From Branchiostoma floridae (taxonomy: Eukaryota; Chordata; Leptocardii; Amphioxiformes; Branchiostomatidae), in NCBI RefSeq assembly GCF_000003815.2, contig NC_049996.1, positions 1,536,833 through 1,600,832 of the forward strand: a stretch of 64,000 nt of DNA, in the 5' to 3' direction. The notes under the pieces are model-generated. The model did no database searches and had not been told where the DNA came from. It saw only the letters and a list, made by a program, of their open reading frames with translations. Below, piece after piece: positions 1 through 64,000 of this stretch; within the stretch, counting starts at the first letter, position 1; every line of letters starts with the position of its first letter. The position numbers and the translations under genes are program-made.

Positions 1-15
1 CTAAAATGCCGAGAG
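1..15 (+). CDS. Tyrosine kinase exon (3' end only)
   Basis: The last 15 bases of an exon, read LKCRE in phase 0, followed by a good donor (gtaagt at 16). It joins in frame to the exon at 632. The sequence fits the hinge region just before the kinase insert. Confidence 0.55.
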
Positions 16-3000
16 GTAAGTCCTTCGAATAATTTGTATCTTCCTTCGGATTTCGTGAAGTAATAACATGACAGTAATGCTAAGGTTCACATCTCCGAGC
101 CTGATCCGGAGGGGCAGTTTGTAATAGGAACGAAATATTGACAACAAAACACACTAAACATATTAAACAACAAGTAGATAACAAGGTTTTCCATTTATCA
201 CAAGCATTTAAGATATCTAATGCAACCTTTAGCCGACTTTTCGGTGACTGTATGTCACTTTCCTCAGGGCAATACTCACTGCCTCTATTTCCCACTGCAG
301 CTAGCTAGATGTCGCTTCTAACAATGCGGGCCTATGAAATATTTTCTGTATTGTTAATTATTTTTTCAACCTGATGGCAATTATTTACAGACGTAAAAGA
401 ATGGCCATAAGCATAATTTTTTCTATTTATTGAGATTCTCCATATGCATATACAAAGACAATGGATGGTATGGCGGAACAGGTGTCAAAGACGCCTTTTC
501 TAAGCCGCCATACCGAAAAAAATTGTGTCTACTTCTTCATTTATGATTTTATTTGTTCTTGCAAACTTCTCGGTGGGGTTCCAGTTTGGAAATTTTACCG
601 TAGCATTTCACGATGACCTTTATTTCAACAGGAAGAGATGTCCGACAGTCCTCCAGATGGCATTTACGATTTCCAAACACTACAGATGTATCAGGTGGCC
701 AGACAGATCGCAAGAGGCATGGTAAGGCTCTGTGTGATAGAAAACCCCACCATCATACAGAACGTGGGACAGTTCATTAACCACTGCCTTCAAAGAAGAA
801 GTCAAACCCGACAATAGTATCCATAGTATCATGTAGTTGATTAGACACTAGCTTTATGTACCACCCTGATTACTTCTCTTAGTCCTTGTGCAATCAGCCT
901 TCGGGCATGATTTTGCAAATGAATATTACAGTAGAAGCCAGTTAATTGCACAACGGATCGGATTAACGCACACTTCCTGTGCAATTAAACGGCTTCTACT
1001 GTATATAATGAAAATATATACTTGTATATAAATTTTTATGCACCATTTTCGTGATAATTTTTTGATATGACATTTTCGTTGCTGCTATACTAGTAATACA
1101 CCTGGTGTTCTCTTGGTCATCATTCGTTTTTAAGGGACCGGTGGGCACTTTCCGGCCAGTTAATTTTAGTGACGCTGAAGAAGAAGTGATGGATGTCACT
1201 CAAAACGACCAGAAATAAATGTCCGTTTTTTTTATTCCTGTTGTAGAGACTGAATTGTATTACTCGTTTTGTGTGTGGCAGGGGCTTTATAGATACCTTT
1301 AGTCAATTTATTATTGCCGATTTTTACAGTTGGACATTAACGGAAGTTTCTAACCGTGTTTCAGGACCACATCGCCCGGTCCCGTTACGTCCACGGAGAC
1401 CTCGCCGCCCGGAACGTCCTAGTCGGGGAACACCTGAAGGTGAAGATTTCCGACTTTGGACTGGCAGAAGACATCTACAGCCGAGGTTACCGTCGGCAGG
1501 ACCGACTCAAGAAGGTACCGTGGAAGTGGATGGCTCCGGAGCGCCTACAGGATGGGACCGTCTACACCGCACAGAGCGACGTGTGAGTAACTGTTTACTG
1601 TCTCTCATCATATCCTGTTATGTATGGCATGGTCTACACCGCACAGAGCGACGTGTGAGTAACTGTCTACTGTCTCTCATCATATCCTGTTATGTACGGG
1701 ACAGTCTACACCGCACAGAGCGACGTGTGAGTAACTGTCTACTGTCTCTCATCATATCCTGTTATGTACGGGACAGTCTACACCGCACAGAGCGACGTGT
1801 GAGTAACTGTCTACTGTCTCTTATCATATCCTGTTATGTATGGCATGGTCTACACCGCACAGAGCGACGTGTGAGTAACTGTACATGTCTACTGTCTCTC
1901 ATCATATCCTGTTATGTACGGGACAGTCTACACCGCACAGAGCGACGTGTGAGTAACTGTCTACTGTCTCTTATCATATCCTGTTATGTATGGCATGGCC
2001 TACACCGCACAGAGCGACGTGTGAGTACATTTTTTCTATGCGATCAGAGGATTGAACTGGATCTAGAATAATAGTTTCTCCAAGCAGAGGTTTCGGGGGG
2101 GGTAGTAGTGGTCGGGATTTATTTCTTACAGCTGCCCCCTTCACCTCTGCCACAAAACAGAAAGCTTCAAGCCTTTTAAATGTAATTACTCTGACATATT
2201 ACAGATGATTTTTAACTAGGCGTGAAGTCTGTTAGTGTGGCGGTACTTTAGATATTCTACCCGAAAAGAGGCGGCCGTTAGAAATCCCATCTACTACATT
2301 GTTGCATCCTCCCCCATTGTTATTTATATTACATCGAAACCTCTGTTTTGAGAATAGAATAGGATGGATTCTAGGCTATTCCTAACCCATGACCAGCGCC
2401 AACGTAAGTTGGGAGATGGCTATGAGCAAATTTGTGATAAGGCCTTGAATCTGTGACGGGATACATAAACACTGACATTTATTCTCATTCACAGGTGGTC
2501 GTTCGGGATAGTGCTGTACGAGATAAGTACGCTAGGGGGCGACCCTTACCCTGACGTACCACCAGCCGAGCTCAAAGATCGTCTACAGGCTGGGCACAGA
2601 ATGGCCAAACCTGAGCGCTGTCCACCAGCCATGTAAGTATCATTTTGCGATAAACACTATTTAGTAGACAGTTTGTCAAGGGTGTGTACAAGAGCATTGT
2701 CCATATGTACTCTGCATGGCAGTGCCATTTTAGGTACTAATCTCCAAGCAGATCCCATGGTGTCATAGAATAGTATAGTATTCATTGTAGAGTGTTCATT
2801 GACAGCTTTTGATACCATCTTATGCCACCTTAGTATCTGCTTGGAGGTTACTTAGACACGACTTTCTTGTTACCAGAGATTGACAAGCTTGCATTATGGC
2901 ACTTCTCAACATAGAACAACGTTGATCTGTATGTTATGGAGTTAGTCTGTGTTTGTAGCTGTTTGTCAGAAGAGTGTCAGGAACTAAGTGAGTGGCAAAA

Positions 3001-3426
3001 GGTCATACTTATTGAAGTAGCAGGAAGTACCGTTCAGAGGAGGTAGAACTAGTCGTCAATTAGTAATGACAAACCCAGGTCAATGGAAGAGGCTATGTAT
3101 TTGCAGTTATATATTTTCAATATGCTAGTCAATGGACACATGAAATATTAACAACAATCCTATTTGAATCATCAATGAAAGAAAAGATGAAAAAGAAAAA
3201 CTCTAGATATTTCACGGAGGTGTAAGATCTTGGAACTCTTGTTTTTCCTGTGTACTACAGGTATGGCGTGATGACGCAATGCTGGAGTTGGCGGCCCAAT
3301 GAGAGGCCGACCTTCCGCCAACTGGAGCTCTCATTGGACAAACAACTCTCCTTCTACGGACCTGACTACGCCAGGGTAACACCAAGTTCATCCGCGGCAA
3401 CAACATCCAGGGCACCGCAAAACTAG
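1..3426 (+). CDS. Receptor-type tyrosine kinase, 3' part of gene (partial)
   Basis: The 3' part of a protein tyrosine kinase gene; the 5' end lies outside the window. Coding exons are 1-15 (partial), 632-721, 1365-1582, 2495-2632 and 3261-3426, and all phases agree. The joined protein has the hinge/insert region, a catalytic loop [11 protein letters not shown], an activation segment with two Tyr, [23 protein letters not shown], and the C-lobe CW..RP..RPTF motif. It ends about 35 residues after RPTF with no long tail. The motif set fits the FGFR/RET-like class of receptor kinases, which signal by phosphorylating Tyr on partner proteins at the plasma membrane. The extracellular part is not in the window, so receptor status is inferred. 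Arg of HRD is Gly and the usual PVKW is PWKW. Intron 3 begins with a 72-bp tandem array that duplicates the splice donor. Confidence 0.88.
632..721 (+). CDS. Tyrosine kinase exon: kinase insert and helix E
   Basis: Follows an acceptor (ttcaacag) and ends at gtaagg, phase 0 on both sides. It encodes a short acidic, Pro-containing kinase insert and then [13 protein letters not shown], the helix that precedes the catalytic loop in receptor tyrosine kinases. Confidence 0.85.
927..1003. mobile_element. Short TA-flanked MITE (CAGTAGAAGCC ends)
   Basis: A 77-bp inverted-repeat element within a kinase intron, ends CAGTAGAAGCC and GGCTTCTACTG, flanked by TA on both sides. A longer relative lies at 52811-52988. 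Confidence 0.75.
1365..1582 (+). CDS. Tyrosine kinase exon: catalytic loop, DFG, WMAPE
   Basis: Acceptor tttcag at 1359-1364. Encodes the catalytic loop [19 protein letters not shown], the activation segment and WMAPERL, ending ...AQSDV with the codon for V split after its second base. The donor gtgagtaa at 1583 is the first of seven near-identical copies. If a later copy were used, the frame would meet TGA directly after the first donor, so 1582 is the only exon end that leaves the kinase intact. Confidence 0.9.
1560..2022 (+). repeat. 72-bp tandem array duplicating an exon end and its splice donor
   Basis: Seven copies of GTCTACACCGCACAGAGCG-like sequence begin at 1560, 1632, 1704, 1776, 1848, 1926 and 1998 (periods 72, 72, 72, 72, 78, 72). 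Each unit holds the last 23 bases of the kinase exon plus about 49 bases of intron including the donor GTGAGT. Two sub-variants (tatggcatg or tacgggaca before the exon piece) occur, which suggests growth by unequal exchange. Six of the seven donors are surplus. Confidence 0.95.
2074..2355. mobile_element. MITE with CTCCAAGCAGAGG end (degraded)
   Basis: The left end TTCTCCAAGCAGAGGTTTCG and a degraded inverted counterpart (CGAAACCTCTGTTTTGAGAA) lie about 260 bp apart in kinase intron 3. Its ends match the family at 42024-42234. No clear target duplication remains. Confidence 0.55.
2495..2632 (+). CDS. Tyrosine kinase exon: C-lobe helix F
   Basis: Acceptor ttcacag, donor gtaagt. Completes the split Val codon and reads [22 protein letters not shown], then [10 protein letters not shown]. 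It ends after two bases of a Met codon. Confidence 0.92.
2738..2850. mobile_element. Foldback MITE (TAATCTCCAAGCAGA family)
   Basis: A 113-bp element with long imperfect terminal inverted repeats (TAATCTCCAAGCAGATCC / TATCTGCTTGGAGGTTA). The nine bases on each side (tttaggtac and cttagacac) match at 6 of 9 positions, consistent with a decayed 9-bp target duplication. Confidence 0.7.
3261..3426 (+). CDS. Tyrosine kinase terminal exon
   Basis: Acceptor tactacag. Reads [21 protein letters not shown], the C-terminal kinase helix and conserved Arg, then a short Ser/Thr/Ala-rich tail ending in TAG at 3424-3426. Confidence 0.9.
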
Positions 3427-4600
3427 CCTCCTTGGATAGCGTAAGATATCTTACCAAGAGATAATAGAGTCCACTATGGTATAAACAATCAATTGTGTTG
3501 TTATATATTTACCATCAATAGTTAGAGATGAAATTTAACAATATATCCAATGTGTTGGGAGGGTATCACATTGTTCAGTCGATTCAATTGTATTGGAAAA
3601 TTCATTTGGTTAAAATTTATTTGCAAAATTCAGCTTAATTTGAGATACATTTATGTCAAAATGATAATGTGCTGTCTAATCTCTATATATTTGTTTACAT
3701 TTATGATTTTCAAGAAAATGAAAGTTCATTGAAGTAAGATGCACATTTGCACTTGTGCTTGTACAATACATATTAGAATGCGATGTTAAAAGTACCAGTA
3801 GCTGATGTATTTTAGTCTAACATGACTAAAATGTATTCATTTCATCACATTGATTGAAACGTAAAGTAAAAAGAAAGACGTAGAACCCCTACTTTCCGAT
3901 CCTAATTTTTTTCAGGACCAGAAACGGAAATTGTCGATCATTTTTTACCTAGGCCTTAGCTAGTGTGTTCTATAGCTATATTTCTGTGCCATTCTTTATA
4001 ATGAAGTACGCACAAGCTTATTTGGTAATCCTAACGAAGGTAATCTTGAATGTCAGCCCCTGTGTCCAGAACACGAAATAAAGATTCATTTTATCAATCT
4101 GATTTCATGATTTGTGAATCTTGTCCTTTGATGTTAGTAGAATTCAATTCAGCCCCATTTATTTATTGTCAAATGCTTCAACAGCTCCATGTTTTGCGTT
4201 CCCTCATGGCAGGTGGTTGTAAAGCAATGTGTATAATGAGCCTGACTAAAATCGCGCTCCTAGCGGCCGGCCCTACAATTGCCGCCGCCCTAGGGGAGGG
4301 GGTCATTAACCTCAGCCAGTGATTATGTAAACACAGGCTATGTGTACATGTAGTACTACGTGTTTACTGGTCAAAGGTCGTCATGTGACCACAGGTAAGT
4401 CAACAGTCAGGTGTTTTACATGTGGTGTTTTATTCAGAACATCGAATAACATTTTAGTTTAAATCAGTGACTTAAGTTGTCTTTGCGAAGTGCCTGTCAG
4501 TTGAACTGCTTGGTTGTAGCACCGTTACATTGATCAAGACGGCAATCCTTTGCTGACTGGTATATGCAAGAGACAACCGTCTACAAAACTCTACTACAGA
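3427..4600 (+). other. Tyrosine kinase 3' UTR and intergenic DNA
   Basis: No coding potential recognised. AATAAA at 4077-4082 is the best poly(A) signal candidate for the kinase gene. The rest is AT-rich sequence leading to the start of the protease-like gene. Confidence 0.5.
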
Positions 4601-4715
4601 ATGTCCACTAGACATACCATGGGGAAGCTTGTTGTTGTTGTGTTGTTCTGCTTCCTTCTGGGGATTCACTACATTGCTAAGGCTGACGGCAGTTCGATAG
4701 TTTCTGAGGCAACAG
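4601..4715 (+). CDS. C1A-like exon 1: signal peptide
   Basis: Encodes a short basic N-terminus (MSTRHTMGK), a hydrophobic core and AKADG, a plausible signal peptidase site. Donor gtatgg, phase 1. Confidence 0.85.
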
Positions 4716-7700
4716 GTATGGAAACTGTTCTCCTTTTCTTAAAGTTTGATCATATTTTGTATCATATGATTTATGAGTATAGCTTCGAATCGCGGTGCAG
4801 GTCATTTAAAATTGATATGAAATCGTAGAGGCGTAACACAGAGTTCTGGGTTTAAATCCGTTGATATGCCGCCGTGTGTTATTTGGAAAAGCACTTTACA
4901 AGTCTTTTCTCACTTCACACAGGTGACAATTATTTTTTTTTTTTTTTTAATTTTTTTTCAATCTTTTTATTGATTTTTCAAATACAAGATACACATGTAA
5001 CAATCATACATAGAGCAATATTACTGAAAGGACATGTGGAACAAAAAAAAATAAATAAAACCAGAGAACAATGAGGATAACTTATAGAAGTGTACACAAA
5101 TGGATATAACAAGGAAATGATAAACAGAAATTGTACGATGTTATTCACTATGTTTTAACGATAAAGCTATTTTCCCCCATTTACCAAAGTGTTCTTTTAT
5201 CTTATCCATCCTTTTTGCTATAATATATTCTAGCCTCTGGAAGTATGACATATATGAAATAAAGGCTTGTAGATTAAGAGAGTGTTGACGGTTCTTGAAA
5301 ATAAAGTGTTTGCCAAGAAGGACAATTATATTGGCAGAAACTGGACACCGACAATTCAAATCACCAAAAATAACTTTGAAAAGGTTTAGATTTAAATGTT
5401 CCCCAGTATTGACGAAAAACCAGTCTTCTACTTGCATCCAGAAACGTGTAGCAACTCTACAATGAAAAAAGAGATGGAAGACTGTTTTTTCATCTTCATT
5501 ACAATATTCACATATGGGCGACTCCTTCAAACCCCAAGTGTGAAGGAGTCGCCCAAGGAGACGCTCCCCAGGTGACAATTATTACCTAGCTTAGGTTAGG
5601 GCCCTGCATGTGTTTGAGGAGGGCCACACCTTAAACACGTAAAACCTACCACACTCATCGAAAAGGGTAGAGGTTCTTCCTGATGTCATTGGATCAATCT
5701 GTGTAACTATATAAACGGAAATTGTGTTTGTAAACTTGTAAGACTCATTAGGACTTCAAATGATATCTAACTGTACTATATACTTTGTCTGACCCTTGCC
5801 TCTTCCTTCAAGACCTCAATGAAAAGCGGCATGCAGGCCGATTTGAGCTTTCATGAATAAACAAAGATTCAAACAAACAAACAAACAAACAAACAATCTA
5901 TCCAGATATGCTTGTGCTCTTCAGTACAAACCTGATGTGTTACACCACGAGTTGGTTTACCGGGTATATACTATGCAATACAGACAAATGCCTCTAGGAG
6001 GGCTACATGATATATTATCGCTAAATAAGCCTCATGTCTGATTAAATCAGAAGCTTCAAAATTTGCTTTCTTTCTAGACAGGGACCGCTTGTGGGAGGCG
6101 TGGAAATACTGGCACGGAAAGACTTACTCAACACAAGATGAAGAAAAAACGAGAAGAACCATCTGGGAAAAGAACATGGACGCCATCTTTGCCCATAATG
6201 CAGCGGGGAATAGTTATACTTTGGCCATGAACAAATATGGCGACCAGGTACATTATCCAATGTTTACGAGGGGCGGTCAATAAGTAATGCCCCTGACCCA
6301 CTTCCAGTCGTCTGATCTAATGAAATTTTGTATATGTAATGATTCATATCTTTATAGGTTATGTTGCAAAAAACAGCTCTGAACTAATTGTGGTTTCTGA
6401 TTTACTGGTGTTTGAACTGAGTCAGGTGCGAAATGGACCAGGTGTGAAATGGAACCAGTTGAGTGTCGCGCTGTGATCCGGTTTTTGTATTTGAAAGGAC
6501 GCACACCAAAGAAGACTTTTGATGAAATGAAAGAAACTTATGGTGATGATGCCCCATCATATGACCTTGTAAAACGCTGGCATCCTGAATTCAAACATGG
6601 CCGGAAGTCTGTGGAAACAGCTCCCAGACCTGGTCGTCCCTCTTCTGCCATTGATGAGGCATCTGTTGGAGGACCAACCTGGGGTGTCCTACAAAAACGG
6701 TGTCCAGAGCTGCATCAAACGATGGGAGAAATGCATAACTCTGGGTGGTTCCTATGAAGAAAAAGACCGATAACTGTGCCAAGTTTCATTAATCTCCTGC
6801 TATGGAAAATGGGTCAGGGGCATTACTTATTGACCGCCCCTCGTAGTTGGAGAAGACTACGCAATGGGATACGTTATTGAAAATTTGTTTGAAATCACCG
6901 CTTTAAGGGGGTGTAGTAAAGGAGAATTAAGAGATAGAGAAAACCAACAAATTCTGAAACGTGTTTTGCAACAATCATAAGACGTTTGGCTTGCATGTAA
7001 AGACATAATCATATCCGACACATGTCATTCTATCATACTTTTCGATTTCGATGATATACCTAATGCTAGCTCACCTTTATCCGCGGGGTAACCTTTATCC
7101 GTTTCAAAGACAGGTCATTTATGTATATCAGGTCGACGGACGGTGGTTTCAAAACTGTGCACAAAATATTACCATTTGAAACCGTTGATATTCCTGATCA
7201 TACATGGTTTATAAAAGCAACGGATATAGGTTACCCCGCGAATATAGATGAACTCCTGTATGTTATACTACATCAAAAAACGGAAAGTCTTTGAAAGCCT
7301 GTGTTAACTTGATATTAGTATTCAGTTTAACAATTTTTTTTAGTTTTGCGTATTTTCTCAGCTAATATTATTTGTCACATACAGTGCTTCCTTGTTCCGA
7401 ATGACAATAGATAAAACAGCTTGTTTGTTGCAATTTCTTCTTGAAATCGTAGGTAAAACTTCCCAGCAATACAAATATAATCGCAAACGAAGAATACTTG
7501 GATCGAAAGCGTCATCCCGTTGCCATGGGAACGTGTGGAGTGACCACGCCCCCTTCCTCCCTAGACTGGCGTACGAAGGGAGTGAGTACAGGTGTGAGGG
7601 AAGAGGGCCAGACTGGGAAGGTCATGCCTTTTGTACTCACAGGTGGGTGCAGCTGTCAATGTAAAGATTGTGGGAAGCGATGGGCCTATATTTTTTCTAC

Positions 7701-10111
7701 ATTTCATTAGAATATATGTCTAACTAGAGTTCCACGATCTCATAACTTCGCCAAAAGACTGTTCTTGTCATTTATCGCTATGGAATTGTAGCACTTTGTC
7801 ATTAGTTATACAAATAATGTCTTTATGTGCATACGTTTCTCTTTTTCCACTTGGATACTTGGATACTTTACTTAGCCCATTAGCTATCATACAAAATTTG
7901 TCACATGTTTGAATAGTCATATCATGGAACGGAGCGAGTTTATGAAATTTCCCTATTAATCATGCAAAGTAGAATCGTAAATTGCCAAATTCGCATCCAA
8001 TTATACCAAGCATCTTACTTAAGCTAGCTACATACCAAAACTCATGACGATCCACCAACTCCCAATTGAGTTATTCTGTGTCAGGTTCTCGGAAACTAAA
8101 AAGGCTCATACATGTTATTTAAGTTCCTGTAAATCTAGTGAACATTTGTAAAAGTTTTGGCAATGCAATTTTACAATCTGTAGAGGCCCTGGAGTGCTAC
8201 CACGTCATCAAGACCGGTCAGTCCGTCCAGTTGAGTGTCCAGGAGGCCATGGACTGCTGCAGTGATTCTACACTAGCCTCCGGGTTCGACTGCATCATCC
8301 ACCGGACCAAAGGGCTCTGCACCGCCGCCGACTACCCGAGACAACCCGCTGGGAACTGTAACGCCTTCTTCTGTCACGCTGCAGCAACTGTGAGTAATAG
8401 GCTAGCGTTTAACTAGCTGGTGTGTTTATGGGGTAGATTTCGTTCCATTTCGCACTTTCTGTACATTCGATTCCGTACCATTTCGCACTTTCTGTACACC
8501 CTTTACAACCAAGGGCATGGTGATATTCGTAGCCAGCTGACTACTTGCATGAACCGGACGCTACAAAAATACAAGATTACTATAGTGAAAGATTGTTCTT
8601 GACATTTAATTTGTTACGACAAAACCACTTGTCCATGGGCAGTATTGGTTCAATCACTCTGACCGAAGATCCAATCTATCGTTTCACTCCACGAATTCAA
8701 ATCTTTACGCACGTTTAAAGCACCTTTTTTAAAGATGTTTTTAAAATGAAAGTATGGCTTTACGTATGATATACGAAATTCAATGCTTTATGTGTGCTGT
8801 CTACGGCCGCGTGGCGCGTTGGTCACCCGATCCCTCGATCTCGGAAGTTAAGCAACGCGACGGTCCGGACAGTGCTTGGATGGGGGACCAACCAAGGACG
8901 TCCGGATTGCTGTAGCCTCACGAAGTTTTCACGAAATCGTCTTCCGGGAGGGACGTAAAACGGGGTCCCGTGCTCGAGGAGGTGCCTCGACCACGTTAAA
9001 CAGCCTCATTACTCATACTGGGTACCTACTGGCTGGCAAAATACACCAGATGATTATTATGATTATGATTATTATTAACTATCAGATTTCGTGTACCGTA
9101 TTGTTTGGTTAGTCTCACGGTGGGGTCCGAAGGTACGTAGCTCAATTTTGTCCGTTATGACTATGAAGCGTTGGTCATAAAACAGATGAATATTCATGGG
9201 AATGAACGTGTCTCTCATAAAATCTACTTGCTGAGCATATGATTTCGTCTGTAAGGTCAGTTGCCGACGTAAAAGGTAGATCTCCTTACTAAAGACTATC
9301 ACAGTTTTACTTGTCTGTTCATAACAGTGTAAGGCTACTGGTCACGTCATCAAGAACAATGAGACTGATTTGATGTGCGCGGTTACCATGACACCCACGG
9401 TGGTAGGTATAGACGCCAGTCAGACCTCCATGGCGTTCTACAGGTCCGGCATCTACCACGACTCCCGCTGCTCGACCTCTGACCTCAACCACGCCCTTCT
9501 CGTGGTGGGTTACGGGAGTTCTGGAGGAGTTGATTACTGGATCTGTCAAAACACCTGGGGTAAATTATCAATCTTTGAGTTTGCAGAATTAGTTAGTACT
9601 TACTGTCAGTAAGGCGACCTGTCGAGGGTTGATGTTTCTAACTTAGGGAGAAGACATGTTGTTCCTGTCATATTCATGAAACGCCTAACCTTAAAAAAGT
9701 AGCCTTCACTTCGGACATCGTTATGTGGTGAACATAAGGCGAAAATTGAGAAGAAAACAACTAAATGTAACAAAAAAAGGTAACAATTATAACCCAGTAC
9801 ACTATCGGCAAGACAGTAACAGTAACTTTCTAAACCTGATTAAATCGGGCTTATAGCGGCTCGCTCAACATCCAGCCAGCCAGTTACAGCCCCGGACAGC
9901 GGAGGTTGCATCGCACAGATTATAACTTTCTAAGGTCACGCAACTACGGAGGTTTGCGTTCTTGGAACTCTATTTCAGAATAATAAGACGTCTTTTTCGT
10001 CAACTGTTTTCTGTTTCTGCAGGTACAGACTGGGGCCTGGCAGGCTACATACTCATAGAGAGGGGGAAGAACATGTGCGGCATCGCCTCTCAGGCTTTCT
10101 ACCCGATCTAA
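4601..10111 (+). CDS. C1A papain/cathepsin-like protein, predicted inactive (Cys to Val)
   Basis: Six exons (4601-4715, 6078-6247, 7453-7642, 8184-8389, 9328-9559, 10023-10111) join to 333 residues, the usual length of a cathepsin L-type proenzyme. Order: signal peptide (~1-32, hydrophobic core [11 protein letters not shown]), I29 inhibitor prodomain (~40-95, ERFNIN-like pattern ending NKYGDQ), mature C1 domain from ~128. The active-site segment aligns without gaps to the family pattern NQGxCGSCW but reads EEGQTGKVM: oxyanion Gln is Glu146, the disulfide Cys is Thr149, the catalytic Cys is Val152 (codon GTC at 7621) and the next Trp is Met153. His282 ([10 protein letters not shown]) and Asn302 (QNTWG) are kept. 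The protein would be secreted or lysosomal, with a non-proteolytic role inferred. Start could be the Met at 4601 or 4619; an upstream in-frame ATG at 4550 gives a poorer signal peptide. Confidence 0.9.
4921..5583 (-). mobile_element. 5'-truncated non-LTR retrotransposon with target duplication
   Basis: Identical 14-bp repeats AGGTGACAATTATT at 4921-4934 and 5570-5583 flank the insert. A T-run beside the left copy is the poly(A) tail on the - strand. The - strand reads open for 145 residues (5578-5141), with [18 protein letters not shown], the zinc-knuckle that follows reverse transcriptase in many LINEs. Only the 3' end was inserted, into C1A-like intron 1. Confidence 0.85.
5141..5569 (-). 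pseudogene. LINE ORF2 C-terminal fragment (zf-RVT)
   Basis: The C-terminal part of a LINE pol protein: an RLLHTWGL motif, a CxxC...HxxxxC knuckle and a Lys-rich tail ending in a stop near 5141. It has no own start; it is cut at the left target duplication of the insertion. Confidence 0.75.
6078..6247 (+). CDS. C1A-like exon 2: I29 prodomain
   Basis: Acceptor tttctag, donor gtacat. Reads [14 protein letters not shown], then [17 protein letters not shown] and LAMNKYGDQ, which are the ERFNIN helix and the GNFD-like motif of the cathepsin inhibitor prodomain. Confidence 0.9.
6267..6843 (+). mobile_element. Internally deleted mariner-family transposon
   Basis: A 577-bp element with near-perfect 33-34-bp terminal inverted repeats starting CGAGGGGCGGTCAATAAGT, flanked by TA (6265-6266 and 6844-6845), as expected for Tc1/mariner. 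It sits in C1A-like intron 2. Confidence 0.93.
6449..6757 (+). pseudogene. Mariner transposase N-terminal remnant
   Basis: The frame reads [20 protein letters not shown], then [20 protein letters not shown] and PRPGRPSSA, the helix-turn-helix DNA-binding head and GRP linker typical of mariner transposases. The D,D-catalytic domain is absent and the frame is scrambled soon after the linker, so it cannot be active. Confidence 0.85.
7071..7250. mobile_element. Foldback MITE (ACGGATATAGGTTACCCCG arms)
   Basis: About 36-bp imperfect inverted arms (TCACCTTTATCCGCGGGG / CCCCGCGAATATAGATGA) enclose a GTCGACGGACGGTG core. A one-sided relative with the same arm and core lies at about 44031-44160. Confidence 0.7.
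7453..7642 (+). CDS. C1A-like exon 3: propeptide end and altered active-site segment
   Basis: Acceptor atcgtag, donor gtgggt. Carries [12 protein letters not shown], the mature N-terminus, and the segment where the catalytic Cys is Val. The frame is fixed by phase 0 from exon 2 and phase 1 into exon 4, so the substitution is not a frame error. Confidence 0.88.
8184..8389 (+). CDS. C1A-like exon 4: LSxQExxDC region
   Basis: Acceptor ctgtag, donor gtgagt. Reads [20 protein letters not shown] then EAMDCCSD, matching the family LSEQxLVDC motif. The Gly-Gly that usually follows is missing. Confidence 0.88.
8799..9078 (+). mobile_element. 5S rRNA-derived SINE (SINE3-like)
   Basis: The first ~120 bp follow 5S rRNA closely: GTCTACGGCC at the start, then GATCTCGGAAGTTAAGCA, CTTGGATGGGGGACC and TGCTGTAG at the end, which includes the internal Pol III promoter region. 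A non-5S body (GTAAAACGGGGTCCCGTG, GCCTCGACCACGTTAAA) and a 3' tail of ATTATG repeats follow. Such 5S-headed SINEs are known from fish and some invertebrates. It is not a functional 5S gene because the RNA ends do not pair properly and it runs into the SINE body. Confidence 0.85.
9328..9559 (+). CDS. C1A-like exon 5: His and Asn motifs
   Basis: Acceptor cataacag, donor gtaaat. Contains [22 protein letters not shown] (catalytic His position) and [10 protein letters not shown] (catalytic Asn position). Confidence 0.9.
10023..10111 (+). CDS. C1A-like exon 6: C-terminus
   Basis: Acceptor tttctgcag. Reads [20 protein letters not shown] then ASQAFYPI and TAA at 10109-10111, the standard C1A ending. 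Confidence 0.9.
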
Positions 10112-10157
10112 ACAAATGAACATGCATGTATACCAAATACGAATATACGAACAGTAG

Positions 10158-10340
10158 TGAAACAACAAAGAGGGGCGAGTAGAACAGAAAGAAACAATAT
10201 ATACAAATACCCAGTGACTGACCCGGGAATCGAACCCGGGTCCTCCAGATCACAACACTAGTCGTCTAACTGAGTGAGCCAAAAGCCTGACAGGCATTTG
10301 GCAAGGTCAGTTTCCGCTACTAGAACCCCCCACTGTTACA
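10158..10340 (-). mobile_element. Solo LTR with tRNA-like core and 4-bp target duplication
   Basis: On the - strand it begins TGTAACAGTGG and ends CTCGCCCCTCTTTGTTGTTTCA (TG...CA), flanked by GTAG on both sides (10154-10157 and 10341-10344). The core holds a tRNA-like stretch with TGGCTCACTCAG (A-box-like) and GGTTCGATTCC (B box) within a perfect CCCGG/CCGGG T-arm. Ends match the LTRs at 50025-50480, but the tRNA-like core differs. Confidence 0.82.
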
Positions 10341-10895
10341 GTAGACACCGATTTCTTTTCTGCACTTTGTAAATATCGTTATAGAAAATGATTCAATTAT
10401 GTGGATGTATTCTCATTGGCATTACCGCATACGCTTTGATATATTGAGAAGACGTACGCATATTATAAAAAAGAGACGTTAAGGCAGCATCAATATTAAT
10501 ACTATAATATTAATTCCACAGATGTGCCCAAGATCTTGTTGCGACATCTATATATTTTCCCATGCTTGTTATGTTATGTCAACATAACAATATATTGTAT
10601 TACTAAATAAAGAAAGAGAAAGTGAATCTCTTCAAACTGTATATGATAGAGTAAATCATTTAGTGATGAAGAGCAGATGGACGACGTATCAAATACGAAA
10701 ATCAAATCGAAAGAAGCGATATCCTGATTTATAAGACACTATGTAAGACTGCTGTAAATACCTTGGGTACCCGAGCCTCCAATCCGGAGTGGCCGCTGGC
10801 TCATTAGCCTGGATACCATACCCCAACCTCAAATATCTTTCGTGTTGGGGTCTGGCAGGATGGCTGTAGAAAGGTTCTCGGAAGGCCCTTGATCA
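10341..10895. other. Intergenic DNA after the C1A-like gene
   Basis: AATAAA near 10606 could end a long transcript, but the gene's own signal is not clear because the solo LTR sits directly downstream of the stop. A foldback piece (TAGCCTGGATACC / GGTCTGGCAGGATGGCT) lies at ~10797-10865. Confidence 0.4.
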
Positions 10896-11187
10896 GGGGT
10901 TCGCTTAAAAGGCTGGGCTGTCTACCAGGCCAGGCTACCTGGCCTGGCTATCACGTCAGGCTACTCAGATCCCCCCATTCATAGCCCCATCATATGGCAC
11001 TCAGCCAAAATAGCTGATTGACAGGCATAGTAATTGCTGATCTCCAACCCTGCTAGTGCCAGTGACCCAAGGTTGCCCTGTCCACCACTGGCTGGGCCCT
11101 TTGGGAATGTGTCTGGGAGGCCTTGCTTGCAGCATGTCAGGAACACAAGTACCAGCACTGTGTTTGTGTATGTTTGTGGGTGTGTAA

Positions 11188-11221
<34 letters not shown>

Positions 11222-11917
11222 AAGAATGGGCTTGCCAGCAACAGAAATTTGTTTCTTTATTGAATATCTATCTTCTAGAACAGAAACTATCTCAGCTTGT
11301 GCAACAAGAAGGGAGAGCATAAATCACTTGCTCACTGTAAAGCTAAACTTGTATTGACCAAGGGGGTACTGTATAATTACATGTACCTCCTTGTTCTCTA
11401 TGCTAGTATGCCATGTTGACATATACAATCTTAGTAGTCACATAGCATTTTTGAGGCTGTGGATTGTTATCCACTGTACAATTTTTGTGTCCAGGACAGA
11501 GCCCAATCCTCTCCTTCCACTGACAATAATCTCTCCAACCCCCTTGTACAAGTTGGAGTGGGGAAAGTACTGTTAACAGATTTTGTGACATGTCAAGGGA
11601 TTTGAACCCAGGACCTCTGTTTTCTAGGTCTAACACCCTAAAGCATTTACCGAACACAGTACTGGTACAGTACTTGAATGTGTTCCTGACAGCTGCAAGG
11701 AAGGCCTCCCAGACACTTTCCCGAAGGGTCCAGCCAGTGGACACTGGCAGGGTTGAAAATTAGCAATTACTATGCCTGTCAATCAGCTATTTTGGCTGAG
11801 TGCCACATGATGGGGGTATGAATGGGGGGATCTGAGTAGCCTGACGTAATAGCCAGGCCAGGTAGACAGGCCAGGTAGCCTGGCCTGGTAGACAGCCCAG
11901 CCTTTTAAGCGAACCCC
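10896..11917. mobile_element. hAT-like non-autonomous element, ~1.02 kb
   Basis: Ends GGGGTTCGCTTAAAAGGCTG and its inverse continue as long inverted arms of ~250-300 bp. The flanks repeat TTGATCA (10889-10895 and 11918-11924), extendable to 8 bp, as for hAT. It contains a TG microsatellite (~11190-11218) and no transposase. Confidence 0.85.
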
Positions 11918-12039
11918 TTGATCAGAGGGAGGAGAACCTGGGATTGATGACCACTCACACCACAGGTAGCCAGCACGGCACGAAAAACGGTATTTAAGGA
12001 TGCTGAAACCATGCGTAATGTTGACGTATTTTCCTCCTT

Positions 12040-13110
12040 TACGGATCTATACACCACTTATACGGGTACGTAAATATTGCCTTTAAGTGGTCTTTCTGTA
12101 GGTCCGTGTTAGTCCTTATTTTCCGGTTTTCCCGTTGTCTTTCAGCAGCTTAAAGATGTCGTAAATGATTTTTAAAACCCCCTTAAAACTTGTTTAAAGT
12201 TCACGTTTATTTGATCTTAAGCCTCTTTACGTCTCATATACAATTGCATTAAGTGGATTATAACGTGTGTATTAGTGCCTTTTCAGCAGCTTAAAGTTGC
12301 CATAAATACTTATTAAAACGCCCTTAAGACATGTTTAAACTTCACGTTTATTTGATGTAAAGCCTCTTTACGTCTCATATACGTGTGCATTAAGAGGATT
12401 ATAACGTGTGTTTAGGTGCCTTTTCAGCAGTTTAAAGTTGCCATAAATATCTATTAAAACGCCCTTAAGACATGTTTAAACTTCACGTATATTTGATCTA
12501 AAGCCTATTTACGTCTCATATACGTGTGCATTAAGTGGATTATAACGTGTGTTTAGGTGCCTTTTCAGCAGCTTAAATTTGCCATAAATATCTATTATAA
12601 CGCCCTTAAGACTTGTTTAAACTTCACGTTTATTTGATCTAAAGCCTGTTTACGTCTCATATACGTGTGCATTAAGAGGATTATAACGTGTGTTTAGGTG
12701 CCTTTTCAGCAGCTTAAATTTGCCATAAATACCTATCATAACGCCCTTAAGACTTGTTTAAACTTCACGTTTATTTGATCTAAAGCCTATTTACGTCTCA
12801 TATACGTGTGCATTAAGTGTATAATAACGTGTTTAGGTGCCTTTTCAGCAGCTTAAATTCGCCATAAATATCTATTAAAACGCCCTTAAGACATGTTTAA
12901 ACTTCACGTTTATTTGATCTAAAGCCTATTTACGTCTCATACACGTGTGAATTAAGAGGATTTAATGTGTCCATATTTTTCTTTTTAGCAGCTTAAAGTT
13001 GTCATAAATACGTACTAAAACACCCTTAAGACACGTTTAAAGTTCCCTCTGTACGTCTCATATACGTGTGCATTAAGTTGATTATAAGGTGTGGATAAGT
13101 GCCATTTTAG
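12040..13110. repeat. ~140-bp satellite, about seven units
   Basis: The anchor CAGCAGCTTAAA recurs at ~12143, 12284, 12425, 12565, 12706, 12845 and 12986 (periods 139-141). Units share GCCCTTAAGAC, TTAAACTTCACGTTTATTTG and CATATACGTGTGCATTAAG. Outer units are more diverged than inner ones. Confidence 0.93.
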
Positions 13111-13457
13111 GAGAATGATCATTAGCACATTTTAAAGCAAGAAAATACAATGGATGAAACTTTGAAATTTTATTGAATTACGAGAAAATATTACATGGAA
13201 AAGTAAAAAAAAACCTACAGCCTACTAGGTATTTGTGGCCTTTCATTCTGATGAAGTCGGCAGTTGAAACAATCACAACGGTTGCGCAATTCCGTGCAGC
13301 AGTCCACAGTCCCATTTCCAGTGTCGGGTGAAGCGTCTCGGCGTAAGTTAAAAAGAGCACACATGTACAGTTCCATCTGGTCACCACAGAAATAAGAATC
13401 CGGTAAGATCTAGAGTAGTGGCCGATATGACTCGTGCTGTTGGATGGTCTAGGGTTA

Positions 13458-14338
13458 CGAGGGGGGTTCAATAAGTTCTTTGCCTCATCAAGAAATAACA
13501 AGCACAACTCAGATTTTCAGGCACAACTTCATAGTATGAAGTCTTTTATCAATATCCTCCAAATTACAAATCATTGGAGTCATTACTTTCCAGGCATTCG
13601 TTTTTTCTAAATTAGAAGGTAAGTGGGGAGAAAAAGAAGGGTGAAGTGTGATCAGACAATTTGACCTCACACCTCAGGTTGCAGATCAATTGTCCACCTT
13701 TTTTTTTCGTTATCCCTTACCTAACGTTACTGGGTGTCGCCTGCAACATGATGATCACAATAATTTGAATTTTGGTACACATTTATATAAGACTTTATAC
13801 ATGTACGTGGGGTTATCAATAAGTCCCCGAATTTACCGAGAAAAAATAAGCACAGCTCAGATTTCGAAGCATAGATGTCAAGTATAAAGTCTTATATAAA
13901 TATGTACCAAAATTCAAATTAGTGTGATCATTACTTTGCAGGCGACACCCAGTAACGTTAGGTGAGGGAGAAGGAAAAAAACGTGGACAATGGACCTGAC
14001 CTGAGTGTGTGGGTCAATTTGCGCTGCTGGAAGTTAGAAACCCAATTCTTTTTGCTTGAAATAGGAAGAGAATCATTATCAAACATTTTGACAACGTCTT
14101 TTGTTAATTTATGGCATGGGAAACTAGACCCACACATGTCTGATCACAATTCACACAACTTTTTTCTCGCCACTTACCTTCTAATTTAGGAAAAACGAAT
14201 GCCTGGAAAGTAATGACTCCAATGATTTGAAATTTGGAGGATATTGATAAAAGACTTCATACTATGAAGTTGTGCCTGAAAATCTGAGTTGTGCTTGTTA
14301 TTTCTTGGTGAGGCAAAGAACTTATTGAACCCCCCTCG
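13458..14338. mobile_element. Palindromic mariner-type element, ~880 bp
   Basis: Flanked by TA (13456-13457, 14339-14340). Ends CGAGGGGGGTTCAATAAGTT match the first bases of the mariner TIR at 6267. Arms of ~200 bp at each side plus an inner palindrome (~13677-13800 against ~13880-14000) make almost the whole element one hairpin, with ~115 extra bases in the right half. The centre (13806 on) carries another TIR-like end, CGTGGGGTTATCAATAAGTC. Confidence 0.85.
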
Positions 14339-14340
14339 TA

Positions 14341-15164
14341 TGTGGACGCGAAACATGTACAGCTTGCAGTCTCGGCTTCTATTAATCCGGATGGTAAAAG
14401 GTCCCTGATTTCCATTCTGTGTCGATTTCCAACACAACAGCTTTTACAGAATGATAGCCACCTCGTATCTTTGAGTCAAATTCCGTCACCGGGGGTCCTA
14501 GGCGGTAAAAGAGGTGTCGCGGCCACAACTTGCGGGCTAGAACAGGCCCAAACTTTCTTCAATACTTCTCTTCAAAAATGAACGCCTGGAAAATAACCGC
14601 TCCTTGTCGTACGTATGGCCCGTAAATTTGAACCCCCCACTCTTTTCTGCCATTGGATACATCCTATCACATGACACAGCTGTGCCACAGACGGACCAAG
14701 GAAGTTCAACCTCCTTGGACGGACGGAGGTGTGCGCCCCATGGCGAGTACGAAATAACGCTGAATAAATTTACATCTTGCCTGCCCACGCATATCACCAT
14801 AATTAACCCAAACAAACACGAGCAACACGAGAAGACACCGCCTGTGCGCACAAACTGTTCTTTCTCGACGCTTGCTTGTAGATAAAGAAATAAACATATT
14901 TCGTACATTTACCTGTAGTAAGAACTGCTTGCCGTTTTATAGAGAAAACACAACTCACTAAACAAAACGCTATACCTACTACATCCTTATTCTTCAAGCA
15001 GAGGTTGAGTCGCGGAGATATTCATAGCAGTAGTCGGGATTTCTACCGTCTCTTAGCTCGAGTGTCAACTTGCCACAAAGAAAACAGGCGGCCTCACCCT
15101 GATTTAGACCCTGGAATTTGTATATGCGGTATAAAATATATGCGGTATAAAATAAAAAGGAAAG
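14341..15164. other. Intergenic DNA between MITE and satellite
   Basis: No gene recognised. One isolated end of the CTCCAAGCAGAGG MITE family (TTCTTCAAGCAGAGGTTG) lies at ~14991-15008. Two TATGCGGTATAAAA repeats sit at ~15122-15150. Confidence 0.4.
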
Positions 15165-17010
15165 GGTCTCCTCCTGTTCGCAGAAACTACGCTTCAAACA
15201 TGCTGTATGTTCAGCAGAAAAAGGCAACGTTTCATAAAACCTTTGAGATGGTATTAGCTAATAGATAAAACGGGGGTAGTGCCCCAAAGTTTGCTTAAGC
15301 TACGCGGGTTCAAAGATTAAACATGTCGTATGTTCAACAGAAATACGCAACATTTCATATACGTCTTGGCAACATATAAGCTAAACGGGGGAAGTCTCCC
15401 CTAGTTCGCTTAAACTGCGCGGATTCAAAGATTAAACAAGTCGTATGTTCAACAGAGATACGCAACATTTCATATACGTCTTGGCAGCATATAAGGTAAA
15501 TGGGGGAGGTCTCCCCTAATTCGCTTAAACTGCGCGGATTCAAAGATTAAACTTGTTGTATGTTTTACAGAAATACGCAATATTTCATATACGTCTTGAC
15601 AACATAAAAGCTAAACGGGGGAGGTCTCACCTAGTTCGCTTAAACTGCGCGGATTCAAAGATTAAACTTGTCGTATGTTCAACAGAAATACGCAACATTT
15701 CATATACGTCTTGGCAACATATAAGCTAAACAAGGGAGGTCTCCCCTAGTTTGCTTAAACTGCGCGGATTCAAAGATTAAACATGTCGTATGTTTTACAG
15801 AAATACGCAACATTTCATATACGTTTTGGCAACATATAAGCTAAACGGGGGAGGTCTCCCCTAGTTCGCTTAAACTGCGCGGATTCAAAGATTAAACATG
15901 TCGTATGTTCAACAGAAATACACAACATTTCATATACGTCTTGACAACATATAAGCTAAACGGGGGTGGTCTCCCGAAGTTCACTTAAACTGCGCGGATT
16001 CAAAGATTAAACTTGTTGTATGTTTTACAGAAATACGCAACATTTCATATACGTTTTGGCAGCATATAAGCTAAACGGGGGAGGTCTCCCCTAGTTCGTT
16101 TAAACTGCGCGGATTCAAAGATTAAACATGTCGTATGTTCAAAAGAAATACGCAACATTTCATATACGTTTTGGCAACATATAAGCTAAATGGGGGAGGT
16201 CTCCCCTAGTTCCCTTAAACTGCGCGGATTCAAAGATTAAACATGTCGTATGTTTTACAGAAATACGCAACATTTCATATACGTTTTGGCAACATATAAG
16301 CTAAACGGGGGAGGTCTCCCCTAGTTCGCTTAAACTGCGCGGATTCAAAGATTAAACATGTCGTATGTTCAACAGAGATACGCAACATTTCATATACGTT
16401 TTGGCAGCATATAAGCTAAATGGGGGAGGTCTCCCCTAGTTCGCTTAAACTGCGCGGATTCAAAGATTAAACTTGTTGTATGTTTTACAGAAATACGCAA
16501 CATTTCATATACGTCTTGACAACATATAAGCTAAACGGGGGAGGTCTCCCCTAGTTCGCTTAAACTGCGCGGATTCAAAGATTAAACTTGTTGTATGTTT
16601 TAGAAATACGCAACATTTCATATACGTCTTGACAACATATAAGCTAAACGGGGGTGGTCTCCCGAAGTTCACTTAAACTGCGCGGATTCAAAGATTAAAC
16701 TTGTTGTATGTTTTACAGAAATACGCAACATTTCATATACGTTTTGGCAGCATATAAGCTAAACGGGGGAGGTCTCCCCTAGTTCGTTTAAACTGCGCGG
16801 ATTCAAAGATTAAACATGTCGTATGTTCAAAAGAAATACGCAACATTTCATATACGTTTTGGCAACATATAAGCTAAACGGGGGAGGTCTCCCCTAGTTC
16901 GCTTAAACTGCGCGGATTCAAAACTTAAACATGCGTATGTTCAAATGAAATACGCAACATTTCATATACGTCTTGGCAAATATATAAACGGGGGAGGTCT
17001 TCCCTTCTTT
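15165..17010. repeat. 115-bp satellite with higher-order structure
   Basis: The anchor TTCAAAGATTAAAC occurs at 15309, 15424, 15539, 15654, 15769, 15884, 15999 and on every ~115 bp to ~16802, with one 113-bp step. Each unit has CATTTCATATACGT and a small hairpin GGGGAGGTCTCCCC. The first and last units are degenerate. Variant marks show that units around 15895-16240 recur around 16585-16928. Confidence 0.95.
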
Positions 17011-18563
17011 GCGTAAATGACGGTTCGAATTAAATTATATATATGGCATCCTTCGGTCAATATTGACCATGGTATACGCAACATTTCATATAACGTAAAA
17101 TAGCGCATATAAGCTAACCGTGAGAGGTTCTCCCCTGTTCGAATTAAACCTTGCGCACAGAGAGTTCGATAACGTCAAATGCTTTCCGAATAGCTAAAAA
17201 ACACAGAAGATTATTGTATTTGACTTTGTATTGTATTGTATTTGTATTTGCTGAGGTATAAACATAACATTTTGTACCAGAAAGCGCAATAATTTTCAGT
17301 TTTGACTGTAAATCTTGCCACTGTTATAAAACAGATGACGCAATGTTTTATCTAACACCAGACAAAGGCTTATTACATTTGACTTAGCCGGTTAACATGC
17401 ATTTTGTAACAGATCTAGAGAAACGGTATTTGTCCGATTTGACAGAAAATATTTTTGAGACATTTAAGTTGTCTTTTTGGCAAACTAAAATACATGTAAA
17501 ATTCACGTAAAGAAACACAACAGATTAAGTTAGATTTACAAACGCTGAAATCTTCCGTAAATGCCAAACGTATGTTTCCGATGCCTTTGATAGATCTTAA
17601 AATCTGCTGAAATATTTCTCCGCCTTTAAGGGCTTTATACGTATCTCTGAAACTTTGCTTAAAAAGTTGTTTTCGTGCTGTGCAGCTACAACACACCACA
17701 GTTGGTCAGCAGGCTATCACAGTTACTGTAGCGAATCAGGTACTTAGTGGTCACTGTTATGGATTCAAAAAATACAGTTGGGGGTCTTTAACCAATCATG
17801 GTAGGGTGTGATTACCTCCTGCTGATCTTGCTATTGTTCTATTGGTGGAGTTTTTTGCCCACAATAAGGGGCAAAATTGAGAAGAGTTCGTATGTCATCC
17901 TGCCAGACCCCTGAAAATATTGAGACGGATACTACGTAGAACGGTACCCCCAGGCCTTTAGTTAGAACAAATAGCAAATTGCAAGTGGTGAAACATAAAT
18001 TTAAGTATGCACAGCAGTCATCTTGATAAAGAATGATTGATGCATGTTTTGGGAATTATTCAAATAAAAGTAATCAGATAAATGGAGCAACTTATAGGTC
18101 AATCATTCATAAGTAGAGGTTTGTATGCACAACGTAACTAACGGAACCCAAAGTGGTTCCTTTTATAACGGCTAAAAGTATTATAATGAAATCCAAAGTC
18201 AACATTGTGACCAATATACTAAATCAATATAGAGCTAAAAATGTCGACATAATTGCAAGAGGGAATGATTTAATTGATTTCATGACTTCCCTCTCTCTTG
18301 TCTTTATTTTTATACTAAAAGTGGATAAATCCCAGTTTTCAAGCCTGTGACGTTAGACGTTCCTGAGTAAATCGACCCATAAAGTAACTTTATTTCATTT
18401 CGTCCAAAAGAAATCTAACGCGTACGTTCTTCTGATTGCCGCTGGTTCGGACTTTCTCTGAGTGCAAAAAAGGAATATCACATTTCATCTGACTTTGTCA
18501 TTGTGGGGCCTTGGAATGATGTCTTCTCAATAAACCGTTCATTCCTTCATCCGTTCATTCATC
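17011..18563. other. Intergenic DNA
   Basis: Degenerate satellite pieces run on to ~17160. The motif CTTCGGTCAATATTGACCAT at ~17050 recurs at ~52507, so it belongs to a repeat. No coding signal seen in the remainder. Confidence 0.4.
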
Positions 18564-19084
18564 CATACTCCTTCTTTCTTTCTTTCTTTCTTGTACTTTA
18601 TTCCTCCCTTGGGAGAGCATTGCATAGCTGAAGTATTTACAAAGGGGAAGCCGTGACATTAAACATGTGGTACATAGCAATCCTGTTAAAATAAAATAAA
18701 TTATATCCTTATATTGTTGTAATTTCGTACTCATATTTACAATCTCTCAGAGGGCAGGTGAACGAACCTGCCAGGGGTATCCCATGCCCCAAACGTCTAG
18801 TCTACTGATGACCATTGGGACATTAAAAAAATCACTCGATCAGATCTATCATACCATAATAACTGTCTCTTCTCGTCTCTATTTCTGTGCATTGTACACA
18901 TAACTCTCAAGAGTTCTCTAAAGTTCTTTAGAGTTCCACTTTCAAGGTTCAGTGACCCTTTCCGTATCGTTCTCTACAACTCCTTGTGACTCTACACAGT
19001 TCAGTTCTCCACAGCTCGTATGTTTAACTCACAGTCTAGCTTCTGTCGAGGCTGTGTTGTAGCCTTTGTTGAGGTAGTTTAAGT

Positions 19085-22000
19085 CTAGCTCTTTTCAGCT
19101 CTTTCTTCTTCTCTCGTATGTACGTCCTCAGCTCTCGTGTGTTCTATTCTCCTTGCCCGTGCTGCAGTTTTGCCTCTCNNNNNNNNNNNNNNNNNNNNNN
19201 NNNNNNNNNNNNNNNNNNNNNNNNNNNNNNNNNNNNNNNNNNNNNNNNNNNNNNNNNNNNNNNNNNNNNNNNNNNNNNCGCTCCACACAGCTGGTTCTAC
19301 AGCTTCTTCTACTATCTCGGCACCCAGCATGACCTCTGTGAATCTCTCATCTGGTTGCTCGTGCACTTTTGCCATGACTCTTACTCCCAGGGTGTTTGCT
19401 ATTTCTTCCGCCAGGGTTTGTCGTAAGTGGTTAAATGTGAAACATCTGGTGAATAGATGACCGACCAAGTCTTCTGTAGCGTTGTGGCAGGTTGGACATG
19501 CTTTTACGGTGTGTCTGGTTGGGATGGTACTGAGGAGTATGAGGTTCTTAAGGTCTCTCTGATACTCTGGCTGTTGTCTTGCTAGTGTCCATAGCTTGTG
19601 GGGTTTGTTGTTTGTCTGGTGGACTCTGTAGAACCTGTGGCAGTTGGTTTCTGATGCAGTGCTTTCCCTCCACCTCTCACTCTCTTGTGTCTGTATTGTC
19701 GTCTTTACTAGCTGTTTCCATGCATCTACTGTAGGGAAGTCTGTTGTCAACCAGTATCCTTCCAGCCACTCCACCAGGCCATATTCCTTAGCAACTTCAA
19801 AACACTCGTCCACAAATCCTCTTGTCTTACTGCCTGGCTTTGCTAGGATGTAGGAGTACAGCCTGATGAGGAACACTCTCTTTGCAAGTACAGTGTTTTG
19901 CAGACTGACGAGCTTTCCGAAAAGGCAGAGTTTACATTTGTCCAGGATTGACTTCAGACTTGTCAGTCCTATCGCACTAAGACACGCCGTCGTCTCTGTC
20001 TGGAAGTGCATGCCTTGCATGTTTTTTGCTCCCCTTCTGTGCACTCTCTCTAGTTTAAGTAGATCGCTGCTTGAAGGGTCCCAAAACTCGCACCCATGTA
20101 GCATGCTGGGAATGACCAATGTGTTGTACAAGGTCTTGTAGATTAGCGGGTTGGGGTGTTGTCCTTCAGAACCTGTTGTCAGAATCGCACTAATCTTTCC
20201 CTTCCCTTTTCTGCATGCCCCCTCAATGGGTTCTTTTGATAACATGTTGGCAGAGTGTTGTACCCCAACATGCGTTACTGTAGCTGTCTCCGGTATAGAA
20301 CTTGTTCCCATTTTCCACAAGGTTGTTTCACTGGCCGCGTTATGGCTGTTAGTTGTCTGCCCAAAGATGATGCATTTACTTTTTCCTGGTGCAAATTCAA
20401 ATCTCCATCTTTTTCCATAACATTCCATCGTGTCGATCATTCTCTGCAGACCTGCCTGTGTGCTCGCCAGCAGACATATGTCATCCGCTAAGGCAGGCGA
20501 AGCACAACTGATCCCTCCTATGCTCACTCCTCCCGACTGTTGCTGTAGTTCGTCGTGTACATCATCTGTTGCTAGTAGATAGCAGGTAAGGGACAATACA
20601 CCTCCTTGGTTCACACCTCTTGAAGTGCTGAATTCTCTGGAAAAACCTCCATTCAGCATGACAGAATATGTACAACCGGTGTGCATGAGCTTGAGGAGTC
20701 TCCATAGTCTGCCATTTACTCCTTTCTTGTACATTTTAAACAACATTCCCTCCAGCCAGACTGTGTCGTAAGCTTTCTTTGTATCAAGGAAGCAGCCGTA
20801 TACTAGGCTGCCTCTTTCAATGTAGTGGTTGATCACTTCTCTCACAATGAAGGCGGTAGTGATGTTGCTGCATCCAACTTGTCCCCCATTCTGGAGTTGG
20901 TGAGGTATACTTCTATCATGTAGCCAAGGATTCCATCTATTAAACAATGTCCTCTCCCATACTTTAGAAATGACAGGTAGCAGCGTCACACCCCGGTGCG
21001 AGTCCATGTCTGTTTTGTTTGTTTTGCCTTGCTTAAGGAGGGGTATCTTCAGTCCTTTCTTAAAGCCCTCTGGGATGTGTTCTTTCTCTCTTATTGCATT
21101 GAACAGCAATGTCAAACGAGCCCACAATGCCTCACCTCCATACTTGATATGTTCGTATACCAGGCCATCTCTGCCTCCACTCTTTCCATTCTTCAAACCC
21201 TGGCAAACAGAGGCTACCTCTTGTGGGGAGAAGGGTTCTTCCAGTATCCCTTCCAGGTTGTTGTAGCTTTCTTCTTCCATCTTGGCTACCTCTTCTGTGA
21301 TTTGGTTCTTGTGTATTTCATCGAAGCGCATGGCTTCCTCTTCTTGTTCGTTGCCCAATGTCTCAAAGTGTCTTGCCCAAGTTTCTCTCACTTGACTGGG
21401 ATTGTTGATGACTTGTTCCCCCACTTTTACTGCTTGCGGCCTGTTGGTTCTGCCCTTTCTCTGTCGGATCTTTTTCCAGAACTCTTTGTCGTTAGATGCT
21501 GCTAGGACTGCCAGCTCTTCATTCTGTTTGGCTTCTTGTAAGAGTTTTGCTTTCCTCAGTTCTGACCTGAACTGGTTCTTCCTCTCTTTATAAGCCTTGT
21601 ACAGTTGGTTCTCTTTTTCTCTTGGTTTTCCCCCTTCTTTCCATTGTATCCAAGCGCTCACTTGTTGCTGGTGCGCTTCTGTCAGCATTGGTGACCAGTA
21701 GGGTTTCTGGTGTTTCTTGCACTTATTTGTGGGTATCACTTCTTCTCCTGTTGTTCTCAGTACTGTTATTATTGTATCAAGATCTTTCTCTATGGACTCT
21801 GCTGACCATGTGGCTGGAGCACTGTTTGCTTCTAGCCTCTCACTCACTCTTTTTTTGTAAGTCTCTTTGATTGTCTGGTCTCCATCTCTGTGCCAGTTGA
21901 GTTTTGGTCTGATCACTGCTTCTTCGAACTCATTTGGTTTGTTGGCGAATGAGGCAACTATGGGGCTATGATCTGATAAGTTGAGGCTGCAATCACCAAT

Positions 22001-22747
22001 CACTTTGCATGAGACTGCTTCTGTCGACAGAGAGTGAGGTATAAGGATGTGGTCTATCGTGGACAAGTGCTTGTCTCCATTAGCTTGAAAGGTATGGAGT
22101 GGTCCCTTGCAGAGATGGCTCAAGTTCAGAGAAAACAAGTCCAGTTCATCTAGTGTGCCCCATAGTTCTTTGCCCAGTTTGGATGGCTGACCTCTGCCTC
22201 TTGGGCCTCCCTGTTTGCCGAGGTCTGCATTAAAGTCTCCGACAAAGATCACTTCACCTTCATTTTCGTACTTTCTGCATAACTCTGTCATAATGTCCAA
22301 GTGCTCTCTGTAGTTGTCTATTGTCAAGCCACTATGTGGCATATAGGCTGCAAAGACAAAGATTTTCTGGCCGCTTTGGAGCCTTACTCTCAGTCCAATA
22401 ATCCTGTCATTGCCATCTTCCAGTTTGTGTACTGCATAGTCAATACTCTCCTTCCACAGTAAGGCAACTCCACCTTGCCCTCTTCTCCAACTTGTGGTAT
22501 GTTTGAATTCCTTTAGCCGGTTATCTGCTCTCCCCCACCCTCTGTGGCTCTTCATCACTTTGTCAAGTTCTGGTAGTGCATCTTGGTATAGCCAGTGTTC
22601 GGTAACTGCAAGGATGTTTATATGAGCCAGCTGTTTCCTTATGAATGGCAGTGCTGTCACTAGTCCTCTGGCATTATAGCAGCCAACTGTTAGCTCTTTA
22701 GATGAATCTGCTGTAGCAGCTCGGGCTCTACTGTTGGTTTCTGTCAT
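19085..22747 (-). CDS. LINE ORF2: endonuclease and reverse transcriptase
   Basis: 1220 residues as read, 34 of them unknown across a 100-N gap near the C-terminus. The apurinic-type endonuclease (~20-270) has VGCYNARGL, EHWLYQ, VGDFNADL and SDHSPIVASF. Reverse transcriptase (~550-830) has the RGVTLLPVISK, DTKKAYDTVW and RGVNQGGVLS motifs, with ALADD at the catalytic box. A CPTCHNATEDLVGHLFTRC knuckle follows at ~1090. It copies the element RNA at the nicked target. The frame is intact except for the gap, so the copy is young. Confidence 0.88.
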   Translation of the reverse strand: MTETNSRARAATADSSKELTVGCYNARGLVTALPFIRKQLAHINILAVTEHWLYQDALPELDKVMKSHRGWGRADNRLKEFKHTTSWRRGQGGVALLWKESIDYAVHKLEDGNDRIIGLRVRLQSGQKIFVFAAYMPHSGLTIDNYREHLDIMTELCRKYENEGEVIFVGDFNADLGKQGGPRGRGQPSKLGKELWGTLDELDLFSLNLSHLCKGPLHTFQANGDKHLSTIDHILIPHSLSTEAVSCKVIGDCSLNLSDHSPIVASFANKPNEFEEAVIRPKLNWHRDGDQTIKETYKKRVSERLEANSAPATWSAESIEKDLDTIITVLRTTGEEVIPTNKCKKHQKPYWSPMLTEAHQQQVSAWIQWKEGGKPREKENQLYKAYKERKNQFRSELRKAKLLQEAKQNEELAVLAASNDKEFWKKIRQRKGRTNRPQAVKVGEQVINNPSQVRETWARHFETLGNEQEEEAMRFDEIHKNQITEEVAKMEEESYNNLEGILEEPFSPQEVASVCQGLKNGKSGGRDGLVYEHIKYGGEALWARLTLLFNAIREKEHIPEGFKKGLKIPLLKQGKTNKTDMDSHRGVTLLPVISKVWERTLFNRWNPWLHDRSIPHQLQNGGQVGCSNITTAFIVREVINHYIERGSLVYGCFLDTKKAYDTVWLEGMLFKMYKKGVNGRLWRLLKLMHTGCTYSVMLNGGFSREFSTSRGVNQGGVLSLTCYLLATDDVHDELQQQSGGVSIGGISCASPALADDICLLASTQAGLQRMIDTMECYGKRWRFEFAPGKSKCIIFGQTTNSHNAASETTLWKMGTSSIPETATVTHVGVQHSANMLSKEPIEGACRKGKGKISAILTTGSEGQHPNPLIYKTLYNTLVIPSMLHGCEFWDPSSSDLLKLERVHRRGAKNMQGMHFQTETTACLSAIGLTSLKSILDKCKLCLFGKLVSLQNTVLAKRVFLIRLYSYILAKPGSKTRGFVDECFEVAKEYGLVEWLEGYWLTTDFPTVDAWKQLVKTTIQTQESERWRESTASETNCHRFYRVHQTNNKPHKLWTLARQQPEYQRDLKNLILLSTIPTRHTVKACPTCHNATEDLVGHLFTRCFTFNHLRQTLAEEIANTLGVRVMAKVHEQPDERFTEVMLGAEIVEEAVEPAVWSXXXXXXXXXXXXXXXXXXXXXXXXXXXXXXXXXXRGKTAARARRIEHTRAEDVHTREEERAEKS
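19179..19278. other. Assembly gap (100 N)
   Basis: A run of exactly 100 N inside LINE ORF2; the true length is unknown, so the reading frame across it is not proven. Confidence 0.99.
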
Positions 22748-23699
22748 AGTGGGTGTAGCCTTGTATCCTGTCTGCTCCTGACTCTGTCTCCTTACTCTTG
22801 TACACTCTCTCTGACACCCACTCTCTGCATCTTACTCCTCTTGGCCAAAAGTTTTCTTCTGTCACCCTGTGGGCTTGGTGCAATAACACATTTACTCTGG
22901 CAAAGGCCATGTCCTTTTGTTTGTTCATCATCACCCTTACAAAAGTTAGCTGTACTCCTTTGCTGTCAGCGTATCTGTAGATTGTGTCTTGTAGCTTCTT
23001 GGTCTCAGTTCTCTTCATGTAGCCCAGGAAGAATCTCTTTCTCTTCAGTCTGTGTCTCTCAATTCCAACAAAGTCTGAGAACTCTGTGCTGTTCTCATTA
23101 TTCTCCTCAATGCACCTCTGTTGTGTGTGGTTAGGGGAACCTGTGACTTTCCCTGCAAATGTTGTTCTCTCCAAGGGTTGTACTCCACCCCCTATTGTGT
23201 CACAGTGCTGTGTGTCGTCAACACCTTCTCTGTGCGCTCCACGCCTGGGTACATCATATGACCATGCTCCTGTCGTGCTTACATGTTTGCTTGGTTGGTG
23301 TTTGTTTCCTCGTCTCTGTAGTCTATCTCCTCTCTCTACTGTTGTGACAGAACTTGCTACCCTGTCTCTCTCCCATGTGTGCAGTTGTGTTCTGTCTTTT
23401 CTGATAGAAGGGCTTTGAGGGTTTCTCTTCCTGTGTTCTTTCGTCCCTTCCGCCCCAACACTGAGTGTCATCTCTGCTGTCTCTAATGTGTTACTACAAG
23501 GGGGGTGTCTTTCCTGCACTTGTGTCACAGCTTCTTTGTAGGTCTTGACCTGTGTATTTTCTGGTTTCCTCCCCTCTTGTAACCTGTTTGTCTGTTTAGA
23601 AGGTCTTCTTTGCGCATTCGCTTTCTCTTCTTGGTTCTCGCCCTCTGGACTTCGACCACTGTCTCCTGGCCCTGTACTGCTTTGATCTGATCTGATCAC
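22728..23699 (-). CDS. LINE second ORF, probable ORF1 C-terminal domain
   Basis: About 323 residues from an alternative (GTG) start, with the frame open further upstream. A long basic low-complexity region precedes KRKRFFLGYMKRTETKKLQD and AFARVNVLLHQAHRVTEENF WPRGVRCREW, a fold-like segment seen in ORF1 proteins of aquatic-animal LINEs (recognition by pattern only). It overlaps ORF2 by 20 bp. It could be a separate ORF, or ORF1 broken or recoded by a frameshift. Confidence 0.6.
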   Translation of the reverse strand: MIRSDQSSTGPGDSGRSPEGENQEEKANAQRRPSKQTNRLQEGRKPENTQVKTYKEAVTQVQERHPPCSNTLETAEMTLSVGAEGTKEHRKRNPQSPSIRKDRTQLHTWERDRVASSVTTVERGDRLQRRGNKHQPSKHVSTTGAWSYDVPRRGAHREGVDDTQHCDTIGGGVQPLERTTFAGKVTGSPNHTQQRCIEENNENSTEFSDFVGIERHRLKRKRFFLGYMKRTETKKLQDTIYRYADSKGVQLTFVRVMMNKQKDMAFARVNVLLHQAHRVTEENFWPRGVRCREWVSERVYKSKETESGADRIQGYTHYDRNQQ

Positions 23700-23883
23700 A
23701 GCCCCCTGTTGTCTGGTCTTTTCTTTGTTTTGTACTGGTAACTGTTCAGGAACCCTGTGTGTTGTCGTCTGTCCTATTTCATCTCTCTTTTCTCTCCCGG
23801 TCCAGGTTGATAATACTGCCCTCGTCAGTCTGGTTTATGTTACAGTTCTCTTCTGTGCTTCCTCTTCTGTGCTTCCACTTCTG

Positions 23884-25191
23884 CTAGCCAGGCCTGTTTC
23901 TGCGTGTCTGCGTGTACCAGTTTTTGTTCGTTGACCTGGTTTCTGTCTGTGTCTGTCTGTGTTGTCTGGGTTTTGTGGATTGTCTCGTGCTTCCTGTAGG
24001 TAGGTATGTTATTGCATCTTCATCCTGAGCTTCGTTCAATGCTTCTTCTGCAGATTTTTCACGACTCCTGTTTCTCCTTGACTGGTTACTTTCAGTGGTA
24101 CTCCCCATTTTCTGACTCTTTATCTGTCCTGTTGTTTCACATGTGAGGCAGCTTGTTGTGGAGCTCTTAGGTTCTAGGTAGTCCAACCTCTCCTTCATCT
24201 CTTTAATTCTCTCGTGTGTTGTAGACAGACCGTACTCTTGCTCTCTGATCCTTTCTTCCAGCGAGAAGGCCAGGCTCTGTACATATTTGGTAATATTTCC
24301 AAACTTAGCCTCTCTTTCTGTGTCAGACTTCTTGGCAGAGCCTTGCAGAGTGTGGATTTCTGTCTCTAGGGAAAGGATCTTGTTGTTGCATGTTGAAACT
24401 GTGGTCTGTATTCTTACTTGAGTTGCTTCTAGTTTCTTCAGCTTCCCTTTCATACTTTCTATATCTTCTGATAATACAAGTTGAGATCCCTTGTTGGTTG
24501 CTAACTCGTCCTGTATACTTTTGAGTTGCCTGTCACAGTGTTCGGTTACATCAACCCTCGCTTCTTCGTGGTGTTTCACCCTATTGCTCATGCTCGTAAG
24601 CTTCTCATTCACTTCTCTCATTTCTGTCTTCAGCATCTCTCTCAGACTTGCATTTTCCGCCAGTATTTTTGCTACCACATCTTCATCCTCCCCCTCTTCT
24701 AGGATAGTGTTCAGCCCTCTACTCCTTGTGATAGCTGGACTCTGCCATGTGTTGTTCTGGGTACCATGGGGGAACATTTTCTTTATCTCTGCCAGGTTCC
24801 TCCCACCTTCTATAAACTGGAATAAGGCACAACAATCTTCTGCTAACCTGTTAGCGACTGGCTCAGTGTTAGCTCTGTATGTTCTTTTCTTTGGCTGCCC
24901 CTGTGGGCAATCCCTCCTCTGTTGTCTGGCTATTGCAAACAAGGCCTCTCTTGTGTGGTTCAGTATGTGTTCGTTGTAGCTACTGGCTGCAAGTACCTTC
25001 CTTTTGGCTGCATTCCTGTCAAGGCCTTCTATGTGGTTCCTCACCAGCTCCAGGATCTCTCTGGGTGTCTCTGCGTCATCTTCAAAGGAGATGTCTTCTA
25101 TCCCTCTGAGCCACATCCCCGAGCCCTCCAGCTCCTCTTCTCCCGTGGCTGCATGTGTGCCCTCCTCCTCTCCTGTCGGCTCACCCTCCAT
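23884..25191 (-). CDS. LINE ORF1, N-terminal coiled-coil protein
   Basis: 435 residues. An acidic N-terminus is followed by a Lys/Arg/Gln-rich domain and a long heptad-rich stretch (~residues 180-340, rich in Leu, Glu, Lys and Gln) predicted to be coiled coil, then a Ser/Thr/Arg/Gln-rich tail. In LINEs such proteins trimerise and bind the element RNA. No Cys knuckle seen. Confidence 0.7.
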   Translation of the reverse strand: MEGEPTGEEEGTHAATGEEELEGSGMWLRGIEDISFEDDAETPREILELVRNHIEGLDRNAAKRKVLAASSYNEHILNHTREALFAIARQQRRDCPQGQPKKRTYRANTEPVANRLAEDCCALFQFIEGGRNLAEIKKMFPHGTQNNTWQSPAITRSRGLNTILEEGEDEDVVAKILAENASLREMLKTEMREVNEKLTSMSNRVKHHEEARVDVTEHCDRQLKSIQDELATNKGSQLVLSEDIESMKGKLKKLEATQVRIQTTVSTCNNKILSLETEIHTLQGSAKKSDTEREAKFGNITKYVQSLAFSLEERIREQEYGLSTTHERIKEMKERLDYLEPKSSTTSCLTCETTGQIKSQKMGSTTESNQSRRNRSREKSAEEALNEAQDEDAITYLPTGSTRQSTKPRQHRQTQTETRSTNKNWYTQTRRNRPG

Positions 25192-25376
25192 ACGTGGTGT
25201 TTACGTCTGTCGGTTGCTAGCCCCTTTCAGTCAAGGCCCCCTATTATATAAAGGTGGCCCCGGAACGTCCTGTAAAGTACAAAAATGCTCACCAGTATAC
25301 AAATTCTCCAGCAATCAACGTGCACTGCTTGTTGGCAGCCCTTGATAAAGCTTCAGAACCAAGTACATACTCCTTC

Positions 25377-25520
25377 CCTTCATTCGTTCATTCATTTATT
25401 CATTCATTCATTCGTTCACTCACTCACTCACTCACTCACTCCCTCACTCCCTCACTCACTCACTCACTCACTCACTCACTCACTCATTTATTCATCCATC
25501 CATCCATCCATCCATTTAAA
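25377..25520. repeat. Tetranucleotide microsatellite
   Basis: (TTCA)n, then (CTCA)n, then (CATC)n directly beside the right target duplication of the LINE. The matching TTCATTC flank at ~18535-18563 shows that the LINE landed in this tract. Confidence 0.9.
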
Positions 25521-26244
25521 TTTGAACTTCGTTTCCCCAACTTGAACACAATATTTGGAATGGAATATCCCATCCATCCCATCATGCACCATTTCCAACA
25601 TGGCGGCCTGGAGATGAAAAAAAAAATATTTTGGTTGACGAACATTCGTCAAATGACAATATTCATCTTCTACTGCACTTGGTGAGCAGGATTTCCCTTT
25701 CTTAACAACTATGGGAACATTTAGAAGGAAAAAAATAATTATGATTCTGTCAAATATTGAAATACGATCATCGATATCTATTGAAGCCTTGGGGGGGCGT
25801 TTCACTACACCAAATATTATCAGCACGGAAGTAGTCTACATACATGTATAACGTAGGTTAAAAACAATAGTGGGTTATTGTTTCAATTGAATGTTTGTAA
25901 CGTGCCTGTGGAAATGGTAGAAGAGCCATATTCGTACCCAAGGAAAAAGATATTCCCTTGTCCAATATAAAAATTATGTTGACAAATTACAAGTCTGACA
26001 TTTTTGCATCCCTTTATAATATTCTCCAAGCTGAGGTTATGGTTGGAGGACTTAGTTAGCCTGGTATCCAGCCGTAGTATAACTCCCGAGTCTCTTCTGT
26101 CCTCTCTGCCCTGTTTTTTTTTGGTCAGCATTCTGAACGAAATCGCGACCATAACCTCTGCTTTGACGATAGTCACCCCTTGACTTATGCCTGTTAAATT
26201 TGTGTTCAATGACTAAATATATGATTATTATCTTGTTTTTGCAG
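25521..26244. other. Upstream region of the zinc-finger gene
   Basis: No ORF supported. A foldback-type end TAGCCTGGTATCC occurs at ~26056. An acceptor (tttttgcag, ends 26244) marks the first visible exon, so transcription starts further upstream. Confidence 0.4.
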
Positions 26245-26315
26245 GAAGGTTGCAAGACCAACATCAAGAACCTCTAGTTTCTCAAGATTAAAACTTCAAA
26301 AGTATCTGTTACTCC

Positions 26316-27313
26316 ATGAGAATGGATGTCACTGAGAGTGTGGTGTGTTCCCACTGTAACACACTTGTCTACAGACAGTGGTTAGTGGATCATGTACAGC
26401 AGGAACTCCAGAGTGAGACCACCTGCCGCCCCTGTTCGGACCTGGTGCAGATGCTGACAGACCTGCTATGCGCCCTGCACCTGTACGGACACCTGAAACC
26501 ACCTGTCATCAACATCACCTGCTCCAGGTGCAGCTTCCAGGCTGGAAGTGTGGAGAAGTTTGTGGAGCATCTTCAGGTGAGTTGTGAGAATGTTGCACCT
26601 GCACAGGATACAGCTGCAGCTGTATCACATGCTTCAGCTGAGCAGAGCAGCTGCACCTACAGAGTCAGCTATCAGCCAAACGATGTAGCAGAAGGGAAGG
26701 AACCAGTTGGTCCTAGTTTACAGGAGATGGCAGACTGGGACGGACAACAGTTTCAGAAAATGATGAGCACGCTCTTAACGGATACGTCGGGAAAGGGTCG
26801 CCAGAAAACAAGCTCCGATCACGATACGGGAGGACGCAGCAAAGTGACGATAGATATGGCTTCCGTTTGCGAAGACAAGGAAGAGGAAACTGACGTCAGC
26901 GAAGATTTGAACTACGTCGGACCTAAAGACCAACCTTGCTCTACTCAAAGTGTGAAAGAAAAGAATACATCAAATCAAGAAGACTCAACTGATTGCTCTG
27001 AAACCAACAATGCAAAAGATGCAAAGACAAAACTAAGGTCTAGGGACAATTGCAATGATGATGAAGACAGTAACAAACCGAAAACTAAGACTAAAAGAGT
27101 GAGAAAATCAAGAGCAAAGAAGCAGCAACTTGACAATCTCTTGAAGTGCCACATCTGTGGCTACTCAGGCCGGAAGAGGGAAGACTTAGAGTCACACATG
27201 TTGGAGACTCATGGTAAAGTGGAGTACAAGTGTAACAGTTGTAACTTCCTCGCTAAGAGTTTGAAAAACCTGCGCAGACACCAGTTGGGACATCAGAGGA
27301 TGCACGAATGCAA
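26316..27313 (+). CDS. Zinc-finger gene exon: N-terminal region and first two fingers
   Basis: The exon starts at 26245 with 71 bp of 5' UTR. It carries the Cys motifs, linker, basic patch, and fingers KCHICGYSGRKRE...H and YKCNSCNFLAKSLKN...H, ending within HECK at donor gtatgt (phase 2). Confidence 0.88.
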
Positions 27314-30300
27314 GTATGTATGTCAATGGTATCTAAAGTTGGATCATTATTATTATGGATCTTGCTTTAAAAGTATTAGTTATCATGTGTTTGTATTTTT
27401 AATACCCAGTAAACTGCCTCCTGGTGTAACATACCAGGTTTGAAGAGTACAAGCTGCATACTGTAAATGCAGAAATGTTCGCGGTGGATTAATGTTTTCG
27501 CAGTGACCACTTCACCGCAAACTTAAAACCACCGTGAACATTTGTCTATTATAGTATTAGACTACAGTCTATGGTGTTACCACAAAATTAAAACCACCGC
27601 AAAAAGTCCTTTTCCCCATTATCACGAAATTTAATCCCCGCAAACTTAGTTAAATGCATTTACAGTATTTGGGCAGATTTATTTGATCCACTCACACCGG
27701 GGTGGGCGTCTACTCTTTTTGATAAGTGTGGTGGGTTTGTACTGCAGGAGTGGCTGTCCGCAAACACATGGCCTCCGTTTAATGTCCTAGATGAGGGACG
27801 TCCCTAACCAAAGCTAGGTATTCATTTTCACTTGAATGAAGTGAAGAAATTTGTGCCCAAGGGCACAATGGCAGTATGATTTGTGGGTGATTTGAATTAA
27901 TCAAGGACCTCGGGGGGTTGAGCCAAACACCCTACATGTATTATGTCACTAATCATTATGAGTTCTAGTTATGTTACCTTCACAGAAGGTACATACTGTT
28001 TTTGCATCGTTTCTTCTTCTTCTTCTTCTTCTTCTTCTTTTCCGCACAAATAAAAAACATGAATATCTCCAAAACTAGACCTTGGAGTATCTCATAATTC
28101 AGCAAGCTGGTAGGTCTGCACATAAGGCACTGCACCTTGGTCATTTGGTCCCCCAAAGACGCCAAAAAATGATTTTATGAGGCAAAAAAGGGTGAAAAAA
28201 CTAGCAATTTTAACACAAAATCGAACTTTCGAGCCCCCATAGAACACTAGAACCACGTTCCAAGGACCCGAGGTCAACGACCGGTAGCTATGGAACCCGC
28301 CCGGGAGTTATGGAACATGGTGTTCGAACGAGGTCAACGACCGCTACTACGCAACACGGAAGTGTCCGCCCGTCAAATGATGACTTCATCTTGCTTTGGA
28401 CGGCCTGAATTGAGGCAGAAGCCGTCCTCTGAATGATTTGTGGAATTCATTTTACCAAGAAGTAATAAATCGGATCAAGAAATTCACAGAGCTTTGACTT
28501 TATTTTGCCGAATATCGGCACCTTTTGCATACTAGTAACCGTTATATCAACTTCAAGGAAGGTAGAATGAAATTGAGGGCAGGCAGAATGAAATTTAATG
28601 CCCCCAAACCGTGTCTCGGTTAAGGTCTATATCGAGTCAAATCTAAGCATTTGTTTCGATACTTTTCTTGATTTTGTTTAAGCTAAAGGTTTTGCTACCT
28701 GCACAAGTCAGTTTAACTCTGAGCCATCCAAACATTGTTCGGATTCTATGTTGTGTTTGAGTTACGTAGAATCGAACACACACGATGTGTAGTACGCCAG
28801 CACTCGTGCGTACACACGCGATAATTTGGTGAACAAACGCATTCAGAGCACTACTGCAATTTTCCCAGACAGGCCGACAACTGTAGTAACGTTACGTGTA
28901 TGTGGTGATTTCTTTGGATGTCTCCTGACATGATAAGTAACTGGCATATAACGTTAATCATAAAAATGTAGCGAGACCTGTTCGTTTTTCAAGCTCATAC
29001 ATAGAGCTGTCGTCTAAATGAAACAAGGATTGGTGTCACGGTTGTAGTTAACCGATTTTTGAGTCAACAAGAACATTTGAGCAAAAAAACAACAACACAT
29101 GACTACGTTAGACGCAAGGTCACTGCGTGTTGCCGGCTGTTACATAAAAAAAACATGCATAACGATCGTCATGCAAACTCAAAGTTTTACGCCTGAGACA
29201 TAAAGGTATGTGAAACACAAACGATGGACTTGATGAGTTTATTTCGCTATTAAACTGACCTGAACAAACACGATTAACTGCAGCGTGGAACGCCCTCCCC
29301 ATGTTAGGTCACGGTCATTCCGTTCACCTTGTTGTTCATCATGTAAGTTACCACTGTGTGAGCGCTGCGTTGGTCCCCAGCAAGCAAGTGGAGGACGGAA
29401 ACGAAGTCTGGGTGAATTACAATAAATCTACTTACAGCTTTATACACGGTGGGAGTGGCCGGCACAGCACAAATCCCCAGGCACAAATCAGCATAAGCCA
29501 ACGCGAAAGTTAAGTGTAGCAGAAACCTAACCCCTTCAAGTTTGCATGATTGACAGGCGGACGGGTTTGAAGTGTGCCGACTGCGGCACGTATTGATAAT
29601 GAGGGCATAAACAAACTACGTACATCAAACGTAAATCAAAATTGTTTGCTAAAAATAAAAGAAATTTATGAAATATGAATTGCGGGCTCTGAAAAAAATG
29701 ATTGGGCCGTTCAAAATATGAATGAATTTACACAGATTGACTGTGACAGGAAGCATAGCGGAGATGTGCTGCGTACTGTGAAGATCACTTGCAGTGTGCA
29801 GGGGTAGCCATATCAATTTCTGCTCTGAGAGTGTCCGGCAACTGCGGGACGTGAACGAATATAATAGATTTGTGGCAATTTTAGCGATTATGCTAATCAG
29901 CTGTTACTGTGAATTTGTGCGATTTACAGTAGTTGGTAAGGCCCCCTTTCGAAATTTCCACTAGACGGCGATCGCGCTGCGCTCTTACTGCGACATAAAC
30001 AGGATATGTGTAACATTCGATTTCACACTGGGTATATGGTTCATAGAAAACGTAAAAGTGTGACTGAGCATGCTGAGGAGAACCCTTGCGCTGCGTTGTA
30101 CAAGCGGCAAACTCTGTGAGACGTTTCAAGCTGTGAATGCGCCTTCCGATTTTGTGCTACGCAGTGTGCCGTAACTTGGTACGCTTGTTTTAATTTTGCT
30201 CTCTTCAGAAGTTAGTCTAATTCAAGTAGATAGAAACGAGAATTCAATTCTATAATATTTGACAATAAAATTGTGACTGTATGTACTTCTTGCCTCATTT

Positions 30301-33300
30301 GAGGCTGTATCTAGCACAAACTAGCTGATGTTTTCACGGGGAAAGGGACTGAATGCACTGTTTGCGATGGTCCGACTAAGAAAATCATTACGAAACAAGT
30401 GCTTTTAAACAAGTGCTTTTAAAAAAGCTGGCATTTTGCCAATGTTTGCGTGTGTGAACGTTTTTTTCTAGTTATTAGAATGTCATATAAATAGAACAGA
30501 GTAACTAAACCTGATATTGGCGCATGGAGAGATTCACATATGTGCCTGAATCTAGATCTAGACGCCACCTGTTAAAATTTGCATGAACTGCAGCAAATTT
30601 CACTACACTGCCTGTTTTTGAGTGAGCTCTGTTGCGGGGCATTTTTAATTTTTTTTTTTTAAATTTTTTTTTCTATTCGGCAAAAAAACGAAGCGGCGAA
30701 TCCGTTAACCAAAGAAATAAATTGGTGTGGCCAAATGGATGTAAAAATTAGTATTTTAATGGATGTAAAAAAGAAAAAAAAAAAATCTACCTCCCCGGAT
30801 TCGAACCGGGTGCATTGGTTTAGACTGCGTAAACTTTAACCACTGCGCCAGTGCGAACATGTTGAAGAAATGCCTGTTTTAACAGATATAGAAATGTTCG
30901 GCATGGATTGAACAGGTCCGTTCATCTCAACATCACTCCATCACCCCATCACAACGGCGACTACTATGGATAGAAGGCATTTTGCGACTGCAAGTCGCAA
31001 AATGCAAAAAAGCTGGCGTTTCGTCTACGTTTATGAGTGTGAACTGTCTTTTTCTTGAAGTAAAATCTGTTAGAAAAAGTCACTCAAGGGCTGTTGCGTC
31101 TATAAGAAAAATTGTTATTTTGGAAAGGAGTACTGTTTAATAGCTGGTCTTGGCTTACAACTTTATTTTAAATGTACAATAAGTTCATTATAAAATCTAT
31201 CAATATACTCAGGTACTTATGTACACTTGAAAAAGCACCATCAGCACTGTGACAAGATTCTATCTAAATTGACTACCAAATGTCAAACAAATATCCAAAC
31301 CAATTAACAGCTACCTCATCTCTATTATACTGGTTTCCGCATTTACAACATTTCTTCCTTGTTTTCCTGGATAATTTTGCTAATATTCATGAAAATTTCC
31401 ATACTTTTGTGTCGAGCGGTGTGACTTTCCACATCCATGTTGTCTGAAAACTTCTGAATGAAGTCGATACTGAACAATGAAGCATTTGCTACTGTAAGAA
31501 AGGATCGCTGTTTTTGATGGAGTTTCATGCAAACAACATCAAGAGCCTCTGTTTACATCATGAATAGTAGTTTAGTGGCGAGTGTTTTGTGAGAATCATC
31601 TTACCGCGCATAGGAGCCGCTGTACGGTATTTTCCATTACCATGAACAGAAAAATTCGAATGCCGGGTTTGGAATCTATGAAATCCTGTTCATAAGACAA
31701 AGGCCTTGCATACATGAAATGAATACTAAAATAAAATAAAAAATGATACATAAAAATATAATATCAATAAATAAATAGAATATTTATATATTATCTTCAA
31801 TATTTAAAAAGAAAAAATCCACTCTCGGTTTCGAACCAGGGACTTTCGGATCCGAAGTCGTATGACTTTACCGATTGAACTAAGTTGTTACGTGTATTGT
31901 TTATGAGTGTAGTCGATACTGAACATTTGCTACTGTACGTAAGAAAGGATCGCTGTTTTTGATGGAGTTTCATGCAAACAACATCAAGAGCCTCTGTTTA
32001 CATCATGAATAGTAGTTTAGTGGCGAGTGTTTTGCGAGAATCATCTTACCGCGCATAGGAACCGCTGCACGGTATTTCCATTACCATGAACAGAAAAATT
32101 CGAATGCCGGGTTTGGAATCTATGAAGTCCTGTTCATAAGACAAAGGCCTTGCATATATAAAATGAATACTAGAATAAATAAAAAATGATATATACAAGT
32201 ATAATATCAATAAATAAATAGAATATTTATATATTATCTTCAATATTTAAAAAGAAAAACACCCCCTCACGGTTTCGAACCAGGGACTTTCGGATCTGAA
32301 GGAGTATGACTTTACCGATTGAGCTAAGTTGTCACAAGCCTTACATCGGAGTGTACATTATGCTTTAACCTCACTACATAGTATTATTTATGTCGATTTT
32401 CGGTCGCTTTCTTGATAAAATCATTTTTTTTCTTGTGCAATCTTGTGGAATAGATGTTATATGGCCATTTTCCAGGATATTGAAGTCCGAAACCACAATG
32501 CAATGGTATTTCCGAACATACAGTTGTAGCAGTTGCATGCGGTCGTGTTGAACGAGGGTCTGCATGCTCTTTTACGTAAGGCGTAGGCAGCCAATTTTAT
32601 TTCCCGTAATTCGTAGGGAAAACCATCTTATCTACGTAATTCGTAGCGAGGCGACCAAATTTAGCGTAATTGCCTTCCTTGATTTAGCGTAATACGTAGG
32701 GGGGTTCTTTTAAATTCAGCGTAAATCGTTGTCGGAACTCCCCATGCAGACCCTCTTGAACCAAACCAAGCACCAAGCATCCATCATCGAAGCACCCACT
32801 GAAGGTAAAACCCAATTCTCCACTTACACACTTCCCATAATTAAGTGCGAGAGGGTTCCGGATATGGCTGCTCCGAACTCCGGAACTGACTCCAAGGGCA
32901 CAGAAAATTGGTTCTAACCAATTCCGAACACAGAAAACATCAAGGAGATGATAGTTTGGTGTGGAACCGATCACAGGACAATGGTTTAATCACTTTCCGA
33001 CAGGAAAAAAACAAAGGCTGCAGACGAAACGCCAAGGTGTGGCCCTTGAGGTCATCGGAAGAAACCAACTAACAGCCACAGTGGTGCACGTGTTAGGTAG
33101 TTACTTCTGACCACAAAACTTGTAAGATTCTCGGCCCAAATGATAACTGTACTATATTCGCCAGACAACTTATTAGTTTATATGCTTTTCCGCCCTCGTA
33201 CTGAAGGTTTTAGCTGGTTCCACCCTGGTTTCGCACCCTGAGCAACTGTGGTAGCATCCAAGTAACATCCATATCCGGAACCCTCTCGCACTTAATTATG

Positions 33301-36300
33301 GGAAGTGTGTAAGTGGAGAATACATTGCGTTTCGTCGCCAAAAAAAAAAACACCGCCAACATCAACAAATCTCTGCCTACCTTTTGGGAAATATCTTCGA
33401 CATCTTAATTTTCATATAGACGGTCAGCCCAAATTTGGTGCAACATGATGACACCGGTAGATTCGGTCCATATTTTATAAGCAGTCAATTAAAGAATCAA
33501 AAGCACACCTATTTGTCACGTTTCATGTAGGGCCCCGCCCCCGTATAGAGCGCAAGCATATGAGGTCCGATCGGCTTACCGGAGATTATTTTGAAAGTAC
33601 CTTATTTAATTTCACATATTGTTCGATTTTTTTTACTTCTATGGTAGCAACAACTGACAGTTAATCGGGGCCGGGAAAATGACAACAAAAACATCGGCGC
33701 TAGCACGATGCGACTGACCAGAACATTAGGGGGAGGGGCGCGGCACCGACTGGGTTCGACCAGTCGCTTCTCGCTTCTCTCTCGCCGCCGGCGCGCGTTA
33801 GGAATTATCATCAAAGTCAGCACCGTCCGCAAACATCCGCTGATTTTTTAGAGATTTTTGCAAAATTTGTCTATACTTACGCGCCGAGTTTGTTCGTCAA
33901 CAATGACGGAAAGCGCAAAATTAAACTTATTCTTATGTTATCAACTGAACTTCGCGGCTCGCGTTCTGCACCAAGTCAGAGACAGAGAATATGAATTTTC
34001 CAAGTGATTCAAAGCTTTATTTTTTTTAACATTTGAATACATATTGTTGAAGGAAGCCAGTTTTTTTTTTCCATGGCTCTCTCTCCGCAAGCCAAGAAAT
34101 TTCTCTCTGGACCTCCCCAAGCCGAAAAAATTCATAGGCCTTGACGCTCCCGCAGACGACACGCTAAATGTCGCCGAGTAAACCCTGTTGACGACCGTCA
34201 GAAATGGATAACCTTTTTGGACAGACAGACTGCCCCTGTGGCTTGTAGCTATGGGGCTGTGATGAGATGATGATGAGAAACCCTGTTTGGAACAATATTG
34301 GACGTTGTGTTCATTATTCAAGATGTATAACGTTATAGATAAAAAATCATCAAAATTTATTTGTACCTTCTTGCATGTCTTGACTTATCCTGTGTCAACA
34401 TCTGCAACTTAATCAGTTTACCCTTCCAGGTAGAAATGCTAGACTAAACCATGTGAAGGTAACATTCTGTATTTGCTTGCAAATATTACCTTTCTAGTTC
34501 AGTGATGTTTTGATAAATTCTGTTAGATACCTGAAGCATCCCTTAGTTTTTGATAAAGTTTATTTTTAAGGGCTTCATGTGCACATGTTCCAGAGGTATA
34601 TACATTAGAAATAGCTGCCATTTATGCTCTTAGAATCCAAGATGTTTTAATTTTATTGTGATTTCTTTTTCAGGTATTGTCAGTTCACGACTCGCTGGCA
34701 GAAGAACTTGATCTTGCATGAAAGACGTCACACAGGTAAAGACTTTCTTCACAGTGAGACAAATATAAGATTGTTCTTTTCAAGAACAAGTTATGAAGAT
34801 TGAGTGAAGACCATTACTTTCAACTTTTTCAGTTTATATTAATAAATGTTCTCCAACTTTGTTGACAGGTGAAGGCATGATCAAGTGTGACCAGTGTGAC
34901 TATGTCACTCCTAAGAAAGACAGCCTACTTAGACATAAAGTCAAGCACACAGGTAAGACAGAGGTTTGACTTTTTGTCATCTTTAGTAGTTCTTAAGAAA
35001 AAGCACACAATCATTTTGGAAAGAGTTTGTAGGGATTGTACATAGCGATGTGGCCCAAGGACTATCAAAATAGAGATAGGTGCTGCCCTATGTACCATCT
35101 GGTGCAGGAATGACATTTGACGTAAAAGAAAGATGTACTTAGTAAGAAAAGCTCTATTTTAGACCTGTATCCATATCTAGGTACATAACTGCCCTTCAGC
35201 ATGATACACAAGCTAGATGAGTGTCATAAAATTTTGTTTCACGATATCATGAAATTTTTTTATAATACTTTATACATGTACTAGTAGATGCTGACTGCAT
35301 ACATCCTGTAGGAGAAATTTGAGTTCTTTTTGCTGTGAAAGGAATGAAAACACCCATATTCCCTTTCCTGTAGGAGAAAAGCCATTCGTCTGTGGACAGT
35401 GCAATAAGACGTTCGCCCGCAAGGGGGACCTGAAACAACACGAGCTGCGTCATGCCGGAATCAAAACAGCGATGTGCCACGTGTGCGGAGACACGTTCTT
35501 TAAGAACTACGAGCTCGTGCACCACATCCAGGCCAAACACGACGGGCTGAAGCTGTACAAGTGCGACCAGTGTACGTTTGAGACGGCGTACTTTCACTCA
35601 CTGGTGACCCACGGGAGGGCCTATCACACAGGTACTGTAATGCATTTAAGTTTGCGGGGATTGAATTTCGCGGTAGCGGGAAAAAGGACTTTTTGCAGTG
35701 GTTTAAAGTTCGTGGTAGCACCATATGCGCAGTAGTCTCTTTCTGCCATGGAAAAATGTTCCCGGTGATTTTAAATTCGCGGTAAAGCGGCCACCGTTAA
35801 AACCATGGACATTAATCCACCGCAAACGTTTCTGCATTTACTGTATGTAGGGTTGTGTACCTACATACCTGCACCTGTACTACATACCTTTAAAGATTGT
35901 TTTGGGTACAGGTCTGGACCTAAATATCTGTGTACCTGTACCTGTACCTAAACAAACTAAATCACTATTGAACGCCACTTTTTGAGACTAAAGACTACAG
36001 TTGTGGGAATCTGCCGATTAATTTAGTTATTTGGTATCAAATTGTGTGCGTGGTTGTTGTTGTGTTGTCTTGCATTACCGCAGGGTGTTTGGCTAAGAAC
36101 CCAGAGGTCGTGGGTTTGAATCTTGTCATGCTACTAATCTTGGGTCCTTGGGAAAGGCATGACTTCCATCACTTCATTCAGGTGTTAAAATGGGTACCCG
36201 ACTAACTTTGGTTGGGGAGGTAAAAGGCGGTGTCCTAGACACAGTAGAAAACAAACCATTGCCTCTACAGCCCTAAAAAGGCAATGGGACTACCTTTTTA

Positions 36301-38716
36301 CATATACTTATCTTTTAACTCTTTGAATTGAGATTTTTCCAAGATAAGAAGGATTTGGGGTTGCAAAAAATGTATTTTGAAGTCTGTTGCTAGGATGGAG
36401 GTTCATGGACTGTATTGAAGAATGACGCAGTCAATTCCTACCTTTGCACCTTGACTGCTCTTACACAATTTAACTGAGTGTGTTGTTAGCCAAAAAGTAG
36501 TTACTCAAGCAACTGGATATGGTTTTGGAAACGGTCAGACGTTTCAACTAGCACAAGAGTGTGTTGTTGATGACAGATTGGTCAAGTTCTCGTTCAAGGT
36601 TTTTGGGGTTAAATTCCTTTGATGTATTTTATCTTGCAGGAGAGAGGCCATATAAGTGTGATTTTGAAGGCTGCAACTATGGATCAGCTAACAAGTCACA
36701 ACTTAATGTGCACAAGAGGAAACATACAGGTGAGTGCAGGGGATAAAATGACGTCTTTTAGAAAGTGTCTTTTGATTACCAAATTTGTATTAGATTTGCC
36801 TAGATGCCAGACCCCTGATCTCACTAATAATTAGTAATATCTATTATGTATCTGGGTCTAAGGCACGATCTAGACACAGTTTTTCCCGATATCTGTGAGC
36901 CGACAACATTTCGCCAACAGCTTTTTTTCAGCGTCTAGATGGAACTGCAATATCGCCATAAAGATATCGGCAGAATTTCTCCCGAAAGGTCTGGAGTATT
37001 CGCCCGATAGCTTAGCAGGGGTCCCCGATAGCTTAGCAGGGTCCTCGACAACTTCCACGCGCGTGTAGATGCATCCTGACCTCGGTGGCTCATTAGCATA
37101 TAATGCGGGCTTATTAGGCTATATAGCTGTTAATAACTACAAGTGCCACGGGTGTCCCACAGCCAACGTTCCAGATCCCTCCCGACATCTCCACAGATAT
37201 TGGTAAAAACTGTCTAGATTTGGCCTAACTCGGGAGGGCATGTTGTAGAATTCTCTTGGGGGCATGTTTGGCGCTGGAGCCAAGGATTCGGCCCGTGTAA
37301 GCCTTGGAAACAGTCTGGCATCTAGGCTAGTATTATAGGTATGGTGTCTGGAATCAGGGTTAGGTACACAGTATTGTAACAAGATTGAATGCACAAATAT
37401 TGTAATTTCCATATTGGTTGTTGACCAAAGAACATTTTTGATTATACCACAGATATAGGAAGAGTATTCTTTCTTTCTTTTTTTCTTGTTAAAAGTTTGA
37501 AAATTAGTGTTTTGAAAGATACAGTCAAACCTGCCCGAGCGACCACCTCTTCCCAGCGACCACCTGGCCATTTCGACCGCTTTTTCTCGGTCCCGATTTA
37601 TTTTCCCATTGACGTAAGCATTAAGCGACCTTTTCTCAACGACCACCTGGCCAACGCGACCGCGACCGGCCCAAATTGGGACCCGTAACGACCACAAAAT
37701 TGAGGTTTTCATCGATTTTTGATGATAATTAGCGCGATTTTGTACCGAAATCGGCCAGTTTGCGTCGGATTTTGAGGTTAAATTTACAGTCAACAGTGTG
37801 CGTGTTGTATTTGGCATTAAAGACCTCGCTTCTTTGCGTGCGTGCAGTGTGCTTGCTATTTGCCATTAAACACAACGGAAACCATTTATACTTTGCATCG
37901 GGCAAGTTTTGAGTCGATACTCTTCTCAGCGACCACCTGTCCAAATCGACCGCTTTTTTCCGGTCCCCCGGGTGGTCGTCTTGGGCAGGTTTGACTGTAG
38001 TCTGAAAGTGGAATAAAGATCATCATGAACCCGTTACCAGGTAAAAAGTTTAATACAGTATTGTAAGCCTTCCTAGTGCTAATTCAAGAAAAAGAAGAAA
38101 GAAATCTTTAGATGACTCCAAAAACAGAGAGAGAGAGAGACAGACAGAAGAAGCAAGATAGCTTCTGTGCAGTACTTAAGTTTTTTTTTTTTGTCATAAG
38201 TTTGTCACTAGTAAATGTTTTCAAAAGTAAGTATTAGATGACTCCAAAGTTAGAGAGAGAGACAGAGAGAGACAGAGAGAGACAGAGAGAGACAGAGGGA
38301 GCAAGAGCATGTTCATTTTTCTTTATCATAAATTTAAAACTGCCTGTTTTTAGAAATAGTTGACATTCTTGTTCAAAATCTTCCTTGTGATTTCCTTAAC
38401 AGGAGAAAAGCCATTCAAGTGTACGATGTGCAACTACGCCTCAGCCGACAACGCCGGGCTACGCAAACACGTGAGGAAACACTCCAGCCTTCGCCCCTAC
38501 AAGTGTAACATGTGTGACTTCGACACCAAGCACAGCTTCCTCCTCAGAAAACACATGGAGACGGCACACAACGTTATGACTAACTGTAAAATTGGCAGGC
38601 GACAGTTGACCTCGATTGCTACCACGGACGTGGATTCTAGCAAGAACCAAGTGCCGGTGGACGTTTTTAATCAAGATCTTAAGACTATTGCAGGCCATGG
38701 GCCTGGTCAAGATTAG
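26316..38716 (+). CDS. C2H2 zinc-finger protein, ~10 fingers
   Basis: Six coding exons (26316-27313, 34674-34735, 34869-34952, 35374-35631, 36640-36729, 38403-38716) give 601 residues with all phases agreeing. An N-terminal region has two Cys-rich motifs (CSHCN...; CSRCSFQ...H...C), then an acidic/Ser-rich linker and a basic stretch (KTKTKRVRKSRAKKQQ, likely nuclear signal). About ten C2H2 fingers follow from ~KCHICGYSGRKRE to YKCNMCDFDTKHS. Several fingers have the CxxCxY/F form and share TGEKPF/TGERPY linkers, as in DNA-binding factors of the REST/ZNF64 style; no orthology is claimed. Fingers are split at the TG|GEKP linker codon by introns. Start could be the first or second of two near Met codons. 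Confidence 0.88.
27459..27667 (+). mobile_element. CTGTAAATGCA MITE
   Basis: A 209-bp element including flanking TAs. Ends TACTGTAAATGCAGAAAT and ATGCATTTACAGTA, with internal GCGGTGGATTAATGTT and ACCACCGCAAAAAGTCC blocks. It lies just inside the large zinc-finger intron. Confidence 0.9.
27700..27945 (-). mobile_element. tRNA-derived SINE, degraded
   Basis: The - strand reads GGGTGTTTGGCTCAACCC, then GTGCCCTTGGGCACA, CACTTCATTCAAGTGAAAAT and ACCTAGCTTTGGTTAGGG. The same order occurs at 36075-36300 and 59395-59585. Confidence 0.65.
28010..28045. repeat. (TTC)n microsatellite
   Basis: About ten TTC units within the large zinc-finger intron. Confidence 0.9.
30784..30858 (-). other. tRNA-like sequence (not a functional tRNA)
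   Basis: On the - strand: GGCGCAGTGGTTAAA (A-box-like), a 5-bp anticodon stem GTTTA/TAAAC and T-arm CCCGGTTCGAATCCGGG. Loop position 33 is G, not U, and the acceptor ends do not pair, so it is a SINE head or tRNA relic. Confidence 0.6.
30979..31007. repeat. Perfect 13-bp-arm hairpin
   Basis: GCATTTTGCGACT and AGTCGCAAAATGC around a 3-base loop, inside the large zinc-finger intron. No poly-U run to suggest a terminator. Confidence 0.7.
31463..32336. repeat. ~440-bp tandem duplication, each unit with a tRNA-like end
   Basis: Copies at ~31463-31905 and ~31912-32336, offset 449 bp, ~95% alike by eye. Each ends (- strand head) with a tRNA-like block: TTAGCTCAATCGGTAAAGTC then CTGGTTCGAAACCG. Small differences in the anticodon-side bases. 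Confidence 0.88.
32554..32755. mobile_element. Small element with GCGTAATACGTAGG subterminal repeats
   Basis: Ends GAGGGTCTGCATG / CATGCAGACCCTC, flanked by TTGAAC on both sides (32548-32553 and 32756-32761). Inside are several diverged copies of a GCGTAATTCGTAG motif on one strand. Confidence 0.78.
32816..33320. repeat. Perfect 52-bp inverted repeat
   Basis: 32816-32867 is the exact reverse complement of 33269-33320 (begins TTCTCCACTTACACACTTCC). About 400 bp separate the arms, with no ORF of note. Likely a recent foldback or inverted-repeat element. Confidence 0.92.
34674..34735 (+). CDS. Zinc-finger exon: finger 3
   Basis: Acceptor tttttcag, donor gtaaag. Completes HECKYCQFTTRWQKNLILHE then RRHTG. 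Confidence 0.88.
34869..34952 (+). CDS. Zinc-finger exon: finger 4
   Basis: Acceptor ttgacag, donor gtaaga. Reads IKCDQCDYVTPKKDSLLRHK then VKHTG. Confidence 0.9.
35374..35631 (+). CDS. Zinc-finger exon: fingers 5-7
   Basis: Acceptor ttcctgtag. Reads EKPFVCGQCNKTFARKGDLK, then MCHVCGDTFFKNYELVHH and YKCDQCTFETAYFHSLVTH. The donor is gtactg, a weak match to consensus, because a MITE begins at its second base. Confidence 0.88.
35633..35845 (-). mobile_element. CTGTAAATGCA MITE inside a splice donor
   Basis: A 213-bp copy of the TA-flanked family also at 27459, 39133, 47690 and 48065. Its left TA is the T and A of the donor GTA of the zinc-finger exon. Removing the element and one TA would restore G|GTATGT. 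The orientation is opposite to the other copies. Confidence 0.88.
36075..36300 (+). mobile_element. tRNA-derived SINE
   Basis: GGGTGTTTGGCTAAGAACCC and GTGGGTTTGAATCTTG give tRNA-like A and B boxes. GTCCTTGGGAAAGGCA and CTAACTTTGGTTGGGGAGG follow. Same family as 27700-27945 and 59395-59585. Confidence 0.72.
36640..36729 (+). CDS. Zinc-finger exon: finger 8
   Basis: Acceptor cttgcag, donor gtgagt. Reads ERPYKCDFEGCNYGSANKSQ then LNVHKRKHTG, a finger with four residues between the two Cys. Confidence 0.9.
36862..37225. mobile_element. PIF/Harbinger-like MITE
   Basis: Imperfect ~37-bp TIRs (GGCACGATCTAGACACAG / CTGTCTAGATTTGGCC) flanked by TAA on both sides (36859-36861, 37226-37228), the TWA-type duplication of Harbinger elements. 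A CCGATAGCTTAGCAGGG repeat lies inside. It is in the zinc-finger intron before the last exon. Confidence 0.8.
37520..37999. mobile_element. TA-flanked TIR element (CAGTCAAACCTGCCC ends)
   Basis: A 480-bp element with ends CAGTCAAACCTGCCC / GGGCAGGTTTGACTG, flanked by TA. CGACCACCTG blocks recur inside both ends. No transposase. Confidence 0.82.
38105..38298. repeat. GA/GACA-rich simple repeat, two patches
   Basis: (GAGA/CAGA)n at ~38125-38150 and ~38250-38298, in nearly duplicated contexts starting with AGATGACTCCAAA, just upstream of the last zinc-finger exon. Confidence 0.8.
38403..38716 (+). CDS. Zinc-finger exon: fingers 9-10 and C-terminus
   Basis: Acceptor cttaacag. Reads EKPFKCTMCNYASADNAGLR and YKCNMCDFDTKHSFLLRKH, then a ~45-residue tail to TAG at 38714-38716. 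Confidence 0.9.
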
Positions 38717-38849
38717 ACTTACATCAAGTAACTCAAGGGCAAGAATTTGCCAACCAGAGCTTGTTTTAGGTTGGAAACAAACCTTTAAACAGAACATTAT
38801 AAACACTGTTGTAATATCATCATAGAGAATATGTGTAGAATATATAAGA

Positions 38850-39420
38850 AAGGACATAGTGCCACATGATTTGTCTCTTTCTTACCATGTAGGGATGTGG
38901 TGCCATTTGATTGGCCCATTTCCCATTGTATGGTAATGAGGTGCCATGTGATTGGCTCATTCCCCATCATGTGGTAGTAAGGTGCCATGTGACTGGCTCA
39001 TTCCCTAGCACATGATACTGAGGTACCATGTGATTGGCTTGTTCCACACCATATGGTAATGAGTGCCATATGATTGACTTGCTCGCCACCATATATGGCA
39101 AAGAGGTGCAATATTACTGGCTCACAAGCCATTACTGTAAATGCAGAAATTTTCGCGGTGGATTAATGTTCGCGGTTTTCGCGGCGACCACTTTACCGCG
39201 AAATTAAATCCACCGCAAACATTTTTCTATTAAGGTATTAGACTGCAGTAGATGGTGTTATCGCAAAATTAAATCCACTGCGAAAAGTCGTTTTTCCCGC
39301 TACCGCAAAATTAAATCCCCGCGAACTTAAATGCATTTACAGTATATGGTAATGAGGTGTCTTCTGATTGGCCTATTCCTCCCTGTGTTAAAGGAATGAG
39401 GGCAGGTGTTACATCATCAT
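38850..39420. repeat. ~48-bp minisatellite split by a MITE
   Basis: GGTGCCATGTGATTGGCTCA followed by TTCCCCATCATGTGGTAATG recurs about seven times at 38850-39132 and again after the MITE at 39345-39420. Each unit contains ATTGG, the reverse of a CCAAT box. Confidence 0.85.
39133..39344 (+). mobile_element. CTGTAAATGCA MITE in the minisatellite
   Basis: A 212-bp copy. Joining the flanks with one TA gives the expected minisatellite order (cacaagccat-TA-tatggtaatgag), which supports TA as the target duplication of the family. Confidence 0.92.
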
Positions 39421-39769
39421 GAGTAGACAGAGCCTGCCATTGATGTTAAGTATACATGTTATATTTTATACAGTATTTCTGAAAACTCAAACAATGAGTT
39501 GCAATGTATACATGCATAGAAGTAGGAGTAAACAGTGCCATTTACACACATTTACACATGTGAATTGATACATGTGATACATTTTACATGTAGACTTCAT
39601 GCATATAATATAATCTATATAGTTTCTTGCTTCATTTCTACATTTCTATATGTCATGTCTATATTTGTTTTAAAAGATTGTAGCAATTTCAGTAGAGATT
39701 TCTCCCTTTTTATGTGGAAAAATGGCAAGTGGCAGGATCAATCCAGGAGCCATATGTTCTTTCTCTATG

Positions 39770-39869
39770 NNNNNNNNNNNNNNNNNNNNNNNNNNNNNNN
39801 NNNNNNNNNNNNNNNNNNNNNNNNNNNNNNNNNNNNNNNNNNNNNNNNNNNNNNNNNNNNNNNNNNNNN
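39770..39869. other. Assembly gap (100 N)
   Basis: A run of exactly 100 N downstream of the zinc-finger gene. Confidence 0.99.
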
Positions 39870-40426
39870 CTTTCTTTTAATGACAAGTTTTAGAAATTAA
39901 AATCATGCATGTGGTAAATGGAACAAGACAGTACACCTGTAAAGATGTTAAGTTTTTATTGAGCGAGTCTAAAAATGGACATTTAAGATCGTATATATAT
40001 CTAGAATAAAATCTTGTGGAACTTTTTTGTGAAATTACTTTTGACATCTGTTGTACAGTGTATAGTTATTGTTCATACATGTACCACTACATAAAGGAAG
40101 TATTAATATTGACTTCAAGTAATAAAGAAAGAAATGTGAAGCCAGTTGGAGCAAAGATTTTGTACAAAACGTTTGCAGATGCTACTATTTAAGACTAAGA
40201 AGATACTTTTAGCCACTGTAAATGGTGTAGCAATATCATGTTTTGCCAGAACTATAAGTATGCAGCCCAAACATCTACACTGCAACTGTACAGCTGTATA
40301 AGAATGAGGATATGTAAATGTGCAATTTATGTGGTAAGGCACAAGGCATTGCGAGTAAACTATGTAATCTAAAAGTTATTGTGATTATTGTTTATTTAAT
40401 TGTTACCTATTTGCATATCTTGGTGC

Positions 40427-40975
40427 ATCTCTCTCTCTCATATCCTATTTCTCTCTCATTCCCCTCTCACTCTGTCCCTCTTTTGTTTCCTCCCTCCCTC
40501 TCTTGTTTCTCCTCTCCATGATCCATCTCTTCCTCCCTCTCTCATCTCCCTCAGTCTCTCCCTTCCTCATTTCCTCTCTCCATCTCCCCCTCCCTCCATC
40601 CTTCTATCCCTCCCTCTCTCATTTCCTTTCTCCGTCTCCCCCTCCGTCCATCCCTCTCCCTCTCTCCCTTCCTCTCTCTCATTCCCTCTCTCCATCTCCC
40701 ACTCCCCCTCTCCTCTCCCTCTCTCTCATTTCCTCCCTTCATCTCCCCCTCCATCCATCCCTCCCCTCTCCCTCACTCTCTTCCTTCCTCTCTCATTCCC
40801 TCTCTTCATCTCCCGCTGTCCCTCTCCTCTTCCTCCCTCTCAATTTCCTCTCCCTCCAGCCCTCTCCTCTCCCTTTCTCTCTCCCACCATCCCCTCTTCC
40901 TTCCTCTCTCTCGTTTCCTCTCTCCCTCCCTCTCTCTCCTTTCCCCCATCTCTCTCTCCCCCTCCCCTCTCCATG
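40427..40975. repeat. ~550-bp pyrimidine tract
   Basis: Almost unbroken C/T on the + strand with TCCCTCTCTC, CATCTCCCCCTCC and CTCTCATTTCC recurring. Irregular 60-130-bp periodicity. The long open frames across it are a composition artefact. Confidence 0.92.
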
Positions 40976-41209
40976 TTTCACAGCAAACGACAGACTGTAC
41001 ACGTCACAGTCCCTCTAACCTCTGCTTGGAGATAACCCCAGCCCACCACACACCCACGTACATGTAATATACACACCCGCAATCCTCCCTGCCTGGTCTA
41101 TATTAAGGTATATCCTACAACGTGTCGTCACATATGCTAGACATATACATTACATTTCCTACGTGTAAAATGCCACGTGTTCATTGTAAAATGGAGGCTG
41201 TGGTCGGAT

Positions 41210-41830
41210 CTATAAAAGGACTTGTCGATAAAACGACGCAAGGAACAGGCACAAGCTAAGCCAGGAATATTCTACGTCATGAATATTCATAGTATTCTAC
41301 ATGTCAAAATTAGAAGATACGCACAATTTATGCACGCAAGTGAGCGATATTCTAGATGTCAAAATTAGAATATTTTAGACGTCAAAATTAGAGAAGAAGA
41401 TTTGTGGAATGGAATTTACCTAAGGTCTTATCAGTCAATAACGGGGAGCTTAATCATATAAGTTCCTTGTCAATAATAAGACGGATAGTTACGTGCGTTA
41501 GTGAGGGATATTCTAGATGTCAAAACTTTGAACATTTTAGACGTCAAAATAAGAGACGTCGAAATTAGAGAAGACAAACTGGAAAGGAATTTACAAAAGG
41601 TCTTTTCGATGATAATAATAAGACGCTAAAGGATGCCCTATTGAAGTGTCAATACATGTATAAGAAAGGAGGTATTATATATGTAACTCAAAAGGACTTG
41701 TCAATAATAAGACGTATAATGATGAATTATGTTAGCGTCCTAAATGTCAAAATATAGAAAGCAGATGTTATGAAATGTTTTACAAAAGGTAATAAGACAC
41801 ATAAGGATAAATTACGTGGGTGGGGGTGCG
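41210..41830. repeat. Degenerate ~170-250-bp repeat
   Basis: Three or four decayed units each hold TTCTAGATGTCAAAATTAG, AATTTACAAAAGGTCTT and GTCAATAATAAGACG. One isolated TIR (CTAACCTCTGCTTGGAGATA) lies just before, at 41015-41034. Confidence 0.65.
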
Positions 41831-42023
41831 TCAATGGAAAATATTTTCCACACTTCCAATCGTGAATATATAACCTACTATATCGATCCCACAGTTTCTA
41901 GGTTGTGTTCTTTCAGCAAACGTAGCGACTGTAGGTAAGTATACGTAGATATACACGTAAATGGTATATTTGATGACGATGATGATCTTTATTTGCATGT
42001 TCCTGCCCTCATGGGCTAAATGC

Positions 42024-42234
42024 TACTCTCCAAGCAGAGGTTAGGCTCCGGTTGTTTTTGACGTTTTTAAGGCGTTTTTATCGGGCTTTCTATTTTGTAC
42101 TGAAATCTTGATGTCCCATGAGACCGATACAAAACACCTCAGTTTCAGTTCAATTCAGTCATCCATTTTCTGGTGACAAACGCCTAAAAAACGTTAAAAA
42201 AAACAGTTGAAGTCTAACCTCTGCTTGGATAGTA
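42024..42234. mobile_element. MITE with 9-bp target duplication (CTCCAAGCAGAGG family)
   Basis: A 211-bp element, ends TACTCTCCAAGCAGAGGTTA and TAACCTCTGCTTGGATAGTA, flanked by GCTAAATGC on both sides (42015-42023 and 42235-42243). A 9-bp duplication points to a Mutator-like or related transposase. Confidence 0.92.
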
Positions 42235-42399
42235 GCTAAATGCAGCAAGTGTTTTATTGGATACTAAATGTTATATATATATATATACTGTTACATGTAG
42301 TATTTATTACAAGTGAACAATTTGATAAACAAAACATCTGGAGCTATTCAAGTATGATCGGTACAATGCCAACTTGTGTGTACAGTGGTCGCTTTGCGG

Positions 42400-42538
42400 T
42401 AATCTCCAAGCAAATTCCTCCGGTGGCATAAAACAGTAACATAAGCTGGGGAAAGACTTCAGCCGGCAGAGGGGTAAAATTGGCCTTCCCAGCTTATGTT
42501 ACTGTTTTATGCCACTGGAGGAATCTGCTTGGAGATTA
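42400..42538. mobile_element. Hairpin MITE with 9-bp target duplication
   Basis: A 139-bp element, arms of ~54 bp nearly perfect (TAATCTCCAAGCAAATTCCT ... inverse), flanked by GCTTTGCGG on both sides. Same end motif and duplication length as the copy 170 bp upstream. Confidence 0.93.
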
Positions 42539-42816
42539 GCTTTGCGGCACGTGTGAGTTCGATCGAGGTCAAAGATTCTAAAAAGTGGTAACGTTACATG
42601 TTGGGATGCTGCTGCAATCTTAAGTTTTTGCGAAAGGGTATGGTAGTTGAACACACAACTGTGATTGAACAAAGCCGTGTGGCACAGGCCTACAGAAACG
42701 GAGATGGGCGCAAAGACATATAAATGGTGATTATTTTTAGAGAGGCTGTTTCAACCTATGACGTGGCGGGTGTTGAATACCTTATAAATGTTATCCTGCT
42801 GTTTTTAGTTCTTGAT

Positions 42817-43728
42817 GGGGGCCCTAATGCCCTTTTGCGTAGAGCGTAATCGGCCGTTTTAATTTTACGTAGAGCGTAGACGGATCGCTTAATTCAACGT
42901 AGAGCGTAATCAGTGCATTTTGCGTAGAGCGTAATTGACTCTTTTAATTCTACGTAATGCGTTGTATCTCCCCGGAATTTACCGTAAAACGCAATGGATG
43001 AATTGTGCGTATAGCGTAATCAAACCTGCCCTAACCATTGCCCAAAGTCCCGTCAAAATGCAGGAAATTGCGTTTCAGAGGGTCGAGATTTCAAAATTTC
43101 CGTGGACCTACTTTGCGACGCCGGCACCATCTGCGCTCCTGCGCTCACGGCAACATGGTGAAAATATGTTTGGGGCGTCGCCCTCAAAAACTTAAACTAT
43201 ACACAATGTATTTTCAATAGAAATGGCATTATAGATTCGTCAATGAAGGTTAGACATCCAGGTAATAAGATATGCCAAAAACAATACTCCAGCAAAATCA
43301 TATCTAGTTGCTTATTTTAATTGAGTAACTGTTGCCCCTCAAATGCAGGAAATAACGTTTCGGAGGGTCAAGATTTCAAAATTTTCCAGGGGAGCATGCC
43401 CCGGGACCCCCTAGGATTGTCGCGCCTTCGGCGCTCATGATGATAACAATTCGATCAGCAATATTGCGCCCCCCGCGTTAGAAATTTGCTGCCACCGCCT
43501 CTGCCACCGGTTACAATTAATAATTCTAACTCAACTTTTGTCACTTCTAAGTATCTTAAATACCATCTTTGACACAAACGCCCAGTCACTCGGTGATAAG
43601 TTCTGCATAATGTGTGCTTTCAAATTTAGCGTAGAGCGTAGAGAGGCTTCCTGAATTCAGCGTAATACGTAGCCGGCCATCAGAATTTAGCGTAGAGCGT
43701 TGTCGGAACCCCCCCATTGGGGCCCTCC
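42817..43728. mobile_element. 912-bp element with GCGTAGAGCGTA subterminal repeats
   Basis: Ends GGGGGCCCTAATG and CATTGGGGCCCTCC, flanked by TTGAT. Six or more copies of GCGTAGAGCGTA sit near the left end and three near the right. Two related inner blocks contain GAGGGTC(A/G)AGATTTCAAAAT. Related to 32554-32755. Confidence 0.78.
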
Positions 43729-43860
43729 TTGATATGCTTCCAGATAAAACAAGTTGTTTGCCAATGCTATAGGTCAACGTGCTAAAGGTTTGCTCGGCAA
43801 TAAAGAGAGGGATTTTCAACCCTAAAAATAAAACATCAAGGATATGATACACGATGTCCT

Positions 43861-43964
43861 TAGCCTGGGTACCATCCTATTTCCACCGGGGCTCCTTACA
43901 CTCACTTCCCTAGGGGGTAGAGAGTGTAAGGAGCCCCGGTAGAATACGGATGGCACTCAGGCTA
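43861..43964. mobile_element. Small foldback element
   Basis: Inverted arms of ~45 bp (TAGCCTGGGTACCATCC, GGGGCTCCTTACACTC and their inverses) around a CTAGGGGG loop. Similar ends occur at ~10797 and ~26056. Confidence 0.82.
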
Positions 43965-46900
43965 CGATGTCCTTGCAACTAACTGTAAAACGGGAGCGAC
44001 GTATAAGATCATTGATAACGCTACTTCACCTTTATTCGAGGGGTAACCTATATCCGTTGTGTAAAAGAATACGTAGGATATCAAGGAAGTCTTCAACCTC
44101 CTTGTGGATATCAAGTCGACGGACGGTGTTTTCAAATTGATATCATTTTCAAAATATTGTAGTTTGACTTGATGCCCCTATGTACTTAAATAATATCGTT
44201 GTTTTTCAACTCGAAGAGCGTGCTACCTGGAGCAAGGGACTGAGCTCCTGACCTAAGCACATAGGCAGGCAGGATATACAAAATGCGACTTACTAGTACC
44301 CCAGTACCCCAAAGTTAAAGGTGAACTGTTGTTAAAGTTTTAACTTTTTCGTTCTTACAAAGCTTTTGTTTGATTAAGTGAAAGCTATGCTCACTTGTCA
44401 TTGATGAATTGTACTCTACACCATGTTGTAATTTGTTACTAATATATTAACTTTTCGTTGATACATGTACACTTTTAACAACGATGCTTAGTTGATTGCC
44501 CTGAGATTTAAAAAGCTAGCTTCACTCAGTGAATATACAGAATCCAAAGGTCCATGTCATTGATAGATGATATTGTTGAACAACAAAACAGTATTGAATA
44601 GCTATATTTACTTTTCTCTGAACCCAGGCTGAAAAGCATTGTAAGTCGCATTGATAAACAGTGTTTAACAAGCGTCTGGTTGATAATTGATATGTAACTA
44701 ATGCCCTTTTTTTTGTCCATTGGCTAAAGCATGCCCCGTTGGCCGGGGCAGTGTTCACACGTAGTCCACGTATGGATCCATCCAATACAGGGGTAACTAA
44801 TATGTAATTTTTATATTAAAAAGTATGTTTTGTCCTTACAACTTATACTTTTGTCATTCGTATCAAGAATAGATAAATCTAGTTATAATGAAATAGAAGA
44901 ATATATGTAAGATATGCATACTAATTCTTGTAGCAAACATTAGGAATAGAAAATCACCCCTACGTAAGGGTGAAGTGAACTCGTCGCTAAGCACGCATCC
45001 ACGCAGGGCGTGCACGCAGTGACGGACCGGCTATTTGTGCCAGGCATGCCCCAAACACAGGCACATCACGCGTTAAAAACAACGAGAAAAAACACCGCAA
45101 AACCACCCAAACGATACCCAAACATACTCCTTTAATAACAAAAACATCCAATAATACTTAGAACTCAATATAAAGTCGTTAGAGTGCGTAGAAGCGGACG
45201 ATTTCTCTCTAGGCTTGTGTATCATGAGGCAGATCACTTCGTGTCCACGTGCACAGCATGTGTACCCCTTCGTAAGCATGCGCGCCTGCGTTTTACAAGC
45301 CCGTGATCATCTTGGGCTTTGCAGGCGGATTTTCTACATTGTTTGCTCTCTATTCGTTTGTTTTCACTGTAGAGAACCAGCTCTTTAAAAACAGGTAAGG
45401 AAATAGGTACGTATTTCATATTGTAACCTTAGTAGATGTCTTTGGATTAGCAAGGTGATATCAAATACTAAAGGCGCATTGCTAGCAATACACGTGCTCA
45501 AAATTGAGGGCCTAGCATTCTTTCCTAGCTATTTTTGACGACGTTATGTGTTTGGCTACCATATTTTGTTGTTCAGTACAGTCTCTACTGTTAGGTCTTG
45601 TATTCATTTTCCTCCATACTGCAATGATAAATGTTTAACACGTTCTATGAATCTGTTCTTGCAACATAAAATCTTTTCGTCCTTGGTTGGATATAGTCGC
45701 TTTGTCTGTTAAGCTAAGCCAGGAGTGTTCGGTGTTCTGAAGAAAATTAAAATTCTACATCTAATTCTAAAGATATTGATATTATACATTGGTCACAGTT
45801 TGTTTGGACTAATGTTTGCTTGCTGAAAATCTAGAAAATTAGGCGCCAAAAATGCAGCTACAGTAAAACGCGGGAAAATCCAATGTGTGTGCGTGCCTGT
45901 TTGTCTTTTCGGCTCATCTTTCATCTAACAGCTGTTACGTGATGTCTTCAATCTATTCTTGTCTTACGTTGAAGAAGACTTCGGTACCTTCTATGTTTAC
46001 GAAGAAGCTGGTCAATTAGAAATAAAACGAATGCAAAAATGAGGGAGTTTTGCAGTAAACACGTTGAAATGGCGATGACCCAGCGTGACCTCAAAAGGAG
46101 AGCTGTGATTGGTTGGCTGGTAGGTGTGGCGAGGGGTGTTGTTTTCCACAAGCTTTCAATCAGTTTCAGTGTTAGGCCAAAGGAAGTTAATTAATTGTTT
46201 TTCGGATTTAAATATTTGACTGATGCTGAATTGAATAATCAACATAAAGACAATGTGAAGGGAAAATATTGGGGTTAAATATAGGGGTCATTCATTTGAT
46301 TTGAATCAACTTGATTCAATTCTAATAGCTATTATGCATTCACATCTGCCATTGCAACTGAGCTCATTTTTTTTTTCAACCTTTATTTAATCTTGAAATT
46401 TAAGAATTTAAGAGTCTCTTGCAAGCTGAATTGCGTCACCGTTCAAGCCTACTGGACACTTTTCAATTCTGTTCAATCCAACCCACTCCAAGAGGTGGAT
46501 TGGGTCAAATTTTGCTGTAAATTTACATTTGGGAATACCTACATGTATTGTCCTATTCTAAACTTAATGATTCAAATTGGCCCTTTGACTAAGCAAATTC
46601 AATTGATTTACATTAGATTTTGCCAAGTGTGAACAGGAATTTGACTGTCAGAAACAAGTTTTAGCTATAATGTTATTCATAATGCAATTTTAACTTCTTT
46701 GGGCAATTATACTTTAACAACGGAAACCAAGAGAATGATTTGTTGTGGTCTTGTTGGACATAAAGTTTCTGATCTGGCAGTAAACCTTGTTCAAACAAAA
46801 CCAGATTTGTTTTTCTGGCATTGTGCCTACTGTCCACATGCACAAAGCATGATCACATTGTCGTAAACACAGCAATTCAGAAGTTCGAATCTCATAATCA

Positions 46901-47221
46901 TTCATAATCATGTACATTGTATTTTAAAATCTGGTATAACTTACCGGAAATTTTATCATCTTTTATATTTCTCCAATTGAGCTATTAAAGCTTGTTATTG
47001 ACGTAAATGTATTTAATTTTGACACCCCCGTTATCCAACTTGGTACAGCCTGTAGGTTTGAGCTAAGGACCCAGTTGGCACCACATGTCCCTGTCAATAG
47101 CAAGTCAGCAGTTTCTCTTTACTGTGTACTCAGGAGGATGATCTTGCTTTGTCAGTTGTGTATCTATCTATCTAACCAGTTTATGCCGCTCCCTTTACCG
47201 ATTCTTGACTTTTACCTTTTC
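43965..47221. other. Intergenic DNA without recognised genes
   Basis: A one-sided relative of the 7071 foldback lies at ~44031-44160. The rest is AT-rich unique-looking sequence with only short open frames and no splice-linked coding pattern that I could join. Confidence 0.4.
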
Positions 47222-47535
47222 AGTTTTTATGGTCCCTTAAAATATTAAAGTTGCCAGTACATCTGTAACAGATGCTTAAGGGACAGTCAGGGTGGTGCCC
47301 ATCTCCTTTTCTATAGCCCTTGGGCCACACATTTGTGTAAGCCACAACAGCTGGTAGCGAGCCTACTGGTTGGGGTGTGTGTTTAGCTCCCATAGTCTTC
47401 CTCATTAGTGCTGAGTGCTAAGCATCTAGAAAGAAGCATGTACCATTTTTAAAAGTCTTTGGTATGACTAGGCGGGGGATCGAACTCACAACCTACCAAA
47501 TGCAAGGCGCACACCCTACGGACTCGGCCATTTTT
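47222..47535 (-). mobile_element. tRNA-derived SINE (second family)
   Basis: The - strand starts with a tRNA-like head (GGCCGAGTCCGTAGGGTG, GAGTTCGATCCCCCGCC), a long body with GGCCCAAGGGCTATAG, and ends near TTAAGGGACCATAAAAACTG. Its body differs from the SINE at 36075. Confidence 0.72.
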
Positions 47536-47689
47536 TTTATATAGGGGTGGGTACAGAAAATTCAAATACAGGTACAGTTCAGGTCCAGAAGATCAGGTCC
47601 AAGTCTGGACCTGAACCTGGACCTGATTGTGAAAAAATATGAATGGGTGATACTGAAAACAATGGTCATCTTACCATCCGCACCTAGAA

Positions 47690-47853
47690 TACTGTAAATG
47701 TAGAAACTTTTGCGATGGTTTAATGTTCGCGGTTTTCGCGTTGGCCTGAGACAACAGTGCATGGTGCTACCGCAAATTTAAAACCTCCGCAAAAAGTCCT
47801 TTTTCCCGCTACCTCGAAATCAAATCCCCGCAAACGTAAATGCATTTACAGTA
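47690..47853 (+). mobile_element. CTGTAAATGCA MITE, internally deleted
   Basis: A 164-bp copy with ends TACTGTAAATGTAG and ATGCATTTACAGTA. About 45 bp of the inner left half are missing. Confidence 0.88.
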
Positions 47854-48064
47854 TCTGTGCAGGATATGCCTTGGAGATTACAGTAGTTTGTTGGGAAAAC
47901 TGCAGGAAGTCAATGAGATTTGAACAGTGAAAGCGATACAAGTGTAAAATTTAGGAAATGCTGATATTCCATAACTGCTCAAAAACCTGAAAAGTAGGCT
48001 GGAATGGCTTTTTATTGACAAGGGATGGGCCCAGGGGCATTCTGTTTTAGTGTTTAGACAAAGG

Positions 48065-48276
48065 TACTGTAAATACAGAAATGTTTGCGGTGGATTAATG
48101 TTCGCGGTTTTCGTGGCGGCCGCTTCACCGCGAATTTTAAACCACCGCGAACATTCTTTCCTAACAGTAAGAGACTACAGTGCATGGTGCTACCGCGAAC
48201 TTAAAACCACCGCAAAAAGTCCATTTACCCGCTACAGCAAAATTAAATCCACGCGAACTTAAATGCATTTACAGTA
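48065..48276 (+). mobile_element. CTGTAAATGCA MITE
   Basis: A 212-bp copy, ends TACTGTAAATACAGAAATG and AATGCATTTACAGTA, complete interior. Confidence 0.92.
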
Positions 48277-48688
48277 GTACTTATAAAAAGGTCCAGTAAT
48301 TAGGGCATGACACAAACAGGTGCCAAAAGGGCACAAAGGTGCTAGGGCATAGGCATCTATAATCAGGTCATCCACTGTTTATTAATAATTAATAGTGAAA
48401 TGTCTCAAAATGTCTCATGATTTTATACTCCTCAGTCCTGGTATTGTATAAAGTGAAAGCCTATGACAAAACCAGGCTATTTCATTTGTCATATTCACTC
48501 ACTTGGTCCCATAGCCAGTAGCCATTGTCTGTCTGTCCACAAAGGTTCTCCACCTCTGACAGCTAGTTTGGTCAGTACTCGTCTTATTATAATAAGTTGT
48601 CTAAAAATTAACACCACAGGAACTGAGGAAGGCATAGTATTTGTCAATTAACTTCTTGAACGTTGGACATCCAGGTAATAAGATATTC

Positions 48689-49032
48689 AGGGTTCTAGCC
48701 AGGATTTCAATTTAGCGTAGTGGGAATGGTATGGTAGCGAAGCGACCAATCAGGAGATTGGTGTGGAAGGGGGGTCTTGGCCCCTCCGCGGTGAGATGTT
48801 GACAATGTAGAGTTAAAAGTTAAGTAATTTGAAGGATTTTTTGGTCAGTTTTGAATGGCATATCATCATATTTCATTGTTCAGACATTGATTAGACGTTA
48901 TTGAACAAGCAAATGATAGCAAACCACCACTACACTAGTGAAAAATTAGCGTAGTGGCCCATATTTTAGCGTAGTGGTCACAAATTTTAGCGTAGGGGCC
49001 CACTACGCCAAAATGCACTAGCTAGAACCCTG
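48689..49032. mobile_element. hAT-like MITE
   Basis: Ends CAGGGTTCTAGC / GCTAGAACCCTG, flanked by AGATATTC and AGATATGC (7 of 8 equal), as for hAT. Subterminal TTTAGCGTAGTGG repeats recall the 42817 element. Confidence 0.85.
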
Positions 49033-49157
49033 AGATATGCCAAATAGTTATAACTCAAGCAACCGGATAATGATTTTCCAAAATCATATCCAGTTGATTG
49101 AGTACTTGCAGCAGCTTAATTGCTATTTGGTGAAAGCTACTATAGATTATAGTATAA

Positions 49158-49899
49158 GGCCCCGTTCATGATACAAAAAATGAAACGGTTCTATCGGTTA
49201 CTATCGGTTAGGCCAGCTGAAACGGATAAGTTTTGTCATCATGGACGGTCCGAAACGGATCTGAAGCGATAGGAAACGGTTTGTTCGGAACCACCTCGCG
49301 AGGTAGTATTGAAACGGTTTCTTCCTTATCCGGAATTGCGAATTTGTATCATGAACGCAAAAGCGGCGCGATCCGTTTTACATCCGGGCATGTGCGTTCA
49401 TATTTGAGGGCGCCACGGGGAAAAGTACAATTTTTAATCTGTCATTCGGGTGTTTCGGCCGTGTTTTCAATTGTAAAATTCGTTTTTATTATCGGGCCGC
49501 CACCTAGTCGAGTGAGGAGCCAGCAGTCCTGATATCGCAAGGGGAATGTGTCAGCAGATCCAGTGGAAATGTCATAGCATGGCATATATCGGGACCACAA
49601 TGTTTTCAGAGGCATTTTCAATGTCATAACAGAACCCAGCTTCGAATACAGTAAGACATTGGTTCAATTTCGATCAAAGACCAACAATCTGATACAGAAG
49701 TACAAGTTTGGGCAAGATCACAACAACCTCAGGGGTCAGAGGTCGCATTTCCGTGCATTACCATGCCTTTTCAAGGAACTGAAACGGTTTGCAAGTTTGC
49801 ATCGTGAACGCAAAATGCAAACCGTTTCCTGTCGTTTGCTGTCGGATTTCCAGGCCTAACCGATAGAACCGTTTCATTTTTTGTACCATGAACGGGGCC
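49158..49899. mobile_element. PIF/Harbinger-like MITE, 742 bp
   Basis: About 42-bp TIRs starting GGCCCCGTTCATGATACAAA, flanked by TAA (49155-49157 and 49900-49902). GAAACGGTTT motifs recur inside. No transposase. Confidence 0.88.
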
Positions 49900-50024
49900 T
49901 AATTGTCTTTCCCTTCCTTGCAAGAACCGCTAATTATTGGTTTAGTTGTCTGACCAGTTTTTCTCCTGAATAGTCTAGCTGACCTACTAGTAGGAGGTGT
50001 TACTAAGGTTCAACCTGCTTGAAT

Positions 50025-50480
50025 TGTAACAGTGGTGTTCAAGGACTGCTAAACCGAAGACGCCTAACGGCTTAAGCCTTTTGGCCGAACGGTTTGCACG
50101 TTCGATTTGTGATCCGGCTGCCCGGGTTCGGCGCGGGTTCGAATCCCGGGAGTCGGGGTGTTGTTTCTTTCTGTTCTACTCGCCCCTCTGGTTGTTTCAA
50201 TGGTTCCCACGCCGGCCCTGTGATTAACAGGCTAGTATGTGCCACACAGGGATGTCGATCTCGGAGATTCGAGGACGAATCTTGAAAAGAAAAGGGGGAG
50301 TAGTGTAACAGTGGTGTTCAAGGACTGCTAAACCGAAGACGCCTAACGGCTTAAGCCTTTATGGCCGAACGGTTTGCACGTTCGATTTGTGATCCGGCTG
50401 CCCGGGTTTGGCGCGGGTTCGAATCCCGGGAGTCGGGGTGTTGTTTCTTTCTGTTCTTACTCGCCCCTCGAATTTCTACA
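50025..50480 (+). mobile_element. Miniature LTR retrotransposon (TRIM-like) with tRNA-like LTRs
   Basis: LTRs at 50025-50199 and 50304-50480 begin TGTAACAGTGGTGTTCAAGG and end in CA. GAAT flanks the whole element (50021-50024 and 50481-50484). Directly after LTR1 is TGGTTCCCACGCCGG (50201-50215), a primer-binding-site candidate. Directly before LTR2 is the purine tract GAAAAGAAAAGGGGGAG. The ~104-bp interior also holds GATTCGAGGACGAATCTTGA, the kind of sequence found before the 3' LTR of Gypsy elements. Each LTR carries A-box-like TGGCCGAACGG and B box GGTTCGAATCC. No gag or pol. Confidence 0.85.
50098..50157 (+). other. tRNA-like core in the 5' LTR
   Basis: With the A-box-like TGGCCGAACGG at ~50081-50092, this stretch ends in CGCGGGTTCGAATCCCGGGAG, a T-arm with loop TTCGAAT. 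An extra CCCGGGTTCGG lies before it. It is repeated at ~50378-50436 in the 3' LTR. Confidence 0.65.
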
Positions 50481-51365
50481 GAATTGACTTGAGTCAAAAT
50501 GTATTCTCCTTTCGAATTACTGTTGTCTTGCAAAGATCCTTTGGTGTTAGTTTTTAACACCTATTTGAGAAGATCAGTGTCAAATGTATAACTCTCTGTT
50601 GTGACTGTAACTGGTAAGTATGCAGGTATGTAGTAATCTGTAAGTTGATTTGCTTGGCTACCATGTGTTTATGAAAGTTGATCATGCTGGTAGTGGTATA
50701 CCTGTCATTTATTCATTAGGACTTTTGAAAATGCTCTATTGTATCAGCTTTTGTTCAACATTGATGCTTGAAATTGTATCCTGCATGCATATACTCATGT
50801 AGGAAAAGTGTCTGCTACCGGGTAAATGCTTAAAGGTGGTTACCAAGTATTCCAATTACTGGTACTTCAACCCTCCCAATTCTCAATTTATGGAACTGAG
50901 AGTACCATATTCTTCCTTTGAGATGGCATTTTTGGAGACAAAATGTGTTTCAAAAGCTGAATCATTGAACATACATGTAGATTTACTTGCAAGTACTAGT
51001 ACAATTTGACTGCCTAAACCACTGTCTTACTTTGACTTTGACTCGATTCTATTTTGATCCACAAATCTTAGCTTGGCATTTCCAGTATCAGCTTCCTGTG
51101 GTCCTATACATGAAGTGCATCTGTTCAATACAATACATGTATGATTATGACAGACAGGGAAACCACAGAACAATCACACTAATTGTAATAATCACAATAG
51201 TTGCTGATTGTCTTCTTTTTATTTTCAGAAATTTTTGAAGACCACTACATAGGAGAGACTGCTAAAGACTGCCTTGTGATCTCTCCTGTATAAAAGGACC
51301 ACTTGGTCTTTTTATCCAGAACAGAAGGTATTGTTGAAAAACTAGGAGAAAACTCACAAATCAAG

Positions 51366-51651
51366 ATGATGGAAGAAGTATTGTGGGCGGTTATCATAGG
51401 TTTCATCATCGCATTCATCCTTGCGTTTGCTGTCGGAGCAAACGATGTCGCCAATTCTGTCGGAACGTCCGTCGGATCAAAAGTCCTGTCCCTACGCCAA
51501 GCCTGCATCCTGGCTAGTGTCTTCGAGTTGCTGGGAGCGATTCTCATCGGCGCAAAAGTGTCGGACACGATACGGAAGGGAATCGTGGATGTGAATGTGT
51601 ACAACGGTACAGAGGAGCTTCTCATGTTTGGGAATGTGGCTGCATTGTCAG
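51366..51651 (+). CDS. slc20a: PiT exon 1
   Basis: Encodes the first membrane segments with GANDVANS and ETIRKG-like [11 protein letters not shown], ending ...AALS. Donor gtatgt, phase 1. The exon itself begins at 51229 after ttttcag. Confidence 0.92.
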
Positions 51652-54600
51652 GTATGTTTGATTGTTAGAATTTTCCAGTTACATGTATATTATCCTTGTG
51701 TGTCTTGAAATGGAATTGACTGGCTAGCTATTCTGGAACAAGTAAACTGTAATTTTTATAATTTAGCACAAAAAATTGGACTTACCCAAATTACGTCACA
51801 GCAGCTGTGGATTGTTCATTCCTTGACTGGAGCTGTTCAGTCGACAATTTGGGTAAGTCCAATTCGCTAAGTTGAAGCACATTACGCTTAGTTTCAACTA
51901 GCATTGAGCGCAACAGGATTTTTCACAGCGTAGGGGGGGCATTTTAACGGTGCAGACTTGAGTCATCTAGATGGATGTAAATCCTCCCCCTGAAAGTTTT
52001 TAAATCTATAACTATCAGAAACACTATTTCTTGCATTTTAAGGACCAACTGTTACCAAATATAGTCAAAGACTTTGAAATTTGTTACAACACGACAGAAA
52101 AGCCCTCTTCTACACTTCTTGACGCACAGTGTAGTGGCCCAAATCACATGTATTGATAGCATAGTATACAAATTACAGTTTAGTAGGCTCCTATGCTCAA
52201 ATGCCCTGGCGAGAACCTTAACTTAAGTGTAATGGTATTTTCATTTACTTTTTTGCTTTCCTACCTTTCCATTCTTATGAATTTTTGTTTGACTTTTTAT
52301 TGATTTCAGGCAGTGGAATCTGGCTGTTGGTGGCCACCTTTTTCCGCGTGCCGGTCTCGACGACCCACAGCATTGTTGGTGCTACCATCGGGTTCACTCT
52401 TGTGGCAGCCGGCGCAAACGGTGTCAACTGGTCCAAAGTCGGTCTCATCAGTAAGTCCTCTAGTCAAATATACAAAATGTACAATGTATTATATATGGCC
52501 GCCTCCTTCGGTCAATATTGACCATAGTAAAATCCTAATTGATATCAGCCCTACAGCGTCGACTGTGGCTTAACAGCCTTGTTGCCAGGTGTGCAGTTGG
52601 TACGTTGAACCCCTGGCCAGGATATGAACCCACGACCCTTTGATCCCACCATACCTGACACTTTTCACTTCTTTTAAAGGGCAATTACATCATAATTCTA
52701 TTCTTGATCAAAAGGTGCAAATGATCACTTGAAGTTCTCAGGCTTCAAATCTCCAGTACGATGTTTCCAAAAGCCTGTCAAGTTGCTTTTAATTAGTAGT
52801 ACTACTGTTAAACAGTAAAAGCCGTTTAATTGCACACCCCATTTGCCAGTGCATTTCGTGCAATTATCCGAATGGCGCAACAAAGCGAAGTTATTAAGCT
52901 GGACCGCACCACCAATGGATTTAATGATTTCGTGCAATTAACTGAAGTGTGCGATTATCCGTTGTGCAATTAACTGGCTTCCACTGTATTTGGCCAGCAG
53001 TACATTGTGTATACATACAATGTAGAATGGGGTTTGGCCATGGGCATGCCCTACTTGTACATGTATGTAAAGCATTGCCTTTAAATCAGAACCTTCTCCT
53101 TTGAGACCTGTCTCGGGATTGAAATTTGATTGTTGGTATTGGCGAAAAAAAAGTTTGAACTTCGTGACATGAAATTGAAGAAAAATGTTTCAATTTGTCA
53201 GTGTAAAAATGCCAGATCTAACAGCAAAAATTAACAACATGGGCGACCAAACTTTCCAAAGAATGATTGTGACGGATAAAGATTTATTGCTGGAGACAGC
53301 TATGCTTAGAATAAACATTCATGTCGGACAGTCCATTACTAGTAATAAACCCTCCAATTACTGGGGCTTAAAATTGGTCCATGGCTTTCAGGGAGGGTTG
53401 AGCCTATTTAATACTTGTCGTTACATGCAGTGCTAGAAATAGCCTTGCAGGATTGCCTAGGTGGCAACTTGAGTTCTTGAGATAAAAGACAGGTTGCGCC
53501 ATCAACATTTCAGGTTGCCCCACTTCTAAGTCTAGTTTTTACTTGAAATTACCTAGTACTTACCCATCATCTTTTCATCAAGAAATGCATACAAAAGCTT
53601 ATGCACACAGGTGAGAGAAGTCAGTGTTCCAACTGCAAAATTTCAGGTTGAGCCAAGCAAAATGTGTGTGCATTATCAAGTGTGCAAGTGTGTATTTTGA
53701 GTACTGACATGGATGTATATCCTTGATTGTGACTGCTATGTATACATGTACATGTATACATCATTACTAGCTTAGCCTTGTATTCATACTATTCTTAACT
53801 CCAGCTTGCTCCACACAAGGCTTAGCAAACAATTCTAGAATAGGACAGATTCCAAGCGATTTTTTAATGATGATCATCAATGTGTATTTATGTATAATTT
53901 CATGCCCTTCCTCAGTTGGTTCGTGGGTTATCTCCCCTGTCATGTCTGGACTCATCACTTCAGTCTTCTTCAAGTTTGTGGAGTTCTTCATCTTGAAAAA
54001 GGTAAGTACAGAGCTTTATTATCCTTGTGAAATCTAAGGAGCCCAAAACTGCACTGCTTCTTCCTTATATCAAGACTATAGCATGGTCAGGTCAAGAGAT
54101 AAAAAAAACCCACAGAATTCCTGTTGCAGTACCAAGGTCACAAGGGGGGGGGGGGGGGGGCAAAGTTGATATAACCAAATATCATTACAATCCATCCAGA
54201 GGTTCAAAAGAAATGTTGAACACAAAAATACAGACAGACACATACATACACATCAAAAACAATACCTCCATTTTCGAGGTAAAATCGTACAAAAAAATTT
54301 ATTGTGTGCCTGTGTGTGTGTGTCTGTTTGTGTTTGTGTTTAGGCCAGTATAAACCTTAATAACCTTTGAAGGATTGAGATGATATTTTGTATGTGGGGT
54401 CCCTTGTTAAACTCTTAAGATCTTCAGTATTGTTCTTAAGCCTACATGTATCTTTTATTTCATAGATCCATACATCAATTTTTTTAATGCCTTAAAGTGT
54501 GGCTATAGCTAACTCTAACTAATTTTTTGTTGTTGGTAGGTTAGTCCACTTGACATGAGAAAAGTTAAAGCAAGAGACAAACTGTTTTTGCCAAGCATTT

Positions 54601-57600
54601 TTAGTCAAACTAACCTTTGAACGTAAATTTTCCGTGTTTTTTTTAGGAGAATGCTGCTGAGAGAGGTCTGAAGTTTCTGCCAGGATTTTATGCATTCACA
54701 ATCATCATCAACTTGTTTTCTATATTCTACTCAAGAACTCCATGTAAGTATAACTTTCACTTTAAGAAAAGTATTTTCAGTCGTATACGGTATAGTTTCA
54801 CATTAAGCTAACATGTACTTTGTGATACTTTGTGACATTTTTTATATGCCAGTGACATTTATGATTGATAATGTCCCAGTGATAATTATACTCACAGCGT
54901 GTTTGTTATGTGTAAAAATATCATAACTTTACCACCATCTGTGACATCAGTCACGACTAGTCCATTTACACAGTGGGTGAGGAATGTAGAGGAATTCTTT
55001 CAAATGAGACCGTTGGTAGAACATAGAATATTGGAGATACTTTTTGCACAACTAGAATGCATCGGCTACATACATTTTGTATGGCAGCGAGAAGCAGAAT
55101 TCCAGTTTAAAGCTCTGAGGAAGATACGTCAGCAGTTAACCCTTAAACTGCCAAGCCCGGGTATATCCAGGATATGTCCGGGATAGCGTATTCCCCCAAA
55201 GTAGCAGCTTTGCGCGTGTAGTGCACGAACCCCGGAAGTTAGGGACTTCAGCCTTGTTTTGGGGTTCTTTTTGGCGGTCAGCGGCCAAACCTAGCACTGG
55301 TAGCATTTTATAGGGCTGAAACTCTGGCAGTTTAAGGGTTTTAAGAGTCATTCTGGTTGTGCCAAAGAAATCTCCAATATCATGCTATGGGATTACCTTT
55401 GCCATTGTGAAGTCTTGAATTTCTTTGTTTTTTTTCCAGTGCTTGGGTTTGACAAGATTCCATTGTACGGAGTGTTCATCCTGAGTTTTGGGGGAGGGCT
55501 GATCATGGGACTGTTGGTGTGGATCTTTGTTGTTCCCTGGATGAGGAGAAAAATCCAAGGTATGCAGAAGTTTTAATATTTATCAGGAAATTGGAATACA
55601 TCACACAGATGGATAGCATTGAAACATATTTAGACACTCTCAATGTAAATTGTATATTGTATGGTATTCAAGCAAAATCATAAGTGTAATGTTATGTATA
55701 AAATCATTTTCAATGTCCTTTCATTTACAATATATGGATTGTATTCAAATTCCTAGTAAAAAGAAGTGTAGAGTTTCCAATTGCAGTTAGGAGGGTAGGT
55801 ATGGAGGTAGGGATTCCTTTTTTGTCTCATTTAAAAAAATAAGAATTGACTGAATTGATCCAACAAATGCAGTTAAGCAACGTAAAACTGAAATGCTCCC
55901 AGACACTGATCTTTTATATTATTTAATTATAGTCACTACAGGTTTTTGTTAGGTCCAGCTGGGTACCTAGCCCCAGGTGTAGTTGCCTTTGCATCATTTT
56001 CAGTCCTGCCTTCATGCATTCTTTCGCCTCTTTTGCTTCTCCTGGAGGGTTCACAGGTATACCCGGTGAAGGCCTGGGTTCTGATACTTATTGTTGCTTT
56101 GCACAAGGCTCTCTGGGCCTTTTTTCCTCATGATGCATATTTGCCGGTGGCACGGGCGACCCAGTATAAAAAGAAATGGCCAGCAAAAATGTGTTATGAG
56201 GAAAAGGCCCAGAAAGCCTGCTATGGAGGCTAACTTATAAGTATCCAAATTGTATGTACAGCATTTATGCATAATGTCAGTCCCTACTGGTGTGTGTAAC
56301 AGTGGGGTTCAAGCACCATCAACTGACCAATCCAACTGGTCTGGACCTTTTAGTCTCTAAGTGGCTATGGTGTCAGATCCGTAAGCTGGTGGTTCTGGGT
56401 TCGAATCCCGGTAGCCACAAGACTGTACTGCTCGCCTCTCTCGAGTGTTTCATTGCAATGTGGTCAAAGGCACAAAAAAGTGGAATCCTCCTCTTACATA
56501 CATAACGCTAGCATAACTATTGCTCTTTAATTCCCCTAACCAGACACTAATTTTCTAACCAAGATGATAGGTAGATATTCATATTTGTAAATGTAAGCTG
56601 AAGGAAGCATTGTTTGAAATCTCATTACTACCAGGGCTCGAAATACTTTTTTCTGCATACCTGCACCGGTGCAGGTAACATTGAAAATTACCTGCACCAG
56701 ACAAATTTTACCTGCACCACTCTGAAGTTAGCAAGTATGGATCATACTAAAATTGTTGAGGAACCAGTGCTATTTGTTTCTTTATATTTCATAGGTGGTA
56801 ACAGTCAATGCAGCTAATAACAATCCACATACACCTACATCACAGGAGACGTATGTATAAATTCAGTACATGGACCAGTGCAGGTTAGGTGCAGCAACCT
56901 CCTTGGGTGCAGGTAGACACCAGAAATACCTGCACAGCTCTAATTTTACCTGCACTAACCTGCATATGCAGCCCTGCTTACAAAATCTGGAAAGAAATGT
57001 CCCAGATTCACATTTATTTGATTTCAAGCATGTATTCCCTATTTTGACCCTTGAATAACATTTGAAGACTGCACCTTTCCAGACGCGTGTGGAGAAGAAT
57101 TGAACCTGGTGGACTCAAAACCAGCAGTACCCCATGCGCGCCCTAATCCTGACCCTGGTTTGTCGTAATGTATTTGGTTATGGTGGGGGTTACCAAAACT
57201 TTCCAGAACCCTTTCCTCATAGCTCTTTCTCTGGACAAAATTTCCGGAACATTCCTTGCTATCAAATTTTGGTGTAAACAGCTTATGGTGTCCCTTTGAA
57301 TGTCTGACATGTAACATATCAACACTTAAATTTAACCTACATGTATGTAACACTGATCTTACATGTACATTTATGATTTAGTATTTTTTTCTTCTTCTAT
57401 ATTCTGCCTGAATACAATGTATCAGCTCGTACATACAACATGTACCCTTAACAATTAGATACCGCTAACCAGTAAAATGTCGGTCAGAAACCTTTGTATT
57501 GATTTGTAATAAAAAGATGCAGTCTTTTCTCCACCCTTCTTGGTTTGCTCTGTCAGGTTTTTCACTTGTGTCATGCCTGTCCATTCTCTTTTATAAATGT

Positions 57601-60378
57601 ATTATCCACCCATCTTTTCCATTGCCTCTCCTCTTAAAATTCTGTTTCCCTGGACGGTTCCTTGCAGGATAGTTTTGGCTAGTTCTGTGCTTGAGTCGAC
57701 TGTATCTATCCTTTCAGAAATTCAAGAAGAATCCAAGACGGACCTATCCAGTCAGTCCATGTGGCGCCAATCCATCGAATACATCTCCAAATCATTCCCC
57801 ATTACCATCATCGGCAATGCTGTCAAGTACAATCACGTCGACGATAAAGCTCGCTGTGACATCGTTAACGAGAAAATGGACTCTAACGAGGACGAGAATC
57901 TGATAAACGCATCCCTGCCGAACGGCGTGATCACGATTGGTTCTCCGAATGGTGTGATCGTTCCTGCTGATGCAAACATGAATGCAAAGGAAGATACTTA
58001 CAGCCCTGAAGCCAATGGACATGTGTGCAATGGAGATGTCGTAAGCAATGGCAACGTTGTCAGTAACGGGGACATCGCGAGTAAAGAAGAGGTACATTAT
58101 GGTACGCTGCTGTCGAAAGACGTTGAAGAAAAGTTTGAAGACCATGAAGATCCCACCTCGCATCTGCATATCGAAGAAGTGAAGGACAAACCAGAGGTGG
58201 GGAAGCTGTTCCAGTTTCTACAGGTGCTGACGGCAGGGTTTGGGGCGTTCGCTCATGGAGGCAATGATGTCAGGTATGGAACACTGTTAATATTTTTTAT
58301 CCAGGGCTTGAAAATGATATTTTTAGATATCTGCTTTCATGCACCTAACCTAAGATTTTAGATTTACGGAAAAGAACTGGGCAAATAACATATTTTGAAT
58401 GTCTAGTCAAAAGTAGAATGTATAGAAAAATGATTTTCTGCCCCTCTTTGAGAATTTGAAATTCTATGGCTAACTTCAAAACGTTAAATACGTAATTCAA
58501 CAAAGGTTTCATTTTAGAAACAAATATACATGTACAAATTACATGTACACTGTACAAAAATTATCTTCTGCACCATTGAACCTACATGTACAGTCCAAAA
58601 CTAGTAAGTTATTAGAATTTGAGTGTTAAAATTATAAAAGGAAGTCATAGTCCTCTAAAAGTTAAATGCATAATGTCATGTACATTTGTAGATTCTCTAT
58701 TGTGCAATATCAAGTGTATGTGCAACCATAGGAAAAGCATGCTTTCCAATTTACATGCATTGTATTCAATTAAAGTTGTTTGAAAATATCTTTCTGTCTT
58801 CTTCTGTTGATGATATTACTTGTGAAGGTGTTTGACTTTTAAACCTAATCCAATTTTCAAACACTCACTGTGTTTCTACCTGTTACATCATGACCTGCAG
58901 TAATGCCATCGGCCCCGTGGTGGCGCTGTGGCTCATCTACCAGGAGGGTAGCGTGGCGCAGAAGTCGGCCACACCGCTGTGGATCCTGGCATACGGAGGG
59001 GCTGGCATGGTCTTAGGACTGTGGATCTGGGGACGCAGGGTCATCAAGACTATTGGGGAAGACTTGACCGCTATCACCCCCTCAAGGTGAGTGGAATGGT
59101 CCAAGTGACCCTATGAAGCATATACATTGCTGTATAGTACAATGTAGACATACAACATGTTGTTGCTGTTCAACTGTATGACCTAAAACATGTATGCTAT
59201 GAACATATACAATGTTATTGGGTGGGCCGACAACTCTCTCTTTGCAGCCAGGGGCTGAATTTTGAGTTTAAAATACTGGAGTTAAATTACAAGGGTCTGG
59301 AGTGACTTCCATTTGGCACTAACTTAGGTGACCTCAATACGACAATGTCCCTAGGGTCTTGAGCATATGTCATTCAGCGCTAACTCACATCCTCAATACG
59401 ACTAGCAATTGCTCTAACCGGCCCTACCAAAAGCTAGGTGCACATTTTCACCTGAGTGGAGGGAGTAAAGTTGTGTAAAGTGCCTTTCCCAAGGGCACAA
59501 GTTTGATGGCACATATGTAAACAGATTCCAACCCAGAACCTCTAGGTTCTGAATCGAACACCCTGCCAATTGTACCACAAGACCCCACCAAAAATCTAAA
59601 TGCGGCCTTTCATGTACATGTTATATATCATAAAATGTAAGGTTAATTTTGTGCTTTGTTTCCACAGTGGCTTCACTATCGAGATCGGAGCAGCCACAAC
59701 TGTACTTATCGCTTCCAATATTGGCATTCCTATCAGCACCACCCACTGCAAGGTACTGTCCTTAAACTTCTGTTCTTATTGATTAACCAATGAAAACTAC
59801 ATTAACTTGATTAAGCATGTGTTCTGTATCTGTGTCTATATAGCCAGCTTACATTTTACAACAGCAAAAAGGAAAGCAATCTCGATCCAATTTTAGCTCA
59901 CTGAACAACTAGTCTTCCACTGCTTGTGACAGAGAAGAAAGACATTATGTACAGTATTTACAGGTTCATTGTACTGGGGAAATTCCCCTAGCTCTTTTTG
60001 ATAAGCACAACAGCTTAACGTCCTGTCCTAAGGACTGCAACCCTTTCTGGTAGTGTACATGTCGGGTGAGCAACACAGCTGGAATCGAACTCGCGGCTTC
60101 TAGTCCCAGAGGCAGGGCTGCTTACCACAGGACTACGCACACTGCAACTATTTGCATGCACATGTAACACGATACAATGTACATTTGGGATTATAGATAA
60201 TTTTATGAACACTCTTTATTTTCAGGTTGGTTCCATTGTCTTCGTTGGCTGGTTGAGATCGAAAGCGTCGGTGGACTGGAAACTGTTCCGTAACATCGTG
60301 TTCGCCTGGGTCGTCACTCTTCCAATCGCGGGAGGCGTTTCTGCGGGCATCATGGCCTTATTGCGACTTGCGCTATAA
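51366..60378 (+). CDS. slc20a: SLC20/PiT-type sodium-dependent phosphate transporter
   Basis: Nine exons (51366-51651, 52310-52450, 53916-54001, 54647-54743, 55440-55559, 57718-58273, 58901-59086, 59668-59752, 60226-60378) give 569 residues with all phases matching. The protein carries Na+ and inorganic phosphate into the cell across the plasma membrane. Both inverted PiT repeats are present: [11 protein letters not shown] (24-34) with [14 protein letters not shown] in the N-half, and [16 protein letters not shown] (~424) with [16 protein letters not shown] in the C-half. The family signature [11 protein letters not shown] is in exon 5. The cytoplasmic loop in exon 6 is hydrophilic, with NGD/NGV/SNG-type repeats, and shorter than in human PiT1/2. 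Met51366 or Met51369 is the start; exon 1 has an upstream acceptor (ends 51228), so a 5' UTR intron exists. I cannot decide between PiT1 and PiT2 orthology. Confidence 0.93.
51775..51864. mobile_element. Small inverted-repeat element in PiT intron 1
   Basis: 18-19-bp arms ATTGGACTTACCCAAATT / AATTTGGGTAAGTCCAAT, 53 bp apart. The right arm contains GGGTAAGT, a perfect-looking splice donor. Confidence 0.7.
52310..52450 (+). CDS. slc20a: PiT exon 2
   Basis: Acceptor gatttcag, donor gtaagt. Reads [20 protein letters not shown] then [15 protein letters not shown]. Confidence 0.93.
52811..52988. mobile_element. MITE related to 927-1003
   Basis: Ends ACAGTAAAAGCCGTTTAATTG and CAATTAACTGGCTTCCACTG with TA on the right; longer interior than the kinase-intron copy. 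Confidence 0.7.
53916..54001 (+). CDS. slc20a: PiT exon 3
   Basis: Acceptor cctcag, donor gtaagt. Reads [20 protein letters not shown], a membrane segment, then VEFFILKK. Confidence 0.92.
54143..54161. repeat. Poly-G run
   Basis: About 18 consecutive G in PiT intron 3. Length may be uncertain in the assembly. Confidence 0.85.
54647..54743 (+). CDS. slc20a: PiT exon 4
   Basis: Acceptor tttttag, donor gtaagt. Reads [20 protein letters not shown] then [12 protein letters not shown]. Confidence 0.92.
55140..55338. mobile_element. piggyBac/Kolobok-like MITE
   Basis: Ends CCCTTAAACTGCCA / TGGCAGTTTAAGGG, with TTAA on the left (55136-55139) and TTTTAA on the right. A TTAA target suggests piggyBac or Kolobok. 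It lies in PiT intron 4, about 100 bp before exon 5. Confidence 0.72.
55440..55559 (+). CDS. slc20a: PiT exon 5
   Basis: Acceptor ttttccag, donor gtatgc. Reads [20 protein letters not shown] then a membrane segment and PWMRRKIQ. Confidence 0.92.
56295..56452 (+). mobile_element. LTR relative with a third tRNA-like core
   Basis: Begins TGTAACAGTGGGGTTCAAG and ends CTCGCCTCTCTCGAGTGTTTCA, like the LTRs at 10158 and 50025. The core has GTGGCTA...TAGCCAC (7-bp acceptor-like stem), TGGCTATGGTG and GGGTTCGAATCCC. The 4-base flanks differ, so it may be recombined or decayed. Confidence 0.7.
56632..56976. mobile_element. hAT-like element with TACCTGCACC repeats
   Basis: Ends CAGGGCTCGAAATA and ATGCAGCCCTG. 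Five or more CCTGCACC/GGTGCAGG motifs lie subterminally. Target duplication not clear. Confidence 0.65.
57718..58273 (+). CDS. slc20a: PiT exon 6: cytoplasmic loop and second signature
   Basis: Acceptor tttcag, donor gtatgg. A 185-residue segment: amphipathic start, a low-complexity loop with repeated NGVI/SNGN/NGD motifs, acidic stretch, then [22 protein letters not shown]. Confidence 0.92.
58901..59086 (+). CDS. slc20a: PiT exon 7
   Basis: Acceptor cctgcag, donor gtgagt. Reads [20 protein letters not shown], then [20 protein letters not shown] and [17 protein letters not shown]. Confidence 0.93.
59395..59585 (-). mobile_element. tRNA-derived SINE
   Basis: The - strand starts GGGGTCTTGTGGTACAATTG, with GTTCTGGGTTGGAATC, CCCTTGGGAAAGGCAC and CTAGCTTTTGGTAGGG. 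Same family as 36075-36300. In PiT intron 7. Confidence 0.72.
59668..59752 (+). CDS. slc20a: PiT exon 8
   Basis: Acceptor tccacag, donor gtactg. Reads [20 protein letters not shown] then PISTTHCK. Confidence 0.93.
60005..60145 (-). mobile_element. tRNA-derived SINE
   Basis: The - strand shows GCGTAGTCCTGTGGTAAGCA and CGAGTTCGATTCCAGC, a tRNA-like head, then a short body. In PiT intron 8. Confidence 0.6.
60226..60378 (+). CDS. slc20a: PiT exon 9
   Basis: Acceptor tttcag. Reads [40 protein letters not shown] and stop TAA at 60376-60378. Confidence 0.93.
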
Positions 60379-63300
60379 TAACTGCCTGATATCTACTTCT
60401 CATGAGTGAAATATTGATAACGGTATATTCTATTGGAACAGAGATTGTTGACATGGTGTACAGAAGATAGATTTTTTGTCAAAATTCGCAACCCTCTGCC
60501 TTGAAACCTTTATATTATAAATGCCATCATATCAATCATGAAGTCGCTACTTGATAGACACTCTTGGGAACATAGATTGCTAATAATTAGGAGAGAACTG
60601 GAATTTGTTTTTCCTTCTGAGAAAGATTTAGCCACAAAGATTTGATAAATATAGAAAGGGCCAAAGTTATTTTGACCGAAATTCGGTCATTTATAACTGC
60701 TGTGGTAGGGTGAGACACTATCATGGAATGGTTGCATGGAAGGTTGTGAGAATTCACTCAGTAGTCTTGTTGCTGATAAAGCTCAGAAAAACAATGGTGT
60801 AGAAATTTTGCTGACTACACGAATGTTGTCAATGGCAGTTCTGCAGCCAAGAAAGGTTTTAGTGTTAAGTCTAACTCTGCACAACACCCTGTTCTCTCGA
60901 CCAAACACCCAATTAACTATGCCCCAAACCCTGGCATGGTCAACTCAGCCCAACACCCTGGTCAACTTGACCCAACACCCTGGTCAACTCTCCCCAACTG
61001 GCCAGGGTTTAGATGATGTTTGGCTGAGTTGAAGCCAAGCACTGAATTGGTAAAGGGCAGAGACACCCAACATCTGTGTCCCCAAAAGTGTCTACTCGGT
61101 ATCTGCTTGTTTTCTGGTGCCATTATTGTTAAGAACCACTAGCGCCTGTGTGTGCCAAATACTGCATGTTTTCACGGACAAACATGTCTACATACTGTAT
61201 ATACATGTATATAATCAAAACCGCTCTGAAGTAAGCAAATGGAATAGCTGTAAGTTGCTAAGGGGGGCCAAAGTTTGTGTGCTAGTATCGTTCAGAAATA
61301 GACTTCTCCCAGGGTGTCCATCAAAAGTAGCAGTAAGCCAACAAGAAAGTGCTTGCATCATCTGCACATTAGCAATTTTACTGATGACATGTATGCAGTA
61401 CTAGTGTATATTTTGCCAGAGTTGTTTGCTATTGTTGGATGGGTCTATACAAGTAACTGTGAATGCATTTGAGTTCGTGGTGATCGAATTTTGCAATTAT
61501 AGTAAAAGTAGTGTTAGCGGTGGTTCAGAGTCCACGAAAGTGCAAAACTCATTATGCTTCAGTAATGGAAACCCGGGTACCTTTATGGACAGCTACATGT
61601 AGTTGAAAACCACATACTAGTGACATGGCAACAGTACAGTATAAAGACGAACAGAACAGTTGCCTCCAACACATTATAATACTGTATAATATATTGAAGG
61701 TACATGTAGTGCTTTGACAAGGGACAGAAAAAAAAAGGAATTTTCATGGTTGTTTTTAAGTTGTGGTGAAAAAGTTATTGGAAAAATTACAAACATATAG
61801 CCACTGCAAACTTCATTGCATAATGCAATATGTATGGGATTGCTCTATGATATACCCACTTCTCAAAGTTGCCTTGATAATCAAGTTTTTGAAGAATCAT
61901 GATAATCATGATGTACATGTATGGTTTGCTTGTATATTCTTATGCTTTAAAATTGACAATTTGTATGAGAAAAAAAATGATCACTGCAATGTTTAAATGG
62001 TGTTGTAAGAGATTTGTATAATGATAACTACCATGCCTTTAATGCAAAGAAATATGAAAAATATGTAAAAATTCTGTGATTATTAAGAATGCAAGACCAC
62101 TGTTTTTCTATGATACAGCTAAATGTGAAAAGCAGACCTTGGTTAAACTTATGTGTGTCATGCAAAAGTTCTGCAGAAGTGTTAATGTTGATATTGAATG
62201 CTGTTTTGCTTGAAAAATGTACTGAAAAAGAATGTAAACTGCAATAGAATAAGGTTAAAAGCCGTTTGCACACGTTGTTTGTCCAAAAGACAACAGTGAC
62301 ATACATGAGATGTTCGTAAAAGTGGCGTAACATAGTAGAGCGTTGGCCTCTTGACTAATCTGTCAAAAGTGTATAAAAAAAGAAGTTACATGTTACGTTA
62401 CAAGTTACGTGCCAACGTGTACATTTTTTATGTACCAACATTGGCCACCAAGAGTAGATTAGACTTAACTGCTGAGTTTTCAGCTTGCTGGTCATATATG
62501 GCTGTGTAGTAGTTGCAGTGCCTAAATGTATGAAGTTGATGAACTAACATTTGTATATAGATTGAAAATATTCTCTGTATGTGGTTGTAATGCACTAGAC
62601 CAAGAATGTTATTATAACCTCAAGCCATGTAAGTCCAAGAAAGACTCTTTGGAAAACGGGTATTGTCTGACAGAAAAATAACTTGCCAAGAAGAAAATGA
62701 CTGATATACAATATGTACCCCCAAATACATGTAGCAGTTACCGGTACTCATTCGCTATTTTGAGTATCTTATAAATTACCTGGATATCAAAGTCATTAAC
62801 GCAAATGTTTAACGTTATCTTACAAGTAGTTTTCTGAAGAAACAATTGCCATAACTGTTGCCTTTATAACAAAATTTGGATCGTCAGACAACAATATGTT
62901 TTGAAATGCTATGTACATGACTTCTCTTGGTATATAGAAAATACTGTTGACTACGATTTTGTGGTATATATCTTGTCTAGTAATGACATTGGATAAACTT
63001 ATTTAAAGTCAAAGCTTTCATAAAGTTTTATTTTAATTTTGTTTTTCTTCCATCAGAAATGAGATTTGTGTGAGATATATATTAGAAATATGATAATTTT
63101 CATACCAAAGAGTAAATAGACTGATGGGATTATGATTATATATTCATTGGAAAAAGATGCAATGTTTGAAAATTGTGTTGAAATCTTGATTGAAAGACCA
63201 TATGCACGGTAAATGCACCTATGATGTGAAATTCAATACTTCTCCCATGGTATATAGCATGATCGCTATTGTCACTACTGGTAGAGTAGAAAATGTATTA

Positions 63301-63540
63301 CAAGAAGGTGGAAGTTACATCAAATACATTTTCAAAATGTTTCTCTACGTTTTCTAGACTTTTTTGGTTGTATAATAGTAAGTAAATTTTATGGATAACA
63401 TCTGCAAGCTCATTAATTTTTGAAACACGTCATATCAAATTGATTGTGCACCCAAGTGAGGGAACTTTCTACATGAACAATGTACATATACAAGCCATGA
63501 GCTATATTGAATAAAAAGTACAAAATTTGTAACTAGACTT
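60379..63540 (+). other. slc20a: PiT 3' UTR (long)
   Basis: No ORF supported. AATAAA at ~63510 is the best poly(A) signal, giving a ~3.1-kb UTR if no earlier site is used. It includes a decayed CTGTAAATGCA MITE relic at ~61455-61560 and a TCAACTCAGCCCAACACCCTGG-type short repeat at ~60880-61010. Confidence 0.5.
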
Positions 63541-64000
63541 TTCTGTGCTTCCTGAGTTTGTCTGGGTGATTCTTTATTAGGCCTAGGCAAAAGAACCAAT
63601 TAGGTTTTTCCCTTTTCTTCCCTTCTGGCCAACGTGATCCAACAATTGAACCAAGTAACTAATACAGTTTACTGGAAGCAGAAATGCCCTAATACACAAC
63701 CTACTACAATAACAATGGAAATCCAACCAAGAATGGTCATGAGTCAAAGCTAGATGCCAACCCAAGTCTGCTTGGTTTGAGCCGGTGGAGTCAATATTTA
63801 AAGTCAAAACTGTTAGGTTTTTCAAGCTCCAAGTTTCCTGTGCAAGGACCTTGAATCTATTGTTGGCCAATCGATACTGTTTCTGCATGCTTCTGGATAT
63901 TGTTTTGCCAACCAAAACTTTTGCTTGGAGGTTAGAATATCTCCTTGGTAAGCCAAAGATGCCCTACCCATGCAGATTTAGAATTTGCAATCTTGCTTAA
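63541..64000. other. Downstream DNA
   Basis: No gene recognised. A single TGCTTGGAGGTTAGAATAT at ~63922 matches one end of the CTCCAAGCAGA MITE family. Confidence 0.4.

Follow-up and report, generated by a model that had tools for sequence, protein, structure and literature searches.

The feature at positions 50025-50480 of the window, by which is meant the whole 64,000-nucleotide stretch of Branchiostoma floridae DNA analyzed here, is a real and recently active miniature retrotransposon. It is a 456-bp long terminal repeat (LTR) element without coding capacity and represents a complete, fairly young copy of a terminal-repeat retrotransposon in miniature (TRIM). Its family is of the Helenus type, a known kind, in a host lineage missing from the published table. 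Retrotransposon anatomy, primer identity, integration with 4-bp duplication and recent spread are demonstrated at the level of the sequence itself. The account as a whole, in which a TRIM of the Helenus kind would be transcribed by RNA polymerase III (Pol III), packaged in a Gypsy-like manner, primed by tRNA-Glu and integrated by a partner element, is considered highly probable.

A first-pass annotation had described the outline of an LTR retrotransposon reduced to 456 bp, and all of the parts that it listed were found, each on the forward strand. The two direct repeats of 175 and 177 bp correspond to LTR1 (50025-50199; TGTAACAG...GTTTCA) and LTR2 (50304-50480), the latter carrying the GAATTTCTACA end variant and CCTTTATGG in place of CCTTTTGG. 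The GAAT duplication reported outside the repeats is present in the window sequence at 50021-50024 and 50481-50484. The 104 bp that separate the LTRs comprise, in order, one base, the motif noted after LTR1, which is confirmed as a primer binding site (PBS; TGGTTCCCACGCCGG, 50201-50215), further internal sequence, the polypurine tract (PPT) noted before LTR2 (GAAAAGAAAAGGGGGAG, approximately 50284-50300) and TAG. An internal hairpin, AGATTCG-AGGA-CGAATCT, lies at 50265-50282; it is unchanged across seven aligned representative internal regions and altered in the older copies L089, L090 and L104. Each LTR also holds the A-box-like and B-box sequences that had been proposed, with box A (TGGCCGAACGG) at 50082-50092 and 50362-50372, and box B (GGTTCGAATCC) at 50136-50146 and 50416-50426. 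Directly at box A of LTR1, a hairpin (GGCT-TA-AGCC) is followed by TTTT (50069-50082) and constitutes a candidate start/stop (R) region; the copy of this hairpin in LTR2 (50348-50357) is without TTTT.

The two LTRs of the window copy are 98.2% identical over their first 164-166 bp. Over the full pair, 7 mismatches and 2 gaps were counted, mostly within an exchanged end, where the final 11 bp differ strongly (TGGTTGTTTCA in LTR1 versus GAATTTCTACA in LTR2). Both end forms occur as variants of the family: TGAATTTCTACA terminates both LTRs in L023, L040 and L042 (3 of 40 distinct genome elements), and L037 has one end form per LTR, as does the window copy. The window copy is thus a mosaic of two existing LTR-end variants, and the GAAT duplication stands. 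An alternative reading, in which LTR2 ends at 50469 (CCCCTC) and the GAAT from 50470 is the duplication, had been weighed as most genome matches stop at query base 445; it was rejected because TGAATTTCTACA is the true LTR end in L023, L040 and L042. A stronger mosaic of two subfamilies is found in L077, the LTRs of which, read by eye, differ in their first part and in their ends within one TATG duplication; this end had been missed by the end-reading script.

The distribution of the family was examined in the B. floridae assembly (513,431,437 bases in 431 contigs). A search with the element returned at least 46 matches, of which at least 44 were near full length, at 97-100% identity; since 40 of 1148 candidate places were scored, the copy number is a lower bound. 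The 45 loci that were read cover all 46 matches and collapse to 40 distinct elements when compared by their left flanks. LTR-internal-LTR order was observed in 45 of 45 loci. Of the 40 distinct elements, 34 are bounded at the same ends by an exact 4-bp duplication, a proportion beyond chance, so that the many paired-LTR copies with 4-bp target duplications for which the first-pass annotation had advised a search do exist. Copies without paired LTRs or duplications are not the majority among these 40 elements. The six elements without an exact duplication are L006, in which the CA of the right end is missing, L026, in which the duplication is shifted by one base, L019, which starts behind the PPT of another element, and L010, L017 and L020, which have no duplication. 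Identical LTR pairs were present in 19 of the 40 elements, and tandem LTR-internal-LTR-internal-LTR arrays with common LTRs in 5. The family of the window element has been recently active.

The 15 bases of the PBS match the 3′ end of tRNA-Glu, CCA included. The exact complement of the PBS is found on tRNA-like copies in the genome, themselves located by the PBS pattern, three of which reach the Rfam tRNA score; because their anticodon reads CTC, the primer is identified as tRNA-Glu. Additional sequence of the primer was noticed during the reading of five loci (a number that is not a rate), in which the LTR is immediately followed by much or all of the primer tRNA in reverse complement. In L036, L082 and the third-family loci L093 and L099, tRNA-Glu sequence extends beyond the PBS, and in L052, of the second family, the LTR is followed by ∼50 bases of a tRNA with the anticodon CTT (Lys). 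Most simply, reverse transcription would on occasion have continued into the body of the primer tRNA and so added it to the element. Separately, L076, L079 and L080 are tRNA-Glu copies with an encoded CCA end beside a common repeat, and are either primer-derived or part of a tRNA-bearing repeat.

The proposal that each LTR carries a tRNA-like promoter module held with respect to boxes A and B, but the tRNA-like part proved to be degenerate. With Rfam, the window LTRs matched the tmRNA model (RF00023) of the tRNA clan weakly in the region of box B, at 14.3 bits (50121-50150, LTR1) and 13.0 bits, and ARAGORN at its normal threshold detected no tRNA in the LTR of the window element. Across 77 LTR-start sequences, the same threshold yielded a single tRNA, in L081 (read as Asp), at a tRNA copy outside the LTR module; calls made under relaxed ARAGORN settings disagree on isotype (Ser, Arg, Thr, His and others). 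A full tRNA match was obtained only in the 56-kb relative described below (56361-56419; 33.8 bits, against an Rfam gathering score of 29 bits); its family is the third, in which 20 diverged loci yielded none at an E value of 0.1. For the second family, matches to the tmRNA model at 14 to 19.6 bits were observed in 9 of the 15 loci given, one of which (L077) is not a second-family locus. At the gathering threshold, a set of 20 loci contained no LTR tRNA match, the three matches there being tRNA-Glu copies. Boxes A and B are recognizable by eye in all three families, which diverge in the stretch between the two boxes. For the family of the window element, the presence of a tRNA gene in the LTR is rejected, none having been found at normal thresholds; the module fits a decayed promoter rather than a tRNA gene.

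Two other LTRs in the window have the same ends as those of the 50025-50480 element and other tRNA-like modules. On the reverse strand, a second, related family is represented by a 183-bp solo LTR at 10158-10340 between CTAC duplications (10154-10157 and 10341-10344). Elsewhere in the genome, this family occurs with paired LTRs and at least 43 matches (40 of 420 candidate places scored), and its PBS is TGGCGCCCAACGTGG or TGGCGCCCGACGTGG; members other than the solo LTR have a PBS of the tRNA-Lys type. A third, older family is represented by a 158-bp solo LTR on the forward strand at 56295-56452, where a matching flank duplication is absent; at least 41 matches besides this LTR were found at 71-92% identity (40 of 123 candidate places scored). 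When 51 loci of the related families were run through the end-reading script, 20 were counted as complete, the remaining 31 being repeats of one locus, single ends or loci without an exact start or end motif. Exact 4-bp duplications were present in 15 of these 20 readable elements, and among the five without one, L069 extends into masked sequence and in L090 the end that was read is that of a 5′ LTR. PBS and PPT are also present in the related families, and the tRNA-like module and the primer differ between families.

Several arrangements were encountered among the related loci. In L050, a second-family LTR with a CAAG duplication interrupts, after 19 bases, a sequence whose start resembles that of an LTR of the window family. 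L105 and L108 contain, by eye, tandem repeats of ∼40 bases in their internal regions (GTGAGTAACAGGCTA...TGTGCCACAC). The flanks of L104, L106 and L107 are common to these three copies on three contigs, and the older element therefore sits within a larger repeated or duplicated segment. An exchange of modules at the hairpin was also considered. Among the 42 third-family matches, 11 end at LTR positions 54-62; of the four of these 11 that were read, only L102 meets unrelated sequence, and in L088, L095 and L101 diverged or rearranged sequence continues, by eye, beyond that end. The case for such an exchange is weak.

The hairpin next to box A was analyzed in 58 different 75-base LTR starts collected by motif, for which the counts are not independent events since the sequences are related. 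TTTT was present at positions 49-66 in 40 of the 58, and in 33 of these 40 it was directly preceded by a perfectly paired stem of 4 bp or more, as compared with 2.5% in shuffled sequences and 2.8% at all positions. Four different stems were observed (GGCT/AGCC, GCCT/AGGC, GGTC/GACC and GCTC/GAGC). Covariation was assessed in 13 sequences hand-chosen from subfamilies, with the stem drawn from those same sequences: 84.6% of cells pair versus 69.2% in shuffles, both partners vary in three of the four pairs, and none of 500 shuffles attained the covariation score of 0.449, which fell to 0.263 when the stem was slid by one column. Neither the number of pairs with such two-sided change (88 of 500 shuffles were as high) nor the number of further pair types (105 of 500) was unusual. 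The three rows of the second family are out of register by one base at the stem, which counts against it.

The distribution of TTTT was less uniform. Among 28 window-family loci (a set in which L021/L022 and L004/L024 are the same loci and L014 and L015 are absent), it was found in neither LTR in 17, in both in 9 and in LTR1 only in 2, including the window copy. A recount over 39 of the 40 distinct elements, in which LTRs were located by motif and L032 was missed, gave 25 elements with TTTT in neither the first nor the last LTR, 12 with TTTT in both and 2 mixed cases; the retention of TTTT in every copy is thus ruled out. No TTTT was found in the transcribed body of nine sequences, and 0.11 to 0.42 of shuffles contained as few, such that the depletion is not significant. 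The hairpin is better supported than TTTT.

These observations bear on how a Pol III transcript might begin and end. In the favored account, Pol III would bind the tRNA-like module of LTR1 and begin transcription close to the hairpin, a short way upstream of box A, and the RNA would extend across the internal region into LTR2. It is possible, though doubtful, that the hairpin, TTTT and box A together form a Pol III start/stop signal that sets a short R region, the probability of this reading having been lowered by the recount of TTTT. Under such an arrangement, a start at or just before the hairpin in LTR1 would lie too close to the stop there for the signal to act, and Pol III would stop at the hairpin on reaching LTR2, which would provide the short terminal repeat needed for reverse transcription; transcripts of members without TTTT would need to end at a less effective signal or in flanking DNA. 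The absence of TTTT from the first and last LTR of 25 of the 39 elements counts against this reading.

The RNA would then be packaged by the proteins of an autonomous LTR retrotransposon. We infer a Gypsy-like partner from the 4-bp duplication and from Kojima's inference for animal Helenus. Reverse transcription would be primed by tRNA-Glu, and insertion would be carried out by the integrase of the partner. Pattern searches of the assembly for the PBS followed by a non-C base returned 7 places, of which one was a miniature element and six were places with tRNA-Glu copies; the PPT and LTR start followed by a non-T base returned 6 places, each of which held a miniature element from a further subfamily. 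An autonomous Gypsy partner was found by neither pattern, and a partner whose LTR starts like the miniature ones would escape both.

The main competitor of Pol III transcription is an ordinary TRIM transcribed by RNA polymerase II (Pol II), in which the tRNA-like stretch would be a degenerating remnant without a promoter role. The degeneracy of the module in the family of the window element, the spread of the 25 elements without TTTT and the nonsignificant absence of TTTT from the transcribed body are all compatible with it, and a TATA at LTR position 138 of the 10-kb relative would be usable by Pol II. Yet boxes A and B have stayed recognizable by eye in three families despite differing intervening sequence, and the window element itself contains no TATA, AATAAA or ATTAAA. 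Pol II transcription is, on balance, an unlikely but credible explanation.

Two further explanations concern the way in which the copies arose. Spread mainly by DNA recombination, through unequal crossing over or gene conversion instead of retrotransposition, would be in keeping with the tandem arrays in 5 of 40 elements and the mosaic LTR pairs in L001, L037 and L077; it is made very improbable by the dispersal of copies over many contigs with differing 4-bp duplications, by the identity of LTR pairs in 19 of 40 elements and by the left flanks that distinguish the 40 elements from one another. Movement of a tandemly duplicated tRNA short interspersed element (SINE) by a long interspersed element retains next to no probability. 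The tRNA-like boxes and the short length would suit such a unit, but TG...CA ends, a PBS, a PPT and LTR-internal-LTR order in 45 of 45 loci do not, and the fixed ends with duplications of fixed length in 34 of 40 elements refute it. Retrotransposition of a TRIM with a putative Pol III promoter is thus the preferred explanation.

Other features were recorded in the window. A 5S rRNA-like sequence at 8799-8918 on the forward strand (47.8 bits), beyond which other sequence leads to an ATT-rich tail at approximately 9050-9080, is the only 5S match in the window and looks like a 5S-derived SINE. A non-LTR retrotransposon on the reverse strand (19085-25191) contains a frame with endonuclease and reverse transcriptase domains (PF14529 and PF00078); the frame includes a run of masked bases, and further frames adjoin it. 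Tandem arrays at 1560-2027, 12140-13045 and 15288-17005 have units of 72, 141 and 115 bp, respectively. Long near-perfect inverted repeats at 13729-13953, 42420-42518 and 43885-43940 scored below the gathering threshold against microRNA families and are possibly small DNA transposons. By eye, a SINE-like segment containing sequences similar to boxes A and B lies on the reverse strand at approximately 47260-47600. An open frame at 57597-58361 on the forward strand, ∼1.1 kb beyond the 56-kb LTR, resembles the PHO4 phosphate transporter family weakly (31.8 bits, below the cut-off of 33.7).

Helenus was defined by Kojima in 2024 as TRIMs with tRNA-derived sequence in their LTRs, found in fungi, animals and a plant (PMC10886601). 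According to the available parts of that paper, the hosts comprise fungi, one plant and six animal phyla, with chordates represented by ray-finned fishes and the coelacanth; the elements measure 311-1263 bp, most have the box pattern TRGCY and YGG, and many families have a decayed tRNA-like module (PMC10886601). Gypsy mobilization is inferred there for animal Helenus, and experimental proof of Pol III function is stated to be still lacking (PMC10886601). The window element resembles Helenus, as described in those parts, in its size (456 bp, with two short LTRs and no coding capacity), in the TGGCCGAACGG and GGTTCGAATCC boxes of both LTRs, both of which agree with the published pattern (TRGCY and YGG for box A), in a PBS of 15 bases just after LTR1 that is complementary to a tRNA 3′ end, and in the PPT just before LTR2. 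Helenus families of bivalves likewise use tRNA-Glu and tRNA-Lys, and the 4-bp duplications of animal families (here 34 of 40), the presence of several families per genome and tandem arrays are further likenesses. It differs in its host, for Table 1 contains no lancelet and the main text does not mention Branchiostoma, lancelet or amphioxus (PMC10886601); its assignment is by the anatomy described in the paper, not by sequence similarity to published families. Among the open-licence papers listed for later work and for Branchiostoma, none reports Helenus in lancelets, and a Repbase entry is possible.

The first-pass annotation had viewed the element as an animal counterpart of Cassandra. This was correct in that a miniature LTR retrotransposon carries a tRNA-like box A/box B module in its LTRs, but the kind had already been published as Helenus. 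Small non-autonomous LTR elements of animals also include the TRIMs of bivalves, ants and cestodes (PMC6934838, PMC3532108 and PMC4558846), for which the available text of these reports does not mention a tRNA-like module. What the present analysis adds is a young, well-resolved set of Helenus-type families in a lancelet. Families with common ends and PPT, and with differing module and primer, make part exchange visible within one genome; the tRNA copies that follow the LTR reveal directly which primer is used; and the hairpin by box A marks a specific site at which initiation and termination by Pol III could be tested. The hairpin with its paired changes between families and the primer-tRNA fossils behind the LTR are possibly new.

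Cassandra of plants and Ajax of nemerteans are TRIMs with a 5S rRNA promoter in their LTRs. The window element shares with them an internal Pol III promoter in the LTR, predicted here, whereas its module is tRNA-like and not 5S rRNA-like; Rfam gave no 5S match in the window element. As told by Kojima, Cassandra RNA starts and stops inside the LTR, such that an 18-bp repeat is present at both ends; the passages available discuss terminators and this repeat for Cassandra, and the main text nowhere mentions TTTT, polyadenylation or transcription start (PMC10886601). If the start/stop reading is true, the hairpin beside box A would play, in a tRNA-type element, the part that the 18-bp repeat plays in Cassandra.
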